A stretch of 64,000 bases of DNA from positions 1,550,001 to 1,614,000 of the forward strand of contig NZ_FSRC01000001.1 in NCBI RefSeq assembly GCF_900129785.1. The letters run 5' to 3'. Positions 1 to 64,000 of the stretch are shown here, piece after piece (the first letter of the stretch is position 1; every line of letters starts with the position of its first letter). The notes below the pieces were generated by a model. The model was not told the DNA's origin, ran no database searches, and saw only the letters and a list, made by a program, of their open reading frames with translations. This DNA comes from Algoriphagus halophilus (lineage in GTDB: Bacteria > Bacteroidota > Bacteroidia > Cytophagales > Cyclobacteriaceae). The position numbers and the translations under genes were made by a program.

Positions 1-3000
1 GAAGAAGTAGTGACTTGAATGGAATTGGTATTTACCTGGGAAGCGATGGTAACAACTCCCTAATTGAGAAGAATACCATAGATCATGTAGGATACAATGG
101 AATCCACTTCGGTGGGAATTATACCGTGGTAAAAAACAATTTTGTCAATGATTTTTGTGTATTCAAGCAAGATGGAGGCGGGATTTATACCAACTCAGAT
201 GGTTTCCGAGATCGAAATAATATTGGTAGGGAAATCGTTGGCAATATCATTCTAAATGGAAAAGGTAGCAAATTAGGGACTTTGGAAGAAGTTGAATTGG
301 CAGAGGGAATCTATTTAGATGACAATAGTGCAGGGATCAAAGTAGCAAACAATACGGTGGCTTTCGTCAGCGGGAAAGGGATATTTTTGCATAATGCAAA
401 TAATATAGAGATTACCAATAACCTATTTTATAAAGCTAAAAGCCAAGTTCAATTCACTCATGATTTTTTAGGGGATCCTATTCGAAATGTGAGTATTTCA
501 AATAATAAATTCTCTTCCATTGAACAATCTGAAAAAGTTTATGCTGTTTATTCGGACCTTGACGACATCACTTCTGTAGGAACCATTAATTCCAATTATT
601 TTCTCGATCCCTATAACATTGACTTTTTTATCCATACCAAAACTGCAAGTGAGGGAAGTAAAGGAGTGGATAGAAACTTAAAAAACTGGAGTTCAAATTT
701 TGGACATGATTCTAATTCCACAAAGCCGGATTTAAATCTTCCAACCTATGAAGTCACTTCTTCTAACCTTGTAAAGCAAAGTGAGTTCAATGATGCTTCA
801 GTAATTGCTGGTATTTATTCTGCCAATGGTAAGATTGTATCAAATGGAATTAGTGGTAATTCCTATGTAATCAATCCGAATTCTACCAATCAAGCTACCG
901 TATATATTCAGTTTGGCCAGATTCAAGTGAGTGATGATATCTTGGTTGAATTCGATTTGAAAAGCCCAAAGGCAGATACACCTATTGAATTGTTTTTGGA
1001 AGGCACCTATAATCTAGATAAAGGAGCAGGGAATAAAATCGTAGCTACCAAAACAGAGGCTACCACTTACCAAGTGCTACTTTCTTCATTAGCAGCCCGT
1101 TCCAATGAGAGTTTGGTCTTGAGAATTCCTAGCAATGCCATTGATGTTTACTTGGACAATCTAAAAATCTCCAAAGTAAAAACTTCTCCAATTGATAAGG
1201 GGCAGCAAATATTTTTCGAGTATAACTATAGTGAATCCATGGTTCAGGTTCCTTTGGATGGAACGTATGTGGATGCAAAGAATGAGACCTTTTCAGGTTC
1301 AGTTTCAATCCCTGCTTTTGGGTCTGTTTTGCTAGCAAAAGTTTCTACTGATGCACCTGAACAAGTAAACCAAGCTCCAAGTGTAATTTTAACTCAGCCA
1401 GCTAATGGTCAGGTTTTCACTTTGGGAACAGATCAAGTTCAATTGATAGCCAATGCCCAAGATCCTGAAGGAGAAATCAAAAGTGTAGAATTTTATAGTA
1501 ACGGACAGTTAATTTCTACCATCACAGAAGCTCCCTATACTTTTGATTGGACGACCATTACGGCTGGCAGTTACGAGGTCTATGCCAAAGTTTTTGATTT
1601 GGGAGGATTAAATGCCAGCTCGGAAGTCGTCAAGTTTACGGTAGAGGCAGCTAATCAAGCACCTACTATTTCTTTGACTCAACCAAGCAATAATCAGGTA
1701 TTTACTTTGGGATTAGATGCAGTTCAGTTGGTGGCCAATGCACAGGATCCGGAAGGAGAAATCAAAAGTGTGGAGTTTTATAGCAATGGTCAGCTGATAT
1801 CCACAGTAACTACTGCTCCCTATTCGTATGATTGGTCTACGATTACCGCTGGAAGCTACGTGGTGTATGCCAAAGTATTTGACTTACAAGGATTAAGTGC
1901 CACTTCGGAAAAAATAAATTTTGCAGTGGAAGGGGTGAACGAAGCTCCCAGTATTTCTTTGACTCAACCGATTAATAATCAGATTTTTACTTTGGGTGCT
2001 GAAGCAGTTCAATTAGTTGCCAATGCTCAAGACCCAGAGGGGGAAATTAAAAACGTGGAGTTTTATAGCAATGGGCAATTAATTTCCTCAATAACTTCTG
2101 CTCCCTACACCTATGATTGGTCAACTATTACTACTGGTACCTATCAGGTATATGCTAAAGTCTTTGACTTAGGAGGTTTAAGTGCCACTTCTGAAATTAT
2201 CAAGTTTTCTGTAGAAGCAACCAACCAAGCTCCTTCAGTTTCTTTGACTCAACCTAATAATAATCAGGTATTTACTTTAGGTAAGGATGCAGTTCAATTG
2301 GTGGCCAATGCCCAGGATCCAGAAGGAGAAATCAACAGTGTGGAGTTTTACAGTAATGGTCAGCTGATTTCAACGGTCACTACGGCTCCCTATACCTATG
2401 ATTGGTCAACCATTACCGCTGGAACTTATCAGGTATATGCCAAAGTTTTTGACTTGGAAGGATTAAATGCTATTTCTGAAACAGTCACTTTTTCTGTGGA
2501 ATTGGCCAATGAAGCACCAAGTATTTCCTTGACTCAGCCAATCAATAATCAGGTGTTTACATTGGGATCTGATGCGGTTCAACTAGTTGCCAATGCTCAA
2601 GATCCGGAAGGCGAAATCAAATCTGTGGAATTTTACAGCAATGGAAAGTTACTGACAAGTGTAAGTAAGGCTCCTTTCGTGTATGATTGGTCCACGATTA
2701 CCACAGGAACTTACCGAGTATCTGCGAAAGTCATTGATATGGGGGGGCTTACTGCGAACTCTGAAACTATCAATTTTACGGTGGAATCTTCCGGAGCAAA
2801 ACAAGATCCAAGTATCATTTTGACTCAACCTTACCACAATCAGGTATTTGAATTTGGAAAGGAAAAAGTTCAATTGGTTGCGAACCCAAATGAATCCGTA
2901 GGGAAAATCAATAATGTGGAGTTTTATAGCAATGGGCAGTTGCTAGGGAAGGATTCCAAGTCTCCCTATGTTTACAATTGGTCATCTATTGACGTAGGAG

Positions 3001-5501
3001 CTTATGAAGTTTACGCCAAAGTCAACTATCGTGGTAATATCAATAGTGGTGTTTCCGAAACGATCAATTTTAGTGTTGAGGTGGCAAACCAGGCTCCAAG
3101 CATTACTTTGAAAAACCCTAACAATAATCAAGTATTTGTTGAAGGAAAGGACTTAGTACAGTTTGAGGCCCTTGCAAGTGATCCAGAAGGGGAGGTCAAA
3201 ACTGTGGAGTTTTATAGTAATAACCAATTGCTTTCAAGGGTATCATCTGCACCTTATATATATAACTGGTCTGGTATTGAGGCGGGAAATTATTCAGTGC
3301 ATGCTGTCGTGATTGACCAAGCTGATTTGATAGGGACTTCTGAAACCATTGACTTTACTGTTGAAGCTCAGGTAAGTTTACCTCAGTTTAATGGACTTAT
3401 GGTGTCACCATCCCAAAATGCAGTGTTTCAGCTAGGTGATGAGCCTGTAATTTTGAATACCAATGCCGCATCTTCTGGGCTTGAAATACAAAAAGTAGAA
3501 TACTCGAACTGGGGCATGCCAATCGCTACAGTTTCAAGTGCTCCTTTTGACTTTACTTGGAGTTCTATTGAAGCCGGAGATTTTAATGTATCTGCTATTA
3601 TTACAGATATTCAGGGAAATACCTATGCTACTGATCAAGTATTCTTTACAGTGGAAGCGCCTGCCAATTTAGCTCCTGAACCAGATCCGTTGACGGTTTC
3701 CATGGCACAACCATTGGCGGATCAAGTGTTTACTTTAGGTCAAGATGTAGTAAACCTTCAGGTATCCATCTCCGATCCAAGCAATGTGTCCAGCGTTCAA
3801 TACTTCAACTGGGGTAATGCATTGGTAACAACCACTGCTCAGCCATTTGATTTCACATGGAGTTCCATAGAAGCTGGAGACTATAAGGTCTCTGCTGTAG
3901 TGACTGATTTGCAGGGTACTACTAATACTACTGAGGAAGTATTCTTCAGCGTAACCGAGCCAGCTCCACAAGCGGAACCATTGACTGTTTCCATGGCACA
4001 ACCTTTGGCAGATCAGCTGTTTACTTTAGGTCAGGATGTGGTAAACCTACAAGTCTCTATCTCTGATCCAAGTAATGTGACCAGCGTTCAATTCTTCAAC
4101 TGGGGCTATCCTTTGGTATCTACCACGGCTCAGCCATTTGACTTCACATGGAGTTCCATTGAAGCTGGAGACTATAAAGTGTCTGCAATAGTGACTGATT
4201 TGCAGGGCACAACATATACTACTGAGGAAGTATTCTTTAGTGTAACCGAACCAGCTCCACAACCGGAACCATTGACTGTTTCCATGGCACAACCATTGGC
4301 AGATCAGGTTTTTGTATTGGGACAAGATGTAGTAAACCTACAAGTCTCTATCTCTGATCCAAGCAATGTGACCAGCGTTCAATTCTTCAACTGGGGCTAT
4401 CCTTTGGTATCTACCACGGCTCAGCCATTTGACTTCACATGGAGTTCCATAGAAGCTGGAGACTATAAGGTGTCTGCAATAGTGACTGATTTGCAGGGCA
4501 CCACTTATACTACTGAGGAAGTATTCTTTAGTGTAACTGAACCAGATCCACAACCGGTACCATTGACTGTTTCCATGGCACAACCATTGGCAGATCAGGT
4601 TTTTGTATTGGGACAAGATGTAGTAAACCTACAAGTCTCTATCTCTGATCCAAGCAATGTGACCAGCGTTCAATTCTTCAACTGGGGCTATCCTTTGGTA
4701 TCTACCACGGCTCAGCCGTTTGACTTCACATGGAGCCAAATAGAAGCAGGTGAGTATAGCGTTTATGCTGAAGTCACTGATTTAGCTGGAAATATTACCA
4801 GTACAGAAACTGTAAGATTTACTGTGAGTGAATCAAATGATACCAGTGAGGTTCCAACAGAGCCTACAAGTTTGGTGATGACTCAACCTTACGAAGGACA
4901 AGTGTTTGAGCTTGGAAACCAATTAGTCACTTTGAAAGCTGTGGCAAATGGAGATGTGAGCAATGTCCAGTTCTTCAATTGGTATCTACCATTGGTGAAT
5001 GTAAATGATCCAAGTCTGGAGTTTGACTGGACTAAGATTGAGGTAGGAAATTACCTGGTCTATGCTCAAATCACTGATTCCAAAGGAAATGTGATTGAAT
5101 CTGAACCAGTAGGATTCCAAGTGATTGATCCAAGTCTCAAAGTAACAGAAGGTTCTGTTTCTGAAAATGGAGCAATGACCGAGATTCAAATGAATCCAAC
5201 TGACTTGGAGACCAAAGAAATCCAAAAGGCAGAGGAAATTACTCCTTCTAATTATGGAATTAAAATGGGGCCAAACCCTGCCGATTCTTTCTTGAGAATA
5301 TTCTTTGACGATTATCCTTCCAATTTGGATGTTCAAATGTCCATTGTTGATATGACAGGGGATGTTCAATTGACAGAAAAAGGCAATACCAATGATGGAG
5401 TGATGGAACTGGATGTAAATGCCATTCGACCTGGAGTCTATGTCGTCAAAATCAACGTTGGTGACAAATATGTTCAGACCAAAAAGCTCATCATTATCTA
5501 A
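1..5501 (+). CDS. T9SS-secreted beta-helix protein with 13 Ig-like modules (5' partial)
   Basis: The reading frame is open to the left edge, so the N-terminus and signal peptide are missing. About the first 225 visible residues are short Asn-rich turns such as GIYLDDN and IEITNNLF, typical of right-handed parallel beta-helix proteins, a fold common in polysaccharide lyases; no catalytic residue can be assigned. A beta-sandwich-like stretch follows, then thirteen Big_7-type Ig-like modules of about 93-97 residues (roughly 1370-5130). The last ~80 residues (from about 5250) look like a type A type IX secretion sorting domain: an early PNP motif, a late G-V-Y and a KKLIII terminus. Inferred: a secreted or surface-anchored carbohydrate-active or adhesive protein. 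The 1828-residue visible length and the near-identical late modules suggest recent internal duplication. Function of the catalytic part is uncertain. Confidence 0.88.
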   Translation, partial: RSSDLNGIGIYLGSDGNNSLIEKNTIDHVGYNGIHFGGNYTVVKNNFVNDFCVFKQDGGGIYTNSDGFRDRNNIGREIVGNIILNGKGSKLGTLEEVELAEGIYLDDNSAGIKVANNTVAFVSGKGIFLHNANNIEITNNLFYKAKSQVQFTHDFLGDPIRNVSISNNKFSSIEQSEKVYAVYSDLDDITSVGTINSNYFLDPYNIDFFIHTKTASEGSKGVDRNLKNWSSNFGHDSNSTKPDLNLPTYEVTSSNLVKQSEFNDASVIAGIYSANGKIVSNGISGNSYVINPNSTNQATVYIQFGQIQVSDDILVEFDLKSPKADTPIELFLEGTYNLDKGAGNKIVATKTEATTYQVLLSSLAARSNESLVLRIPSNAIDVYLDNLKISKVKTSPIDKGQQIFFEYNYSESMVQVPLDGTYVDAKNETFSGSVSIPAFGSVLLAKVSTDAPEQVNQAPSVILTQPANGQVFTLGTDQVQLIANAQDPEGEIKSVEFYSNGQLISTITEAPYTFDWTTITAGSYEVYAKVFDLGGLNASSEVVKFTVEAANQAPTISLTQPSNNQVFTLGLDAVQLVANAQDPEGEIKSVEFYSNGQLISTVTTAPYSYDWSTITAGSYVVYAKVFDLQGLSATSEKINFAVEGVNEAPSISLTQPINNQIFTLGAEAVQLVANAQDPEGEIKNVEFYSNGQLISSITSAPYTYDWSTITTGTYQVYAKVFDLGGLSATSEIIKFSVEATNQAPSVSLTQPNNNQVFTLGKDAVQLVANAQDPEGEINSVEFYSNGQLISTVTTAPYTYDWSTITAGTYQVYAKVFDLEGLNAISETVTFSVELANEAPSISLTQPINNQVFTLGSDAVQLVANAQDPEGEIKSVEFYSNGKLLTSVSKAPFVYDWSTITTGTYRVSAKVIDMGGLTANSETINFTVESSGAKQDPSIILTQPYHNQVFEFGKEKVQLVANPNESVGKINNVEFYSNGQLLGKDSKSPYVYNWSSIDVGAYEVYAKVNYRGNINSGVSETINFSVEVANQAPSITLKNPNNNQVFVEGKDLVQFEALASDPEGEVKTVEFYSNNQLLSRVSSAPYIYNWSGIEAGNYSVHAVVIDQADLIGTSETIDFTVEAQVSLPQFNGLMVSPSQNAVFQLGDEPVILNTNAASSGLEIQKVEYSNWGMPIATVSSAPFDFTWSSIEAGDFNVSAIITDIQGNTYATDQVFFTVEAPANLAPEPDPLTVSMAQPLADQVFTLGQDVVNLQVSISDPSNVSSVQYFNWGNALVTTTAQPFDFTWSSIEAGDYKVSAVVTDLQGTTNTTEEVFFSVTEPAPQAEPLTVSMAQPLADQLFTLGQDVVNLQVSISDPSNVTSVQFFNWGYPLVSTTAQPFDFTWSSIEAGDYKVSAIVTDLQGTTYTTEEVFFSVTEPAPQPEPLTVSMAQPLADQVFVLGQDVVNLQVSISDPSNVTSVQFFNWGYPLVSTTAQPFDFTWSSIEAGDYKVSAIVTDLQGTTYTTEEVFFSVTEPDPQPVPLTVSMAQPLADQVFVLGQDVVNLQVSISDPSNVTSVQFFNWGYPLVSTTAQPFDFTWSQIEAGEYSVYAEVTDLAGNITSTETVRFTVSESNDTSEVPTEPTSLVMTQPYEGQVFELGNQLVTLKAVANGDVSNVQFFNWYLPLVNVNDPSLEFDWTKIEVGNYLVYAQITDSKGNVIESEPVGFQVIDPSLKVTEGSVSENGAMTEIQMNPTDLETKEIQKAEEITPSNYGIKMGPNPADSFLRIFFDDYPSNLDVQMSIVDMTGDVQLTEKGNTNDGVMELDVNAIRPGVYVVKINVGDKYVQTKKLIII
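3690..4735 (+). repeat. 291-bp coding tandem repeat (Ig-like modules 9-12)
   Basis: The segment encoding LTVSMAQPLADQ starts at 3690, 3981, 4272 and 4563, an exact 291-bp (97-codon) period. The units are very similar at the nucleotide level and long stretches around 4080-4240, 4370-4530 and 4660-4735 appear identical. The fourth unit diverges after about 4735. Earlier modules (1370-3650) share the protein pattern but are much more diverged in DNA. This points to recent unequal crossing-over or gene conversion. Confidence 0.9.
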
Positions 5502-5571
5502 TGAAAGAAAAAATATCACCCACATACCAACCTAACAGCTTTAAAGATTATTAGGCTGATTTATTAAAAAG

Positions 5572-5600
5572 ACTACCGGGGCTTCCTGGTAGTTTTTTTT
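5572..5600 (+). terminator. Rho-independent terminator after the beta-helix gene
   Basis: A hairpin with arms ACTACCGGG and CCTGGTAGT (one G-T pair) and a short GCTTC-type loop is followed directly by eight T residues. It lies 70 bp after the stop codon. Confidence 0.85.
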
Positions 5601-5869
5601 GTACTAAATAGAAAAAAGATTCGTTAAGCAACTCTTTCAAGACCGGATTCAATTCCCTGTACTTAAACCATGATAGAAAGCAATTTCATAGAAGTAAGAT
5701 CTAGATTACCTCATTTAGTTGGAAATTAACTATAGGATAAAATGCGAAAACGATTCTCGCGCTGCTTATAGGGGTTTTCTTTCAGAAATTTCATTTGTAA
5801 GTTTTGTATAATCTTATGGCCGGTTATTTAGCCTAATGTTTTTTAAATAGTTTTAGAAAAATTACTCAA
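5601..5869. other. Intergenic region upstream of the serine hydrolase gene
   Basis: AT-rich sequence between the terminator and the hydrolase start. A weak promoter-like element (AAGTTTTG near 5797, with TTTC 19 bp upstream) may serve the hydrolase. No small gene, repeat or RNA was recognised. Confidence 0.4.
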
Positions 5870-7165
5870 ATGAAAAAAATAGCTACTTCGTTTTTCCTAT
5901 TCATGTTCCTAATCCGATTGGGTTTTGCCCAGCAAGAACTTGTACATGCATCCCCTGCACAATTAGGATTTGACGAAGCGTTTATCAACCATCAAGTGGA
6001 TTCCATCATGCATGTGGGGATCGATAGTATGGCTTTTCCAGGAGCGCAGGTGTTGGTGGCCAAGAACGATACAGTGATTTTTCACAAGGCCTATGGATTT
6101 CATACCTATGAAAATCTTCAGGCTGTCGCATTGAATGACATATATGATTTGGCTTCAGTGACCAAAATATCTGGACCATTACCCGCCTTAATGAAGCTGG
6201 TGGATGAGGGGAAACTTGATCTGGATGAACCTTTCAGTACTTATTGGGAACCCTGGAGCAAACGAAAAGACAAAAAAGACCTTACCCTTCGAGAGATTTT
6301 GGCCCATCAGGCTGGTTTGGTTCCCTATATCGTGTTTTTGAATGAGGTAGTCCGAAAAAATGGCAAAGTCAAAAGAAGATTTGTGCATGCAACTTCCGAA
6401 AGACGATTTCATGGACAAGTATACGATGGCTTGTATATCAACGATCGATTTGAACGAAAAATGAACCGAATCATCAATCGATCTGATGTTTCAGATGAAA
6501 AAAAATACCTGTATTCGGGACTCACGTTTTTGATTTTCCCAAGCTTAATAGAACAGCTGACTGGAACTGACTATCAAACCTATTTAGAAGAGAATTTCTA
6601 TGGGCCGATAGGAAGTCATACCATGGGTTATCTTCCAAAAAAGAAAAATTACCCAAACGCCATCGTTCCAACAGAAGTAGATTCTCTTTTTCGAAAAACT
6701 CTGGTCAATGGATGGGTGCACGATGAAAACGCATCGTTAAAAGGAGGTGTTTCTGGAAATGCGGGCTTGTTCGCTACGGCTGATGACTTAGCCAAGTTGA
6801 TGCTCTTTTATCAAAATTATGGCTTGGTAGATGGCCAGCAGTTAATCTCAGCCGAAACCGTGAGAGAATTTACGGAAGTGCAGTATCCAGAAAATGAGAA
6901 CAGGAGGGGATTGGGTTTTGATAAACCACTATTGAACAATTCCGAGTTGCCATTAGAAGAAGCTTATCCTTCCCCATTGGCAAGTCCTAAAAGTTTTGGC
7001 CATTCCGGATTTACGGGAACCTTTGTTTGGGCCGATCCTGAAAATAAGCTCACGTATATCTTTCTATCCAATCGAGTATATCCTTCCAGAGATCATCAGA
7101 AACTGTACAGTTTAGGCATTCGTGAAGCCCTGCAAGATGTATTTTATCGAGCTGAGCAAAGGTGA
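5870..7165 (+). CDS. Exported serine hydrolase of the beta-lactamase (class C/PBP-like) family
   Basis: The 431-residue product starts with a signal peptide (about residues 1-20, ending GFAQ) and has the beta-lactamase-type serine hydrolase fold. The SxxK motif is S96-V-T-K99, a YSG near residue 216 fits the second motif, and HSGFTG near residue 380 fits the third (KTG-like) motif. Family members include D-aminopeptidases, esterases and penicillin-binding-protein-like enzymes; the substrate cannot be read from sequence, so beta-lactam resistance should not be assumed. It sits alone between a terminator and a convergent esterase gene. Predicted location is periplasmic or outer surface. Confidence 0.85.
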   Translation: MKKIATSFFLFMFLIRLGFAQQELVHASPAQLGFDEAFINHQVDSIMHVGIDSMAFPGAQVLVAKNDTVIFHKAYGFHTYENLQAVALNDIYDLASVTKISGPLPALMKLVDEGKLDLDEPFSTYWEPWSKRKDKKDLTLREILAHQAGLVPYIVFLNEVVRKNGKVKRRFVHATSERRFHGQVYDGLYINDRFERKMNRIINRSDVSDEKKYLYSGLTFLIFPSLIEQLTGTDYQTYLEENFYGPIGSHTMGYLPKKKNYPNAIVPTEVDSLFRKTLVNGWVHDENASLKGGVSGNAGLFATADDLAKLMLFYQNYGLVDGQQLISAETVREFTEVQYPENENRRGLGFDKPLLNNSELPLEEAYPSPLASPKSFGHSGFTGTFVWADPENKLTYIFLSNRVYPSRDHQKLYSLGIREALQDVFYRAEQR

Positions 7166-7358
7166 TTTAAAATCCGACCAAGCTTTGAGGTTTTGAACAA
7201 CTCAAAGGTTTCAGGTCTTCAGGTAAAATATTGATTATTAAATAGGTATTTGAATCACCACTTGTGAAAATGCTTGCCTTCCAATAGCTTGGAAATCACT
7301 TTATATGTCCATAGATAAAACCTGTACCTCCATTTTCAATGATTTGAATAAAATTAAC

Positions 7359-8381
7359 CTACTGAAAAACAAGGTTTTCTGAAAAGAAGGGCAAGGCTTT
7401 GGTTTGAATTCGTTCAGCGATGCGGTTGAGATGGTCACCTTTGTAGCTTTCATAGAAGTGATGGATCTGGTAAGCATCCAATACTTCATGTAGCTTTTTG
7501 GTAGCCTCGCTGATTCCTCTATCCTCAGTGCCTGCATCCATTCCTATCGCTTTAAGCTTTTTTAGGTTTGGGATATATTGATCAATCGTGTTGAGCGTAC
7601 GATTGGCGATGATCTTATTGATAATTTCCTGTCTAGGAGAACCGTCTTTTGCAGGGAGATCTAGATAGAAAGGAGGGTTTTGAGGATTGGGGGCAAAAGC
7701 CGCAGAGGTGGCAAGGGCCGCTATCTCGAAAAAAGAAGCATCCTGCAATTGATCTGGTGTGAATTTCTCCAACTTTAAGATCATCTCAGGATTGGTCACT
7801 GCTCCGCCGTCCATACAACATGGGCTTAGGGCGTAGATGGCTGAATAAACTTCAGGATATTTCATACCTAGACGAAGCGTGCCATATCCGCCCATGGAAT
7901 GTCCTGCAAGCCCTCTACTGTTTTTGTTGGAAATAGTTCTATAGTTGGAGTCGATATAACTCACCAGCTCTTTGGTGACAAAGGTTTCCCAATCGCCAAC
8001 AGTAGCAGAACTTGCATACATGCTTCCTTTAAAGGTATTGAAAGCATTGGGCATCACCACAATCATCTCTTTGGAATTTCCATCTGATAGAGATTGCTCT
8101 ATGACATTCTGAAGGTTGATCCAATGATCTTCCCATCCAAACCACTGGGAATCCGTGTCGGTAAATCCATGAAGCATGTAGAGAACAGGGAAGTACCGGT
8201 CAGGATCTGTTTGATAAGATGGAGGAAGATAGACTGTCACGTCCCGGTCTGCAGGGTCACCAATCAAGTTGCCTTCCAGTGCCTTGCTATGTACTTTGAT
8301 TCGCTCTTTGGTTCCTTTTTGTGCCTGAACAACAGTTATTCCAAAGAATAGAAGAAAGATGAATAGAAAATTTCTTTTCAT
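7359..8381 (-). CDS. Secreted esterase, putative esterase D/feruloyl-esterase-like family
   Basis: A 340-residue alpha/beta hydrolase with a signal peptide (MKRNFLFIF... ending VVQAQ). The nucleophile elbow is GHSMGG with Ser162, preceded by the family's YLPPSY and YMLHGF strands, and HLNR near residue 318 may hold the catalytic histidine. The family (Pfam esterase, PF00756) includes feruloyl and acetyl-xylan esterases, S-formylglutathione hydrolases and enterobactin esterases. The signal peptide argues for an extracytoplasmic ester-cleaving role, perhaps on plant or algal polysaccharide decorations; that is inference. It converges with the serine hydrolase gene. Confidence 0.85.
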
Positions 8382-8545
8382 AGGTTAATGGGTTTAGGTC
8401 TCTAGTAAAAGTAGGTGAAAGTGAGAAGTTGTCCAATCGTTCTGTTTATGAATATGGTTCAATAGAGAGGATAACTTCCTGCCAGTAGGCTAGAAAATGG
8501 ATTTCCAGCATCTGTTTGCGTCTATACAAACAGATGAAGAATTTG

Positions 8546-8850
8546 AATAGCCCCGGGTTTAATCCCGGGGCTATTAAGAAACCAAAATAGTTGACTCCCG
8601 CCCTGAAACATCTTTTGGAAATAATTTCATTTTTGCGGGAGAATTCCAGTGTCATGTCGACTGAAAGGAGAAATCTATTTTCTCTCGCAAAGCCGCGAAG
8701 AATGCAAAGTTTACAGCGAAGAAGATCAGTTTAGCAATAGCTCCTGAGCACCGAAATAAATAGCCCAAGGTTTTAACCTGGGGTAATGAATTACCATATA
8801 TACCCCTCCCTAGCAAAGTTATTTTAGAGTTGAAAGCGCCAATGCGGGAG
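8546..8850 (+). repeat. Composite palindromic repeat, copy A (full length)
   Basis: Begins with a perfect 12-bp-arm hairpin (AATAGCCCCGGG, loop TTTAAT, 8546-8575). Next comes a long-loop inverted repeat CTCCCGC (8595) to GCGGGAG (8635-8641), a linker with TCGCAAAG and GAAGAAGAT, a second hairpin around GGTTTTAACC (8764-8784), and a second CTCCC to GCGGGAG pair ending at 8850. The same order of parts recurs in copy C, and the 3' half recurs in copies B, D and E, all in this orientation. Nothing in it looks coding. Confidence 0.85.
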
Positions 8851-8893
8851 AAAGCCTGGCATTATGCCGAAAAATCCATCTGTTTAGAACAAA

Positions 8894-8925
8894 AAAAATG
8901 GCTATTTGAAGAAATAGCCATTTTT
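8894..8925 (-). terminator. Terminator after the fasciclin gene (probably bidirectional)
   Basis: Perfect 9-bp inverted repeat TGGCTATTT/AAATAGCCA with a 4-nt loop, flanked by A-run and T-run so that it can work on either strand. It lies about 20 bp past the stop of the minus-strand fasciclin gene. Confidence 0.85.
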
Positions 8926-8945
8926 AAATTTTTAATCAAAACATG

Positions 8946-9905
8946 TTATTCCATAGGAGGGAGCAATACCTGATCAATTCCGTGGATCACTCCATTAACA
9001 GCATGAATATTTAAAGCCGAAGGGATTAATGCACTATCATTTATTTGAAAGTTAGCTAAATCCACTGTCAACATTTCGCCTTCTAGGAGAGTTGGCAAGC
9101 TGGCATCTTGTCTCAAGTCTTGTGAGAAAGCTCTTGAAGGAACTACGTGATATTGTAATACATCAGTTAAAAGGTCCAATGGAATATCATCTATTCCATT
9201 CACTCCCAAAGTCTGATACAAATCCTCAAATGCAGCATCCGTTGGCGCAAATACAGTCAAATTATCCATCGCATCTCCACTGAAATTTTCTACTAATCCT
9301 GCTCTATTCAGTGCAGCAAGCAGCTGGGTGAATTCAGGTTCGGTTGCAGTACTATTGGCAACTGCAATTTCAGCGATGGATTCGCTTGGTGGAATGATCA
9401 CTTGGTCCAATGCATGGATTATCCCATTGGTTGCTCCAATATCTGTTGAAATGATTTTTGCCCTTCCGTTGATCCAAAGATCTCCGGATGGATCCTCACT
9501 TACATAAAACTGGCTTTCATTTAGAGTTGTTAAAGAACCTGGTTCCACATCGAAAGAATTTATTTCTCCGGATATCACATGATAGGTCAGAATATTTTCC
9601 AGATCAGGATTTGCTAATAATTCGCTAGCAGTCAAGTTATTTGCAGTGAGAAAAGCCTCGAAGCCTTCATCTATTGGGGCGAAAACAGTAAAAGGGCCTC
9701 CTACAGACAAATCATCTTCCAATTCCGCTTCCTGTATTGCTGAAACCAAGATTTCAAAATTTGGACTTGCAGCTGCTATTTCCACCAGATTTTCTGGAGT
9801 AAGGGGCATTGGTTCATTGTCGTCGCAAGAAGTAAGTGTCAAAGTTGTGCCGATAACGAGTGCTAAGGCAAGTAGTGTTCGTGGAAAAATTTTTGATAAC
9901 ATCAT
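8946..9905 (-). CDS. Lipoprotein with two fasciclin (FAS1) domains
   Basis: The 319-residue product has a lipoprotein signal peptide with lipobox LTSC near residue 27. Two tandem FAS1 domains follow (about 40-172 and 178-317). Each has the family's TVFAP motif, F-T-VFAPIDEGF in the first and LTVFAPTDAAF in the second, a YHV strand (LTYHVISG, LQYHVVPS), and the closing 'NG-I-H-x-D-x-V' motif before PP. FAS1 proteins mediate adhesion or matrix binding; in Bacteroidota they are often outer-membrane lipoproteins. It is a monocistronic gene between repeat copies A and B with its own terminator. The specific ligand is unknown. Confidence 0.92.
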   Translation of the reverse strand: MMLSKIFPRTLLALALVIGTTLTLTSCDDNEPMPLTPENLVEIAAASPNFEILVSAIQEAELEDDLSVGGPFTVFAPIDEGFEAFLTANNLTASELLANPDLENILTYHVISGEINSFDVEPGSLTTLNESQFYVSEDPSGDLWINGRAKIISTDIGATNGIIHALDQVIIPPSESIAEIAVANSTATEPEFTQLLAALNRAGLVENFSGDAMDNLTVFAPTDAAFEDLYQTLGVNGIDDIPLDLLTDVLQYHVVPSRAFSQDLRQDASLPTLLEGEMLTVDLANFQINDSALIPSALNIHAVNGVIHGIDQVLLPPME

Positions 9906-10198
9906 AAATTTGTCAGTTAGTTAAATAAGTTGGTTTAATTATTACAACTGACCTAAAATAAAAATGTTAGGTAATTAACTAAGATTCCTATTATCCGACA
10001 ATGGATTCTAAAAATAATGAAAGCTTCTTTGTTTACTATGCTTAAACGAAGTCTAGAATCACCCTTTTGATGTTGATTAATCTGTTTCTACAATAAGAAA
10101 GTTAAATCCCTTAACCTATATCTGAACCTTTGCTGAGTAGTCATATTTTAGTGACAAATTCCTTTAGGAGGAACTGTTTTTCGAAGAGATTTTTGATT
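9906..10198. other. Upstream region of the fasciclin gene
   Basis: About 290 bp of AT-rich sequence that must contain the minus-strand fasciclin promoter. No convincing TAnnTTTG element, small gene or RNA could be recognised here. Confidence 0.3.
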
Positions 10199-10370
10199 TT
10201 TAACCGCAAAGAGGCGAATCGCGAAAAGGATACGCTAAGAAGATTAGTTTAGCAATAGCTCCAGAGCAACGAAATAAATAGCCCCAGGTTTTAACCTGAG
10301 GTAAAGAATTAACATAAATCCCTCTCCCGCGCATAATCATTTTAGGAATTAAAAGCGGTATGCGGGAGGA
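10199..10370 (+). repeat. Composite palindromic repeat, copy B (5' truncated)
   Basis: Starts at the CCGCAAAG linker and keeps the GCTAAGAAGAT segment, the hairpin CCCCAGGTTTTAACCTGAGG (10282-10301), and the CTCCCGC (10324) to GCGGGAG (10362-10368) pair. The upstream GGGCCC-type hairpin and the first CTCCCGC pair of copies A and C are absent. The 3' end is at the same point as in the other copies. Confidence 0.8.
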
Positions 10371-10438
10371 TAACCACGAGCCTTATCAGTAGCATTTTTT
10401 TATTTCCTTACCTGTTTGTATCTCCAAACAAAAATGGA

Positions 10439-10460
10439 ATGTGAGTGAAGACACTCTCAT
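10439..10460 (-). terminator. Possible weak terminator after topB
   Basis: Hairpin GAGTG-AAGA-CACTC extended by three outer pairs across one T-T mismatch. On the minus strand it is followed five bases later by TTTTT. It lies about 40 bp beyond the topB stop. The loop and closing pairs match those of the hairpin at 13404-13429. Confidence 0.45.
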
Positions 10461-10501
10461 GGGCAAAAAAAACAAACCATGTAATAGATACATAAAGGAT
10501 A

Positions 10502-12823
10502 TTAAACCCCCACACTCTCCTTAAATAAGGATATTACCAGCTCTTCGGTTAAGGGTCTCTTGTTCGCTTTTTCACGCAAGGTGTCAAAAGGGTATCTAAA
10601 ATCACAACCTTCTTTATAGGCACTGCATCCATAGGCTTTTTTACCTCTGATAATCGTGCCTTTTTTGCATAAGGGACATGGGATGACAGAAGAAGGTTTT
10701 TTAGAAGCCTGCGGACTCGCTTCTTTCTTTGCCTCTAAAACGAGTTGGGATTGATCATCGAGACGTAGCAATCCTTCTTTGTCACCTGTCTCCGTTTTAA
10801 AGCCCTTTAAGTTGACAGTAGCCCCTTTTTGGAGCAACCGTACATACTGTTTCTCTGAGATTTTCTTTCCTTCAAATGAAAAAGGAAGTAAAAAGTTGCA
10901 GCCCTTTTTATAGGCACTGCATCCGTAACTCGATTTGCCTTTCAGCAATGAGCCTTCCTTACATTTTGGACAAGTGTGTCCCACCACAGTAGTGGATGCT
11001 TTTTCTTTTTCTGGAGTTCTTCCTTTTTCAGCAGCTTTGGATTCGGAAGGAGGGGATATGATGGTTTGACTTTGCTCCCGCATCACTTCATATACCAGAT
11101 GCTCCACCATGAGCTTCATGTTTTTGACAAAAGAACCTGCATGAAACTTCCCTTTTTCAATTTCCCTCAATTGCTTCTCCCATTGCCCTGTCAGTTCTGC
11201 TGAGGTCAATAGCTCGTTCCGAATGATTTCGATCAATTGAATCCCGGTTTGAGTGGGCAAAATCTGCTTTTTGTTCCGTTCAATATACTGTCGTTTAAAA
11301 AGTGTTTCAATGATACTTGCCCGGGTGGAAGGACGTCCTATGCCATTCTCTTTCATTAGTTCCCGCATCTCTTCATCATCCACCTGCTTGCCGGCAGTTT
11401 CCATACCTCTTAATAAAGTCGCTTCTGTGTAATGCTTGGGAGGTTTGGTTTCCTTCTCCAAGAATGAAGGTTCATGGGGACCTTTTTCTCCTTTTTTGAA
11501 GATGGGGAGCTCATCTTTCTCCTTTTTATCTTTTCCGTCCGCAGTTTCAAAAACAACTTTCCAGCCTTTTTCCAAGATTACCTTCCCGGTTGCTTTAAAG
11601 GAAACGGTATCCACCTTTCCTATAACTGTAGTATTAGCCACTGAGCAATCCTCATAAAATATGGCGATAAATCGCCTTGCAATGATATCATATACTCGAA
11701 GGTGATTCCCATCCAAATTTCCCTGAACCCCAGTAGGGATGATGGCATGGTGATCGGTTACTTTTTTATCATTAAAAACCTTAGTGGACTTTTTTAATTT
11801 TTTACCCAAAACAGGGCGAATCAAATCCTCATATTTGGTGAGTTTCTCCAGTATTCCGGGGGCTTTTGGATAGATGTCGTTGGGCAAAAACGTGGTATCT
11901 ACCCTTGGGTAGGTAATGACTTTTTGCTCGTATAGTTGTTGCGCAATTTTAAGTGTTTCATCGGCAGAAAGCCCAAACTTATTGTTGCAATACACCTGTA
12001 AACCAGTCAAGTCAAAAAGCTTTGGGGAATATTCCTTTCCATTTTTCTTTTCAATGGAGACTACTTCAAAGTCATGCGCTTTCACCTGGTTGGCAAAAGC
12101 TTCCCCATCTTCTTTCTTAAGAAATTTCCCCTCTTCACAATTGAAGGTAGTCTCTCTATAGACCGTTTGTAATTCCCAATAGGGTTGAGGCTGAAAGTTT
12201 TGAATTTCCTTAAAGCGGTTTACAATCATAGCTAGTGTAGGTGTTTGTACTCTACCGATGGACAATACTTGTTTGTAACCCCCATATTTGACGGTATATA
12301 AGCGTGTGGCGTTGATCCCTAATAACCAATCGCCAATGGCCCTGGAATATCCCGCATAGTATAAATTATCGTATTTAGTGGAAGGTTGTAGCTTTTCGAA
12401 GCCTTCTTTAATTGCCTCCGTGGTCAAAGAAGAGATCCATAAGCGTTTGACTTCGCCTTTGTATCCTGCTTGTTCGATGACCCATCGTTGGATCAACTCT
12501 CCCTCTTGGCCGGCATCCCCACAGTTAATCACCTCTGTGGCTGTTTCAAATAGCTTTTTTACAATGTTGAATTGCTTTTGGATCCCAGCATTGTCCACCA
12601 CTTTGGTTTTGAACTTTTCGGGCAGCATGGGGAGGTGACTGAGATGCCAACCTTTCCAATGGGCTTGATAATCGCTTGGTTCCATTAAAGTGCAAAAGTG
12701 ACCAAACGTATAGGTGACGGTGTATCCATTTCCTTCGTAATATCCATCATGCTTAGAAGTGGCTCCAAGTACAGCCGCTATTTCACGGGCAACGCTTGGT
12801 TTTTCTGCAATACAAACTTTCAT
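10502..12823 (-). CDS. topB: DNA topoisomerase III (type IA)
   Basis: The start at 12823 gives a 773-residue protein beginning MKVCIAEKPS; 26 further in-frame upstream codons show no family similarity and are rejected. An N-terminal Toprim domain (Glu7 of AEKPS and the acidic CGDAGQEGE motif at 101-109) is followed by the topo IA core with the catalytic tyrosine at Y305 in TYPRVDT and GRPSTRA further on. Two C-terminal zinc ribbons repeat the pattern CPxCKxG...YGCSAYKxGCxF. It relaxes negatively supercoiled and decatenates DNA through a 5'-phosphotyrosine. It is the only large gene in the repeat-rich region. Chromosomal and integrative-element TopBs both exist in Bacteroidota; no conjugation genes flank it here. 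Confidence 0.95.
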   Translation of the reverse strand: MKVCIAEKPSVAREIAAVLGATSKHDGYYEGNGYTVTYTFGHFCTLMEPSDYQAHWKGWHLSHLPMLPEKFKTKVVDNAGIQKQFNIVKKLFETATEVINCGDAGQEGELIQRWVIEQAGYKGEVKRLWISSLTTEAIKEGFEKLQPSTKYDNLYYAGYSRAIGDWLLGINATRLYTVKYGGYKQVLSIGRVQTPTLAMIVNRFKEIQNFQPQPYWELQTVYRETTFNCEEGKFLKKEDGEAFANQVKAHDFEVVSIEKKNGKEYSPKLFDLTGLQVYCNNKFGLSADETLKIAQQLYEQKVITYPRVDTTFLPNDIYPKAPGILEKLTKYEDLIRPVLGKKLKKSTKVFNDKKVTDHHAIIPTGVQGNLDGNHLRVYDIIARRFIAIFYEDCSVANTTVIGKVDTVSFKATGKVILEKGWKVVFETADGKDKKEKDELPIFKKGEKGPHEPSFLEKETKPPKHYTEATLLRGMETAGKQVDDEEMRELMKENGIGRPSTRASIIETLFKRQYIERNKKQILPTQTGIQLIEIIRNELLTSAELTGQWEKQLREIEKGKFHAGSFVKNMKLMVEHLVYEVMREQSQTIISPPSESKAAEKGRTPEKEKASTTVVGHTCPKCKEGSLLKGKSSYGCSAYKKGCNFLLPFSFEGKKISEKQYVRLLQKGATVNLKGFKTETGDKEGLLRLDDQSQLVLEAKKEASPQASKKPSSVIPCPLCKKGTIIRGKKAYGCSAYKEGCDFRYPFDTLREKANKRPLTEELVISLFKESVGV

Positions 12824-12937
12824 CTGAAGCAAATCTAAAAAAATTAGCCTAAGCACAACAGAAGGTTTGCCTAGTAAACATCTGAAAAAGACGGAACCCA
12901 TGAAGGCCAGTAGCTTATAATTTCAAATGAAAATAAT

Positions 12938-13344
12938 ATAGCCCCGGGTTTAAACCCGGGCTATTAAGAAACCAAATAATTGACTCCCGCCCAGAAACAT
13001 CTTTTGGAAATAATTTCATTTTTGCGGGAGGATTCCAGTGTCATTTCGACTGAAAGGAGAAATCTATTTTCTTTCGCAAAGCCCCACAGAACTCAAAGTA
13101 TATCGCTAAGAAGATTATTTCAGAATAAGCTCCGGAGGAGCGTTAGGTTAATATTCTGCCCGCCGTGGCGGGGCCATGGCCCCGATAGTTATCTGGGTAA
13201 ATCCATGGTAAAAAGAACCCCAAAAAATTACCTCCCGAGCAGCGAAATATATAGCTCCAGGTTTTAACCTGGGGTAAAGAATAACCATAAAATTCGCCTC
13301 CCGCGCAAATTTATTTTAAGAATTCAAAGCGCCTGTGCGGGAGG
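12938..13344 (+). repeat. Composite palindromic repeat, copy C (full length, interrupted)
   Basis: Same order of parts as copy A: hairpin ATAGCC(C)CGGGTTT/AAACCCGGGCTAT (12938-12965), CTCCCGC (12984-12990) to GCGGGAG (13024-13030), the CGCAAAG and GCTAAGAAGAT linker, the CCAGGTTTTAACCTGG hairpin (13257-13274), and CCTCCCGC (13297-13304) to GCGGGAGG (13337-13344). A foreign segment of roughly 95 bp lies between AGCTCC and CTCCCGAGCAGCG. A small open frame across it is not believed to be a gene. Confidence 0.85.
13136..13229. repeat. Insert within repeat copy C containing two palindromes
   Basis: Compared with copies A and D, this stretch is extra. It contains CCCGCC-GT-GGCGGG (about 13159-13172) followed at once by the perfect palindrome GGGGCCATGGCCCC. 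The exact edges are uncertain by a few bases because GGAGGAG and CTCCCGAG at the junctions are themselves similar to the repeat. It resembles a small palindromic element nested in a larger one. Confidence 0.6.
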
Positions 13345-13403
13345 AGGAACGCCCGCCTTGTTGGGAGCATAGGTATATTAATTCATTCTCAACAAATAGA
13401 AAT

Positions 13404-13429
13404 CGCCGTTCGTGAAGACACGAACGGCG
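13404..13429 (-). terminator. Strong hairpin, possible terminator of the downstream small gene
   Basis: Perfect 11-bp stem CGCCGTTCGTG/CACGAACGGCG with an AAGA loop. It lies about 45 bp past the stop of the minus-strand small gene at 13475. The following T-tract on that strand is poor (ATTTCTATTTG), so termination is only plausible; it may instead be part of a dispersed repeat. Confidence 0.45.
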
Positions 13430-13474
13430 GCTGTATCTTAATGCTATTAGTATTTAATCTAGAATCTGTAGATC

Positions 13475-13702
13475 TTAAATAGACATAGAGTAGCTATTCA
13501 GATACCTTTCGTTGTTCTGGGTTTTTGTTTTCATTTTTGGCCTAATAATCTCGCTACGTAACCAGTATTTAAGCTCTCTGCCCTCATCAGGTGATAGCCA
13601 AAGCAATGCCTTTCGATATTCTTTTTTAAATAGCTTTTGATTAAATGAGACAGCTTTTAGAATGGTTTTGCAGTAATCGAGCATAGTTTTTCCCTTCTTC
13701 AT
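13475..13702 (-). CDS. Small conserved-type protein of unknown function
   Basis: A 75-residue basic protein. After a short MKKGKT leader it reads MLDYCKTILKAVSF...FKKEYRKALLWLSPDE, an amphipathic helical pattern that I recall from short hypothetical proteins of Cytophagales, though this cannot be checked here. An alternative start is the internal Met7. No signal peptide, membrane segment or metal motif is seen. It sits alone in the repeat-rich region beside another small minus-strand gene. No function can be assigned. Confidence 0.55.
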   Translation of the reverse strand: MKKGKTMLDYCKTILKAVSFNQKLFKKEYRKALLWLSPDEGRELKYWLRSEIIRPKMKTKTQNNERYLNSYSMSI

Positions 13703-13783
13703 AAGAAATGAATTGAAAAGTTGAAAGATTAAATTTTAGAAACTTGAAACTGATTGGATCTATGTATAGATCTCAGCTGGCTT

Positions 13784-14092
13784 TCAGATCAAAAAACTAC
13801 AGTGTCTTATAAAAAGGGGATTTTTACCACTGACAAATTCTAAAGAAATTCTCTTTGGAAGTACTGAGGAGAAAAAGGTAAAGGTTTCGGTTTTAGGATT
13901 AGCTGAGATTTCGCACTGTTTGGTGGCAGAAGTAAAATGATAGCTCTGAACTCTAGTATTTACTATTTCAGTTTCCTGAATCCCTTCACCTTGAAAACTT
14001 AGAGAATTTACCAATCCGCTCTCAATTGTTCCTGATGTAAGGAAAATCAGATTGAGCAGTAGAACTGAGGATATTGTGGCAATTTTTCTCAT
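13784..14092 (-). CDS. Small exported hypothetical protein
   Basis: A 102-residue frame with a plausible signal peptide (MRKIATISSVLLLNLIFLTS) and a Ser/Thr-rich mature part with one central and one C-terminal cysteine. No family was recognised. It lies between the 75-residue gene and repeat copy D. The signal-peptide-like start argues for a real gene, but base composition is no different from flanking noncoding sequence, so it could be chance. Confidence 0.4.
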   Translation of the reverse strand: MRKIATISSVLLLNLIFLTSGTIESGLVNSLSFQGEGIQETEIVNTRVQSYHFTSATKQCEISANPKTETFTFFSSVLPKRISLEFVSGKNPLFIRHCSFLI

Positions 14093-14362
14093 TAACCCAT
14101 ATAACGAAAGACCTATGAGATAAGGTTACAGTTTTAGGTATTAAAAATGGTTTATATTTTATATGAAATGTATAAAGTATTTTTATGGTCTATTTCCGTT
14201 ACTGAATCGGTAATTATTTGGTATTTAAAATTATAGTTAAAAACGGTACAGATTCGGTGCAAGGAGTTGAAGAAGAAGGAGTTACAAACCCTAAAAGAAT
14301 AGGAAATCGTAGATGCACTCGATAGGTATCCTAGTCTATGCTTAGTAGGGGATTTATTAATT
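14093..14362. other. Intergenic region without recognisable features
   Basis: About 270 bp of very AT-rich sequence upstream of the 102-residue frame. It presumably holds that gene's promoter; nothing else is seen. Confidence 0.3.
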
Positions 14363-14527
14363 TTCACTCGCAAAGAACTCAAAGTATTCCGCTAAGAAGA
14401 TTATTTTCCAAAAAGCTCCCGAGCAGCGAAATATAAAGCCCCAGGTTTTAACCTGAGGTAAAGATTAACCACATAATTAGACTCCTGCCCAAATCTATTT
14501 TAGGAATTCAAGACGCTGGTGCGGGAA
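14363..14527 (+). repeat. Composite palindromic repeat, copy D (5' truncated)
   Basis: Begins at CACTCGCAAAG, keeps ACTCAAAGTAT and GCTAAGAAGAT nearly as in copy C, then AGCTCCCGAGCAGCG, the hairpin CCCCAGGTTTTAACCTGAGG (14439-14458) and a decayed outer pair CTCCTGC to GCGGGA. The 5' hairpins of copies A and C are missing. Confidence 0.8.
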
Positions 14528-14745
14528 GATACCTAATAGACTTATGGTCCTCATTAAAGTTTCTATTAGCATAAAACCTGAGCTGATTGGCACTTTGAAC
14601 ACTCTGTCATATTTGTCTAGACTGGATGTAATAAATTTTTAGGTTTTCATATTTCAAACCTTAAAATATATTGGAAGCCAGGGACTTGGTTTAATTCAAA
14701 GGTTGGCAAACATTTTGAAAGAACAGATCGAAAACTGAGAGATTA
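14528..14745. other. Upstream region of the DoxX-like gene
   Basis: About 220 bp between repeat copy D and the membrane protein start, presumably containing its promoter. No clear promoter or other element was recognised. Confidence 0.3.
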
Positions 14746-15135
14746 ATGGCTGAACAAAAATCTGGAATAGATAAAATCCTAATCAGGATATTGTTATGGA
14801 TACCTTCCTTGTTAATCGTATTGTTCTACATTCCAAATGGGCTTGATAAACTTATTAACCACGACCAAACAGGAAAAATCGTTGAAAGTAGTACAGTAAT
14901 GATATTCACTGGAATTTTTATTTTAATTGGAGTTGCCCTTTTCTTATACCGCAAGACAATACTGATTGGTACATCCATGTTGGTCTTGTACATGACATTT
15001 ACTGTTTTAATCCATATGTATAAGGGAAAACCTGCCGAAATTGCAATTCTAATTGTTTTGGCTACCGTGTTTTCCTCATTTATCAGAGAACCAAAATTAT
15101 TTCAGGAAAAAGCTCCCGAGCAGCGAAATAAATAG
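14746..15135 (+). CDS. DoxX-like four-helix membrane protein, C-terminus replaced by a repeat
   Basis: The 129-residue product has four hydrophobic segments (about 12-29, 48-64, 69-90 and 98-111) and a PNGLDKL motif after the first, resembling the DoxX/DoxX_2 family of small inner-membrane proteins. Some DoxX relatives are linked to thiol or oxidative stress, but no reaction is established for this group. The last eight codons, KAPEQRNK, and the TAG stop fall inside repeat copy E, so the natural end of the gene was probably lost or extended when the repeat arrived. Because the lost part lies after the fourth helix, the protein may still work. Confidence 0.65.
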   Translation: MAEQKSGIDKILIRILLWIPSLLIVLFYIPNGLDKLINHDQTGKIVESSTVMIFTGIFILIGVALFLYRKTILIGTSMLVLYMTFTVLIHMYKGKPAEIAILIVLATVFSSFIREPKLFQEKAPEQRNK

Positions 15136-15226
15136 CCCCAGGTTTTAACCTGGGGTAAAGAATAACCACAAAATTAGCCTCCCGCGCAAATCTATTTTAG
15201 GAAATTAAAACGCTGTTGCGGGAGGA
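15107..15226 (+). repeat. Composite palindromic repeat, copy E (3' half only)
   Basis: Contains AGCTCCCGAGCAGCGAAAT, the perfect hairpin CCCCAGGTTTTAACCTGGGG (15136-15155) and the pair CCTCCCGC (15178-15185) to GCGGGAGG (15218-15225). It has no GCAAAG linker or 5' hairpins. It overlaps the end of the DoxX-like gene. Confidence 0.85.
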
Positions 15227-15425
15227 TGTCTTCCTACCGATAAGCACGTAAACGGATGTTTTTGGAGATTCAGTTTTCTTAAGCCCAAAGCCAAAGAAAC
15301 CACAAAAGCATTACAGAGAGTTACCATAACAAAATCCTCATGAAATCATCTAATCAATTATTCAAATTGTATACCGCTGTACGGTCAGAGAACAAAAGGT
15401 TAAACTAAAAAGCCAACTAGATACC

Positions 15426-15614
15426 AAAAGAGAATACCCCGTTATCCTCAAATAGTAACCAGGTATTCAACTAGAGTAAAGCTGTCGCCAAATAGAATAC
15501 CTAGTTATTCAATAAGTATACTCGGTTACTCTCTGAACATCACTTGTTCACCAAAGAGAATAACTCACTACCCGAAAAGAGAAACTAAGTATGCAAAAAG
15601 GTTAACCAGATACC
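15426..15614. repeat. Degenerate tandem array, about nine units of 20-22 bp
   Basis: Successive segments starting near 15426, 15448, 15470, 15490, 15512, 15532, 15553, 15574 and 15595 share an A-rich start, a GAATAC/GTAAC core and a GTTAT-C/GTATTC end. Best-matching units are AATAGAATACCTAGTTATTC and AAAGAGAATAACTCACTACC. Conservation is loose, spacing is constant to within two bases, and there are no intervening unique spacers, so it is not a CRISPR array. A related but interrupted unit may begin at 15391. Confidence 0.6.
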
Positions 15615-15619
15615 CTTTT

Positions 15620-15670
15620 GTCCCTTAGGGGACCTCGAAGGTGGGTAGGGGTACCTTGGAGGTGGGGGTA
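15620..15670. repeat. GC-rich short palindromes following the tandem array
   Basis: The palindrome GTCCC-TTAG-GGGAC (15620-15633) runs into two 20-bp units (15631-15650 and 15651-15670), each carrying ACCT-nnn-AGGT followed by a G-rich tail. The sudden GC richness stands out in otherwise AT-rich intergenic DNA. Confidence 0.5.
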
Positions 15671-16035
15671 TTACAAATTCCTGGAAAATAGAATAGAGAA
15701 GGAAAACCCCTTTCATGGAAGAAATGGACGATTTTAATAATTTTTGTACTAAAATAAGAGCTCAAAAAACTTTTTAGTTTTTATCTTATCATCAAAAATA
15801 GGATTAAAACTTATTTGAGCAGGCTCAAAATTTTAAGAGGTATCAGAGCTACATAAACCTAAAATTTTAATGGCAATTAATGTGACAAACGAAAATTATA
15901 ATTTATGATTATCCGCAATGGAGCCAGTAGTTAAAGAATGGGTTAAGAAAGTCTCGGATAATCGTCCACCGACGACAGTCTCCTGTCTACAGCACACTTA
16001 AATATATTTCAAAGCCATTTTACCTCTTTGAATAT
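15671..16035. other. Intergenic region upstream of the toxin-antitoxin pair
   Basis: About 365 bp without a gene. It contains hairpin AAAAACT/AGTTTTT near 15765-15782, TTTGAGC-AG-GCTCAAA at 15814-15829, and a 9-bp inverted repeat GATTATCCG (15907) / CGGATAATC (15955) enclosing 39 bp. No coding frame of note. Confidence 0.4.
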
Positions 16036-16054
16036 TTTACCAATTTTTGGTAAA
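16036..16054. promoter_or_regulatory. Palindrome, candidate ParD operator
   Basis: Perfect inverted repeat TTTACCAA-TTT-TTGGTAAA ending 20 bp before the antitoxin start. Ribbon-helix-helix antitoxins of this type commonly repress their own promoter by binding such palindromes; binding here is inferred from position only. Confidence 0.55.
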
Positions 16055-16074
16055 TTGGGTTAAACTTTAGAAAA

Positions 16075-16323
16075 ATGAAAAATACATCAGTATCCCTCGG
16101 AAGTTATTTTGACCAATTTGTACAAAACCAGGTTTCTGAAGGCAGGTATAAAAATGTAAGTGAAGTAATCCGTGCAGGGCTTCGTCTTTTGGAAAATGAG
16201 GAGAGCAAGGCAATCGCTTTGCGGAATGCGATTCAAAAAGGTATAGATAGTGGAATTGCGGATGATTTTGATCCTGAAAATCACCTGCAGAAATTGAAGT
16301 CTCAGAGGTTGAAAAATGGGTAA
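16075..16323 (+). CDS. parD: ParD-family antitoxin
   Basis: An 82-residue protein with the ParD ribbon-helix-helix pattern: beta-strand NTSVSLGSYFDQFV followed by GRYKNVSEVIRAGLRLLE, then a charged C-terminal tail (DDFDPENHLQKL) of the kind that wraps around the toxin. It is followed by a RelE/ParE toxin gene overlapping by 8 bp, the usual antitoxin-first order of a type II module. It should neutralise the toxin and repress the shared promoter, where a palindrome is present. Lies at the edge of the repeat-rich region. Confidence 0.88.
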   Translation: MKNTSVSLGSYFDQFVQNQVSEGRYKNVSEVIRAGLRLLENEESKAIALRNAIQKGIDSGIADDFDPENHLQKLKSQRLKNG

Positions 16324-16615
16324 ATATAAATTCACCAATGAAGCGGTAGAGGATTTATCAGCTATTTGGAATTATACATTAGACAATTGGTCGGAATCGC
16401 AAGCGGACAAATACTATCGTTTCATTCTTGAAAGTTGCCAGGAAATTGCTGATAACCCAGATTTAGGAAAAAATTATGAGGGAATAGCGCGGAATTTATT
16501 TGGTCTCAAAGTAAATCGTCATATTATTTTTTACCGCAAATTATCTTCTTCGCTGATTGAAATAACTAGAATCTTACATGAAAGGATGGATTTGAAAAAC
16601 AGGATGAATGAATAA
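16316..16615 (+). CDS. parE: ParE/RelE-superfamily toxin
   Basis: A 99-residue protein with the ParE pattern: KFTNEAVEDLSAIWNYTLDN at the start, an 'ADKYYRFI' helix, a LGKNYEGIARNLFGLKVNRH core and the strand HIIFYRK, then ILHERMD. ParE toxins inhibit DNA gyrase and RelE toxins cleave mRNA; the central 'NLFGLKVNRHIIFYRK' and the partner ParD point to the ParE branch, but activity is not proven by sequence. Translationally coupled to parD through an 8-bp overlap. Confidence 0.88.
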   Translation: MGKYKFTNEAVEDLSAIWNYTLDNWSESQADKYYRFILESCQEIADNPDLGKNYEGIARNLFGLKVNRHIIFYRKLSSSLIEITRILHERMDLKNRMNE

Positions 16616-16634
16616 AAACTCCTTCAAGCCTGGT

Positions 16635-18017
16635 CTATTTCCCGATACAAAACTTGGAAAAAATGTTAGCCAACAAATCATCCGTAGTAATCTCTCCGGT
16701 GATCTCTCCTAGGTAATGCAGGGAACGACGGATATCCATGGCCACAAAATCATTGGTGATTTGATCGTCAATGCCTTTCAAAATATCCAATAAGGAATCC
16801 CGTGTTTTGATTAAAGAATCGTAATGACGCACATTGGTCACGATGGTGTTTCCGGTCTTAAACTTATCCAGATTCACCAGCTCCAGGATTCTGGCTTTCA
16901 ATTCTTCCAGGTTTTCCTTCTTTCCAGCAGATATAAAAATAGTATCCGGATGTTTTGACTGGAGTTCAGAAACCAGTTCCGAATTCGCCTTATCTATTTT
17001 ATTGGCGATTTTCAGAAAGGGAACACCCAGATTTTCCAGCTTATTCACATCTCGGTTGATCTCAATTAGGTCTGTATCTCCCAAATCAAATAAATATAGG
17101 ATCAAGGAAGCAGTTTTCATTTTCTCTTGGGTTCGACTGACCCCAATGGCTTCTATGGTGTCGGTGGTTTCTCTCAATCCTGCCGTATCGATGAATCGGA
17201 AGATCACCCCCCCTAAATTGATCTCATCTTCAATAAAATCACGGGTAGTTCCGGCTATATCCGATACAATGGCCTTTTCTTCATTGAGAAGGGCATTCAA
17301 TAGGGTGGACTTGCCGGCATTTGGTTTCCCGGCAATAACCGTAGGAACTCCATTTTTGATGACATTCCCTAAGTCAAAGCTGAGGATCAATTCTTCAATC
17401 ACTCTCAAGAGTCGCTCTACCAATTCCTGTAGCTCTGTTCTACTGGCGAATTCCACATCTTCCTCGCCAAAATCGAGTTCTAATTCAATCATAGAGGCAA
17501 AATGAATCAGCTTTTCACGCAGCTGTTGAATTTCGCTGCTGAATCCTCCTCGCATTTGACTTAAGGCTGCTTGATGGCTGCTTTCTGAATCGGCATGGAT
17601 CAAATCTGCTACTGCTTCTGCTTGAGCCAGATCAAATTGCCCGTTTAAGAATGCTCGCTGAGTGAATTCTCCTGGTTTGGCTGGTCTTGCACCTTTCTTT
17701 AGGAAAAGTTTGATGACCTGATTGATGATGTAGGAGGAACCATGCGTGGAGATTTCCACTACATTTTCCTTGGTAAATGATTTGGGGGCGATAAATAAGG
17801 AGACCAACACCTCATCTATGATTTTTTCTCCATCCCGTATGGTTCCAAAATGGATGGTATGACTTTCCTGCTTTTCCAGATTCTTTCCGAAAAAGACTTC
17901 ATTGCAAAGTTTGATGGCGTCTTTGCCAGAAAGTCGGATGACAGCAATGGCACCCACCCCTTGAGGGGTTGCCAAAGCAATGATGGTATCATTCCCTTCG
18001 GAAAGTGAAAAACTCAT
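16635..18017 (-). CDS. mnmE: tRNA uridine-5-carboxymethylaminomethyl modification GTPase
   Basis: The 460-residue product is full length for MnmE. It has the N-terminal formyl-folate-binding domain ([20 protein letters not shown]), a helical domain, an inserted Ras-like GTPase with P-loop GKPNAGKS (230-237), TTRD and DTAG, and the invariant C-terminal FCIGK. With MnmG it modifies the wobble U34 of tRNAs. It is the last gene of a seven-gene minus-strand operon, overlapping the thioredoxin gene by 4 bp, so its expression is probably tied at least partly to the metal-responsive promoter; an internal promoter cannot be excluded. Confidence 0.97.
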
Positions 18018-18466
18018 TGTCCTCTAAAACCTTTTTTGACGATGTATCCCAATCCTTCTAAAAATTGCTCCGGCTCTCTATAGCCTGGAAGCTGGGTGAT
18101 ATTTTTTAGGGTAGGGTCGATGATCACGAAATTCGGAAAAGAACGCACGCGCATCACCGCAGCCATTTCCGCTTCAGAATATTTTTTACCCATGAAATCA
18201 AAGGTGCGGTTATCATCCTCCGCATTTAATTTCACTGCGTAAAATTGATCGTTGACGTAATCAATGACGCTTGGATCCTTAAAAGTCAAGGCATCCATTT
18301 TTTTGCACCATCCACACCAATCGGTGTACACGTCCACTAATAGCATTTTTGGGTTTTCTTGATTTGCTGCTACCGCGTCTTCAAATTTCATCCACTTGAT
18401 CTCTTCCTGAGCCTGTGCGGCAAAGCCTAAGAATAAAGTAAATGCGATTAGAACTATCTTTCTCAT
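18014..18466 (-). CDS. Exported thioredoxin-family protein
   Basis: A 150-residue protein with a signal peptide ending AQAQ (about residues 1-20) and a thioredoxin fold with the active site C51-G-W-C54 in [15 protein letters not shown] cis-Pro candidate lies in [10 protein letters not shown]. The CGWCK form is common in DUF255/Thioredoxin_7-type periplasmic reductases. Overlaps both the second permease gene and mnmE by 4 bp. A role in keeping periplasmic or surface thiols reduced is inferred; no direct tie to metal transport is visible. Confidence 0.88.
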
Positions 18467-19377
18467 AATTGTTTGTCTTCGAGGGATAAACCATTCTTGC
18501 TCCTTGGAAGTTCAAATGTAAATTTAGGTCTTTTACCTTTAATTAGTACACTGGCCAAAAATAGGACGCCGGAAACGGCTACCATCATTCCAGCAATTGA
18601 ACTATCCACTAGGTAAGCAAGGTAATATCCTGATAGTGCAATAAAAATGCCTAATCCACAAGTAAGTTTGATCAATGGCATTAATTTTTTGGTCCATAAG
18701 AATGCAGTAGAAGGTGGCACTACCAATAAAGCTACCACCAAAATGGCACCCACTGCTTCAAAACTGCTTACAGTAGTATACGATACCATGGACATTAAGG
18801 CCAGATTGACCGTTTTAGAAGGAAGTCCCATCACGGTGCTGAAGTTTTCATCGAAGCTGGTCAGGGTTAACTCCTTAAACAATAAGGTGATAAAACCTCC
18901 CACCAAGGCAACATTGAGGACAGCGAGATAGGTGATTCTTGGCCCATAATTAAATCCCGAATCCGAAATCCATAGATCAATAGGGAGGTAAGCGATTTCA
19001 CCATACAGGACACATTCCTGATCCAGGTCTACTTTGTAGGCAAGCAGGTTGATCAGGATAATTCCAATGGCAAAGAGTAGGGTGAAGGTGATTCCGATGG
19101 AGGCATCAAGCTGAACTCTTGCTTTCTGCCGAAGCCAGTCAATGACCAAGGTGGCAAAAATGCCCAGAATTCCAGCACCAATGATTACTTCCAGCCCTCG
19201 CTGACTTCCGGATATAAAGAACCCGATGACAATGCCCGGTAAAACGGCATGGGAAATGGCATCTCCAGTCATGGACATTTTTCGGAGCATCATAAATACA
19301 CCTAATAAACCACAGGAGATCGCAATCAGCGAAGCGGTGAAAATGATTAAGAATGCGTTTTGATCAAAGGTCATCAT
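18463..19377 (-). CDS. Metal ABC transporter permease (second subunit)
   Basis: A 304-residue polytopic protein of the ABC-3 family (ZnuB/TroD/MntB). It has about eight or nine hydrophobic segments and the family's GDAISHAVLPGIVIGF motif near residue 40. It overlaps the fused permease upstream by 14 bp and the thioredoxin gene by 4 bp. Together with the fused permease it should form the membrane channel of a Mn, Fe or Zn importer. This subunit has no regulatory extension. Confidence 0.93.
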   Translation of the reverse strand: MMTFDQNAFLIIFTASLIAISCGLLGVFMMLRKMSMTGDAISHAVLPGIVIGFFISGSQRGLEVIIGAGILGIFATLVIDWLRQKARVQLDASIGITFTLLFAIGIILINLLAYKVDLDQECVLYGEIAYLPIDLWISDSGFNYGPRITYLAVLNVALVGGFITLLFKELTLTSFDENFSTVMGLPSKTVNLALMSMVSYTTVSSFEAVGAILVVALLVVPPSTAFLWTKKLMPLIKLTCGLGIFIALSGYYLAYLVDSSIAGMMVAVSGVLFLASVLIKGKRPKFTFELPRSKNGLSLEDKQL

Positions 19378-20656
19378 AGTCTCTTGGTATGTTTTCTTGA
19401 TGAGGATCCAGTTTAGGGAAATTCATTTTTTTCTCCAGCAATGCTTCTACTTCAGGTGTTAGGATATGTTCCAGTTTTTCGGCTGTATCGTGCACATGAT
19501 CCGGAGCAATATTCATGTACTCATTGAGGTATAATTCCCATAGTCGATGTAGTCTTACGATTCGTTTTGATTCTGATTTTCCTTCATTTGTTAATATAAT
19601 AAGGTTCTGATTTTTAGTGATTAAACCTTTTTTTATTAAATCATTGATTGACTGCTTGCTTTTTTGTTTTTGGAAAGGAAAGCTCTCATAGATTTCTTCT
19701 ATGGAGAGGTATTTTTTACCATTTTCCAAACCATGATGCAGCGCCTTTAATAAGTGGTCCCGGTGGGTTTTGTTTAAGTAATTTTTTCGCGATATACTTC
19801 GGGATAGCACCCCTTTCTTAGGTGCAAAAAGAAAGGAGATAAGTGCCAGTAATGAGAGGCAGACTACCACCCAAGGTCCAGTAGGCATTTGAGGCAAGAC
19901 AAAAGAGATATAGGTTCCGATGATGCCGGAAATCACGGAAAATAGCCCGGCTATAAGCAGTAGCTTATGTAGTCGGTCTGTCCAGAATCTTGCCGCTGCT
20001 CCAGGGGTAATCAATAAAGCAGCCATTAATACCACGCCAATAGCCTGAATCCCTATCACGACTGCCAGTATCATTAACACATTAAATATTAATCGGATAG
20101 TGCCCATGGGGTAACCTATCGCTTTACCATAATCCGGATTAAAGACCAGAAGGCTAAATTCTTTTTGGAACAAACTCAAGCTAATGATGATCAATACCGC
20201 CAGTCCTCCATAGATGTAAAGGTCCTCTTCTAAAATGGCAATGGCGTTTCCGAAAATGAACTGGTTGAGCCCGGCCATTTCAGGATTGCCTGATTTCTGA
20301 ATGACGGTGAGCAGTACTACGCCAAAGCCAAAGAATATGGATAGGATAGAGGCAATAATGGCATCTTCCGACAATTTGGTATTGGTTCTGATCCAGGAAG
20401 TAAGAAAGGTGGCCAAGGCTCCCGATAAGAAGGCGCCTCCTACGATAAAAATAGGATCTTTCTCACCTGCTAAGATAAAGCCCAGACAAATCCCTGGAAG
20501 TACCGCATGGGAGATAGCGTCCCCTAGCAATGCTTTTTTATCCAAAAAGCTATAGGTTCCAACGTAGGCTGATCCTAAACCAAGCAAGGTGATGCCAATC
20601 ACTACAAAGGCGATGGAGCTGTCCTGAAAAGTAAAGAAGTAGAGAAAATCTTCCAT
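19364..20656 (-). CDS. Metal ABC transporter permease fused to a DtxR/MntR-like regulatory domain
   Basis: Residues 1-280 are an ABC-3 permease with about eight hydrophobic segments and GDAISHAVLPGICLGF (residues 45-60). Residues about 290-430 are a soluble domain that closely follows the cognate regulator: a winged-helix-like part, then HRLWELYL (His370, Glu374) and HVHDTAEKLEH (His387, Glu393, Glu396, His397), and a PKLDPH...IP tail. The E-x-x-E-H arrangement matches DtxR/MntR metal ligands. The regulator's FeoA/SH3 domain is absent. It could sense cytoplasmic metal and gate transport or tether DNA; that is inference. Such fusions exist in Bacteroidota databases to my recollection, but I know of no functional study. 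Confidence 0.93.
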   Translation of the reverse strand: MEDFLYFFTFQDSSIAFVVIGITLLGLGSAYVGTYSFLDKKALLGDAISHAVLPGICLGFILAGEKDPIFIVGGAFLSGALATFLTSWIRTNTKLSEDAIIASILSIFFGFGVVLLTVIQKSGNPEMAGLNQFIFGNAIAILEEDLYIYGGLAVLIIISLSLFQKEFSLLVFNPDYGKAIGYPMGTIRLIFNVLMILAVVIGIQAIGVVLMAALLITPGAAARFWTDRLHKLLLIAGLFSVISGIIGTYISFVLPQMPTGPWVVVCLSLLALISFLFAPKKGVLSRSISRKNYLNKTHRDHLLKALHHGLENGKKYLSIEEIYESFPFQKQKSKQSINDLIKKGLITKNQNLIILTNEGKSESKRIVRLHRLWELYLNEYMNIAPDHVHDTAEKLEHILTPEVEALLEKKMNFPKLDPHQENIPRDYDDL

Positions 20657-20657
20657 A

Positions 20658-21446
20658 TCAGCTTTTCAATGGGTTGAAGTCTTTTTGTTTGATTAAATCT
20701 GTGACCTTGGTCAAAAGATTTAATTTTCCGCCATAGGTTTTCCGTAACAGTTCCTCGGACATCACATGTTCATTGGGTCCTGAAGCTACCAAATGGAGGT
20801 TCAACATGATGATCCAATCGAAATAATTCATGGCCGAATGAATGTCATGGTGAACGACAATCACGGTTTTGCCCTGCGCAGCCATTTCTTGTAATAAATG
20901 GAAAATGGCTGTTTCGGTAGACATGTCCACTCCAGCAAATGGTTCGTCCATTAAATATAGATCCGCTTCCTGTGCCAAGGCTCTGGCTATAAAGACCCGC
21001 TGCTGCTGGCCTCCTGACAACTCGGATATTTGTCTGTTTACAAAAGACATCATCCCTACTTTTTCAAGGCAGCTTAAAGCGATGTCTTTCTCTTTTTTTC
21101 CCGGTCTTTTGAATAAGCCTAATTTTCCATAGGTACCCATCATCACCACATCCAAGACAGATGCCGGGAAATTCCAGTCCACCGACTCTCGTTGGGGTAC
21201 GTAACTTATTCTCGATCGAACTTGATCTAGTGTTTCATTAAATATCTTGACATAGCCGCTGCTAGGAGTGACCAATCCCATGATCGCCTTGATCAAAGTG
21301 GACTTTCCGGCACCGTTTGGGCCTAAAATTCCTATAAGCTTGCCGGAGGGTAAGCTTAAATCCACATTCCAGAGCACTGGGCTTTGGTCGTAGCTGACAA
21401 TTAAATCATGGATTTCAAGAATTGGGTTATCTACTTGCGTGATCAT
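20658..21446 (-). CDS. Metal ABC transporter ATP-binding protein
   Basis: A 262-residue ATPase with Walker A GPNGAGKS (42-49), signature LSGGQQQR (143-150) and Walker B LYLMDEP (163-169), followed by an H-loop VVHHD. Closest in pattern to TroB/MntB/ZnuC subunits of metal importers. Overlaps the solute-binding-protein gene by 4 bp and ends 1 bp before the fused permease. Powers the importer from the cytoplasmic side. Confidence 0.94.
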   Translation of the reverse strand: MITQVDNPILEIHDLIVSYDQSPVLWNVDLSLPSGKLIGILGPNGAGKSTLIKAIMGLVTPSSGYVKIFNETLDQVRSRISYVPQRESVDWNFPASVLDVVMMGTYGKLGLFKRPGKKEKDIALSCLEKVGMMSFVNRQISELSGGQQQRVFIARALAQEADLYLMDEPFAGVDMSTETAIFHLLQEMAAQGKTVIVVHHDIHSAMNYFDWIIMLNLHLVASGPNEHVMSEELLRKTYGGKLNLLTKVTDLIKQKDFNPLKS

Positions 21447-22357
21447 GGGTTCAGGTTTTTATAAATGGTTTGTAGGTTTGATCTCACCATTCCTATATAG
21501 GTTCCTGCTGGAGTATCAGGAGCATCTAGGCTATCGGTGAATAAGGGGCCTGCCATTACAATTTGATGATTTTGGTTGGCGCATCCAGCTACTACCGCTT
21601 CAATGGCTTTGGGGGAGATGGTCTGTTCGGCAAATACTGCGTGGATATTTCGGTCCACAATAAATTGAATTAACCCGGTCAGGTCCCGTAATCCCGGTTC
21701 ACTTAAGGTGGAGAGCCCTTGTAATCCTTTTACTTCAAGTTGGTAGGATTTTCCAAAATAGGCGAATGCATCATGGGCTGTAATTAAGGCCTGATTACTG
21801 GATTTTAATTGGTCTACTTTGACCTGGATTTCCTGATCCAATGTCTTCAATTCGTTCAGGTATTGTGCCGTGTTTTGTTCAATCTCCTGCTTCCATTCTG
21901 GTTTCCATGCCGCTAATGCTACAGAAGTATTGGATAAGGCGATGGACCAAATTTTCAGGTCAAACCAAATGTGGGGGTCTACACTGTGTGCTTCAGGGCC
22001 TGATCGTAATAATAGCTCCTCAGGCAGATTTTCAGCCGCATTGATCAGGTTTTGACTATAAGAAAGTTTTTCAAAAATTTCGGTCATTTTTCCCTCCAGA
22101 AATAAACCGTGATAGACGACCATATCCGCCTCTTGGAGTAAGTCCAGGTCTCTGACAGAAGCCTTGTATAAATGGGGGTCTACACCGGCAGGCATTAATG
22201 CTCTGACATCCGCTTTGTCTCCTAACATATTTCGAATACCATCTGCCAAAATACTGGTGGTGGCTACTACCAAGGGTTTTTGACGTTGGGTTTTATCTTC
22301 TCTTTTACAAGAGAGGAGACCGATCGAGAGCAGTATTAGAAATAGGATTTTTCTCAT
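21443..22357 (-). CDS. Metal-binding lipoprotein of ABC importer (TroA/ZnuA family)
   Basis: A 304-residue lipoprotein with lipobox Cys17 (LLSC). The cluster A-I metal ligands are visible as His62 (DPHLYK), His129 (DPHIWF), His195 (AHDAF) and probably Asp275 (LFTDSL). The long His-rich loop typical of many zinc-specific ZnuA proteins is absent, which leans toward Mn or Fe. It overlaps both the regulator gene and the ATPase gene by 4 bp. Captures metal at the periplasmic face and delivers it to the permeases. Confidence 0.93.
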   Translation of the reverse strand: MRKILFLILLSIGLLSCKREDKTQRQKPLVVATTSILADGIRNMLGDKADVRALMPAGVDPHLYKASVRDLDLLQEADMVVYHGLFLEGKMTEIFEKLSYSQNLINAAENLPEELLLRSGPEAHSVDPHIWFDLKIWSIALSNTSVALAAWKPEWKQEIEQNTAQYLNELKTLDQEIQVKVDQLKSSNQALITAHDAFAYFGKSYQLEVKGLQGLSTLSEPGLRDLTGLIQFIVDRNIHAVFAEQTISPKAIEAVVAGCANQNHQIVMAGPLFTDSLDAPDTPAGTYIGMVRSNLQTIYKNLNP

Positions 22358-23016
22358 GATTGAATAGCCAGAATATTTGCTGCTACATCCTTGGACATAA
22401 AGAGTGTTTTTTTCTGATCAACTAGAATTTCCAGGGAACCATCAAACTCTACTTTGTCCAAAACTTTTATTCGTGCACCGATGTATGCACCTACTTTATC
22501 CAGGTATCGAAGGAAAGCTGCAGAGCTGTCTTTCACTGCTACAATTTGTCCGGTTTGATCTATTTCCATTTCATTCAATGCTACTCTTGGTCTAGCTCTC
22601 ACATCACCATATTCATCAGGGATAGGATCTCCATGTGGGTCGAATTTGGGATAGTTCAAATAAGCATCAAGACGTTGGATCAATAGGGGAGATTGAATGT
22701 GTTCGAGTTCCTCTGCTACCTCATGTACTTCATCCCAGGCGAACTGCAATTTGTCCACCAAGAACACTTCCCAGAGACGATGTTTCCGGATGGTTTGGAG
22801 GGCTCGTTTTTTTCCTTCTTCGGTGATGTTTACTCCATAATACTTTCTGTATTCAATGACTTCCTTGTCTCCTAGTTTTCTAAGCATATCGCTGACGGAG
22901 GCAGGCTTGGTTTTCATCTCTGCTGCGACATCATTGGTGGACACACTCTTTTTTCCACCGTCAGACAGGTGGTAGATCGCCTTCAAATAATTCTCTTCAG
23001 CTGTAGTCATATTCAT
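22354..23016 (-). CDS. mntR: DtxR/MntR-family metal-dependent transcriptional regulator
   Basis: A 220-residue regulator: N-terminal winged helix (TTAEENYLKAIYHL), central dimerisation and metal-binding domain and C-terminal FeoA/SH3-like domain (about 145-218). Counting from the first Met, ligands fall at His79, Glu83, His98, Glu102, Glu105 and His106, mirroring DtxR numbering except that DtxR Cys102 is Glu, as in manganese-sensing MntR. The symbol is therefore by inference. Start may instead be Met3 (23010). First gene of the operon; palindromes at 23053-23146 lie just upstream, consistent with autoregulation. Confidence 0.92.
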   Translation of the reverse strand: MNMTTAEENYLKAIYHLSDGGKKSVSTNDVAAEMKTKPASVSDMLRKLGDKEVIEYRKYYGVNITEEGKKRALQTIRKHRLWEVFLVDKLQFAWDEVHEVAEELEHIQSPLLIQRLDAYLNYPKFDPHGDPIPDEYGDVRARPRVALNEMEIDQTGQIVAVKDSSAAFLRYLDKVGAYIGARIKVLDKVEFDGSLEILVDQKKTLFMSKDVAANILAIQS

Positions 23017-23052
23017 AGTACTCCAAATTATCTAAGGTAAAGGTAAAAAATA

Positions 23053-23070
23053 ATTTAGATATAGCTAAAT
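23053..23070. promoter_or_regulatory. mntR: Candidate MntR/DtxR operator 1
   Basis: Palindrome ATTTAG-ATATAG-CTAAAT, 37 bp before the regulator start. A promoter-like TACCTTTA (minus strand, 23045 to 23038) lies between it and the gene, so binding here would block transcription. Assignment rests on palindromy and position. Confidence 0.6.
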
Positions 23071-23074
23071 AAAT

Positions 23075-23092
23075 ATTTGATTATGTCTAAAT
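23075..23092. promoter_or_regulatory. mntR: Candidate MntR/DtxR operator 2 (imperfect)
   Basis: ATTTGATTATGTCTAAAT matches operator 3 except at three positions in the left half. It begins 22 bp from operator 1, about two helical turns, which would put both on the same face of the DNA. Confidence 0.5.
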
Positions 23093-23128
23093 CGACTGTG
23101 GATAAGCCAAATTTTAATGTGATTATCA

Positions 23129-23146
23129 ATTTAGATATGTCTAAAA
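23129..23146. promoter_or_regulatory. mntR: Candidate MntR/DtxR operator 3
   Basis: Contains the perfect palindrome TTTAGA-TATG-TCTAAA (23130-23145). It lies 54 bp beyond operator 2. A further half site, AATTTAG, follows at 23150. The rest of this 314-bp intergenic region up to 23330 is AT-rich and featureless. Confidence 0.6.
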
Positions 23147-23330
23147 AATAATTTAGTCTGAAAAAATAAAAATTATAAACTACTGAAAAATAGCATATTA
23201 ATAATTATGGAAATGAATAAAAAGACGATTTTCTGCGTGAAGACTGGAGAAAAAAGGAGTTTCCATTTCTCTGAAATCAGTGTAATTGGAAGGGGTGGAG
23301 TGGATAACTTTTGTGGATATCCACAAGAGA

Positions 23331-24461
23331 TTAGAATGAGAGAAGTTGCTCGAGGCAGGAAAGCATTTGTCCTTCTTGGGAACTCCAAAGAACTTCTTCT
23401 CCTGGTTGGTTTATAAAAAACGGGTTTTTAATTGCAGCTAAAAATTGAGCGATGGCTACATCCATACTATCAAAATCTAGTTGAGTGCCTCCCTGATATT
23501 GATCTATAAAAGCTTTCCATTTCTCATTGGGACTGATCAACACAGGGGTATGCAATGCCATTGCTTCAAAAAGTTTGGTGGGCATTTTGGAAGAGATCGC
23601 TTCATGGGATTGATAGGGCAACAGACAAAAATCTGCTGCTATGATTTCCTTTACGATCTCTTCATGATCTACCGGAGTATCGGTTATTTTTAATTCGATT
23701 CCAGGATGGGATCCTACTTCCATTTCCAGCTTTTTTCGGAAGCTATGTAAGGGGGTGTGTCCAATAATTATAAGCCTTGAATTTGGGAATATTTGTTGGA
23801 TTTGTTTGAAGAATTGGATTCCCTGAATGGTTCCAAAAGCCGGTGTGATGGTTCCTGAAATAAGGAATTGAAAGGCTCTTTTTTCGGAGTAATCTAAACG
23901 CGATCCAGTGACTATATTTCCTGCGAACTTATTCTCCAAAATTAAGAAGGGTTTCTTTTCCGGCATTTGTGGGACATAGCATGCCTCAGCTAAAAAGTAA
24001 CAATCCACCCCTTTTATGGATTCTAAATTTTGTATTATTCTTAGAGCATTTGAACGCTGGTAATTGGATAAATCGGGGTTTAATTTCAGGTTTAGAACAT
24101 AGTTTTCCTGTACATCATAGATCAATTTATATCCCAGTATTACTTTTAATAAAGCAGCAGAAGCCAGGTATTCATAAGTACAAACAATTAAGATTTTTGG
24201 ACGGGTTTGGACCAAGGTTTTGAGGAATCTGAATTGTGAGAAAAATCTTTCCCAAGTTGAGTATCGGTTTGAAAGTGATGGAAAAAACCGGACTTCGGCT
24301 ATACTTTCCTCGATTTTAGAGGAAAATCCTATGATGTTTAGGGTGTATTTGTTTGATTCGCGCAGTGAATTGCCGAGCTTTTCCCAAGCCCTCGTATCTT
24401 TGAGCGGTTTGAGGCTAGAAGCTATTAAAACGGGAATTTTAGAGGCTTTGCTTTGACCCAT
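23331..24461 (-). CDS. Glycosyltransferase, GT4-like
   Basis: A 376-residue cytoplasmic protein with a two-domain GT-B layout. The N-terminal half starts KIPVLIASSLKPLKDTR; the C-terminal half has a LIIIGHTP strand and the nucleotide-sugar motif KLFEAMALHTPVL (E-A-M-A), typical of retaining family 4 enzymes. The donor and acceptor cannot be told; surface polysaccharide or glycolipid synthesis is likely. It is divergent from dapD with only 20 bp between start codons, so each promoter must lie within the other's coding start. Not obviously linked to neighbours. Confidence 0.82.
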   Translation of the reverse strand: MGQSKASKIPVLIASSLKPLKDTRAWEKLGNSLRESNKYTLNIIGFSSKIEESIAEVRFFPSLSNRYSTWERFFSQFRFLKTLVQTRPKILIVCTYEYLASAALLKVILGYKLIYDVQENYVLNLKLNPDLSNYQRSNALRIIQNLESIKGVDCYFLAEACYVPQMPEKKPFLILENKFAGNIVTGSRLDYSEKRAFQFLISGTITPAFGTIQGIQFFKQIQQIFPNSRLIIIGHTPLHSFRKKLEMEVGSHPGIELKITDTPVDHEEIVKEIIAADFCLLPYQSHEAISSKMPTKLFEAMALHTPVLISPNEKWKAFIDQYQGGTQLDFDSMDVAIAQFLAAIKNPFFINQPGEEVLWSSQEGQMLSCLEQLLSF

Positions 24462-24481
24462 AAACGAAACTAATTAAAATA

Positions 24482-25297
24482 ATGGAACTGAAAACCATCA
24501 TCGAAAATGCTTGGGAAAACCGAGAACTATTAACGCAGAAAGAAACACAAATTGCTATAAAGACGGTCATTGATGATTTGGATACCGGACAAACCCGGGT
24601 AGCCGAACCAATGGAAGATGGAAGTTGGAAGGTAAATGACTGGGTAAAAAAGGCGGTGATTCTTTACTTCCCGATTCAAAAGATGCAAACTATTGAGGTT
24701 GGTCCTTTTGAATTTCATGATAAAATGGCATTGAAAACCAATTATGCCAAACAAGGAGTTAGAGTGGTTCCTCATGCAGTAGCCCGATATGGTGCTTACT
24801 TGGCGAGTGGAGTAGTGATGATGCCAAGTTATGTTAATATTGGTGCATATGTGGACGGTGGCACGATGGTTGATACTTGGGCTACGGTAGGATCTTGTGC
24901 GCAGATCGGTAAAAATGTTCATTTAAGTGGTGGTGTAGGTATCGGTGGAGTTTTAGAGCCTGTTCAAGCAGCTCCCGTCATTATTGAAGACGGAGCATTT
25001 ATTGGTTCTAGAGCGATCATTGTAGAAGGAGTCAGAGTGTGTAAAGAGGCGGTGATTGGTGCAGGAGTTACATTGACAGCAAGTTCAAAAATTATTGACG
25101 TTACGGGTCCAGAACCTGTAGAATATAAAGGAATTGTTCCAGAAAGATCTGTGGTGATTCCAGGCTCACTTCCAAAAGAATTTGCAGCGGGGACTTATCA
25201 TGTTCCTTGTGCAATTATCATTGGAAAGAGAAAAGCTTCTACCGATCTAAAGACATCACTGAATGATGCGCTAAGAGATAATAGTGTAGCAGTTTAA
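24482..25297 (+). CDS. dapD: 2,3,4,5-tetrahydropyridine-2,6-dicarboxylate N-succinyltransferase
   Basis: The 271-residue product is full length for DapD. An N-terminal alpha domain is followed by a left-handed beta-helix of hexapeptide repeats (VNIGAYVDGG, TWATVGSCAQIG, VHLSGGVGIGGVLEP) and the C-terminal VIPGSLPKEFA segment. It transfers succinyl from succinyl-CoA in the lysine and diaminopimelate pathway, supplying peptidoglycan. Followed after 10 bp by a TPR lipoprotein gene, probably co-transcribed. Confidence 0.97.
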   Translation: MELKTIIENAWENRELLTQKETQIAIKTVIDDLDTGQTRVAEPMEDGSWKVNDWVKKAVILYFPIQKMQTIEVGPFEFHDKMALKTNYAKQGVRVVPHAVARYGAYLASGVVMMPSYVNIGAYVDGGTMVDTWATVGSCAQIGKNVHLSGGVGIGGVLEPVQAAPVIIEDGAFIGSRAIIVEGVRVCKEAVIGAGVTLTASSKIIDVTGPEPVEYKGIVPERSVVIPGSLPKEFAAGTYHVPCAIIIGKRKASTDLKTSLNDALRDNSVAV

Positions 25298-25307
25298 ACC
25301 AACTAAA

Positions 25308-25910
25308 ATGAAAAAGTTAAATCAAGTCCTTTTGATGGCGGCGTTGTCAGGGGTTTTATGGGCTTGTTCTAAACCGGATGAAAACCCGGGAGATCAGTAT
25401 TTTAATTCAGGAAATTACGCGGAAGCTGTTTCTGAATATTCCGAAACTTTGAAGTTTAACCCCAATGATGTTCGAATGCTTTACAATAGAGGAAGAGCAT
25501 ACGAAGAGCAGAATCAATTTGAAAATGCCAAAAATGATTTTGAAAGGGCATTGGAAATTGAACCCAATAATATTCAGGTATTATTGAGCTTGGCAAACCT
25601 GCATCATAAAGAGAAAAACTTCACCAATGCGTTGCTTTATTCAAGTAGGGCAGAAGAAGTTCCTGGAGCCCCAGCGATGGCTTCTTTTATCAAAGCGAGA
25701 GCATTGCACCAAATGGGGAAATCCGAGGAGGCTTTGACTTCCTATGCGGATGCAATCAAAAGAGATAAAGATTTTGGTCAGGCTTATTACAATAGAGGCT
25801 TATTAAAAGTGGCTATTGGGAATATCGGAAGTTCTTGTGAGGATTTTCAATTAGCCAGGTCATTGGAATATCCAGGTGCTCAGGAAGCCATGGACAAGTA
25901 TTGTAAATAA
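25308..25910 (+). CDS. Tetratricopeptide-repeat lipoprotein
   Basis: A 200-residue lipoprotein (lipobox LWAC, Cys20) made almost wholly of TPR units (QYFNSGNYAEAVSEYSETLK, MLYNRGRAYEEQNQFENAKN, FGQAYYNRGLLKVAIGN). TPR lipoproteins are scaffolds for envelope complexes; the partner is unknown. Ten bases downstream of dapD and closed by a strong terminator. Confidence 0.88.
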   Translation: MKKLNQVLLMAALSGVLWACSKPDENPGDQYFNSGNYAEAVSEYSETLKFNPNDVRMLYNRGRAYEEQNQFENAKNDFERALEIEPNNIQVLLSLANLHHKEKNFTNALLYSSRAEEVPGAPAMASFIKARALHQMGKSEEALTSYADAIKRDKDFGQAYYNRGLLKVAIGNIGSSCEDFQLARSLEYPGAQEAMDKYCK

Positions 25911-25914
25911 AAAT

Positions 25915-25940
25915 AAAACCGGCTTAGGCCGGTTTTTTTT
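25915..25940 (+). terminator. Terminator of dapD-TPR unit
   Basis: Perfect stem AAAACCGGC/GCCGGTTTT with TTAG loop and a run of eight T, immediately after the TPR gene. Also usable on the minus strand for the convergent gene. Confidence 0.9.
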
Positions 25941-25970
25941 ATGTTCTTTTTTTACGCTATTCCCATTTTC

Positions 25971-26699
25971 CTAGGAATGATCATGTGGTTCTTCAGCTTG
26001 ATGATCACATAAATTCTCAGATGCTAATCTTCCAGAACCACCGCAAGTCCTGCAGGCGCTGACTTCTTTTAACGACCCCTCACAAACGGGACAAGTAAGT
26101 CTACCTTTTCCACTGCAGCGCTCACACTCGAAATATTCGACAATATTGAAAATATTTCTTTTGGTTATCATGCCGGTGCCGCCACATCTACTACAACCCA
26201 CTACACCTTTGGCTTTGCAATAATCGCAGTCCTGTTGGATTTCTTTATTGCCATCACAGGTGAAACATACCTTGTAGCGGTATCCTTTTCTATCACACAA
26301 CTGACAAGTTTGAATATCACGTAAGGGCCCTTCTAATTTCTTTTGAAGTTCCTGGGCACCTTTGTAATGATCCCCGGTAAATCCTGACAGTTCTAAATAC
26401 TTGTTCAGGAAATTCGCGGAGTTATCATATTGCCCTAAGTGGTAAAGTGTTTCTGCAAAGTAATAGGGCATTTCCTCCGGAAGTGGTAATCCCGAGTCGA
26501 TTAAGTTTCTGAATATGCCATTTGCAGTTTCATAATCACTTCGTTCAATAGCTGCCACTGCACTTTTCATCCAACTATCCGTTTGCCCTAAATTTGGCCC
26601 AATTTGCGCTTTAGCGCTGAAACCCAAGGAAAGGAAAAGGAATAATAAGAAAAAGGTATAGGTGTAGAATGTTTTGGTATTCACTTTCGGATCTATCAT
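25971..26699 (-). CDS. Exported protein with TPR-like part and DnaJ-type zinc ribbons
   Basis: A 242-residue protein with an N-terminal hydrophobic export signal (FYTYTFFLLFLFLSLGFSA), a short helical TPR-like region (about 35-105), then a Cys-rich region (about 110-230) with repeated CxxC pairs: CQLCDRKG, CFTCDG, CDYCKAKG, CSRCGGTG, CERCSGKG, CPVCEG, CRTCGGSG. The CxxCxGxG pattern is that of the DnaJ zinc-binding domain, but no J domain is present. The His-rich tail (HDHS) may bind metal. A role as an envelope chaperone-like or zinc-structured protein is inferred. Confidence 0.8.
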   Translation of the reverse strand: MIDPKVNTKTFYTYTFFLLFLFLSLGFSAKAQIGPNLGQTDSWMKSAVAAIERSDYETANGIFRNLIDSGLPLPEEMPYYFAETLYHLGQYDNSANFLNKYLELSGFTGDHYKGAQELQKKLEGPLRDIQTCQLCDRKGYRYKVCFTCDGNKEIQQDCDYCKAKGVVGCSRCGGTGMITKRNIFNIVEYFECERCSGKGRLTCPVCEGSLKEVSACRTCGGSGRLASENLCDHQAEEPHDHS

Positions 26700-26910
26700 T
26701 TAATGCAGCAATAAAGATAGATGATTTGAAAAGTAAAAGTTAATCTTTACTAAGTGGTTTGGTAATAGTATTTTATTGTAAGTGGATTTTGTAAATTAAA
26801 AATTGTCTTTAATTTAGGCATGGAATATAGTTTGGCATTATGCATTGCTTTAACTATTTATTTTCATATAATTTTAGTTTTATTGATTTAACAATTTAAT
26901 CCAAACGATT

Positions 26911-27318
26911 ATGGCAAAACCAATCACAATGATTGAAAGTATCGGTCCGGTAATGAAAGAAAAATTGGCGGCTGCAGGAGTTTCCTCAGTAGAGGGTTTA
27001 TTGGAAAAAGGCGCTACGAAAGCAGGAAGAAAAGCAATTGCCGATGCATCTGGAATCGCTGAAGGTAAAATTTTGGATTGGGTAAATATGGCTGACCTAT
27101 TTAGAATAGATGGAGTAGGAAGTCAATTCGCCGAATTATTGAAAGCTGCAGGAGTAGATACGGTGAAGGAACTCAGAAACAGAAACCCTGAAAACCTACA
27201 TGCGGCTTTGGTGAAAACCCAAGAGGAAAAAGGCCTGACAAGAGCTGTGCCTGCAGCCTCTCAAGTAGCCAAATATGTGGAGCATGCTAAAACCCTGGAG
27301 CCAATAGTCACCTACTAA
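26911..27318 (+). CDS. DUF4332 helix-hairpin-helix protein
   Basis: A 135-residue protein with two helix-hairpin-helix-like modules: MIESIGPVMKEKLAAAGVSS (start) and LFRIDGVGSQFAELLKAAGV (about 63-82), as in DUF4332 family proteins. Such modules usually contact DNA or act as small interaction domains. No catalytic motif. Monocistronic with a terminator downstream. Cytoplasmic; biological role unknown. Confidence 0.85.
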   Translation: MAKPITMIESIGPVMKEKLAAAGVSSVEGLLEKGATKAGRKAIADASGIAEGKILDWVNMADLFRIDGVGSQFAELLKAAGVDTVKELRNRNPENLHAALVKTQEEKGLTRAVPAASQVAKYVEHAKTLEPIVTY

Positions 27319-27344
27319 GTTTTTTTAACAACTTGATCTTATAG

Positions 27345-27379
27345 AAAACCTTTTTGCTGATCGCATCAAGGTTTTTTTT
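27345..27379 (+). terminator. Terminator after the DUF4332 gene
   Basis: Stem AAAACCTT/AAGGTTTT with a 15-nt loop that can itself form a short TGC/GCA stem, followed by T residues. Confidence 0.7.
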
Positions 27380-27407
27380 GTAGTTTAGAACCCTAATCTT
27401 ATCTCCC

Positions 27408-28946
27408 ATGAGTAAAACTGAAGCATTTAAAAAGCTCCTTGCTGAAGGTCAGGTCTATAAAAAAGATTTCATTGTTTTAGGCACAGGTATGTTAGATGGA
27501 TACCCTGTTCCTCAGGCTCAGGTGAAGGTTCCTCTAAAAACCATGAACAGACATGGATTGATTGCCGGAGCTACAGGAACTGGGAAGACGAAGACTTTGC
27601 AAGTGATTTCCGAGCAGCTTTCACTCAAAGGAATACCTTCCGTGGTCATGGACCTGAAAGGAGATCTTTCTGGATTGGCACAACCGGGTCAATTGAATGA
27701 TTTTATTCAAAAGCGTTCTGATGTAATAGGAGTAGACTACCAACCCAGTGGTGTGCCAGTGGAATTAATGTCCATTTCAGAAGAAAAGGGAGTAAGATTA
27801 AAGGCTACCGTGTCTGAATTTGGACCGGTATTGATTTCCCAGATTTTGGATCTAAATGATACCCAGCAAGGAGTAATCGCCGTTGTTTTTCGCTATTGCG
27901 ATATGAATTTGCTGCCTCTGGTGGATTTGAAGGATCTGAAAAGAGTACTTCAATTCATTTCGAATGAGGGGAAGGAGATCATTAAGAAAGAATTTGGACA
28001 GGTTTCATCGGCTTCTGTGAATACCATTATGCGTAAAATCATTGAGCTGGAGCAACAAGGAGCGGAACGGTTCTTTGGAGAACGATCCTTTGAGGTTCAG
28101 GACTTTGTAAGGCAAAAAGATGGGAAAGGCGTGGTATCTGTGATTCGATTGACTGACATTCAAAGCACGCCTAAATTGTTTTCCACCTTTATGCTAAGCT
28201 TGCTTTCTGAAATCTATGAAACCTTCCCAGAACAAGGAGATGCAGATCAACCAAAACTCTGCCTGTTTATTGATGAAGCCCATTTGGTATTTTCTACTGC
28301 ATCAAAAGATCTGTTGGAAAAAATCGAGGCCATCGTAAAACTGATCCGTTCCAAAGGAGTAGGGGTGTATTTTTGTACTCAAACTCCCACCGATGTTCCT
28401 GAAAGCATCTTGGGTCAATTGGGACTTAAAGTGCAACATGCCTTAAGGGCATTTACCGCAAAGGACCGAAAGGCCATTACTAAAACTGCGGAAAATTACC
28501 CTGATTCCGAGTTTTACGACACCGCAAAAGTGCTCACCCAAATGGGAATAGGGGAAGCTTTGATTACAGCCTTAAATGAAAAGGGAATTCCTACTCCTTT
28601 GGCTCAAACCTTAGTGAGAGCCCCTATTTCCAGAATGGATATTCTTACCAATCATGAAATAGATGCCTTGGTCAATCATTCTGATTTAGTCAAGAAATAC
28701 AATGAAGAAATGGATCGGGAAAGTGCGTTTGAAATGCTGGAAGAGAAATTGAATCAAGTGGAGAAAGAGCAGGAAAAAGCAACCCTTCCGAAACCCTCAA
28801 TTCCCAAACCCAGACCCAGGGCGAAAGAAGAAGAATCTTTATTTGAGGAATTGAGCAAGAACACCATGGTAAGGCAGTTAGGAAGAACAATTTTTCGGGA
28901 ATTAACAAGAGGAATCCTAGGTTCATTCACCGGAAGAAGAAGATAG
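27408..28946 (+). CDS. HerA-like ATPase (DUF853/YjgR family)
   Basis: A 512-residue P-loop ATPase with Walker A GATGTGKT (54-61), Walker B LCLFIDEAH (about 285-293) and an arginine-finger-like FCTQTPTDVPESILGQLG region, matching the YjgR/DUF853 branch of the HerA-FtsK superfamily. The C-terminus has a charged, Pro-rich linker (KPSIPKPRPRAK) and a short basic tail ending GRRR. Its cellular role is unsettled; a DNA- or protein-translocating motor is likely. No nuclease NurA partner is adjacent. Start chosen at ATG 27408. Confidence 0.9.
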   Translation: MSKTEAFKKLLAEGQVYKKDFIVLGTGMLDGYPVPQAQVKVPLKTMNRHGLIAGATGTGKTKTLQVISEQLSLKGIPSVVMDLKGDLSGLAQPGQLNDFIQKRSDVIGVDYQPSGVPVELMSISEEKGVRLKATVSEFGPVLISQILDLNDTQQGVIAVVFRYCDMNLLPLVDLKDLKRVLQFISNEGKEIIKKEFGQVSSASVNTIMRKIIELEQQGAERFFGERSFEVQDFVRQKDGKGVVSVIRLTDIQSTPKLFSTFMLSLLSEIYETFPEQGDADQPKLCLFIDEAHLVFSTASKDLLEKIEAIVKLIRSKGVGVYFCTQTPTDVPESILGQLGLKVQHALRAFTAKDRKAITKTAENYPDSEFYDTAKVLTQMGIGEALITALNEKGIPTPLAQTLVRAPISRMDILTNHEIDALVNHSDLVKKYNEEMDRESAFEMLEEKLNQVEKEQEKATLPKPSIPKPRPRAKEEESLFEELSKNTMVRQLGRTIFRELTRGILGSFTGRRR

Positions 28947-28979
28947 TCATAAGTTCCTTATATTTAATTTGTTATAATT

Positions 28980-30194
28980 TTGAAAATAGCTGTTATCGGA
29001 GGAGGTGCTGCAGGTTTTTTTGCTGCCATTCATGCCAGTAAAAAAGGAAGTTCAGTTACTATTTTCGAAAAGTCACCCAAGTTATTATCCAAGGTAAAAG
29101 TCTCTGGTGGGGGCAGGTGTAATATGACCCATAAGCCACTGGAAATCTCCAAATTGGTCAAGAATTATCCCAGGGGTGAAAAATTTCTGAAAAAGGTGTT
29201 CCGTCATTTTAAAAGTGAGGATACCATCCATTGGTTTGAATCCCGTTCAGTTCCTTTGAAAGTGGAAGCGGATGGAAGAATGTTTCCCGTGTCGGATGAT
29301 TCTCAAAGCATAATTGATGCCTTATTGAAGGAAGCTAATCAATTGGGGATCCAGATAAAAACCTCTACTGGAATCAAAGCAATACAGAATCAAGCCAATT
29401 CCTTTTTGTTGGAGACCAACCATGGGGAATTAACCTTCGATGCGGTGATCGTGGCTGGAGGTGGTCATCCCAAATTGGAGGGCTATTCATTTCTAAAAAA
29501 CCTAAAACATTCCATCGTCAGTCCAATTCCTTCCTTGTTTACATTTAATACGCCTCAGGAACCGATCAAGAAATTGATGGGGATTTCCATGCCTGATGCG
29601 CATGTGAAAATTGAAGGAACTAAGCTGAATTACCAAGGCCCATTATTAATTACCCATTGGGGTGTATCAGGTCCAGCGGTGCTAAAATTGTCAGCATTTG
29701 GGGCAGAATGGCTTCATGAAAAAAAATACCATGCCCGTGCCATCATCAATTGGAATTCAGATTTTAATGAAACCAAGTATTTGGAACATTTAATGGCTTA
29801 TGCGACATCTCATCCAAATAGAAAGGTCATTAATTACCCCTTGTTTGAGGTTCCCGGAAGGTTATGGGAATACCTATGTAATCGTTCGGAGATTGAATTG
29901 AATCAAACTTTCAATGGATTGAGTAAAAAGCAGTACAATAAGTTGGTACAGAACCTTTTTTGCCATATTTTGAACATCGATGGCAAAACAACCTTTAAAG
30001 AGGAGTTTGTGACTGCCGGAGGAATAGCTCTACAAGAGGTAAATCCTAATACAATGGAGAGTATGTATCACCCGAATCTATACTTTGCCGGAGAAATCTT
30101 AAATATTGACGGAATCACTGGAGGCTTTAATTTTCAGGCTGCCTGGTCCACTGGATATTTAGCCGGAATCTCATCAGTAAATAGCAGTATATGA
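28980..30194 (+). CDS. FAD-dependent oxidoreductase, HI0933/YhiN family
   Basis: A 404-residue flavoprotein starting with the dinucleotide-binding motif KIAVIGGGAAGFFAAI and ending with the second FAD motif YFAGEILNIDGITGGFNFQ. SGGGRCN is the family signature. The start is TTG: an in-frame stop lies 15 bp upstream and no ATG precedes the GxGxxG motif. The family includes the bile-acid dehydroxylation reductase BaiN, but most members have no known substrate. The following HPt-like gene overlaps by 4 bp. Confidence 0.9.
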   Translation: MKIAVIGGGAAGFFAAIHASKKGSSVTIFEKSPKLLSKVKVSGGGRCNMTHKPLEISKLVKNYPRGEKFLKKVFRHFKSEDTIHWFESRSVPLKVEADGRMFPVSDDSQSIIDALLKEANQLGIQIKTSTGIKAIQNQANSFLLETNHGELTFDAVIVAGGGHPKLEGYSFLKNLKHSIVSPIPSLFTFNTPQEPIKKLMGISMPDAHVKIEGTKLNYQGPLLITHWGVSGPAVLKLSAFGAEWLHEKKYHARAIINWNSDFNETKYLEHLMAYATSHPNRKVINYPLFEVPGRLWEYLCNRSEIELNQTFNGLSKKQYNKLVQNLFCHILNIDGKTTFKEEFVTAGGIALQEVNPNTMESMYHPNLYFAGEILNIDGITGGFNFQAAWSTGYLAGISSVNSSI

Positions 30195-30538
30195 TCAAAC
30201 TTTACCCTGAGTTAAATCAAAAAATCCTTGAAATCGCAGACGGAGACGAAGAGTTCAAGGTGGAATTAACCAAAGCGATTCATCTTGGTCTAGTTGAATT
30301 AAAAACGGTTTATTCAGAAGGCCATGCAGAACAAGATGAGGTGAAAATCCAACAGATACGCCATAAGTTAAAACCTACTCTTGCGATGTTTGAGTTTGAA
30401 GACTTGATCGTTGAAATGCAGAATGGAAAAGAAATAGTAGAGTCTGAAGGTTTTACTGATCACTTTTCAAGCCATGTGGTTCAGCTAAACAGTCTTTTGG
30501 ACAATGCAATTTATAATGTTAGCCTGCTATTAAAATAA
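30191..30538 (+). CDS. HPt-like small helical protein
   Basis: A 115-residue all-helical protein. IRHKLKPTLAMFEFEDL resembles the H-x-L-K signature of histidine phosphotransfer domains, with the histidine at about residue 57 as phospho-acceptor candidate. No kinase or receiver domain is encoded nearby. The 4-bp ATGA overlap means translational coupling to the flavoprotein gene, an unusual partner. Followed by a hairpin and T-rich tract. HPt assignment is moderately sure; pathway unknown. Confidence 0.65.
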   Translation: MIKLYPELNQKILEIADGDEEFKVELTKAIHLGLVELKTVYSEGHAEQDEVKIQQIRHKLKPTLAMFEFEDLIVEMQNGKEIVESEGFTDHFSSHVVQLNSLLDNAIYNVSLLLK

Positions 30539-30542
30539 AAAA

Positions 30543-30580
30543 GGAGTCGCACCTGCAACTCCACTTTTTAAATTATTTTT
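30543..30580 (+). terminator. Weak terminator after the HPt-like gene
   Basis: GGAGT...ACTCC stem with a 10-nt loop, preceded by an A-run and followed by ACTTTTTAAATTATTTTT. Confidence 0.5.
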
Positions 30581-30672
30581 ACCCTATGAAGAAAGCCCAA
30601 AGGTAACAGGGCCTTTTTTACCGTTGATTACCATAGCATGAACTTCTTGTAAAGGAATTCTTATTTAGTACG

Positions 30673-31638
30673 ATGCCTATTGTTCCTTCCTCTTACCCCG
30701 GCCCTCCAGCCTTTTTGTTTAATGGCCACTTAGAAACCATTGTTCCTAGTCTTTATAGAAAAGTAAATGAGGTGGACTATGTGCGTGAACGAATAGATAC
30801 GCCGGATGGGGATTTTTTGAATTTGGATTGGTCTAAAGTAGGTTCTAATCGTCTATTGATCATTTCACATGGATTGGAAGGAGATTCCAATCGACACTAT
30901 GTGAAAGGATTGGTAAAGCTGTTTAATCAACAGCAAATAGATGTCATGGTTTGGAATAACAGAACTTGTGGTGGGGAAATCAATGACCTCCCAATCCTCT
31001 ATCATCATGGTGCAAGCTATGATTTAGATACCTCTATTCAATATGTCTTAAATACAGGAGCCTATACTGATATTTATTTGACTGGAATCAGCATGGGAGG
31101 TGCTCAAACTTTAAAATATTTAGGGGAAAAATCCAGTGATCTACCTCGAGAAATAAAGAAGGCGGCAGTCTATTCCACTCCTTGCAACCTTCCTTCTAGT
31201 GCAGCCACATTAAAGCTGAAATCCAATACCTTTTATAAAAAGCGATTTTTGGGAAAGCTTAAAAAGAAAATTGCTGCTAAAGCTTCTCAATTCCCAGAAC
31301 TGATCAATTTAGAATTACTGGAGAAGGTTAAGGATTTTGATTCCTTTGATACGCTTTTTACTGCTAAACTTCATGGATTTAAGGATGCAGCGGATTTTTA
31401 TCAATCGGTCTCTGCGGATAATTGGATGAAGGACATTAGCATTTCTACTTTGATCATCAATGCAAAAAATGACCCGCTTTTGGGACCTGAGTGTTACCCT
31501 ATTGAATTGGCGAAGAAAAAGCCTGAAATCTATTTGGAAATGCCTGATAGAGGAGGACATACAGGCTTTTTACTGAAAGGAAATGAATTTACTTGGGCCG
31601 AATTAAGGTTGCTTGAATTTTTGATAGGTAAAAACTAA
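30673..31638 (+). CDS. YheT-family alpha/beta hydrolase
   Basis: A 321-residue cytoplasmic hydrolase. FLFNGHLETIVPSLYR and RVSHGLEGDSNRHY-type motifs identify the YheT/embryogenesis EMB8 family. The nucleophile elbow is GISMGG (Ser140), the acid is likely in NAKNDPL and the histidine in DRGGHTGF. Family members are presumed esterases or lipases of unknown physiological substrate. Ends 41 bp before the glutamate-synthase-like gene, possibly one transcript. Confidence 0.88.
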   Translation: MPIVPSSYPGPPAFLFNGHLETIVPSLYRKVNEVDYVRERIDTPDGDFLNLDWSKVGSNRLLIISHGLEGDSNRHYVKGLVKLFNQQQIDVMVWNNRTCGGEINDLPILYHHGASYDLDTSIQYVLNTGAYTDIYLTGISMGGAQTLKYLGEKSSDLPREIKKAAVYSTPCNLPSSAATLKLKSNTFYKKRFLGKLKKKIAAKASQFPELINLELLEKVKDFDSFDTLFTAKLHGFKDAADFYQSVSADNWMKDISISTLIINAKNDPLLGPECYPIELAKKKPEIYLEMPDRGGHTGFLLKGNEFTWAELRLLEFLIGKN

Positions 31639-31679
31639 ACTTGGAATTGTTAGTTTTGATATAAATTAATAGAACCCCC

Positions 31680-33185
31680 ATGAGAACCCTTTTTTTTGTG
31701 GCAGCATTTATTTTGATTTCTGTCACTGCATTATCTATTTACTTCTTTGGCTTCGGATATAGTTTTTTGGCCATTCTTTTGGTATTGCTGGTAGTGGGGC
31801 TTTATGATGTGCTTCAAACAAAACATGCGATTTTAAAGAATTTTCCTATTGTGGGACATTTCAGATACATGTTTGAGGCGATTTCTCCAGAGATTCAACA
31901 ATATTTTATAGAAAGCAATACGGATGGAAGACCTTTTAGTAGAAATTTGAGGTCTTTGGTCTATAGAAGAGCCAAAAATGTAAATGATACACATCCATTT
32001 GGAACGCAAAGGGATCTGGGGGGTGAGGAGTATATGGCCTTACGCCATTCTATTTATGCCGTAAAGCCTATTGAGGAAGAACCTAGAATTTCCATTGGAA
32101 GTGATTACTGTACCCAGCCCTATTCTGCTTCTATTCTTAATATTTCAGCCATGAGTTTTGGCTCCCTGAGTTCCAACGCGATTTTGGCATTGAATAAAGG
32201 TGCGAAAAAAGGTGGCTTCTTTCATAATACAGGAGAAGGAGGAATCAGTAATCACCATCGTGAAGGGGGAGGAGACCTCGTTTGGCAAATTGGAACAGGT
32301 TATTTTGGCTGTAGAGATGAAGAAGGAAATTTTGACCCTGAAAAATTTAAGGAAAAGGCGAATTGGCCACAGGTCAAAATGATTGAGATCAAGCTTTCCC
32401 AAGGAGCAAAACCAGGACATGGGGGAGTATTGCCTGGGGTCAAAAACACAGAGGAAATTGCCCATATCAGGGGAGTTAAGCCTGGAGAGACCATTTTATC
32501 ACCTCCCGCACATACCGCATTTTCTGGTCCCAAAGGATTGGTGGAGTTTGTAGGGAAGCTTAGAAAACTGTCTGGTGGCAAACCCGTTGGGTTTAAACTT
32601 TGTATAGGCAGAACAGAAGAATTTGTGAATGTCTGCAAGGAAATGGTTGCCCAACATATCTGGCCAGATTTTATTACCGTGGATGGAGCTGAAGGCGGAA
32701 CGGGTGCAGCTCCATTGGAATTCTCGGACAGTGTTGGTCTTCCTTTGGAACCTGCATTGATTTTTGTGAATGGTACGTTGGAAAAATACCACCTCAGAGA
32801 GCATATCCGGATCATAGCTTCTGGAAAAGCGATTTCAGCTTTTTCGATCCTTAAAAACATTGCCTTGGGAGCGGATATATGTAATTCTGCCCGTGGTTTT
32901 ATGTTCAGTTTGGGATGTATTCAAGCTTTACGTTGCAATACCAATGAATGCCCAACAGGAGTTGCCACCCAAAAGGCCAGTCTGACCAAAGGCTTGGTGG
33001 TCAGTGATAAATCGGAAAGGGTCTATAACTTCCATAAAAACACAGTGCATGCCGTCCAGGAATTACTGGGCGCCACCGGTCATACCCATACTTCTGAGAT
33101 CAGTATACACGACTTAGTGAAGGGAGATGAGATGGTGAAACTGGCCAATCGATATTTCCCGGATACAGTGAATACCCAGGTATAA
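31680..33185 (+). CDS. FMN-binding glutamate-synthase-like protein (GltB domain)
   Basis: A 501-residue protein with two N-terminal membrane-spanning segments (about 1-45) and a glutamate synthase FMN domain. ISAMSFGSLSSNAI, GEGGIS and KPGHGGVLPG are the flavin-binding loops, and GCIQALRCNTNECPTG carries the three cysteines of a 3Fe-4S cluster. The amidotransferase domain of true GltB is absent, so it is not a complete glutamate synthase; the electron donor and substrate are unknown. The next gene (lhgO) converges with only 16 bp between stops. Confidence 0.88.
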   Translation: MRTLFFVAAFILISVTALSIYFFGFGYSFLAILLVLLVVGLYDVLQTKHAILKNFPIVGHFRYMFEAISPEIQQYFIESNTDGRPFSRNLRSLVYRRAKNVNDTHPFGTQRDLGGEEYMALRHSIYAVKPIEEEPRISIGSDYCTQPYSASILNISAMSFGSLSSNAILALNKGAKKGGFFHNTGEGGISNHHREGGGDLVWQIGTGYFGCRDEEGNFDPEKFKEKANWPQVKMIEIKLSQGAKPGHGGVLPGVKNTEEIAHIRGVKPGETILSPPAHTAFSGPKGLVEFVGKLRKLSGGKPVGFKLCIGRTEEFVNVCKEMVAQHIWPDFITVDGAEGGTGAAPLEFSDSVGLPLEPALIFVNGTLEKYHLREHIRIIASGKAISAFSILKNIALGADICNSARGFMFSLGCIQALRCNTNECPTGVATQKASLTKGLVVSDKSERVYNFHKNTVHAVQELLGATGHTHTSEISIHDLVKGDEMVKLANRYFPDTVNTQV

Positions 33186-33201
33186 TCAAAGTCCGTATTT
33201 C

Positions 33202-34404
33202 TTATTGAAATCTTTTCAATGCCAATTCAGCCACGGTACCTCCAATGGAAAGTGAGCTAGTAGCTGCTGGAGAAGGAGCATTTAATACGTTGATGGCATG
33301 TGCAGACTCCCTGATGGCAAAATCATCCAATAAACCTCCTGTTCTGTCGCAGGCTTGTGCCCGTACCCCCGCACCTCCATCTTCCAAATCAGAAGCTTGA
33401 ATTTCGGGTATCAATTCTTGAAGCGCTTTGGTAAACGCTGCTTTTGAAAAAGATCTATACAATTCTCCAAAACCCGTTTGCCAATATTTTGCCGCTACTT
33501 TTTGAAATCCTGGCCATGCTAAACTTTCGGCCAATTCCGCTAGATTGATTTGGGATTTCTTATATCCCTCTCTTTTGAAAGCAAGCACTGCATTTGGTCC
33601 TGCTTCCACACCACCTTTTTTCATTCGGGTATAATGAACTCCTAAAAAGGGGAAATTCGGATCTGGAACAGGATAAATAAGATTCTTGACCAAATACTCC
33701 TTCTCTTTTTTCAGTTTGTAATACTCACCTCTAAAAGGTATGATTTTGACATCGATAGGGTCTGATTCATTCATCTGGGCTACCTTATCTGAATAAAGTC
33801 CCGCACAGTTGATCACCAACTTACATTGAAATTCCCCTTTTGAAGTTTCGATGTAATTGATATTGTCTTTGTGATTGATAGTTAATACTTTATGATTTAA
33901 AAATATTTCCCCTCCAGCTTGTACAATCTTTCTTCCATAGGCAATGGCCACGTTAAAATAGTCCACGATTCCCGTTTGGGGAACGTGGATGGCGGCTACA
34001 CCGGTACAATGGGGTTCATACTCTTTTAACTCATCAATCGTAATAGACCTGGTTCCGGCCAATCCATTTTGAAGACCTCTTTCAAGCAGATTATTTAAGA
34101 GAGGGATTTGTTCATCTTTGGTGGCAACGACGACTTTGCCCGTAATTTCGTAAGGGATCTTTTCCTCTTCACAGAACTGAATCAATTCATGATAACCATT
34201 GATGCAGTTGGTCGCCTTTAAGGAACCTGGTTTATAATACAGGCCAGAATGGATCACCCCACTGTTGTTTCCAGTTTGGTGTTTTGCTAGTTGATCTTCT
34301 TTTTCCAGGAGGGCAATTTTCAGAGCAGGGTTTGATTGTTGGATTTTTAGCCCAGTGGCCAACCCAACAATTCCTCCACCAACAATGACAATGTCGTAAA
34401 TCAT
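33202..34404 (-). CDS. lhgO: L-2-hydroxyglutarate oxidase
   Basis: A 400-residue FAD enzyme of the DAO superfamily. MIYDIVIVGGGIVGLATGL is the FAD Rossmann motif, so the ATG at 34404 is preferred over an upstream TTG (34434) that adds ten residues unlike the family. LhgO signatures include GNNSGVIHSGLYYKPGSLKA, PFRGEYYKL and the terminal PSPAATSSLSIG. It oxidises L-2-hydroxyglutarate to 2-oxoglutarate, feeding electrons to the respiratory chain, a metabolite-repair or lysine-catabolism role. Confidence 0.95.
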   Translation of the reverse strand: MIYDIVIVGGGIVGLATGLKIQQSNPALKIALLEKEDQLAKHQTGNNSGVIHSGLYYKPGSLKATNCINGYHELIQFCEEEKIPYEITGKVVVATKDEQIPLLNNLLERGLQNGLAGTRSITIDELKEYEPHCTGVAAIHVPQTGIVDYFNVAIAYGRKIVQAGGEIFLNHKVLTINHKDNINYIETSKGEFQCKLVINCAGLYSDKVAQMNESDPIDVKIIPFRGEYYKLKKEKEYLVKNLIYPVPDPNFPFLGVHYTRMKKGGVEAGPNAVLAFKREGYKKSQINLAELAESLAWPGFQKVAAKYWQTGFGELYRSFSKAAFTKALQELIPEIQASDLEDGGAGVRAQACDRTGGLLDDFAIRESAHAINVLNAPSPAATSSLSIGGTVAELALKRFQ

Positions 34405-34568
34405 GCGTCGTTTATTTATGGGGCAAATATACAAGCCCGTTTCTCATTTTCATGAGCTTCATTTCATATCAAATGAAGCAACTTGTGAATTTTTAACAAA
34501 ACTTGGACAATTACTCCGATAAGAGAATTTATCTTGCAGTTGAAATTGAGCCAGGAACTCTACTACGA

Positions 34569-37046
34569 ATGATCCGCAACCTTCTTTTTTTATTCACCTT
34601 CCTGTTATTTTCTGAAGCCTCTGCACAATTTATTGTCCAAGGTAAGGTCACTGATGCTGAAACAGGGGATCCCATTCCATTCGCCTCTGTACTCTTAAAA
34701 GGGACTACTTTGGGGATGAATACAGATTTTGAAGGGAACTATTCATTGAGTGCGAAATCATTGCCTGATAGCATTGTGGTGAGCTACATAGGATATTTGA
34801 CTCAATCCAAACCCCTATCAAATCAAGCGGAACAAACCTTGAATTTCCAGTTGAGGCCAAGTGATTTTCAATTGGAGGCTTTTGTTTTTGAGGCTGGGGA
34901 AAACCCGGCATTTGAGATTATCCGGAAGGCAGTAGCAAAGAAAAAAGAATTTGATAAACGTTCCCTAACGGCTTATGAAACAAAAAACTATACCAAGATC
35001 GAGATTGATATAGACCATGTAGCAGAAGAGTTTGCACAACGAAAGTCAGTTCGTAAAGTCACCGCAGTTTTGGATAGTATCAAGCAGCTGACCAATGATG
35101 AAGGAGAGAAAATCTTACCGATATTTTTCTCCGAAACCCTCTCTAAATTTTATTATCGAAACAATCCCGAATTACGAAAAGAAATCGTGGAGAAGTCCCG
35201 AGTGACCGGAGTAGGGATTACAGATGGATCCACCACTTCTCAGATTACCGGTTCGGTGTTTCAAGAGTATAATTTTTACAAAAACTGGTTGAGTATCCTG
35301 GAAAAGGACTTTGTTTCTCCCATTGCGGATGGGTGGAAAGCCTTCTACGACTATGATCTAATGGATTCGGTCTTGGTGGGACAGGACAGTTGTTATATGT
35401 TGCAGGTGTATCCAAGGAGGGAACAGGATCTGGCTTTCAGCGGAACCATTTGGATCAATAAGGAAACGTATGCACTCAAGCAGGTCGACCTGACGATCCC
35501 AAAAGAAACAAATCTAAACTTTGTGGAGCGGATCAAGATTCAGCAGGAATTGGTTCCAACTCCTCCTGGACCATTGATTCCTTCTAAAAGTAGAATCCAA
35601 ATTAAAATAGGGCAGGTGACTCCCAAAACTGCTGGCCTGTTAGCCAAATTTTATACTTCCTCCGACAGTTTAAAATTAAATGATCCTGCACCCACTTCGT
35701 TTTTTAATCAAGCAGTAGTGTTAAAGCCAGATTTCAACACGGGAAATGAAGAATTTTGGAGGGCCAATCGTCAAGATCCATTGAGTTCGGAAGAATTGGC
35801 GGTTTTGCAAATGGTGGATACGCTCAAAAGAATTCCAGTTATCCGTTTTTATACTGAAGGACTGAAGTTTTTTGCTACGGGGTATTTGCCTGTAGGTAAA
35901 ATGGATTTGGGTCCTTGGCCAGGTTTTTTCAACTACAATAATGTGGAAGGGATACGATTAGGGGTTGGCGGCAGAACCAACCTAAAATTCTCTAATAAGT
36001 GGTTGTTACAGGGATATTTGGCCTATGGTTTTAAAGATGAACGATTTAAATACACCGGATCTGTAACCCGGGTTTTGGATCGAAACCGATGGACCACCAT
36101 GCGTTTGGGCTCCCAGCGGGAAATAGAGCAGGTAGGATTGGAAATTGCGAGTTTGGAAGGGAATAGTATTTTCCTTGCTGCAAGTAGGTTTGGTACGCTT
36201 AGACGTGCATACATGAGTACCAAACATGAATTGAATTTCCAGCGGGAGTTTTTCAAAGGGTTTTTATTCAGCGCTGCTGTCAATGTGGCTCAGTTTGAAC
36301 CCTTGTATGATTTCTATTATTTGGATAAAGATACTCGGGATTACCGATCAAGATTTGAGACGACTGAAGCAAGATTTGCCCTTCGTTATGGAAGGGATGA
36401 AATCGTCATCATCAATGATAACGAGCGGGTTTCATTTGGACCTTCCAAATGGCCAATAGTCCAATTGAATTATGCCAGAGGGTTGAGATGGCTGGGAGGG
36501 GATATCACCTACGACAAACTGAGTTTTTACCTATATCAGCGTCTTAATATGGGGATGCTAGGGGTTTCAAGATATGAACTGGATGCAGGAAAGGTCTTTG
36601 GAGAAGTACCCTATCCCATTTTGAAAAACCATTTGGGTAATGAGACCCTGTTTTATACTTCAGCGGCCTTCAATACCATGAATTTAAATGAATTTGCCTC
36701 AGATCAGTATTTGAGTTTACGGTACCGACACTTTTTTGAAGGGTTTCTATTGAATAAGATTCCATTGATTAAAAAATTGAAATGGAGAGCAGTGGCTAAT
36801 GCTAATTTCTTGTATGGATCTGTACAGGATAAAAACGTGGAGAATAGCCCAAACAGGGATCCAAATGGGAATCCACTGGAAACCTTTGGGAGTTTGGACC
36901 CTTATGTTCCATACGTAGAATTGGGGTATGGAATCGAAAATATTTTCAAGTTTTTCAGGGTGGATTTCTTTCATAGAATGACCTATTTGGATAATCCTGA
37001 AGCGAAGCCTTTTGCAGTGAAAATAAGTGCTCAGATAATTCTTTAA
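34569..37046 (+). CDS. Outer-membrane DUF5686 protein with carboxypeptidase-regulatory-like domain
   Basis: Start at 34569 gives 825 residues with a signal peptide (MIRNLLFLFTFLLFSEASAQ); the 22 upstream codons precede no signal and are rejected. Residues ~20-105 are a carboxypeptidase-regulatory-like domain (GKVTDAETGDPIPFASVLLK), followed by the DUF5686 region and a C-terminal part rich in aromatic amphipathic strands ending KISAQIIL, typical of a beta-barrel. Inferred outer-membrane protein of unknown cargo. A beta-propeller lipoprotein gene follows after 41 bp. Confidence 0.88.
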   Translation: MIRNLLFLFTFLLFSEASAQFIVQGKVTDAETGDPIPFASVLLKGTTLGMNTDFEGNYSLSAKSLPDSIVVSYIGYLTQSKPLSNQAEQTLNFQLRPSDFQLEAFVFEAGENPAFEIIRKAVAKKKEFDKRSLTAYETKNYTKIEIDIDHVAEEFAQRKSVRKVTAVLDSIKQLTNDEGEKILPIFFSETLSKFYYRNNPELRKEIVEKSRVTGVGITDGSTTSQITGSVFQEYNFYKNWLSILEKDFVSPIADGWKAFYDYDLMDSVLVGQDSCYMLQVYPRREQDLAFSGTIWINKETYALKQVDLTIPKETNLNFVERIKIQQELVPTPPGPLIPSKSRIQIKIGQVTPKTAGLLAKFYTSSDSLKLNDPAPTSFFNQAVVLKPDFNTGNEEFWRANRQDPLSSEELAVLQMVDTLKRIPVIRFYTEGLKFFATGYLPVGKMDLGPWPGFFNYNNVEGIRLGVGGRTNLKFSNKWLLQGYLAYGFKDERFKYTGSVTRVLDRNRWTTMRLGSQREIEQVGLEIASLEGNSIFLAASRFGTLRRAYMSTKHELNFQREFFKGFLFSAAVNVAQFEPLYDFYYLDKDTRDYRSRFETTEARFALRYGRDEIVIINDNERVSFGPSKWPIVQLNYARGLRWLGGDITYDKLSFYLYQRLNMGMLGVSRYELDAGKVFGEVPYPILKNHLGNETLFYTSAAFNTMNLNEFASDQYLSLRYRHFFEGFLLNKIPLIKKLKWRAVANANFLYGSVQDKNVENSPNRDPNGNPLETFGSLDPYVPYVELGYGIENIFKFFRVDFFHRMTYLDNPEAKPFAVKISAQIIL

Positions 37047-37087
37047 TCCTCATTGTTTAGATATAGTTCATTGACTATTTTTATAGT

Positions 37088-38317
37088 ATGAATAGCTTTT
37101 GTCAACTGTCCATTTACTTCTTAAGTGGATTGATTTTTTATTCCTGTTCTACTGCTAAAACTTCGGAAAATTCAGTATCGATTGATGATCTGGAAGTCAT
37201 TAAAATAAACCTTTCTGAAGCTAGAAAAGGGAAACTTTCTGAATTTTTTGAGCCTATGATAGAATATATATGGCTGAAAGATGATTCTGAAGATGCCCAA
37301 TTGAGCGCTGGATTACACAAGATTCATTTTTATAAAGACAAAATTCTGACTTTGGATATTTATGGCTGCCATTGTATCAAGGTCTTTGATAAATCTGGTC
37401 AATACCTCTCAAAAATCCGAGCATATGGAGAAGGTCCAGGGAAATATTTAGACCTGGATAATTTTATGGTTGTCAATGACGAAGTTTTAGTTATGGGGGT
37501 TTACCCTCCAAAATTGATTTGGTTTTCTTTGGAAGGTGATTTTTTGAGAGAAGAAAAATTAAAGAGTAATATTACTGCAGGTGTTTTTTTGGATTCTTTG
37601 GAACGCTATCATTTTTCAAGTTCTCCTTATAGGACCGAAAAATACATTGTCCATGGGATGAATTCAGATTTTAGGGATACAACAAATTACTTCCCAACTA
37701 TTGAGGGACGATATTATGGGGATTTTTCAGGTCGTAATAATTATATTCTATCAGGAGAAGACAAGTATTTTACACTTGCATTTCAAGACACTGTTTTTAA
37801 ACTTAAAGGAGATAATTATATTCCCAAATTAGTTTTTGATTTTGGAAAATATCGTCAGGATTTAGAGGAGTTTAAAAGAAAATTGGATGAGGTAGATCCT
37901 ATGGTAAGATTAGACTTCTTGAATAAAAAATCAAAACTCTATTTTGTGCCTAACTCATCTTTGATCCTATCTGAGAAATATTTTTTTAGCTCTTTTATGT
38001 ATGAGGGAATATCTTTCAATGTTTTTTATGATCGAAAAAAACAGGAAACAACGGTGTGGAATTGGGGAATAGAAAATGATCTAGATGAAGGATATAATCC
38101 TTATACTATCCAAAGTGTTTTTGATGAAGGCAGGCATGCCGGTTTGAGGATATCTGGTGTTGAACTTTTTGACATGTTGGAAATGAAAAGAGAAGAACTC
38201 GGGAATGAAGCCTTTGAAAATTATATCCAAGGAAAAGGGAAAAGGTTTGCTGAAGTGGCTACTGCTGCCAAAGAATCTGAAAATCCTGTATTAATTATTT
38301 ATACTGTGAAGAAATAA
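37088..38317 (+). CDS. 6-bladed beta-propeller lipoprotein
   Basis: A 409-residue lipoprotein (lipobox FYSC, Cys20). The mature part matches the Bacteroidota 6-bladed beta-propeller family (PF17170-type): IEYIWLKDD, a KILTLDIYGCHCIKVFDKSG blade, and the diagnostic GEGPGKYLDLDNF. Members are surface lipoproteins of unknown ligand. It may be co-transcribed with the DUF5686 gene 41 bp upstream. No terminator was seen after it. Confidence 0.85.
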   Translation: MNSFCQLSIYFLSGLIFYSCSTAKTSENSVSIDDLEVIKINLSEARKGKLSEFFEPMIEYIWLKDDSEDAQLSAGLHKIHFYKDKILTLDIYGCHCIKVFDKSGQYLSKIRAYGEGPGKYLDLDNFMVVNDEVLVMGVYPPKLIWFSLEGDFLREEKLKSNITAGVFLDSLERYHFSSSPYRTEKYIVHGMNSDFRDTTNYFPTIEGRYYGDFSGRNNYILSGEDKYFTLAFQDTVFKLKGDNYIPKLVFDFGKYRQDLEEFKRKLDEVDPMVRLDFLNKKSKLYFVPNSSLILSEKYFFSSFMYEGISFNVFYDRKKQETTVWNWGIENDLDEGYNPYTIQSVFDEGRHAGLRISGVELFDMLEMKREELGNEAFENYIQGKGKRFAEVATAAKESENPVLIIYTVKK

Positions 38318-38350
38318 GCATTCTTTTTTGGATTCCCTTCCATTATATTT

Positions 38351-38379
38351 TTTGGTTGCACCTGCTATTTGCATATTTG
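38351..38379 (+). promoter_or_regulatory. thrS: Candidate thrS promoter
   Basis: TTTG (38351-38354), 17 bp, then CATATTTG (38372-38379), one mismatch from the Bacteroidota -7 consensus TAnnTTTG. It is 46 bp before the thrS start. Confidence 0.4.
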
Positions 38380-38425
38380 CATCTTAAACCAAATGCCCTC
38401 TTGTATGGGTAGAGAATAAATACAC

Positions 38426-40390
38426 ATGTCACAACAAATCAACATTACCCTTCCGGATGGCTCCGTGAAGGTGTTTGAAAAAGGAACATCAGGACTACAG
38501 ATTGCTGCCAGTATCAGCGAGGGTTTAGCCAGAAATGTTCTAGCTGCAAAAGTAAATGGTCAAGTTTGGGATGCCACTAGACCTATCAATCAGGATTCCA
38601 GCATCCAACTATTGACCTGGAATGACTTAGAAGGAAAAAATACTTTTTGGCATTCTTCCGCCCACTTGTTGGCCGAAGCATTGGAAGCACTCTATCCAGG
38701 AATCAAATTCGGAATCGGTCCTCCGATCGAAACCGGTTTTTACTATGATGTGGATTTCGGAGATAAAACCTTGGATGGTGCAGAATTGGAAACCATTGAG
38801 AAAAAGATGGTGGAGCTGGCCAGACAAAAGAATGAATATGTTCGAAAGGATATTTCCAAGGCTGATGCGGTAAGTTATTACCAAGAAAAGGGAGACGAGT
38901 ACAAACTGGACCTTTTGGAAGGCTTGGAAGATGGTACCATTACTTTCTACCAGCAGGGTAATTTCACAGATCTTTGTAGAGGACCTCATATTCCTAATAC
39001 TGGTTTTATCAAAGCGGTAAAGCTGACCAATATTGCTGGAGCCTACTGGAGAGGGGATGAAAACCGTAAAATGCTCACTCGTATTTATGGAGTGACTTTT
39101 CCAAAAGCCAAGGAACTTCAGGAATATTTGACCCTATTGGAAGAAGCTAAAAAGCGAGACCATAGAAAGCTTGGAAGAGAATTGGAATTATTTACTTTCT
39201 CTGAAAAAGTAGGCATGGGATTACCACTATGGTTGCCAAAGGGAACTTTATTGCGTGAACGATTGATTAATTTCATGAAGAAGGCGCAGGATAAATCCGG
39301 TTACCAACAAGTGACTACGCCTCATATTGGCCATAAGGTTTTGTATGAGACTTCTGGACATTATGAGAAGTATGGAAAAGATTCTTTCCAGCCAATAACT
39401 ACTCCACACGAAGGAGAGGAGTTTTTGCTGAAACCCATGAACTGTCCCCATCACTGCGAGATTTATAAGCATAAGCCGCATTCCTATAAAGAATTACCAA
39501 TTCGTTATGCGGAATTTGGAACAGTTTATAGATACGAGCAAAGTGGTGAATTGCACGGATTGACCCGTGTAAGAGGCTTTACTCAAGATGATGCCCATAT
39601 TTTCTGTAGACCCGATCAGGTAAAAGATGAGTTCATCAAAGTCATTGATTTGGTGTTGTATGTATTCAATGCATTAGGCTTTGAAGACTATACTGCTCAA
39701 ATTTCATTGAGAGATCCCGTAAATCCTTCCAAATATATTGGAGGAGATGAAGCTTGGAATAAAGCAGAATCAGCGATTATTGAAGCAGCTGCTGAAAAAG
39801 GATTAGAAACTGTCACTGAATTGGGAGAAGCAGCGTTTTATGGCCCTAAACTTGATTTTATGGTCAAAGATGCCTTGGGTAGAAAATGGCAGTTGGGAAC
39901 TATCCAGGTAGATTATCAGTTGCCAGAACGTTTCCAATTGGAATATATTGGGTCGGATAATCAAAAGCATAGACCGGTGATGATCCACAGAGCACCATTT
40001 GGTTCTTTGGAGAGATTTGTTGCCGTTTTAATAGAACATTGTGCGGGTAATTTCCCATTATGGCTTGCTCCTGAGCAAATTAATATTTTGCCTATTTCTG
40101 AGAAGTATGTAGATTATGCTGAGGAAATCAAGAATATCTTGGATGAAGCAGGAATTACTGGTTCAATTGATAATCGTGATGAGAAAATCGGTCGAAAGAT
40201 TCGTGATTCTGAGGTGAAAAAAGTGCCGTTTATGTTAATTGTAGGTGAAAAAGAGAAGGAGGAGCGGAAACTTTCAGTGAGGAAACATGGTCAGGGTGAC
40301 CTGGGTAACTACTCTCCGGAGGAGTTTATTAATTATTTTCAGGGAATAATTTCTTCAGCTTTAAGCAGATCAGAAACAGCTAATAATTGA
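38426..40390 (+). CDS. thrS: Threonine--tRNA ligase
   Basis: The 654-residue product has the full ThrRS layout: N-terminal TGS domain (about 1-62), editing domain with [11 protein letters not shown], class II catalytic core ([10 protein letters not shown] zinc-binding Cys and the motif 2 region [21 protein letters not shown]) and C-terminal anticodon-binding domain ([11 protein letters not shown]). It charges tRNA-Thr and edits Ser-tRNA-Thr. First gene of thrS-infC-rpmI-rplT, the usual order. No T-box or other leader was recognised in the 108-bp upstream gap. Confidence 0.98.
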
Positions 40391-40396
40391 TTGTGC

Positions 40397-40427
40397 TTTT
40401 CTTAATTAGAAATATTTCCGATATTTG
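40397..40427 (+). promoter_or_regulatory. infC: Candidate internal promoter before infC
   Basis: TTTT (40397-40400), exactly 19 bp, then GATATTTG (40420-40427), one mismatch from TAnnTTTG. It lies in the 69-bp gap between thrS and infC and would let IF3 and the ribosomal proteins be made independently of thrS. Confidence 0.4.
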
Positions 40428-40459
40428 CAGGCAATTTCATAAAAACAACCTAATCAAAC

Positions 40460-41014
40460 TTGAGAAACAATAGACAACCGTATAGAGGTAGACAAGAAGA
40501 ACCTTATAAAGTAAACCAGAAAATCAGAGCTCGTGAAGTAAGAGTTGTTGGTGAATTCGTAGAGGGCGGCAATGCGCTGCTACCCACTGACAAAGCAATT
40601 AAACTGGCTCAGGAAAATGACCTGGACCTTGTAGAGATTTCTCCTAATGTTGATCCTCCCGTTTGTAAGATTCTTGATTACGCAAAGTTTAAGTACGAGC
40701 AGAAAAAGAAACAAAAGGAAATCAAGGCCAATGCAGCGAAGGTTGTTTTGAAAGAAATTAGATTCGGTCCTAATACGGATGAACATGACTTTAATTTCAA
40801 AGTAAAGCATGCGATCAACTTCCTGAAAGAAGGAGCAAAAGTAAAGGCTTACGTGCATTTCGTAGGTCGTACGATTGTTTTCAAGGAAAGAGGAGAGATG
40901 CTTTTATTGAAATTTGTTCAAGCTCTGGAAGAATATGGGGCGGTAGAGCAACTTCCTAAGATGGAAGGAAAGCGTATGAACATCTTTATTGCACCGAAGG
41001 CAGGAAAGAAATAA
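40460..41014 (+). CDS. infC: Translation initiation factor IF-3
   Basis: A 184-residue IF3. N-domain [19 protein letters not shown], linker [13 protein letters not shown]-domain [20 protein letters not shown] and [11 protein letters not shown]. The only usable start is TTG at 40460: an in-frame TAA lies 9 bp upstream and no ATG occurs before the conserved N-domain. A rare start fits the known rule that IF3 represses its own mRNA by rejecting non-AUG codons, as with AUU in E. coli; applying it here is inference. Located 26 bp before rpmI. Confidence 0.97.
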
Positions 41015-41039
41015 ATTTCAACTAAATAAATACAGCAAA

Positions 41040-41234
41040 ATGCCAAAAGTAAAAACCAAATCAAGTGCAAAGAAGAGGTTCGCTTTAACGGGAACCGGCA
41101 AGATCAAAAGGAAACACGCTTTCAAAAGCCACATCCTTACCAAGAAATCTACTAAAAGAAAGAGAGAATTAACCAAAACTGGTCTAGTTCATACTTCTGA
41201 CGAAGGTAGAGTAAAAGACATGTTGAGAATCTGA
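41040..41234 (+). CDS. rpmI: 50S ribosomal protein L35
   Basis: A 64-residue, very basic protein starting [14 protein letters not shown], the L35 signature, with [17 protein letters not shown]. The ATG at 41040 is chosen over an upstream in-frame extension of 17 codons that overlaps infC and has no similarity to L35. Part of the large subunit. Confidence 0.97.
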
Positions 41235-41338
41235 TCAACCTGTTTCATTAATTAATTAAGGTTTATTTATTCACCAGACACTTTGGTACACAAGATCTCA
41301 GGTAAACTGGGACACCAAGCGTCAAAAAACAAAAAACT

Positions 41339-41683
41339 ATGCCTAGATCAGTAAACGCGGTAGCGTCAAGAGCAAGAAGAAAAAAAGTGCTAAAGGCCAC
41401 TAGAGGTTATTTCGGAAGAGGTAGCAACGTTTGGACTGTAGCCAAAAACAAGTACGAGAAAGGACTTCAGTACGCTTACAGAGACCGTAAAGCGAAGAAA
41501 AGAGAATTCAGAGCATTATGGATTCAGCGTATCAACGCCGGTGCTAGAGAGCACGGTGTGTCTTACTCTCAATTAATGGGATTATTGAAGAAAGCAGAAA
41601 TCGAATTGAACCGTAAGGTTCTAGCTGATTTAGCTATGAATCACCCAGAAGCATTTAAAGCTGTAGTTGAAAGAGTAAAATAA
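41339..41683 (+). CDS. rplT: 50S ribosomal protein L20
   Basis: A 114-residue protein with the L20 patterns [27 protein letters not shown] and [20 protein letters not shown]. It is an early-binding 23S rRNA protein and in other bacteria represses its own operon by binding mRNA. The 104-bp spacer after rpmI contains a GTACACAAG...GACACCAAG stretch that might form such a leader, but this was not established. A strong terminator follows. Confidence 0.98.
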
Positions 41684-41706
41684 GGTCGCACTATCTTATT
41701 TTGCAG

Positions 41707-41734
41707 AAGCCTTCCCTCGGGAAGGCTTTTTTTT
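41707..41734 (+). terminator. Terminator of the thrS-rplT cluster
   Basis: Stem AAGCCTTCCC/GGAAGGCTT with a short TCG loop, then eight T. About 25 bp after rplT. Confidence 0.92.
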
Positions 41735-41801
41735 GTTGACTGCCAGCTAATTATTGACATTTTTTTTACCTTTTGGTTGTTGGTACTTACATGAATACCC
41801 T

Positions 41802-43433
41802 ATGAACCCAAGGCCTTATTGCTTTTTTTTCCTGTTTTTTCTCGTTACTCAACTTTTGGTTGCCCAGACGAAAATTTTTGATCGCTTTGAAAAAGGATTC
41901 ATAAGCTCCAAAAGCTATGAAAATCCACTATATGAAGTCAATTCTTTCGAAATTACGTTTACCTCTCCATCAGGAAGGAAAAAGACGGTCAGAGGCTTTT
42001 GGGATGGAGATAACAAATGGAAAGTTCGGTTTATGCCGGATGAACTTGGACTATGGACTTTTGAAAGTTCCTCCTCAGATCAGAGCAATTCAGGTTTGCA
42101 TGGAATAAAAGGAGAATTTGATTGTGTGGAGAATGACAGTGAACTTGATCTATTCCAAAAGGGCCCCATCATTCATCAAAAGGGATCCTATCATTTAAGT
42201 CATTTGAATGGGTTCCCATTTTTTTGGACTGCAGGTACTGCTTGGAATGGCGCATTAAAATCCACGGATGAAGAATGGGATTTTTACCTGAATCACCGGG
42301 TCACTCACCACTACAATACGATCCAATTGGTAACTACCCAATGGAGAGGAGGAACCACCAATGCAGAAGGAGAGGTTGCGTTTACAGGATCAGGAAGGAT
42401 CATCCTAAACCCAACATTCTTTCAAAGAATTGACCAGAAAATTGAGGAAGCCAACCAAAAAGGGTTGTTGGTGTCCCCTGTGGTTTTATGGGCCTTGCCT
42501 TTTGGGCAGGGAACTGAGTTTAGTCCTGGTTATTATCTACCCATCCGGGAAGCGGTTTTATTGGCGAAATATATTGTTGCCAGGTATCAGGGAAATCATG
42601 TGGTATGGAACCTGGGAGGAGATGGGAAGTATTATGGGGATCTGGAAGACCGCTGGAAAACAATCGGAGCTGCGGTTTTTGGAGAAGGAAAGCATCAGGG
42701 ATTAGTCACCCTTCACCCGCATGGGACTTCCTGGATTGGGGACCTGTATGAGGATCAGGCTTGGTATGGACTGTATACCTATCAATCTTCTCATTCAAAA
42801 GCCCAGAATACTGTGGATTGGATCACGAAAGGACCTGTTTCTGAACATTGGTCAATGTTAAGGCCTTTGCCTTTTATCAACACCGAGCCTCTTTATGAGG
42901 AAATTCGTGCGGATGCCACAGCTCAGGATCTTCGGAATGCATGGTATTGGAGTATTTTCTCTGCACCTGTGGCAGGTATTACCTATGGAGCCAATGGGAT
43001 TTGGCCTTGGCTGAGAGAGGGGGAGGACATCGAAAACCATGGACCTTCTGGAAAAGTCAGTCGTTGGAAAGAAAGTTTGGAGTTAGATGGAAGCATTCAG
43101 ATGGGATATTTGTATGAATTTTTCAATGGATTGGAATGGTGGCGTTTGAAGCCTGCATCCAATTTATTAAGGGATCAGCCAGGGGACAGCACATTTAATC
43201 AATTTGTAAGTATTCTTTCGGATGCTGACCAATCTATGGTTTTGGTTTATACACCGGTTCGACAATCATTTCATTTTTTCCCATTATCTGGCACTACTTA
43301 TCAGGCAAAATGGTTCGACCCCAAATCCAATAAATACTTGGACTTAGGCAGCGTGTCAGGAATGGGGGATTTGGAATTTGAAAGTCCCTTTGAAGAAGAT
43401 GCCATATTGGTTTTGGAGAAAAAGAGGGATTGA
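41802..43433 (+). CDS. Secreted DUF5060/DUF4038 glycosidase-like protein
   Basis: Start at 41802 yields 543 residues with a signal peptide (MNPRPYCFFFLFFLVTQLLVAQ); the 16 codons upstream are rejected. Residues ~25-110 are a DUF5060 beta-sandwich (RFEKGFISSKSYENPLYEVN), then a DUF4038 TIM barrel (apiosidase-like fold) with PFFWTAGTAWNG, YNTIQLV, VVWNLGGDGKY and INTEPLYE, where the conserved Glu/Asp are catalytic candidates. A C-terminal beta-sandwich follows. Predicted endoglycosidase on plant or algal polysaccharide; the exact family and substrate are uncertain. Confidence 0.82.
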   Translation: MNPRPYCFFFLFFLVTQLLVAQTKIFDRFEKGFISSKSYENPLYEVNSFEITFTSPSGRKKTVRGFWDGDNKWKVRFMPDELGLWTFESSSSDQSNSGLHGIKGEFDCVENDSELDLFQKGPIIHQKGSYHLSHLNGFPFFWTAGTAWNGALKSTDEEWDFYLNHRVTHHYNTIQLVTTQWRGGTTNAEGEVAFTGSGRIILNPTFFQRIDQKIEEANQKGLLVSPVVLWALPFGQGTEFSPGYYLPIREAVLLAKYIVARYQGNHVVWNLGGDGKYYGDLEDRWKTIGAAVFGEGKHQGLVTLHPHGTSWIGDLYEDQAWYGLYTYQSSHSKAQNTVDWITKGPVSEHWSMLRPLPFINTEPLYEEIRADATAQDLRNAWYWSIFSAPVAGITYGANGIWPWLREGEDIENHGPSGKVSRWKESLELDGSIQMGYLYEFFNGLEWWRLKPASNLLRDQPGDSTFNQFVSILSDADQSMVLVYTPVRQSFHFFPLSGTTYQAKWFDPKSNKYLDLGSVSGMGDLEFESPFEEDAILVLEKKRD

Positions 43434-43444
43434 TTCTACAGGAT

Positions 43445-44764
43445 TCAGAATAGCTGAAGAATACCATACAGGGAAACAAGTCCTATGGATAGAACACTTA
43501 TCCAAAACATGAATTGAGAGAAAGGGCCCGATGCCAATTGTAATGGTTGGTTTTTCAATTGAAAATGAACGGCAGCATAGACTACCAACAATAATAGTAC
43601 GGAACCTATCACCCCTCCAAAAAGAACCATAAATGCGGGAAGCTTGACAAAAACAAACGTAAAGGCCCACAACAAAGGAAAAACCCATGCTAATAGGGCC
43701 ACCCATTTTTTACGCTCTTTTAGGTTATGCCAATTGATCCAACCTAATTCACCAAAAATATCAGGAAACAAACGGGTCCAATAAGCAAGCGTGGCAAACA
43801 CACTGGAATAAAGCACAAAGAATGCCCCTGTGAGGTAGGCAAATCGAGCATTTTCTCCTAACGTTTGCGTGTAGATAGCAGCTAGGGTTTCGATTAATTC
43901 ATTCCCGGAAGGAATAAGCTCATTTCCATGAAGAATAGCTGCACCCAATAAATAAAATGAAGCTGTAACGAGGGTGTAAATTACCATTGCTACAAAAGCA
44001 TCCAGATACATGATCTTGATCCAAGCTGTTGCTCTAGATTTCCATGCTTTACTGCCATCATTTTCTCCAGTGTAGGTGGCATACCCTTTTTCTAAGCACC
44101 AATAAGTATAGGCTATTATTTCATCGCTGGCGACACCGGTTATACCAAATGCCCCAATGGCCACAAAAATCAAATGAGGTGGCAATTCAAAATGAAGTCC
44201 TGAAAGAATATCTCCCAAAGAAAAACTATAAGGGCTGAAGTTGACAGCGATCAGTGAGGCAAGAGTGAAGAGCGTAAACGCAAAAACTAACAAAATGGAA
44301 GTTCGCTCTACTACATAATAGTAGTTTTTAAAAATTAAAAGGCTGGTAATCAATCCCAGAATAAATACCACCAAGTAAGGTGAGAGGTATGGAAAAAGCA
44401 TATTGAGTGCGATGGCGGCTCCACCTATCATTCCTCCGACCTGAACAATTTTAAAAAGTGTCAATACAAACGTGCCCCAGATAGCCCAGTTCTTAGGGCC
44501 TGGTAAGCTGGCAAATGAAACCATAAGCGGTTTACCTGTGATGATGGCATTTTTCCCGAATTCCAGTTGGATAGCAACTTTCACCAGACAACTCACTAAA
44601 ATTACCCAAAAGGTGATGAAACCACCTTCTGCCCCAAGAACGGTAGTTGCTATTAGTTCTCCAGAGCCTACAATGGATGCGGAAAGTATAAATCCAGGGC
44701 CTAGAAATTTTATTTTTTCGAAAAGTAGGCTAGGTGGGTCTTTTATTTCGGGAGATGTCATCAA
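43445..44764 (-). CDS. Nramp-fold transporter lacking the canonical metal-binding motif
   Basis: A 439-residue protein with about eleven hydrophobic segments and an Nramp/SLC11 layout (FLGPGFILSASIVGSGELIATT in helix 1, GAFGITGVASDEIIAYTYWC in helix 6). Canonical Nramps have DPGN in helix 1 and A/MPH in helix 6 as metal ligands; here the positions read IVGSGE and ITGVAS. Databases often call such proteins Nramp family, but Mn or Fe transport is doubtful. Convergent with the DUF4038 gene, 11 bp between stops. Substrate unknown. Confidence 0.8.
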   Translation of the reverse strand: MMTSPEIKDPPSLLFEKIKFLGPGFILSASIVGSGELIATTVLGAEGGFITFWVILVSCLVKVAIQLEFGKNAIITGKPLMVSFASLPGPKNWAIWGTFVLTLFKIVQVGGMIGGAAIALNMLFPYLSPYLVVFILGLITSLLIFKNYYYVVERTSILLVFAFTLFTLASLIAVNFSPYSFSLGDILSGLHFELPPHLIFVAIGAFGITGVASDEIIAYTYWCLEKGYATYTGENDGSKAWKSRATAWIKIMYLDAFVAMVIYTLVTASFYLLGAAILHGNELIPSGNELIETLAAIYTQTLGENARFAYLTGAFFVLYSSVFATLAYWTRLFPDIFGELGWINWHNLKERKKWVALLAWVFPLLWAFTFVFVKLPAFMVLFGGVIGSVLLLLVVYAAVHFQLKNQPLQLASGPFSQFMFWISVLSIGLVSLYGILQLF

Positions 44765-44945
44765 ATAAAAATAGGAAAATTATTCCTAGAAAGTTTCCTG
44801 GTCAAAAGTTCTGGCTTTTCGTGATCAACTCCTCAAAGAAATTCGAATCAGAAAAGACGAAATGGAAGATGATTTAGCTCCCCGTAGGTTGTACCGGATG
44901 ATTGTGAAAAAAGTATTTAACCACAAATTGTTCCATCGGATAAAA

Positions 44946-44977
44946 ATAAAAAAGGCTTCCATTTCTGAAAGCCTTTG
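44946..44977 (-). terminator. Terminator of tRNA-Met gene
   Basis: On the minus strand AAAGGCTT...AAGCCTTT stem followed by TTTTTTATTTTTATCC, directly after the tRNA 3' end. Confidence 0.85.
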
Positions 44978-45051
44978 TAGCGAGGACGGGAGTTGAACCC
45001 GTGACCTCAGGGTTATGAATCCTGCGCTCTAACCAACTGAGCTACCTCGCC
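44978..45051 (-). tRNA. tRNA with CAU anticodon (tRNA-Met)
   Basis: A 74-nt cloverleaf on the minus strand. Acceptor GGCGAGG/CCTCGCT (one G-U pair) with discriminator A, D arm GCTC...GAGC, anticodon loop TTCATAA (anticodon CAT), T stem ACGGG/CCCGT with TTCAACT loop. CCA is not encoded. The anticodon stem has one A-C mismatch next to the loop. Not the initiator by its acceptor stem pairing; elongator Met is likely, but a lysidine-modified tRNA-Ile(CAU) cannot be excluded. Confidence 0.9.
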
Positions 45052-45309
45052 AGGTATTTTTAAATTGGTCTAATTTCAATATTTAGGTTTTTTAAATACC
45101 TGATAAACTTTTTCAGGCATTGATATTTGAAATTAATGGCTATATTAAACCGCCGACGAAGATCAAATATCCGAGGCTTAAATGTGAATTTTATTTAAAC
45201 CCGAAAACCTCCCTTCCGAATGGGAATGCAAATATGAGGTCTTGTACTGTGAAATGCAAGTTACAGTTCTTTAAAAAAGTAAATTTTTCGCAAAGAAAAA
45301 GAAGATGTC
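45052..45309. other. Upstream region of tRNA-Met and START-like gene
   Basis: About 260 bp holding divergent promoters for the tRNA and the START-like gene. A short open frame here was judged noncoding. Confidence 0.3.
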
Positions 45310-45705
45310 ATGGTCAAAAATAAGTTTGTTGCTGATTATCAAATCAATGCCTCCAAAAAAATAGTTTTCCAATATTTAAGTACTGCTAGTGGTTTAGAAG
45401 AGTGGTTTGCTGATGAAGTCCGGATTAATGAGGATAAGAATTATATTTTCAATTTCGATAACGAAGATCACTATGCTAAACTTGCTTCCATTCGGACCAA
45501 TTCCCATGTGAAATTTGAATTCTATGACCCCAATGCTCCTGAAAGTTCGGACCATTCTTACATTGAATTTAAATTAGAAGAGAATGAATTGACCCAAACG
45601 TTGTTTTTGAAAGTGATCGATTATTCCGATGGATATGATGATGAGGAACTCACTGCAATCTGGGAAGGTTTAATTGGCACATTGAAAGAAATAATTGGTG
45701 GTTAA
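45310..45705 (+). CDS. START-like domain protein (SRPBCC superfamily)
   Basis: A 131-residue protein of the START-like/AHSA1 group: DYQINASKKIVFQYLSTASG, LEEWFADEVR, then alternating beta strands and a C-terminal helix EELTAIWEGLIGTLKEII. Forms a helix-grip cavity that may bind a hydrophobic ligand. Often found in this position near LptF-type permeases in Bacteroidota, as here with 72 bp between; a functional link is not established. Cytoplasmic. Confidence 0.85.
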   Translation: MVKNKFVADYQINASKKIVFQYLSTASGLEEWFADEVRINEDKNYIFNFDNEDHYAKLASIRTNSHVKFEFYDPNAPESSDHSYIEFKLEENELTQTLFLKVIDYSDGYDDEELTAIWEGLIGTLKEIIGG

Positions 45706-45777
45706 TGTGAATACAAATCACCATTTTTGAACTTCATTTCTAAAAGGACGTAAATCCGCTTGGAAGTAAGTTGTCGC

Positions 45778-47559
45778 ATGAAAAAACTTGATAAGCTAAT
45801 TCTGGGGTCTTTTATAGGCCCATTTTTATTAACATTTTTAGTAGTGGATTTCATCCTGTTGACTGTCAACATGTTGAAATACTTCGATGAGATCTTTGGG
45901 AAAGGTCTGGGTTTTTTGATCTATATGGAGCTGATCTCCTATTTCTTGATCAGTATTTCTCCCATGGCGCTGCCACTTGCGGTACTACTTTCCAGTTTAA
46001 TGACTTTTGGAAATCTTGGGGAACATTTTGAGTTAACTGCTATCAAAAGTAGTGGGATCTCACTGGTCCGAGCATTAAGGCCTATCGGTGTATTTGTTGT
46101 GGTGCTTGCATTTGCTGCCTACTTATCCAATAACCACCTGGTTCCTAAAGTAAACCTAAAAACCTTTAGCCTTTTATATGATATCCGAATGAAGTCTCCT
46201 GCATTGGATATCAAAGAGGGCGTATTTTATGATGGGATACCAGGGTATAGTATCAAAGTGAATAGAAAGCTGGATGATGTACGATTAAGGGACATTATCA
46301 TTTACAATCATAACCAAGGACAAGGAAACCTGAGTGTTACATTGGCCGATTCTGGAAGGATGGAGCCTTTTTTCAATGATAACTACATGAGGTTGACCCT
46401 CTATAATGGGACAAACTATAAAGAAGACCGGGCAACCAGGGGGATTTCTGAAAAACCTGTAGGTTTTAACAGGGCAACTTTTCAAGAGAATGTGATCATT
46501 TTCAACTTGGATGCTTTTCAAATGAGTAGAACTCCGGAAGATCTTTGGTCTACCAATAGAGCCATTAAAGACATTTCAGGAATCAAAAAAGGATTGGATT
46601 CCATCAATACGTTGGTGAATGATAAGGTGTATCAGAATTACCAATCCGCTGAGGCTACCTTTCCTTTTTTTACCAGGGATAGAAAATTAGAACCTTTACC
46701 TCACATCAAAGAGCGAAGGGCATTGGATGATTCACTTCGCCAAATTAAAATGAAGAAGGAACGGGCAATTGCGGACTCTTTGGGAAGGATAAAGGAAAAG
46801 CAAGATAGCTTAAAGAGGGCTGAGGTATTGGACAGTAGGGAAGATGATTCGCTGGAAGATGGAAGGCAATTGAAGGGAGGGGTTACGAATTCTACCAGTA
46901 AATCTTTGCCCAATGACTCTTTGTTTTTGCAAAAAAGATTGATCAATAGGGAAAGTATAGCAGAGAAAGAGGAATCTGATTCCTCATCCATTCCTATTAA
47001 CCCTGTCGTGATTGAACCCAAAAAAGAACGCATAGCTCCGTTAACTGAGGAGGAAAAGGCTAGAATTGATTCCCTTATTTATGGAAAAGGGTATATCACC
47101 AATGCCATGACCATGGCCATGAACAATTCCAGAAACCTTAAGAATTCTTTTAATATTAAGAAGGCTCAAATTGATACGGATGAGCGTGAGTTTAGAAGGT
47201 ACGAAATTGCTTGGTACCAAAAATATACACAGGCCTTTGCATGCTTTGTGATGTTCTTAATTGGAGCTCCTTTAGGAGCCATCATAAAAAAAGGAGGATT
47301 GGGTATGCCTGTGTTGCTTTCCATCATCTTCTTTATTTTATATTACATGTTGACGATCTCCGGAGAAAAATGGGCCAAAGAAGGAATCGTAGATCCTTTG
47401 TTTGGAACCTGGTTTTCTAATTTATGCCTGCTGCCATTTGGTTTGTTCTTTTTGAAGCAGGCTAGAAAAGATGCGCGATTATTTGAGCCGGATTTTTATC
47501 AGAATATTTGGAAAAAGCTGATAGAACGAGTTAAAGTTCTTCGTGCAAAATCTGTCTGA
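45778..47559 (+). CDS. LptF/LptG-family lipopolysaccharide export permease
   Basis: Start at ATG 45778 (593 residues; six upstream codons rejected). Three N-terminal membrane helices (about 10-30, 50-75, 95-115), a periplasmic beta-jellyroll (about 125-260), and three C-terminal helices after residue ~485, as in YjgP/YjgQ permeases. Between them, about residues 270-440, is a charged, coiled-coil-like insert rich in Lys, Glu and Ser that ordinary ~360-residue LptF lacks but that is common in Bacteroidota. Extracts lipopolysaccharide from the inner membrane with an LptB ATPase encoded elsewhere. Confidence 0.9.
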   Translation: MKKLDKLILGSFIGPFLLTFLVVDFILLTVNMLKYFDEIFGKGLGFLIYMELISYFLISISPMALPLAVLLSSLMTFGNLGEHFELTAIKSSGISLVRALRPIGVFVVVLAFAAYLSNNHLVPKVNLKTFSLLYDIRMKSPALDIKEGVFYDGIPGYSIKVNRKLDDVRLRDIIIYNHNQGQGNLSVTLADSGRMEPFFNDNYMRLTLYNGTNYKEDRATRGISEKPVGFNRATFQENVIIFNLDAFQMSRTPEDLWSTNRAIKDISGIKKGLDSINTLVNDKVYQNYQSAEATFPFFTRDRKLEPLPHIKERRALDDSLRQIKMKKERAIADSLGRIKEKQDSLKRAEVLDSREDDSLEDGRQLKGGVTNSTSKSLPNDSLFLQKRLINRESIAEKEESDSSSIPINPVVIEPKKERIAPLTEEEKARIDSLIYGKGYITNAMTMAMNNSRNLKNSFNIKKAQIDTDEREFRRYEIAWYQKYTQAFACFVMFLIGAPLGAIIKKGGLGMPVLLSIIFFILYYMLTISGEKWAKEGIVDPLFGTWFSNLCLLPFGLFFLKQARKDARLFEPDFYQNIWKKLIERVKVLRAKSV

Positions 47560-47561
47560 CC

Positions 47562-47592
47562 TTTTATTATTTGAATATTAGCCTTACCTTTG
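47562..47592 (+). promoter_or_regulatory. rpsO: Candidate rpsO promoter
   Basis: TTTT (47562-47565), 19 bp, then TACCTTTG (47585-47592), a perfect match to the Bacteroidota -7 element TAnnTTTG, 27 bp before the rpsO start. Confidence 0.55.
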
Positions 47593-47619
47593 TGGTTGTT
47601 TTATAAAATTTAGCTAAAC

Positions 47620-47895
47620 ATGTATTTAAATTCAGAGAAGAAACAAGAGTTGTTTAAGAATCATGGACGGTTAAAATCTGAAAAAGACACAGGATCTCCT
47701 GAGTCTCAGATTGCCCTCTTTACACACAGAATCAAGCATTTGACAGAGCATTTGAAGTCAAATAAGAAGGATCACTCTTCCAGACTTGGTCTTTTGAAGT
47801 TAGTAGGTAAGAGAAGATCTCTTCTTGACTATCTTCATAAAAAAGAAATCGAGCGTTACAGAGCTATCATCGCCGATTTAGGAATTAGAAAATAA
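47620..47895 (+). CDS. rpsO: 30S ribosomal protein S15
   Basis: A 91-residue S15: [47 protein letters not shown] and the helical tail. Binds 16S rRNA centrally. The order rpsO-pnp is the widely conserved one, but a terminator separates the two here. Confidence 0.98.
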
Positions 47896-47902
47896 CCCTT
47901 TT

Positions 47903-47940
47903 GTAAGGTTCTCTAGATGGAGAACCTTACTTTTTCTTTT
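47903..47940 (+). terminator. Terminator between rpsO and pnp
   Basis: Perfect 11-bp stem GTAAGGTTCTC/GAGAACCTTAC, loop TAGATG, followed by TTTTTCTTTTTTT. Could be partly read through to pnp. Confidence 0.9.
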
Positions 47941-47997
47941 TTTAGGGTAGTACACTTATATTTTTATATTTTGACGCTTTCATACTAACACGCATTT

Positions 47998-50145
47998 ATG
48001 TTACCAAACTTGATCACCAAATCCATCAAACTAGAAGATGGAAGAGAAATAATTATTGAGACAGGTGCATTGGCTAAACAAGCTGATGGTTCTGTTGTAG
48101 TGAAGATGGGAAAAGCTATGCTTTTGGCTACTGTAGTATCCAAGAAAGAAGCAGGCGAAGGGGTGGATTTTTTACCTATGTCCGTAGACTACCAAGAGAA
48201 ATTTGCTTCCTCAGGAAAGATTCCAGGAGGATTTTTGAAGAGAGAAGGAAGACTTTCCGATTACGAAATTTTGATTAGCCGAATCGTAGATAGAGCTATT
48301 CGTCCGATTTTTCCAGATGATTACCATGCTGATACTCAGATTGCCATCACTTTAGTCAGTGGGGATGAAGAGGTACTTCCAGATGCTTTGGCTGGATTGG
48401 CAGCGTCTGCTGCTTTAGCAGTATCCGACATTCCATTCAATGGCCCAATTTCTGAAGTTCGAGTGGCTAAAATCGAAGGGAAATTAAAAATTAACCCAAC
48501 TCCAACTGAGTTGGAATCAGCTTCTTTAGAATTTATTGTAGCAGGTTCTTTGGATTACATTTTGATGGTGGAAGGAGAAGCCAATGAAATTCAAGAAGAG
48601 GAAATGCTTGAAGCCATGCAATTCGCCCATGAAGAAATCAAGAGACATTGCCAGGCACAGATTGAACTGACCAAGATGGTTGGTAAAGAAGTAAAAAGAG
48701 AATACAACCACGAAAAATCTGATCCAGCCCTTTTCGATAAGATGAAGGCTGAATTATATGATAAATTATATGCTTCTGTAAGCAAGCAAATTGCCAATAA
48801 GTCTGAGCGTTCTGCTTTGATCAAAGAAATCAAAGATGAGTTCGTAGCAAGCCTAGGTGAGGAGCATGAATATGAAGCGAGTCTGATCGGCCCTTATTTC
48901 AGCAAAATTCATAAAGAAGCGGCAAGAAATTTGACCTTGGACGAGAAGAAAAGATTAGATGGTAGAAAATTGAACGAAGTGAGACCTATTTGGTCTGTTG
49001 TGGATTATTTACCTTCTGCTCATGGATCTGCGGTATTTACCAGAGGTGAAACTCAGTCTCTTACTACTTGTACCTTAGGTACTAAGATGGATGAGATGAT
49101 GGTAGATGGGGCAACTATTTCAGGATATAACAAATTCTATCTTCATTATAATTTCCCAGGATTCTCTACAGGTGAGGTAAAACCGAATAGAGGACCAGGT
49201 AGAAGAGAGGTAGGTCATGGTAACTTGGCTATGAGAGCTTTGAAAAAAGTACTTCCTCCTGAAGATAAGAACCCATACACGATTAGAATCGTATCTGATA
49301 TATTAGAGTCCAATGGTTCTTCATCCATGGCAACTGTTTGTGCAGGATCCCTGGCTTTGATGGACGCAGGTATTCAAATTAAATCCGCAGTTACCGGAAT
49401 AGCAATGGGGATGATCTCTGATGCAAAAACAGGTAAATATTCGATCTTATCTGATATTTTGGGAGATGAGGATCACCTAGGCGATATGGATTTCAAAGTA
49501 ACCGGAACTTCCAAGGGAATCACTGCTTGTCAGATGGACTTGAAAGTGGAAGGTCTTGATTATTCTGTATTGAAGGAAGCATTATTGCAGGCCAAAGAAG
49601 GAAGACTTCATATTTTGGATGAAATCACCAAAACATTGGCTGAACCTAAAGCTGAATTGAAGCCACATACTCCTAGATCATTTATGATGATGATTCCTAA
49701 AGAGTTGATCGGTGCTGTTATTGGTCCAGGTGGTAAAGTGATTCAGGAAATCCAAAAAGATACTTCTACTACTATTGTAATTGAGGAAGTGGATAACCAA
49801 GGGAAAATCAGTATTTACTCGGCTAATCAGAATAACATGGATGCTGCAATCAGCAGAATCAAATCCATCGTTGCACAACCTGAAATTGGAGAGACTTATA
49901 CAGGAAAAGTAAAAAATATTCAACCATTTGGTGCATTTGTGGAATTTATGCCGGGTAAAGATGGTTTACTACATATCTCTGAGATTAAATGGGAACGTGT
50001 AGAGAATATGGATGGCGTTCTTGAACCAGGAGAAGAAATAATGGTTAAATTGATCGATGTCGATAAAAAGACTGGTAAATTCAAGCTTTCGAGAAAGGCT
50101 TTATTGCCAAAACCGGAAAAACCTTCTTCAAAAGAACAAGGTTAA
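47998..50145 (+). CDS. pnp: Polyribonucleotide nucleotidyltransferase (PNPase)
   Basis: A 715-residue protein with two RNase PH domains ([50 protein letters not shown]), an intervening helical domain, a KH domain ([16 protein letters not shown], about 570-625) and an S1 domain ([20 protein letters not shown], about 630-700). It degrades RNA by phosphorolysis from the 3' end. Followed by rpoD after 61 bp. Confidence 0.98.
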
Positions 50146-50206
50146 TCGAGTAATTGATTATTTTGACAATATCTATTAAATATAAATTCACAAATCATAA
50201 TTCTGA

Positions 50207-51070
50207 ATGAGGCAGCTAAAAATTAGCAAACAGATTACCAACAGAGAAAGCCAGTCGCTGGATAAATATCTTCAGGAGATCGGTAAGGTAGACCTGTTAA
50301 CAGCAGATGAAGAGGTAGTTCTGGCCAAAAGAATCAGAGAAGGTGACCAATTGGCATTGGAGAAATTGACGAAAGCCAACCTTCGATTTGTCGTTTCAGT
50401 AGCTAAGCAATACCAAAATCAAGGTCTTTCCCTAGGTGATTTGATCAATGAAGGAAACTTAGGTTTGATTAAAGCTGCTCAAAGATTCGATGAAACCCGT
50501 GGTTTCAAGTTTATTTCCTACGCTGTTTGGTGGATTAGACAATCAATCCTTCAAGCATTGGCAGAACAGTCTAGAATTGTTCGTTTGCCTTTGAACAGAG
50601 TTGGTTCTTTGAATAAAATCAGCAAGACCTTTAGCGAATTAGAACAGAGGTTCGAAAGAGAGCCTTCTCCAGAAGAATTAGCTGAAGTACTTGAAGTAAC
50701 TGCTAGTGAAGTAGTGGATACGATGAAAATCTCTGGCCGTCACGTTTCTATGGATGCTCCATTTGTTCAAGGGGAAGAAAACAGCCTTTTGGATGTATTG
50801 GAAAATGATGGGGACGAAAAGCCGGATGATGGATTGATGAATGACTCTCTTAGAAAAGAGGTTCAGAGAGCACTTTCTACTTTAACCCAACGTGAGGCCG
50901 ACGTGATCACCCTTTATTTCGGACTCAATGGGGAACATGCAATGACCTTGGAAGAAATTGGTGAAAAATTCAATCTTACCAGGGAAAGAGTAAGGCAGAT
51001 TAAAGAGAAAGCCATCAGGAGATTGAGACATACTTCTAGAAGTAAGACGTTGAAGCCCTACTTGGGATAA
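50207..51070 (+). CDS. rpoD: RNA polymerase primary sigma factor (sigma-70 family, short Bacteroidota type)
   Basis: A 287-residue sigma factor lacking region 1.1, typical of the Bacteroidota primary sigma. Region 1.2 ([15 protein letters not shown]), region 2 ([17 protein letters not shown]), region 3 and region 4 ([20 protein letters not shown]) are intact. It directs recognition of the TTTG/TAnnTTTG promoters noted elsewhere in this window. A strong terminator follows. Confidence 0.97.
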
Positions 51071-51088
51071 AAGTCAAGCATATCAAGA

Positions 51089-51110
51089 GGGGCTTTTAAG
51101 CCCCTTTTTT
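51089..51110 (+). terminator. Terminator of rpoD
   Basis: Perfect stem GGGGCTT/AAGCCCC with a 2-nt loop in the printed stem, followed by six T. Confidence 0.9.
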
Positions 51111-51255
51111 GTTATAAAGATGGGAGGTTTTTTTGCTGTTTTTGAACGTAAAACTCCTCTTACAATCTTTTTTCCTTTTAAGGAATTTTAAGAGGTGCTG
51201 TTATTGTTTACCTAAGAATATTGATAAAATTTAACCGATTTAATACAAGCTATTA

Positions 51256-52200
51256 ATGAGTCAAGAAATTGAAAAGGTTCGTGTTTTGATCATTGGATCC
51301 GGACCAGCAGGTTATACTGCGGCGATTTATGCTTCTAGAGCAGGTCTTTCTCCAGTTCTTTATACTGGAGGACAACCAGGTGGTCAATTAACCATTACAA
51401 ATGATGTGGAAAATTACCCAGGCTATCCTGATGGTGTAATGGGACCACAAATGATGGAAGATTTCCGTAAACAGGCTGAAAGATTTGGTACTAGTGTTCG
51501 TTATGGCTTAGTAACCAACGTGGATTTCTCCGTTAGCCCAAAAGTAGTTACCGTTGATGAACAAGTAACAATCCATGCTGAAACTGTCATCATTTCCACT
51601 GGTGCTTCAGCGAAGTGGTTGGGCTTGGAAAGTGAAACAAGATTGAATGGAAAAGGAGTTTCTGCTTGTGCCGTTTGTGATGGGTTCTTCTTTAGAAATC
51701 AAGAAGTGGCCATAGTAGGGGCAGGGGACACCGCATGTGAAGAAGCCACTTATTTGGCCAATATTTGTAGTAAAGTGTACATGTTGGTTAGAAAAGATGA
51801 AATGAGGGCATCTCAAATCATGCAAAAACGTGTAATGAATAACCCTAAGATCGAAGTGTTGTGGAATACCGAGACTGATGAGATTTTAGGGGAGGAAGAA
51901 GTAAATGGAGTAAGAATTTTTAACAATAAAACCGGAGAAAAATCTGAAATAGCGATTTCTGGCTTCTTTGTTGCTATTGGACATCAACCAAACACCGAGA
52001 TTTTCAAGGAGTTTATCCATATGGATAATTCAGGTTATATAACCACCATTCCGGGCAGTTCTAAAACAAACATTGAAGGTGTATTCGCTTGCGGTGATGC
52101 ACAGGACAATGTATATAGACAAGCTGTAACAGCTGCAGGAACGGGATGTATGGCAGCCTTGGATGCGGAGCGGTATTTGGCCGAAATAGAGAATCCATAA
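51256..52200 (+). CDS. trxB: Thioredoxin-disulfide reductase
   Basis: A 314-residue flavoenzyme: FAD motif VLIIGSGPAGYTAAIYASRA, redox-active CAVCDG (about residues 137-142), NADPH motif VAIVGAGDTACEEA and the C-terminal FACGDAQD. Reduces thioredoxins with NADPH. Followed after 9 bp by an M23 peptidase gene and then bshB1, so a thiol-redox and envelope grouping. Confidence 0.97.
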   Translation: MSQEIEKVRVLIIGSGPAGYTAAIYASRAGLSPVLYTGGQPGGQLTITNDVENYPGYPDGVMGPQMMEDFRKQAERFGTSVRYGLVTNVDFSVSPKVVTVDEQVTIHAETVIISTGASAKWLGLESETRLNGKGVSACAVCDGFFFRNQEVAIVGAGDTACEEATYLANICSKVYMLVRKDEMRASQIMQKRVMNNPKIEVLWNTETDEILGEEEVNGVRIFNNKTGEKSEIAISGFFVAIGHQPNTEIFKEFIHMDNSGYITTIPGSSKTNIEGVFACGDAQDNVYRQAVTAAGTGCMAALDAERYLAEIENP

Positions 52201-52209
52201 ACCCATTAC

Positions 52210-53256
52210 ATGAGGTCTTTCATTCTAAAAATAGTTTTAGGAATTTGTTTGAGCATTGGTTTCTTTGAAGCTAATGCTCAAGTTTTTCCTAAGATTATTA
52301 AGAAAAACAATAATACAACTACCAATGCTTCAGGTTCTCAAGAGCGTAGAAATATAGAACTTAGAAGTTTTGACCAGGATTCCTATCTGAGGACCCTTTC
52401 TTCCTTGACTGACTCGATTATATTCGAAAATAATGTCAATCTTGGAAAAGTACGGTCCATCGTAAGTGAGGATCCTAATGTAATGATTTGGGCACCCACC
52501 AATCAATTGGTAAAGATCTCAGAGCAAATCCAAATTGACAGTATTTGGATTACCGCCTATGAATACTATTCCAATTGGGATAGTAAAAAAATTGATATTT
52601 ATAATTTCGATCCTAAGACTTTTCAGGATTCAGTCAATATTAGGTTGTATGATCCTTTCTTTGGCTATGAATGGAAAATGCCTCTAGGCAAAACTCCTGT
52701 GACCTCTACCTTTGGCTCCAGATGGGGTAGATGGCACTATGGTACCGACCTGGACTTAGTGACAGGAGACCCTGTTTATAGTGGTTTTGATGGAATCGTA
52801 AGGGTTCGGTCCTACGATCGATACGGATATGGTTATTATCTGGTGATTCGACATAAAAACGGACTGGAAACTTTATATGGGCATTTGTCCAAATTCTTGG
52901 TGGATGTAGGACAAGAGGTAAAAGCCGGAGATATCATTGCCAAAGGAGGAAGTACCGGAAGAAGTACTGGTTCCCATTTGCATTATGAATTGAGGTATCG
53001 AGGACTGCCCTTCGATCCTCAGGATGTATATGAGTTTGATGAAGAGAAAATCATAGGTCCCAATTATTTAATCACCCCCAATACCTTTTCCCATGTGGTA
53101 AAAGCAAGAACTGCTGCCTATCATAGAGTAAGAAAAGGAGAAACCTTAGGAGCTATCGCCCGGAGATATGGGGTTTCAATCAATACATTAACCAGACTAA
53201 ACGGAATTTCTACCCGAAGTATTCTCCGAATAGGACAAAACCTAAGGGTTAGATAA
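52210..53256 (+). CDS. Secreted M23 peptidase with C-terminal LysM domain
   Basis: A 348-residue protein with a signal peptide (ending EANAQ), a helical N-terminal region, an M23/LytM domain (GSRWGRWHYGTDLDL with H-x3-D, and GSHLHYELR) and a C-terminal LysM (YHRVRKGETLGAIARRYGVS). The zinc ligands His, Asp and His are all present, so an active endopeptidase on peptidoglycan cross-links is likely. Lies 9 bp after trxB and 14 bp before bshB1. Confidence 0.92.
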   Translation: MRSFILKIVLGICLSIGFFEANAQVFPKIIKKNNNTTTNASGSQERRNIELRSFDQDSYLRTLSSLTDSIIFENNVNLGKVRSIVSEDPNVMIWAPTNQLVKISEQIQIDSIWITAYEYYSNWDSKKIDIYNFDPKTFQDSVNIRLYDPFFGYEWKMPLGKTPVTSTFGSRWGRWHYGTDLDLVTGDPVYSGFDGIVRVRSYDRYGYGYYLVIRHKNGLETLYGHLSKFLVDVGQEVKAGDIIAKGGSTGRSTGSHLHYELRYRGLPFDPQDVYEFDEEKIIGPNYLITPNTFSHVVKARTAAYHRVRKGETLGAIARRYGVSINTLTRLNGISTRSILRIGQNLRVR

Positions 53257-53270
53257 TAATGAAGTAAACC

Positions 53271-53990
53271 ATGACAAAACTTGATGTTTTAGTGATTGCA
53301 GCCCATCCCGATGATGCTGAATTGGGCTGTTCAGGAACCATTTTATCTCAAGTAGCAAAAGGATATAAGGTTGGAATAGTAGACTTGACCCAAGGTGAAA
53401 TGGGAACCAGAGGTACTCCTGAACTTCGTCTCCAGGAAGCAGAAGCCGCTGGCAAAATATTGAAACTATCCGCTCGTGAAAATTTGGGCTTCAAGGATAT
53501 TTACTTTACCAACGATGAAGCACATCAACATCGTTTGATTGAAGTCATCCGAAAATATCAACCTGAAATTGTTTTAGCTAACGCCATTTCGGATAGACAT
53601 CCTGATCATGGAAAAGGGGCAGATTTAGCTACTAAAGCTTGCTTTATGAGCGGCTTAAGAAAAATAGAGACCAGTTTTGAAGGGAAAAGCCAAGATGCTT
53701 GGAGACCAAAATTTGTCTACCATTACATTCAGAATAATTATATCAAGCCAGACTTTATCGTGGATATCACTCCTTATTGGGAGGACAAAGTGGCGAGTAT
53801 CAAAGCATATAAGTCTCAGTTTTTTGATCCCAATAGCCAGGAGCCGGCAAGTTTTATTTCCGATCCTGAATTTCTTCCATTCATAGAGTCTAGAGCAAGA
53901 GAATTTGGCCATAGGATTTTAAAGACCTATGGGGAAGGTTTTACAGTAGAAAGATTTATTGGAGTGGAAGATTTATTTGATTTGAAATAA
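53271..53990 (+). CDS. bshB1: Bacillithiol biosynthesis deacetylase BshB1
   Basis: A 239-residue PIG-L/LmbE-type deacetylase with AAHPDDAELGCSGT (His12 and Asp14/Asp15 zinc site) and DRHPDHGKGA. TQGEMGTRGTPELRLQEAE and YHYIQNNYIKPDFIVDIT fit the BshB1 subfamily. It removes acetyl from GlcNAc-malate, the second step of bacillithiol synthesis, which many Bacteroidota carry out. The other bsh genes are not in this window. Probably co-transcribed with the M23 gene. Confidence 0.93.
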   Translation: MTKLDVLVIAAHPDDAELGCSGTILSQVAKGYKVGIVDLTQGEMGTRGTPELRLQEAEAAGKILKLSARENLGFKDIYFTNDEAHQHRLIEVIRKYQPEIVLANAISDRHPDHGKGADLATKACFMSGLRKIETSFEGKSQDAWRPKFVYHYIQNNYIKPDFIVDITPYWEDKVASIKAYKSQFFDPNSQEPASFISDPEFLPFIESRAREFGHRILKTYGEGFTVERFIGVEDLFDLK

Positions 53991-53993
53991 GAA

Positions 53994-54626
53994 TTAGGGG
54001 GCTAATATAGATAGCTCCCATGCTCCATTTTTCTCCTCGTAACAAACCCTGTCATGTAGCCTGCTAGGCCTACCTTGCCAAAATTCCACGTAAGAAGGTA
54101 TAAGTCTGTAACCTCCCCAATGCAAAGGCCTTGAAATTGGAGTGGTCTCAAATTTTTGTTCCATCTCTTTTAACCTTTGCTCTAATTCCTCTTTCGACTT
54201 TAATTTCTGACTTTGAGGAGAGGTCCATGCCCCGATTTGGGAACCTTTTGGCCTGGAAAAGAAATATTCATCAGACAATTTTGAGGAAACCTTTTCTATT
54301 TCCCCTTTTATTCTAACTTGCCTTTCAAGTTCAGGCCAAAAGAATGTGAGTGAGGCAACTGGGTTTTTTGCGAGCTCTCTTCCTTTTTGGCTTTGGTAAT
54401 TTGTAAAGAAGACAAAACCTGAGTCAACTTCCTTTAAAAGTACAATTCTACCATTTGGAAAGCCATCTTCCCCAATAGTAGATAAGGTCATGGCATTAAT
54501 TTCTATAACTTTTGATGCCAGCGCTTCTTGAAACCATATATTAAATTGGTCTATAGGATTAGTGCATAATTCATTGATATTCAATGTTTTTAAGCTGTAG
54601 TCCTTACGTATTGCTGAAATATTCAT
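53994..54626 (-). CDS. pdxH: Pyridoxamine 5'-phosphate oxidase
   Basis: A 210-residue FMN enzyme. Signatures: FQEALASKVIEINAMTLSTI, GRIVLLKEVDSGFVFFTNYQS, PVASLTFFWPELERQVRIKG and the C-terminal PSYVEFWQGRPSRLHDRVCYE (RxHDR) that binds substrate. It makes pyridoxal 5'-phosphate. Convergent with bshB1, 3 bp between stops. Confidence 0.97.
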   Translation of the reverse strand: MNISAIRKDYSLKTLNINELCTNPIDQFNIWFQEALASKVIEINAMTLSTIGEDGFPNGRIVLLKEVDSGFVFFTNYQSQKGRELAKNPVASLTFFWPELERQVRIKGEIEKVSSKLSDEYFFSRPKGSQIGAWTSPQSQKLKSKEELEQRLKEMEQKFETTPISRPLHWGGYRLIPSYVEFWQGRPSRLHDRVCYEEKNGAWELSILAP

Positions 54627-54728
54627 CTTAATTTTAATTTCAATAAAAATTTTGCGATAAATGTACTATGGCTATTGATTTTAAAAAATTATGATCTATA
54701 TTTTTCTTTTAATTATACCAACTAGTAA

Positions 54729-55298
54729 ATGAATCAAAATGAGAAAATAACACCTAAGGCAGGAGATTTACTACTTTCTGAGCCATTTTTGCAAGATGAG
54801 AATTTTGTCAGATCTGTTGTGTTGCTTTGTGAACACAATGAGGAAGGGAGCTTTGGATTGGTAATAAACAAGGTTTCTATTCTTAAACTGGCAGAATTGG
54901 TAGAGGATCTGGATTTTTTGGATTCTGATGTATTTGTTGGGGGGCCGGTAGAACAAAATACGCTTCATTACATATACCTTGGAGAAAAAGAGTTAGATAG
55001 GAGTATACAAATTGGAAAGGATTTATGGTGGGGAGGAGATTATGGCCAATTAGTAGAAAAATTGAAAACAGGATTGATTGATCCTGAAAGAGTTAGGTTT
55101 TTTATTGGTTACAGTGGTTGGGGCTTGAATCAATTAGAAGAAGAATTAGAAGATAAAACTTGGATTGTCTGTAAGGAAGAGGTCGATTATCAGACATTTG
55201 AATATACTCCAGATGAGCTTTGGAGAAAGCTTTTGAAAAATATGGGAGGAGAGTTTAAGGTAATCGCAAATTATCCTCTGGACCCAAGATTAAATTAG
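54729..55298 (+). CDS. YqgE/AlgH family protein
   Basis: A 189-residue protein of the UPF0301 family: GDLLLSEPFLQDENFVRSVV, GSFGLVINK and FFIGYSGWGLNQLEEEL. Structures of the family are known, but the function is unsettled. Followed by the DUF349 gene after 48 bp. Cytoplasmic. Confidence 0.92.
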   Translation: MNQNEKITPKAGDLLLSEPFLQDENFVRSVVLLCEHNEEGSFGLVINKVSILKLAELVEDLDFLDSDVFVGGPVEQNTLHYIYLGEKELDRSIQIGKDLWWGGDYGQLVEKLKTGLIDPERVRFFIGYSGWGLNQLEEELEDKTWIVCKEEVDYQTFEYTPDELWRKLLKNMGGEFKVIANYPLDPRLN

Positions 55299-55346
55299 GC
55301 AAAATCCTTACTTTTGCCCATATTGCCTTGAAATAGTAGCGTTTTT

Positions 55347-57374
55347 ATGACTGAGAAAAGTAATGATTTGTCCGGCAAGGACAAGGTGACCCAAACCTCC
55401 AAAAATGAAGAGGTAAAGGGTATTGAAAAAGAAACAAAAGTAGAATCTACAGAAGAAACTTCTGATGAGCCAGTTGCTGCTGAAGCAGAAACTAGCGAAG
55501 AGGTGAAAGCTGAAGAAAAAACTACAGAAACTGCCCCTTCACCTACGGCTGAGCCCCTTAGTGAGCCGGCATCTGATATCACGGGTGCCGAAGAAAAAGT
55601 TGAGGAGACTGCAAAAGTAGAAGAAACCTCCTCAGAAGAAGAGGACGAAGAGGACCAGGAGGAAGAAGAACATGAAGAGGAAATAGACCTGTCTTCACTT
55701 TCCAAAATTCAATTAGTTAAGCTAATCAAAGAAAAGTCTCAACAAGGAAATGTGTTGAAACTGGATAAATTGGTGCATGAAATCAAAGCTGCCTTTGATG
55801 AATTTATCCATAAGGAAAGAGATGAGGCCTTGGCAAAATTTAAAGAAGAGGGAGGAACTGAGGATGATTTTGACTTTAGACCAAGCGAGGAAGAGAAGGA
55901 ATTCAATAAATATTATTACGAGTTTAAAAAGCAGGTAAATACAATCCGAAAAGATGCTGAAAAGCAAAAAGAGGAAAATTTAGCTGCTAAAAATGAATTG
56001 CTGAATAAGTTGAGAGAGCATGTAGATGGAGAGGAGACTACTCTGAGCATGGCCTCTATCAAAGCGATTCAAGAAGAATGGAAATCTATAGGTCCTGTTC
56101 CAGCTTCTCAAAATAGAAGCCTATGGGCAAGCTATAATGCCTTGATGGATCGTTTTTACGATAACCGAAGCATTTATTTTGAATTAAAAGAGCTTGACCG
56201 TAAAAAGAACCTAGAAAGTAAGATTGAACTTTGCGAAAAAGCGGAAGCTTTGAAGGATGTGAAGGACTTGAAAGATGCCATCAAATCCTTAAATGAACTG
56301 CATGAGGAATTCAAGCATATAGGTCCTGTTCCAAGAGATGAACAAGAAGATCTTTGGCAACGATTCAAAGCTGCATCAGATGCAGTCTATGACAGAAGAA
56401 AGGAATATTACGAAGGTCAAAAAGAAGTTTTCCAAAAGAACCAGGTCGAGAAAGAAGCCTTAATAAAGAAACTGGAGGCATTCACTGATTTTAAAGCAGA
56501 GCGAATTAAGGATTGGAATACCAAGACAAAAGAGATTTTGGAAATTCAGAAATCTTGGGAAAAAATCGGTCCGGTTCCCAAAGAATCAGGAAAGGAAATC
56601 AATAAGTCTTTCTGGAGTTCATTTAAGCAATTCTTTCATAACAAGAACCTTTTCTTTAAGGAACTTGATGAAATCAGAGCAACCAATCAAGCCAAAGCGG
56701 AGGAGTTAATTGCAAAAGCTGAGGCATTGATGAATAATACAGATTGGCAAAATACAGCCAATCAATTGGTCAAATTACAGCAGGATTGGAAGAAGTTGGG
56801 TCCTACTCCTGAGAAGAGCAGAGATGCCCTTTATAAGAAGTTTAAGACCGCTTGTGATACCTTCTTTGATAATAGAAGAAATGCCAATAAGCAGAATAAT
56901 GCGGAGTTTGAAGCCAATTTGCTGAAGAAGCAAGAAGTGATCAAGGAAATTGAAGCTGCGAAAGATGCTTCTGAAGATAATCTGACTGCCTTAGTTGGTA
57001 AGTTCAATGAACTTGGATTTGTTCCTAGAAAAAACATGAAGGAAATTCAAGCACAGTTCAAAGCCGCAGTTGATGTGTATTTGGAGAAGTTGGATCCAGA
57101 TTTTGACAGGGAAGATTTCTTATTCAGATTAAACTTGAACAAGATTCAATCAGATCCTAATGCCTCGAAGACACTGAATAAAAAGGAACACGGAATTCGT
57201 AAGCAGATTGCCGACCTTGAAAACAACATTGTTTTATGGAAAAATAATCTTGAGTTTTTCGCGGCTTCTAAAACTGCGGATAAGTTGAAAGATCAATTTG
57301 ACGTGAAGATCCAAAAAGCGGAAGAAGAAATCGATAAATTAAAGAAAAAGCTTTCCATCATTAGGGAGTTTTAA
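55347..57374 (+). CDS. Acidic DUF349-repeat protein
   Basis: A 675-residue cytoplasmic protein. Residues ~1-110 are low complexity, rich in Glu, Thr and Ala (VESTEETSDEPVAAEAETSE). About residues 215-600 carry repeated DUF349 units, each with 'EWKSIGPVP...LW..Y', 'EFKHIGPVPRDEQEDLWQRF', 'SWEKIGPVP...FWSSF', 'DWKKLGPTPEKS' and 'ELGFVPRKN', followed by a C-terminal coiled coil. Long charged helices suggest a scaffold or RNA-associated protein. Common in Bacteroidota, but no role is proven. Confidence 0.88.
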   Translation: MTEKSNDLSGKDKVTQTSKNEEVKGIEKETKVESTEETSDEPVAAEAETSEEVKAEEKTTETAPSPTAEPLSEPASDITGAEEKVEETAKVEETSSEEEDEEDQEEEEHEEEIDLSSLSKIQLVKLIKEKSQQGNVLKLDKLVHEIKAAFDEFIHKERDEALAKFKEEGGTEDDFDFRPSEEEKEFNKYYYEFKKQVNTIRKDAEKQKEENLAAKNELLNKLREHVDGEETTLSMASIKAIQEEWKSIGPVPASQNRSLWASYNALMDRFYDNRSIYFELKELDRKKNLESKIELCEKAEALKDVKDLKDAIKSLNELHEEFKHIGPVPRDEQEDLWQRFKAASDAVYDRRKEYYEGQKEVFQKNQVEKEALIKKLEAFTDFKAERIKDWNTKTKEILEIQKSWEKIGPVPKESGKEINKSFWSSFKQFFHNKNLFFKELDEIRATNQAKAEELIAKAEALMNNTDWQNTANQLVKLQQDWKKLGPTPEKSRDALYKKFKTACDTFFDNRRNANKQNNAEFEANLLKKQEVIKEIEAAKDASEDNLTALVGKFNELGFVPRKNMKEIQAQFKAAVDVYLEKLDPDFDREDFLFRLNLNKIQSDPNASKTLNKKEHGIRKQIADLENNIVLWKNNLEFFAASKTADKLKDQFDVKIQKAEEEIDKLKKKLSIIREF

Positions 57375-57473
57375 ATTTTTCTCTCTCATAATTAAGGAGA
57401 TAGAAAAAATCTTTTAACAGGGTTTGGAGCGAAATATAGCATGGCCTATATTTGCAGCACGTTAAAGGAACAA

Positions 57474-57546
<73 letters not shown>

Positions 57547-57557
57547 CTGAAACGACA

Positions 57558-57589
57558 AAAACCACTCGCTAATCCGAGTGGTTTTTTTG
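57558..57589 (+). terminator. Terminator of tRNA-Thr
   Basis: Stem AAACCACTCG/CGAGTGGTTT with loop CTAATC, followed by T-run. Confidence 0.9.
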
Positions 57590-57766
57590 TTTTAGGAGGG
57601 GGGTGGTAAGGGAGCAGGGCAGGGGATTGGCAATGCATTTATTTTTCTATCTAACTCCATCAATAAATTCCAGAAGACTTAATGGAACCTATTTCTCAGT
57701 ACTTTTTTTCCTTCCATTGGATGATTTTATTTTTTCGGTAGACGCATTCATGCAATAATCCTATAA
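57590..57766. other. Intergenic region before the dehydrogenase gene
   Basis: About 180 bp with a short G-rich segment and no recognisable gene or RNA, ending at a promoter-like element. Confidence 0.3.
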
Positions 57767-57797
57767 TTTGTACACGCATTAAGAGTTTGTATATTTC
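57767..57797 (+). promoter_or_regulatory. Bacteroidota-type promoter of the dehydrogenase-cytochrome gene
   Basis: TTTG (57767-57770), exactly 19 bp, then TATATTTC (57790-57797), one base from the TAnnTTTG consensus. It lies 28 bp before the chosen start. Confidence 0.6.
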
Positions 57798-57824
57798 GAT
57801 GTCTTACATACCCCTTTATAGTTG

Positions 57825-60515
57825 ATGAGTTTCTTTACCAAATCGGCTTTATTTGCCATTTCTTCCATCCTAGTTTTTTCAGCTTGTGAACCTGAGAGAT
57901 CTCCATTTGATGTTTCTCCCTCTGAATCCATGGATCCAAAACGTCTGGAGCCTCCATTTCCTGAAGTAGCGCTTCCCGAAGGAATAGATTTGGAATCTCC
58001 TACTTGGAAAGGGATAGATCTTTCACCTACTGCTCCCGTTGTTCCGGTGTCTGCCAATGAGGAAAAGAAATCATTTGTGCTGAAACCAGGATTTCATATG
58101 GACCCGGTTTTATCAGAGCCTCAAATCAGGGAACCTGCCGCGATCCAATTTGATGGAAACGGAAGAATGTATGTACTGGAACTTCGCACGTATATGCAGG
58201 ACATCGATGCCAATGGTGAATTGATGCCTACTTCCCGAATTTCCAGATGGGAGGACACAGACAATGACGGAGTATATGAAACAGGAGTGGTATTCTTGGA
58301 TAGCTTGGTTTTCCCAAGATATGTGGTTCCTTTCGGTCCTAATGCAATTTTATCCATGGAGTCCAATGAGGATCATGTATACAAGTTTACAGATGTAGAC
58401 GGAGACGGTAAGGCAGATAAGAAAGAGCTCTTTGCCTCAGGATTGGGCCGATCAGGGAATGTAGAGCATCAGACCAGCTTTCTTACCTGGGCATTGGACA
58501 ATTGGATGTACAGTACCTATAATTCAAAAAGGATTCGATGGACACCTGATGGGGTGATCCAGGAACCAAGTGGAAATCCTTGGGGGCAATGGGGGGTGAC
58601 CCAGGATAACTATGGGAAACTATGGTTTCAAGATGGAGCAGGAGGAGTACCGCAAGGTTTTCAGTTCCCTATTGCCTATGGAAACTTTAGTGTGAAAGGC
58701 CAGTGGAAAGACGGGTTTCGTATTCCTTATAGCTTAATCAAATTAGCAGACTTCCAACCCGGAATGAAAGAAGCAAATCCTGATGGGTCTTTGAATAATG
58801 TAACTGGAGCCGCAGGTAGTGATGTTTACAGAGGTGATAGACTCCCAAAAGAATTGGTGGGACAATATTTCTATGGAGAGCCAGTAGGTAGGATTGTCAG
58901 ACAGGTGAATTCTGAAAATGTAGAGGGCTTGACTTATATTCAAAACAGTTACATAGATTCAAAATCAGAGTTTATCCAATCCACTGATCCTTTATTCAGA
59001 CCTGTGGATATGGCCACGGCACCTGATGGGACCTTGTACATTGTTGACATGTACAGAGGAATTATTCAAGAAGGAAACTGGACGCAGGAGGGAAGCTACT
59101 TGAGGACTAAAATCCAACAGTATCAAATGGATGATGTGATTGGAAATGGTAGAATCTGGCGTTTATCCTATGAGGGGATGCCTAGAAATACGGAAAAGCC
59201 AAGAATGTATGAAGAAACCTCAGCGGAGTTGGTGAGACACCTGGAAAATCCAAATGGATGGTGGAGAGATCAGGCCCAGCAAATCATGATTTTGAACCAG
59301 GATAAATCCATTGTGGGAGATTTGGAGAATATGGCCAAAACATCCGATAGTGAATTGGCTAGGATCCATGCACTTTGGACCTTAGAAGGTCTTAATTCCT
59401 TGGACTTAAGTTTGGTAAGAGCACTGATGAAAGACCCTAACCCAAACATCCAGATTCAAGCATTGAAAGCCAGTGAGACGCTCTATAAGTATGGAGAAAA
59501 GAGTTTGGCTTCTGATTACCTAGAGATGGCAAAATCAACCGATCCAAATGTGGTGATTCAAGCCTTGTTTAGTGCCTATATTTTGAAAATTGACCAAGTG
59601 GAAGACTTGATGAAGTCTACCTTAGCTTCTAATCAAGCTCAAGGGGTGCAATTAGTTTCTACCCAGATTCTTGAAAAAATAGAGGAAGCTAAAAAGGCTG
59701 CATCCATAAAATATGCTCCGGAGGAATTGGCATTGTTTACAAAAGGAAAATCCATATTTGATAGTTATTGCTCCACTTGCCATGGCCCCAAAGGATTAGG
59801 GTCTCCTGCTGGAGATGGATTGATTGCTCCTGCATTTTCTGGTTCACAGCGAATCCAAGGTCATCCTGAATATGCGGTTAAGACTCTTTTGCATGGCCTC
59901 ACAGGTGATTTGGAAGGAAAAGAATATGAAGGGGTCATGATTGCTATGAATATGAATGATGACGAGTACATCGCATCTGTGTTATCTTATATTAGAAATG
60001 ATTTCGGTAATGAAGGTAGTTTTATTACCCCTGAATATGTGGGTCAAATTCGGGAGGAGACCAAAGACAGAGATTCTAATTACAGTTTTGACGAATTGAT
60101 CCATGAGGTACCAAAAGCGCTGGCTCCTCAAGATAATTGGATAGCTACGGCAAGTAGCACGGCACTACAAGGGGTAGGTTCTACCAGAGACCCATCTTAT
60201 GCATTTGGTTATAAAGGTTGGAAGACGGAAGAATCCCAAAAACCAGGCATGTGGTATCAAGTGGAGTTACCGGATGAGCATCAGCTTGCTGAAATCCAAT
60301 TTAGTGCTGGCAAAGAAGAATTTCCGGTTGGATATACGGTTTCTATTTCAAAAGATGGGAATAGCTGGACTGAAGTTGCCAAAGAAAGCGGTCAGCCTGG
60401 TTTGAACAATGCGAGATGGAAATCTTCAGAAAACGTAAGGTTTGTGAAAATTGAAAGCACTGAAACTGGAGAGAAACCTTGGTCTATGCGAAGCTTGATT
60501 TTGTATGCCAGGTAA
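57825..60515 (+). CDS. PVC-type dehydrogenase/HEAT/cytochrome c/discoidin fusion lipoprotein
   Basis: ATG at 57825 (896 residues) is chosen over the TTG three bases upstream. A lipoprotein signal (VFSAC) is followed by a beta-propeller dehydrogenase-like domain (about 85-445; DVYRGDRLPKELVGQYF, GTLYIVDMYRG), HEAT-like helical repeats (about 465-615), a c-type cytochrome (C649-S-T-C652-H653) and a discoidin-like F5/8 C-terminal domain (about 755-896). The propeller resembles soluble sugar dehydrogenases, so oxidation of a sugar or polyol with electron transfer to the fused heme is inferred. Located near another cytochrome c lipoprotein. Confidence 0.87.
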   Translation: MSFFTKSALFAISSILVFSACEPERSPFDVSPSESMDPKRLEPPFPEVALPEGIDLESPTWKGIDLSPTAPVVPVSANEEKKSFVLKPGFHMDPVLSEPQIREPAAIQFDGNGRMYVLELRTYMQDIDANGELMPTSRISRWEDTDNDGVYETGVVFLDSLVFPRYVVPFGPNAILSMESNEDHVYKFTDVDGDGKADKKELFASGLGRSGNVEHQTSFLTWALDNWMYSTYNSKRIRWTPDGVIQEPSGNPWGQWGVTQDNYGKLWFQDGAGGVPQGFQFPIAYGNFSVKGQWKDGFRIPYSLIKLADFQPGMKEANPDGSLNNVTGAAGSDVYRGDRLPKELVGQYFYGEPVGRIVRQVNSENVEGLTYIQNSYIDSKSEFIQSTDPLFRPVDMATAPDGTLYIVDMYRGIIQEGNWTQEGSYLRTKIQQYQMDDVIGNGRIWRLSYEGMPRNTEKPRMYEETSAELVRHLENPNGWWRDQAQQIMILNQDKSIVGDLENMAKTSDSELARIHALWTLEGLNSLDLSLVRALMKDPNPNIQIQALKASETLYKYGEKSLASDYLEMAKSTDPNVVIQALFSAYILKIDQVEDLMKSTLASNQAQGVQLVSTQILEKIEEAKKAASIKYAPEELALFTKGKSIFDSYCSTCHGPKGLGSPAGDGLIAPAFSGSQRIQGHPEYAVKTLLHGLTGDLEGKEYEGVMIAMNMNDDEYIASVLSYIRNDFGNEGSFITPEYVGQIREETKDRDSNYSFDELIHEVPKALAPQDNWIATASSTALQGVGSTRDPSYAFGYKGWKTEESQKPGMWYQVELPDEHQLAEIQFSAGKEEFPVGYTVSISKDGNSWTEVAKESGQPGLNNARWKSSENVRFVKIESTETGEKPWSMRSLILYAR

Positions 60516-60540
60516 TGATCTAGTGATTTATATGAAGAGA

Positions 60541-60569
60541 GGTTAGCGATTTTTTCGCTAACCTTTTTT
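60541..60569 (+). terminator. Terminator between the dehydrogenase and sulfatase genes
   Basis: Perfect stem GGTTAGCGA/TCGCTAACC with TTTTT loop and six T on the plus strand, between convergent genes. Confidence 0.88.
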
Positions 60570-62112
60570 ATTGATTACCATACCACCCATTCTGAAAATT
60601 TCCGTCACAGGCGTTCAATAGGGTTTCTTTTAATTCCATTAATTTTTCGGGAAACTTAGTAGCTAAATCATGTTCCTCTTTAAAATCTTCAGGTAAATAA
60701 TACAATTCAAAGGATTCTTTGGGGAGATAAGTTCTAAGCTTCCATCCATCATTGGTAATTAAGGTGGGCCCGGTAAATGAGGAGTACACGACAAATTCAT
60801 GATGGTCATCCTCCTGATTTCCGATTAGTTCTTGATAGAAAGAAATTCCATCGGTTTTGAGATTTCCTTCATAACCAACTACCTCAGCAAGGGTGGCAAG
60901 GAGATCATAATTTGCAATTAACAGATTCGAAACGCTTCCTGCCTCTATTTTGGAAGGCCAGGATGCAATCATCGGTACCCGGATGCCACCTTCCAAATTG
61001 CTTCTTTTTAAGCCTGCTCGACCCCCATTCCCATTAAAAACATCCCCAGCCAAATCACTATAATATTTGTGCTCGTAGTTATCAAAACGTTCACCTGTCT
61101 CCATATTCGTATAGGGCTTTAAGGTTCTACCTTCTTGACTATAATAGATCTCATGACCATTATCTGAGGTAAAAATGACAAGCGTATTCTCTCTCAAATC
61201 CAATTCGTTCAGCTTATCCATGATTTGTCCCACATGATCGTCCAGCAGCTTGACCATGGAGGCATATTCTTTTTCAATTTGAGTCAGCCGATCATCATTA
61301 ATAAAATCTGGGTGAACCTTGGGAATAGAAACCGGACCATGGGGAAGTTGGGTAGGAAAGAATAAGAAAAATGGGTTCTCTTGATTTTCCTCTAAAAAAT
61401 TTAATATACCCTCCATGAAGATATCTTCGGAATACACTTCCTTTCCTTTCATATCCCACCTTTCTTCAAAATGCTCAGGAGTCTCAGGCTCTTTGGACTT
61501 CCCGGCATCCAAATGAGTATTTCTGGGATAGTGGACCATTTTCCTATTTTCAAAAAGGAAAGGTGGATAGAATCCATGTGCTCTAATATGATCTAGGTAT
61601 CCGAGGTAATAATCCCATCCATGCGCTTTCATTTGTTGATCAGTGGCAGAAAAACCCCATTCCAATTTTCCAAATTGAGCAGTTGTATATCCCATTTTTT
61701 GAGCTACTTCACCTAAATAAATAGGATCCTCACCCAAAGTCAACTTGTCGTTTAGTGCACGTTCTATGGAATCCAAATTTGAACTGGTGGCATACTTATA
61801 TGCCCCTCCCTCATTGATTGGAAAACCTTCCTGATGGCTATCATGTAATCCAGTAATCAAAGAAGCCCTGGCAGGAGCACAAAGCATATTAGAATACGCC
61901 CGATTAAACCTGATTCCCTCTTTGGCTAATCGATCAATGTGAGGGGTTGTTATAATCTGCTGCCCTTCTTGTCCCAATAGGCCTATTCCTAAGTCATCCG
62001 CATAAATCAAGATAATATTTGGAGGTGTTAATTCATTTTCCGAGCTATCTTTTTCATTGCAGGAGATGACTATACAAAGACTTGCGATCAAGGAGATGAC
62101 TGATATTTTCAA
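60568..62112 (-). CDS. Sulfatase (arylsulfatase S1 family), lipoprotein
   Basis: A 514-residue lipoprotein (lipobox VISC, Cys18). Metal-binding Asp39-Asp40 in YADDLG and the formylglycine motif C78-A-P-A-R82 followed by LITG identify an active S1 sulfatase; TSDNGHE and the PSKIEAG segment are typical. The Cys form requires an FGE or anaerobic maturase encoded elsewhere. Substrate is likely a sulfated marine polysaccharide, which is inference. Upstream on the same strand is an SGNH hydrolase gene, 80 bp away, possibly one unit. Confidence 0.94.
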   Translation of the reverse strand: MKISVISLIASLCIVISCNEKDSSENELTPPNIILIYADDLGIGLLGQEGQQIITTPHIDRLAKEGIRFNRAYSNMLCAPARASLITGLHDSHQEGFPINEGGAYKYATSSNLDSIERALNDKLTLGEDPIYLGEVAQKMGYTTAQFGKLEWGFSATDQQMKAHGWDYYLGYLDHIRAHGFYPPFLFENRKMVHYPRNTHLDAGKSKEPETPEHFEERWDMKGKEVYSEDIFMEGILNFLEENQENPFFLFFPTQLPHGPVSIPKVHPDFINDDRLTQIEKEYASMVKLLDDHVGQIMDKLNELDLRENTLVIFTSDNGHEIYYSQEGRTLKPYTNMETGERFDNYEHKYYSDLAGDVFNGNGGRAGLKRSNLEGGIRVPMIASWPSKIEAGSVSNLLIANYDLLATLAEVVGYEGNLKTDGISFYQELIGNQEDDHHEFVVYSSFTGPTLITNDGWKLRTYLPKESFELYYLPEDFKEEHDLATKFPEKLMELKETLLNACDGNFQNGWYGNQ

Positions 62113-62192
62113 AATAGGAGGTGATGAAGTTCTTTTTAGATTAGGGCTAACAAGATAGCGACAAGCTTGTTTAAATCAGGGGAACAATAAGC

Positions 62193-62912
62193 TTAATTTG
62201 GGAAGGCCAGAAAGGCTACTTGCAAAGCTCCTAATTTTTCATAACCAGCTTCATTCATATGAATGGGATCCCGGTAAAATTGATCCTGATTATAGAGGTT
62301 GTATCCCCCCAAGGTAAACTGGTCTAGGTAGGGAATACCATGCAATTCACAGATTTGCTTTTGAATTTCTACATACTTTACCATTCCGTTTTCATCAAAA
62401 GGGTCATAGCCACCTCGATTGTTAAATGCCTTGCTTGAAGTGAAAAAATAAATCGTGGCATGGGGATTCAATTCATAGATTTTTTGGATGCAATAATTGA
62501 TGCCTCCAGCCTGTGTGACAAGTTTTTCCTCATCGAAATCATCAAATTCTGTATAGTCTGTGTAGCTTCCAATTGCTCTGTTGTTCGTATAATCATTCGT
62601 TGATGCCCATAGAATATAAATGTCAAAAACGCCTGCTTCATCAACTTGTTGCTGAAGTGATTTCCCTTGTAAAGAAGAAAAACCAGCTCCTCCTACACCA
62701 TAATTGGTCACTGACATTCCCAAACGCTCTTTCCAAAGATCTTTAGCTACTTCACTTGGAGGGATTACGGAAACTGATCCACCAAAAACAGCGACAGACT
62801 TTCCGTAATTAAGGGAATTCTTGATGGGAAGATCTTCTTGGTATTGTTGGGCGGACAAGCCTATCGATGTCAAAAGGAATAAGACAAGGAGGGGAGTTTT
62901 AATGGAAATCAT
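62193..62912 (-). CDS. Secreted SGNH/GDSL hydrolase
   Basis: A 239-residue exported protein (signal peptide ending SAQ). Block I is AVFGGSVSVI with Ser46 in place of the usual GDS, block III is ILWASTNDY (Asn), and block V is DPIHMNEAGY with Asp and His of the catalytic pair. Family members deacetylate or de-esterify carbohydrates and lipids. With the sulfatase it suggests removal of substituents from a polysaccharide; the block I variant leaves some doubt. Confidence 0.85.
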   Translation of the reverse strand: MISIKTPLLVLFLLTSIGLSAQQYQEDLPIKNSLNYGKSVAVFGGSVSVIPPSEVAKDLWKERLGMSVTNYGVGGAGFSSLQGKSLQQQVDEAGVFDIYILWASTNDYTNNRAIGSYTDYTEFDDFDEEKLVTQAGGINYCIQKIYELNPHATIYFFTSSKAFNNRGGYDPFDENGMVKYVEIQKQICELHGIPYLDQFTLGGYNLYNQDQFYRDPIHMNEAGYEKLGALQVAFLAFPN

Positions 62913-63034
62913 AGATTTTCGTTTTGATGAGGGTTCTAATTTGTAGTATCAAACTAATTTTTTTTCACTAACTATATGATGATTCAGGTATTTTTTTCTT
63001 ATTGTATTAATTATAAACAATAACCCATACAACC

Positions 63035-63409
63035 ATGAAAATTAGAGTTACTTTTTTAAGCAGTTTGGTCATTCTGCTAATGATGAGTTTCACTTTTGCA
63101 CCGTCCATTTTAAGTCCCAAGTATTACGAGGGTAAGTGGGAAGTGTTAATTAAAGATACTCCTCAAGGGAATGCAACAATTCCCATGCGATTTGAAACAG
63201 TAGATGAGGTCACTACTGGTTATTTTACGGAGGAGGGTGTAGCAGAAGAGAAAAAGATGTCTTCTGTAAAAATTACAGAGGATGCCCTGTATGCTGCATT
63301 TAATATCAGTGGCTATGATGTTACTCTAAACTTGAAAAAAGTGGATGAAGAAACAGCCAAAGGGGATTTGATGGGGATGTTTGATGCGATAGGTACTAAA
63401 ATGAAATAA
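63035..63409 (+). CDS. Small exported protein of unknown function
   Basis: A 124-residue protein with a signal peptide (MKIRVTFLSSLVILLMMSFTFA) and a beta-rich mature part: YYEGKWEVLIKDTPQGNATI, TTGYFTEEGV, MSSVKITEDALYAAFNI, YDVTLNLKKV. The layout is that of a small lipocalin-like barrel domain. No known family was matched with confidence. Ends at a clear terminator. Confidence 0.75.
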   Translation: MKIRVTFLSSLVILLMMSFTFAPSILSPKYYEGKWEVLIKDTPQGNATIPMRFETVDEVTTGYFTEEGVAEEKKMSSVKITEDALYAAFNISGYDVTLNLKKVDEETAKGDLMGMFDAIGTKMK

Positions 63410-63413
63410 TAAA

Positions 63414-63444
63414 AGAGAGGCAATTATGGTTGCCTCTCTTTTTG
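63414..63444 (+). terminator. Terminator after the small exported protein
   Basis: Perfect stem AGAGAGGCAA/TTGCCTCTCT with loop TTATGG followed by TTTTTG. Confidence 0.9.
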
Positions 63445-63520
63445 TTTAATACCCAACAATTAATCGTTGATTCTAATCAACTTGGTAAGTTCCGCATGTT
63501 TGGAATTTACCTGGATCTTT

Positions 63521-63985
63521 TTAACTAAGGCCCAAGATATATCTTACCATGTCCTTGGCATCCTCTTCACTTAGAGTTGGATGTGGTGGCATAGCTGCTT
63601 CCCCCCAAACACCTGCTCCTCCTTCGATGACCTTAGTAGCAAGCTTGCTGACATTGGCATCATTGTTTTCATATTCAGCAGCGATATCCAGAAATGCTGG
63701 ACCTACCACTTGTCTTTCTTTCATATGACAAGAAAGACAATCTGAATTGGCAATTTTATCTTCGCCAGAAATTGTTTTGCTAGCCTCACTTACTACAGCT
63801 TCTTCTTTCACTTCTTCCACTTCTGGTTCAGAAACTGTTGGTTCTGGCTCTTTAGGAGCTTCTTTTACAACTGGAGTTTCTTTTTCCACTACCACTGCCT
63901 TTTCTTCCTTATTTTCCGCACCACAGGCAACTAAAAGTGCAGCGAGCATGATCATTGCTGACTTTGACAAGATTGTAATTTTCAT
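63521..63985 (-). CDS. Cytochrome c lipoprotein with acidic linker
   Basis: A 154-residue lipoprotein (lipobox VAC, Cys21). A Glu/Pro/Val-rich linker (about 27-70) leads to a class I cytochrome c domain with heme motif C83-L-S-C86-H87 and axial Met132 in AAMPPHP. Resembles periplasmic mono-heme electron carriers (c551/c552-type). It could accept electrons from the fused dehydrogenase-cytochrome at 57825, but no direct evidence ties them. Start is 15 bp from the window edge; complete. Confidence 0.9.
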   Translation of the reverse strand: MKITILSKSAMIMLAALLVACGAENKEEKAVVVEKETPVVKEAPKEPEPTVSEPEVEEVKEEAVVSEASKTISGEDKIANSDCLSCHMKERQVVGPAFLDIAAEYENNDANVSKLATKVIEGGAGVWGEAAMPPHPTLSEEDAKDMVRYILGLS

Positions 63986-64000
63986 TCTATTATTGTATTA

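Follow-up and report, generated by a model that had tools for sequence, protein, structure and literature searches.

The closest described systems to the repeats considered here are the REPs, the REPINs, each a pair of inverted REPs (PMC6006769), and the Y1 transposases. In the table of PMC6006769 the TnpA-Y1 subclass 1.2 is entered as having no REPs, and the terminal structures of IS200 are given there as generally absent from this subclass. Bacteroidetes are named in PMC3733652 in connection with CGTC repeats. In the 64,000-nucleotide stretch of Algoriphagus halophilus DNA that was analysed (the window) hairpin repeats form a cluster, which we interpret, with a probability of roughly 60%, as an array of REP-type units, non-autonomous and all pointing one way, that we infer to have been spread by a Y1 transposase and that have been reshuffled by recombination between copies.

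The unit is about 115 bp long and consists, in order, of a hairpin H1, a tag of the [G/A]TAG type, a hairpin H2, a spacer and a third hairpin, H3, with a long loop. The original prediction had described five composite copies (A to E) with optional parts in a single orientation. Their positions and orientation are confirmed, all being on the + strand, and they do belong to one repeat family, but they are not five composites, since they resolve into eight head-to-tail units of the one repeat, two in A, three in C and one each in B, D and E (Table 1). The 5′ ends are ragged, as had been observed, though in place of the one-ended copying suggested for them they mostly reflect decayed tandem units; what had been taken for “optional” 5′ parts are units that have decayed. 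With a unit profile whose training set included the window copies themselves, eight places on the + strand within 8541-15225 scored 35.5-81.8 bits. Outside 8400-15300 the top score in the window was just 2.1 bits, in line with the earlier remark that no copy was noticed in the rest of it, and in 2.56 Mb of random first-order Markov sequence modelled on the window it was 9.7 bits. Copy E retains a piece of the 5′ linker that overlaps the final codons of the preceding ORF, and, of the three copies that A. lutimaris has in tandem at locus L071, the last is collinear with copy B.

Table 1. Repeat units of the array and neighbouring genes, in window coordinates
Feature	Position	Strand	Evidence or remark
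Copy A unit 1 (H2-H3; H1 lost)	8541..8641	+	nhmmer 56.9 bits
Copy A unit 1, CM R1 match	8529-8642	+	E 1.3e-7, genome search
Copy A unit 2 (H1-H2-H3)	about 8739..8851	+	nhmmer profile and CM matches; linker 5′ of it from about 8677
Fasciclin-domain gene, between A and B	8946..9905	-	Pfam Fasciclin, E 3.7e-53; not found in A. lutimaris L071
Copy B, linker + unit	10199..10376, unit 10257-10369	+	nhmmer profile, CM
topB, between B and C (DNA topoisomerase III)	10502..12901	-	also present in A. lutimaris
Copy C unit 1	12919..13031 (profile start 12937)	+	nhmmer profile, CM
Copy C unit 2, partial (H1 + expanded H2, without H3)	13128..13242	+	nhmmer 35.5 bits; no match from CM
Copy C unit 3	about 13230..13344	+	nhmmer profile, CM
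Copy D, linker + unit	14360..14536, unit about 14414-14528	+	nhmmer profile, CM
DoxX-like ORF, between D and E	14746..15135	+	final codons and stop inside E; no counterpart found in A. lutimaris L071
Copy E, truncated linker (from about 15093) + unit	15093..15227, unit 15111-15225	+	nhmmer profile, CM

A stem upheld by compensatory change and a high genome copy number are both criteria for a REP. The first is seen here: all three stems covary. In an alignment of 86 matches (82 distinct), fitted to the model R1, 17 of the 20 pairs show double changes, 94.6% of cells are paired and 233 are double-change cells. None of 500 shuffles reached this number (mean 51.5), and when the structure was slid along the alignment at most 52.1% of cells were paired. 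A first alignment of 34 sequences had double changes in one pair of H1 and four pairs of H2, and none in H3. A REP is also expected to bear a GTAG-type tetranucleotide at the 5′ foot of its palindrome; among the 86 matches the tag is GTAG in 33, ATAG in 35 and different in 18. The sequences of the stems vary among species under a constant grammar.

Copy number, on the other hand, is low, with eight model matches in the 4.98-Mb genome of the organism itself and 12, 15 and 42 in three others. The whole-genome search that had been proposed for the copies finds them clustered, seven of the eight matches falling in the array region; the sole model match elsewhere, at C2:1027543, is weak (E 3.8e-6), and a 26-nt piece of the repeat lies at C3:145878. 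BLAST of copy C against plasmids gave no match. The family is present in 44 of 59 sampled Algoriphagus genomes. In ten genomes, chosen for having matches or few contigs and searched with E limits of 1e-3 (four genomes) or 1e-4 (six), 29 of 31 clusters are one-way. Neighbouring units no more than 50 kb apart share their orientation in 104 cases and oppose it in 4, as against 5 and 8 for those over 300 kb apart, and at less than 500 bp the order is direct in 51 of 52 pairs.

In four one-contig genomes one reading of the skew agrees with all 58 matches; dnaA was dropped as an origin mark because in G009, G020 and G032 its position does not match that of the sampled skew switches. The window cluster (7/7 matches) runs opposite to this strand sense, as do L071, L060, L062, L063 and L066 when judged by local skew. 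A universal replication-strand rule, which the window cluster contradicts, was accordingly rejected. The uniform sense in the four genomes together with the reversal here makes a link to replication worth testing.

The earlier statement that no transposase lies nearby holds as far as Y1 is concerned: there is none in the array, and the only Y1_Tnp match of the genome, at C1:147578, is 1.4 Mb away. The region around it contains a weak match to the model CM R2 (29.6 bits, E 4e-4) that rests on the tag and H2, the H1 part being weak and A/T-rich. Across the genus, 80 Y1 regions were picked among the higher-scoring of the matches listed, in 79 of which a Tnp ORF was found (L270 is the exception). 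At E 0.01, CM R2 gave 65 matches in 30 of these regions and none in the other 50. The matches comprise H1, tag and H2, mostly without the long-loop H3, and the farthest is 966 bp from the Tnp ORF, with none in the 227 kb that lie more than 1 kb away; 27 are on the same strand as Tnp and 38 on the opposite one, and orientation is mixed in 7 of the 16 regions with several. Hairpins in non-coding DNA are likewise concentrated near the gene: 210 were counted up to 600 bp from Tnp (59.1 kb) and 32 at distances over 1 kb (33.7 kb), with p 7e-16, and 63 of 79 loci have at least one in the near zone versus 20 of 79 in the far one. Direct reading of L252, L256 and L272 revealed repeated hairpin sets around the Y1 gene. 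L252 has two candidate full units, one each side of the gene, in which all six H3 positions are paired over a loop of ~40 nt that also contains rival short stems; it is the only Y1 locus at which a long-loop H3 was seen. The ten alignments listed for eight re-searched Y1 regions gave a long-loop H3 in two, a short-loop third hairpin in three and a broken or reduced one in five. The motif that marks TnpA-Y1 subclass 1.2, Y---Q--HH, is present in 77 of the 81 linked proteins, most of which are about 142-157 aa long; WQ also occurs in 77 and DH[VI]H in 54.

The original prediction of a REP/MITE-like non-autonomous mobile repeat is therefore supported in its REP-like, non-autonomous part, by the tagged hairpin, the H1-H2 sets common to Y1 loci, the clustering and the polymorphism of copies and genes relative to A. 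lutimaris. The MITE-like part is unsupported, no inverted arms of at least 16 nt bounding a unit being present among the 25 of 31 inverted pairs listed. No clean empty site for a single unit was found. On the favoured reading, a unit in single-stranded form can fold into the three hairpins, of which H1, tag and H2 make up the same kind of set as flanks many Y1 (HuH) genes of the subclass 1.2 signature in this genus. Such a Y1 transposase, acting in trans, most probably cuts and joins units as single strands, seeding new sites, and H3 would presumably take part in the movement. Direct copies would later amplify in tandem, and DNA between them would be gained or lost through recombination, in a direction that we infer.

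Gene content between copies of the array does appear to have changed by gain or loss. At places where the window shows copy-gene-copy, A. lutimaris lacks the gene and carries either a single copy or three in tandem. Plain recombination could explain these indels.

The same three A. lutimaris copies, with a period of 205-208 bp and 93.3-96.1% identity, the 219-bp period of the units at L063 and the lack of a Y1 gene in the cluster would all suit a plain tandem-repeat locus, with one origin per site, slippage and homologous recombination, and a likeness to Y1 flanks owed to shared ancestry without current activity. We consider this unlikely, as several genomes have one-way clusters at numerous sites, so that dispersal is needed, and the grammar is kept while the stems vary among species. 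Distinctly less probable is a gene-cassette array, in which direct units would be recombination sites and a gene with its unit would be gained or lost in integron fashion via a single-strand HuH transposase. The arrangements D-DoxX-E and A-fasciclin-B point this way, as do the DoxX-like homologues, which stop about where copy E starts and of which the 12 organism-named ones among the matches listed are all from outside Algoriphagus. However, there are just two such events, in one species pair, for which recombination accounts; the genes lie on both strands; and the derived sites, three common to D and E and one or two to D and the A. lutimaris copy, are too few to decide. In its boldest and equally improbable form, HuH transposases of the subclass 1.2 signature, so far without known substrates, would run both the tagged hairpin sets and the three-hairpin units, and direct units would be sites for the excision and reinsertion of single-stranded gene-plus-unit cassettes, giving a one-way, integron-like array without an integron integrase. 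Very improbable is selection on transcripts for RNA-level signals (terminators or 3′ stabilisers): on the - strand H2 and an A/T-rich tail look terminator-like in one unit each of A to E, 19 such sites occur in the region versus 6.8 (sd 2.7) when shuffled, and A, B and C are situated 3′ of - strand genes, but several of the sites are outside units, no - strand ORF of at least 100 aa ends just before D or E, the fasciclin gene is followed by a separate 14-pair terminator-like hairpin (8894-8925), the long ORFs at L063, L067 and L068 have the same orientation as most or all of the units, and no Rfam family reached its gathering score in 7000-17000 (top 24.9 bits versus 49.5).

Under the Y1-spread reading, a subclass printed without REPs would gain a concrete candidate substrate, in a repeat whose three stems vary freely under a constant order, and the locus would be a natural case in which to ask whether REP-type arrays aid the entry and exit of genes in chromosomes.

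Compared with the GTAG-tagged REPs as described in PMC3733652, the family has in common the tagged hairpin, a mostly intergenic position, tandem clusters and the link to Y1 transposases, whereas the Algoriphagus unit has three hairpins in fixed order and a tag of either GTAG or ATAG. With the REPINs of PMC3116915 it shares two-hairpin repeats near Y1 genes and, in some, ordered tandem arrays with flanks; membership was rejected on orientation, since H1 and H2 are unlike each other and neighbouring units are direct, and H3 is extra. The TnpA-REP subclass 2.6 of PMC6006769 is also from Bacteroidetes and has atypical secondary structures on its flanks, but its Y motif is YIH[QN]NP in place of Y---Q--HH (77/81 here). 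As for subclass 1.2 itself, printed in PMC6006769 without REPs, the Algoriphagus genes of that signature, at high-scoring loci of this one genus, have flanks enriched in hairpins.

The five repeat copies of the window, A to E, lie in the region 8546-15226 at the places given in the original prediction. A profile combining units from several loci separates them into eight units of a single repeat of about 115 bp (two in A, three in C and one each in B, D and E). On the forward strand each unit runs, 5′ to 3′, through a hairpin (H1), about 10 bases, a tag, a second hairpin (H2), about 25 bases and a third hairpin (H3). The two parts of the copies that had been read as optional, a 5′ hairpin and a CTCCCGC pair, belong instead to a decayed unit lying in front, as its H2 and H3. 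The units score 35.5-81.8 bits, compared with at most 9.7 bits in random sequence and at most 2.1 bits elsewhere in the window. A genome-wide search, made with the covariance model R1 over the 4.98 Mb of the organism's own genome at E 1e-3, recovered seven of the eight units and one weak match on another contig.

Parts of the repeat unit and the DoxX-like gene in the window
Feature	Sequence or position	Strand	Remark
Linker	purine-rich, CGCAAAG.., GCTAAGAAGATT	+	upstream of unit
H1	AGCTCC..GGAGC type	+	partly decayed in window
Tag	[G/A]TAG type	+	between H1 and H2
H2	CCCCAGG..CCTGGGG type	+	3′ of tag
H3	CTCCCGC..GCGGGAG	+	loop about 35-40
DoxX-like gene	14746-15135		between D and E

Another hairpin type, GTTCGTGAAGACACGAAC-like, lies near units at 13403-13430, where it has a terminator-like score on both strands; similar hairpins occur in L071, a region of A. 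lutimaris, and in the window at about 10440-10470. A 26-nt TGTCATTTCGACTGAAAGGAGAAATC-like piece at 13040-13065 recurs away from units (G000:C3:145878-145903 in the own genome; L070, G001:C351); a single short contig from a relative carries it four times (86-96%). Elsewhere in the window, an ORF of 1828 residues (15-5501) contains twelve stretches of bacterial Ig domain together with a Por secretion tail.

In an alignment of 86 matches (82 distinct) from a search of 51 sources, itself fitted to the structure, 94.6% of cells pair, falling to at most 52.1% once partners are slid, and both sides have changed at 17 of the 20 pairs; double-change cells number 233 compared with 51.5 in shuffles, an excess that kinship among sequences can raise. 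The first alignment, of 34 sequences, gave 44 such cells versus 17.3 in shuffles (0 of 500 as high), while its five double-change pairs were not above shuffles (110 of 500 as high) and none fell in H3. The H3 stem varies by species, being CTCCTGC/GCAGGAG, GCTGGC/GCCAGC and CCTCGGC/GCCGAGG at the unit loci L280, L282 and L175, respectively.

The nearest relatives of the window's topB gene are from Algoriphagus, which places the window in that genus. At the DNA level copy C was matched in 12 of 58 genomes, the own one included, all Algoriphagus and some by pieces shorter than 35 nt; none of 22 genomes of other genera matched. Applied within the genus at E 1e-5, R1 matched in 44 of 59 Algoriphagus genomes, again including the own one. 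The 160 matches in ten chosen genomes comprise 37 singletons and 31 clusters, defined as two or more matches with neighbours no more than 10 kb apart; in 29 clusters every match has the same orientation. Neighbours in these genomes agree rather than disagree in orientation in 104 versus 4 cases at up to 50 kb, 9 versus 2 at 50-300 kb and 5 versus 8 beyond 300 kb.

With GC skew sampled in 8-20 kb windows, all 58 R1 matches in the one-contig genomes G009, G020, G032 and G058, the last to be sampled (24, 16, 10 and 8), fit a unit on the C-rich strand. There are soft spots at 4.75 Mb in G009, where raw skew fits and third-position skew of forward-strand genes does not, in G020, where six matches at 2.53-2.57 Mb adjoin a mixed-sign window, and at 3.47 Mb in G058, where neighbouring windows disagree. 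Strand sense is reversed at the window cluster, L071 and four further loci (L060, L062, L063 and L066, the last two judged from reverse-strand genes alone), so that a universal C-rich-strand rule was dropped and no strand rule is drawn. L067 and the weak own-genome match on C2 agree with the four genomes, both from reverse-strand genes alone, and skew gives no definite sense at L059, L061 and L068. In G009, G020 and G032 dnaA lies off the sampled skew switch and is thus a poor origin mark.

The window at 10199-14530 is collinear with L071 at 93%. Where the window has D, the DoxX-like gene and E, L071 has a single copy with the left flank of D and the right flank of E, and the place of A, a fasciclin gene and B is taken there by three copies in tandem; neither gene was found in the 22 kb of L071. 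The DoxX-like protein gave 209 matches; 12 of the 120 listed are organism-named, and the best of these is from Nonlabens (78%). Nonlabens and Antarcticibacterium are Flavobacteriaceae, as, presumably, are the remaining named genera. Since no Algoriphagus appears among the named homologues listed, and the gene has no DNA match genus-wide at E 1e-20 with five candidates scored per genome, gain in the window's lineage is favoured over loss in A. lutimaris, and the gene was likely acquired horizontally. Its homologues stop at about the start of E, and its stop codon lies inside E. Synteny with A. lutimaris starts, at window 7292, about 100 bp past an A. lutimaris unit pair (L071 reverse strand 7909), so this breakpoint adjoins an array. 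For the tandem amplification and the gene indels, recombination between direct copies would suffice.

A Pfam Y1_Tnp match, marking the HuH single-strand transposase family, is present in 52 of 59 Algoriphagus genomes. The own genome has one, above the NCBIfam cut-off for the IS200/IS605 family and below that for REP-associated transposases. Around high-scoring Y1 matches 80 regions were sampled, 79 of them giving 81 ORFs, and the 300-bp flanks of these ORFs hold 157 hairpins in 48.3 kb compared with 42 in 95.4 kb, an enrichment that persists when non-coding DNA alone is counted; 61 of the 81 have at least one. A second covariance model, R2, gave 65 matches, spread over 30 of the 80 regions and none more than 966 bp from the ORF; they run one way in 9 of the 16 regions with several matches. 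Repeated hairpin sets surround the Y1 gene in L252, L256 and L272, with R2 matches in both orientations at the latter two. In the four R1 and ten R2 alignments inspected, H1, tag and H2 are well paired; among the R2 alignments the third hairpin has a long loop in two, which lie on opposite sides of the Y1 gene of L252, and a short loop in three, and in the other five it is broken or reduced. Y1 loci such as L128 and L129 also carry window-like H2 sequences. Paired Y1 genes lie side by side in L232 and L253, about 1.1-1.3 kb from start to start.

Relatives of the own genome's Y1 protein with solved structures include the ISHp608 transposase. Enzymes of its family recognise a single-stranded hairpin with a 5′ guide tetranucleotide (PMC6006769), and by analogy H2 and the tag would act as the hairpin and guide read by the Y1 enzyme. 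H3 may serve as a further recognition stem or simply be carried along. The sampled Algoriphagus ORFs carry the marks of TnpA-Y1 subclass 1.2, namely Y---Q--HH (77/81), WQ (77/81) and DH[VI]H (54/81). That subclass is listed without REPs and with IS200 terminal structures generally absent (PMC6006769); unlike the subclass as printed there, the sampled Algoriphagus Y1 ORFs are enriched in flanking hairpins.
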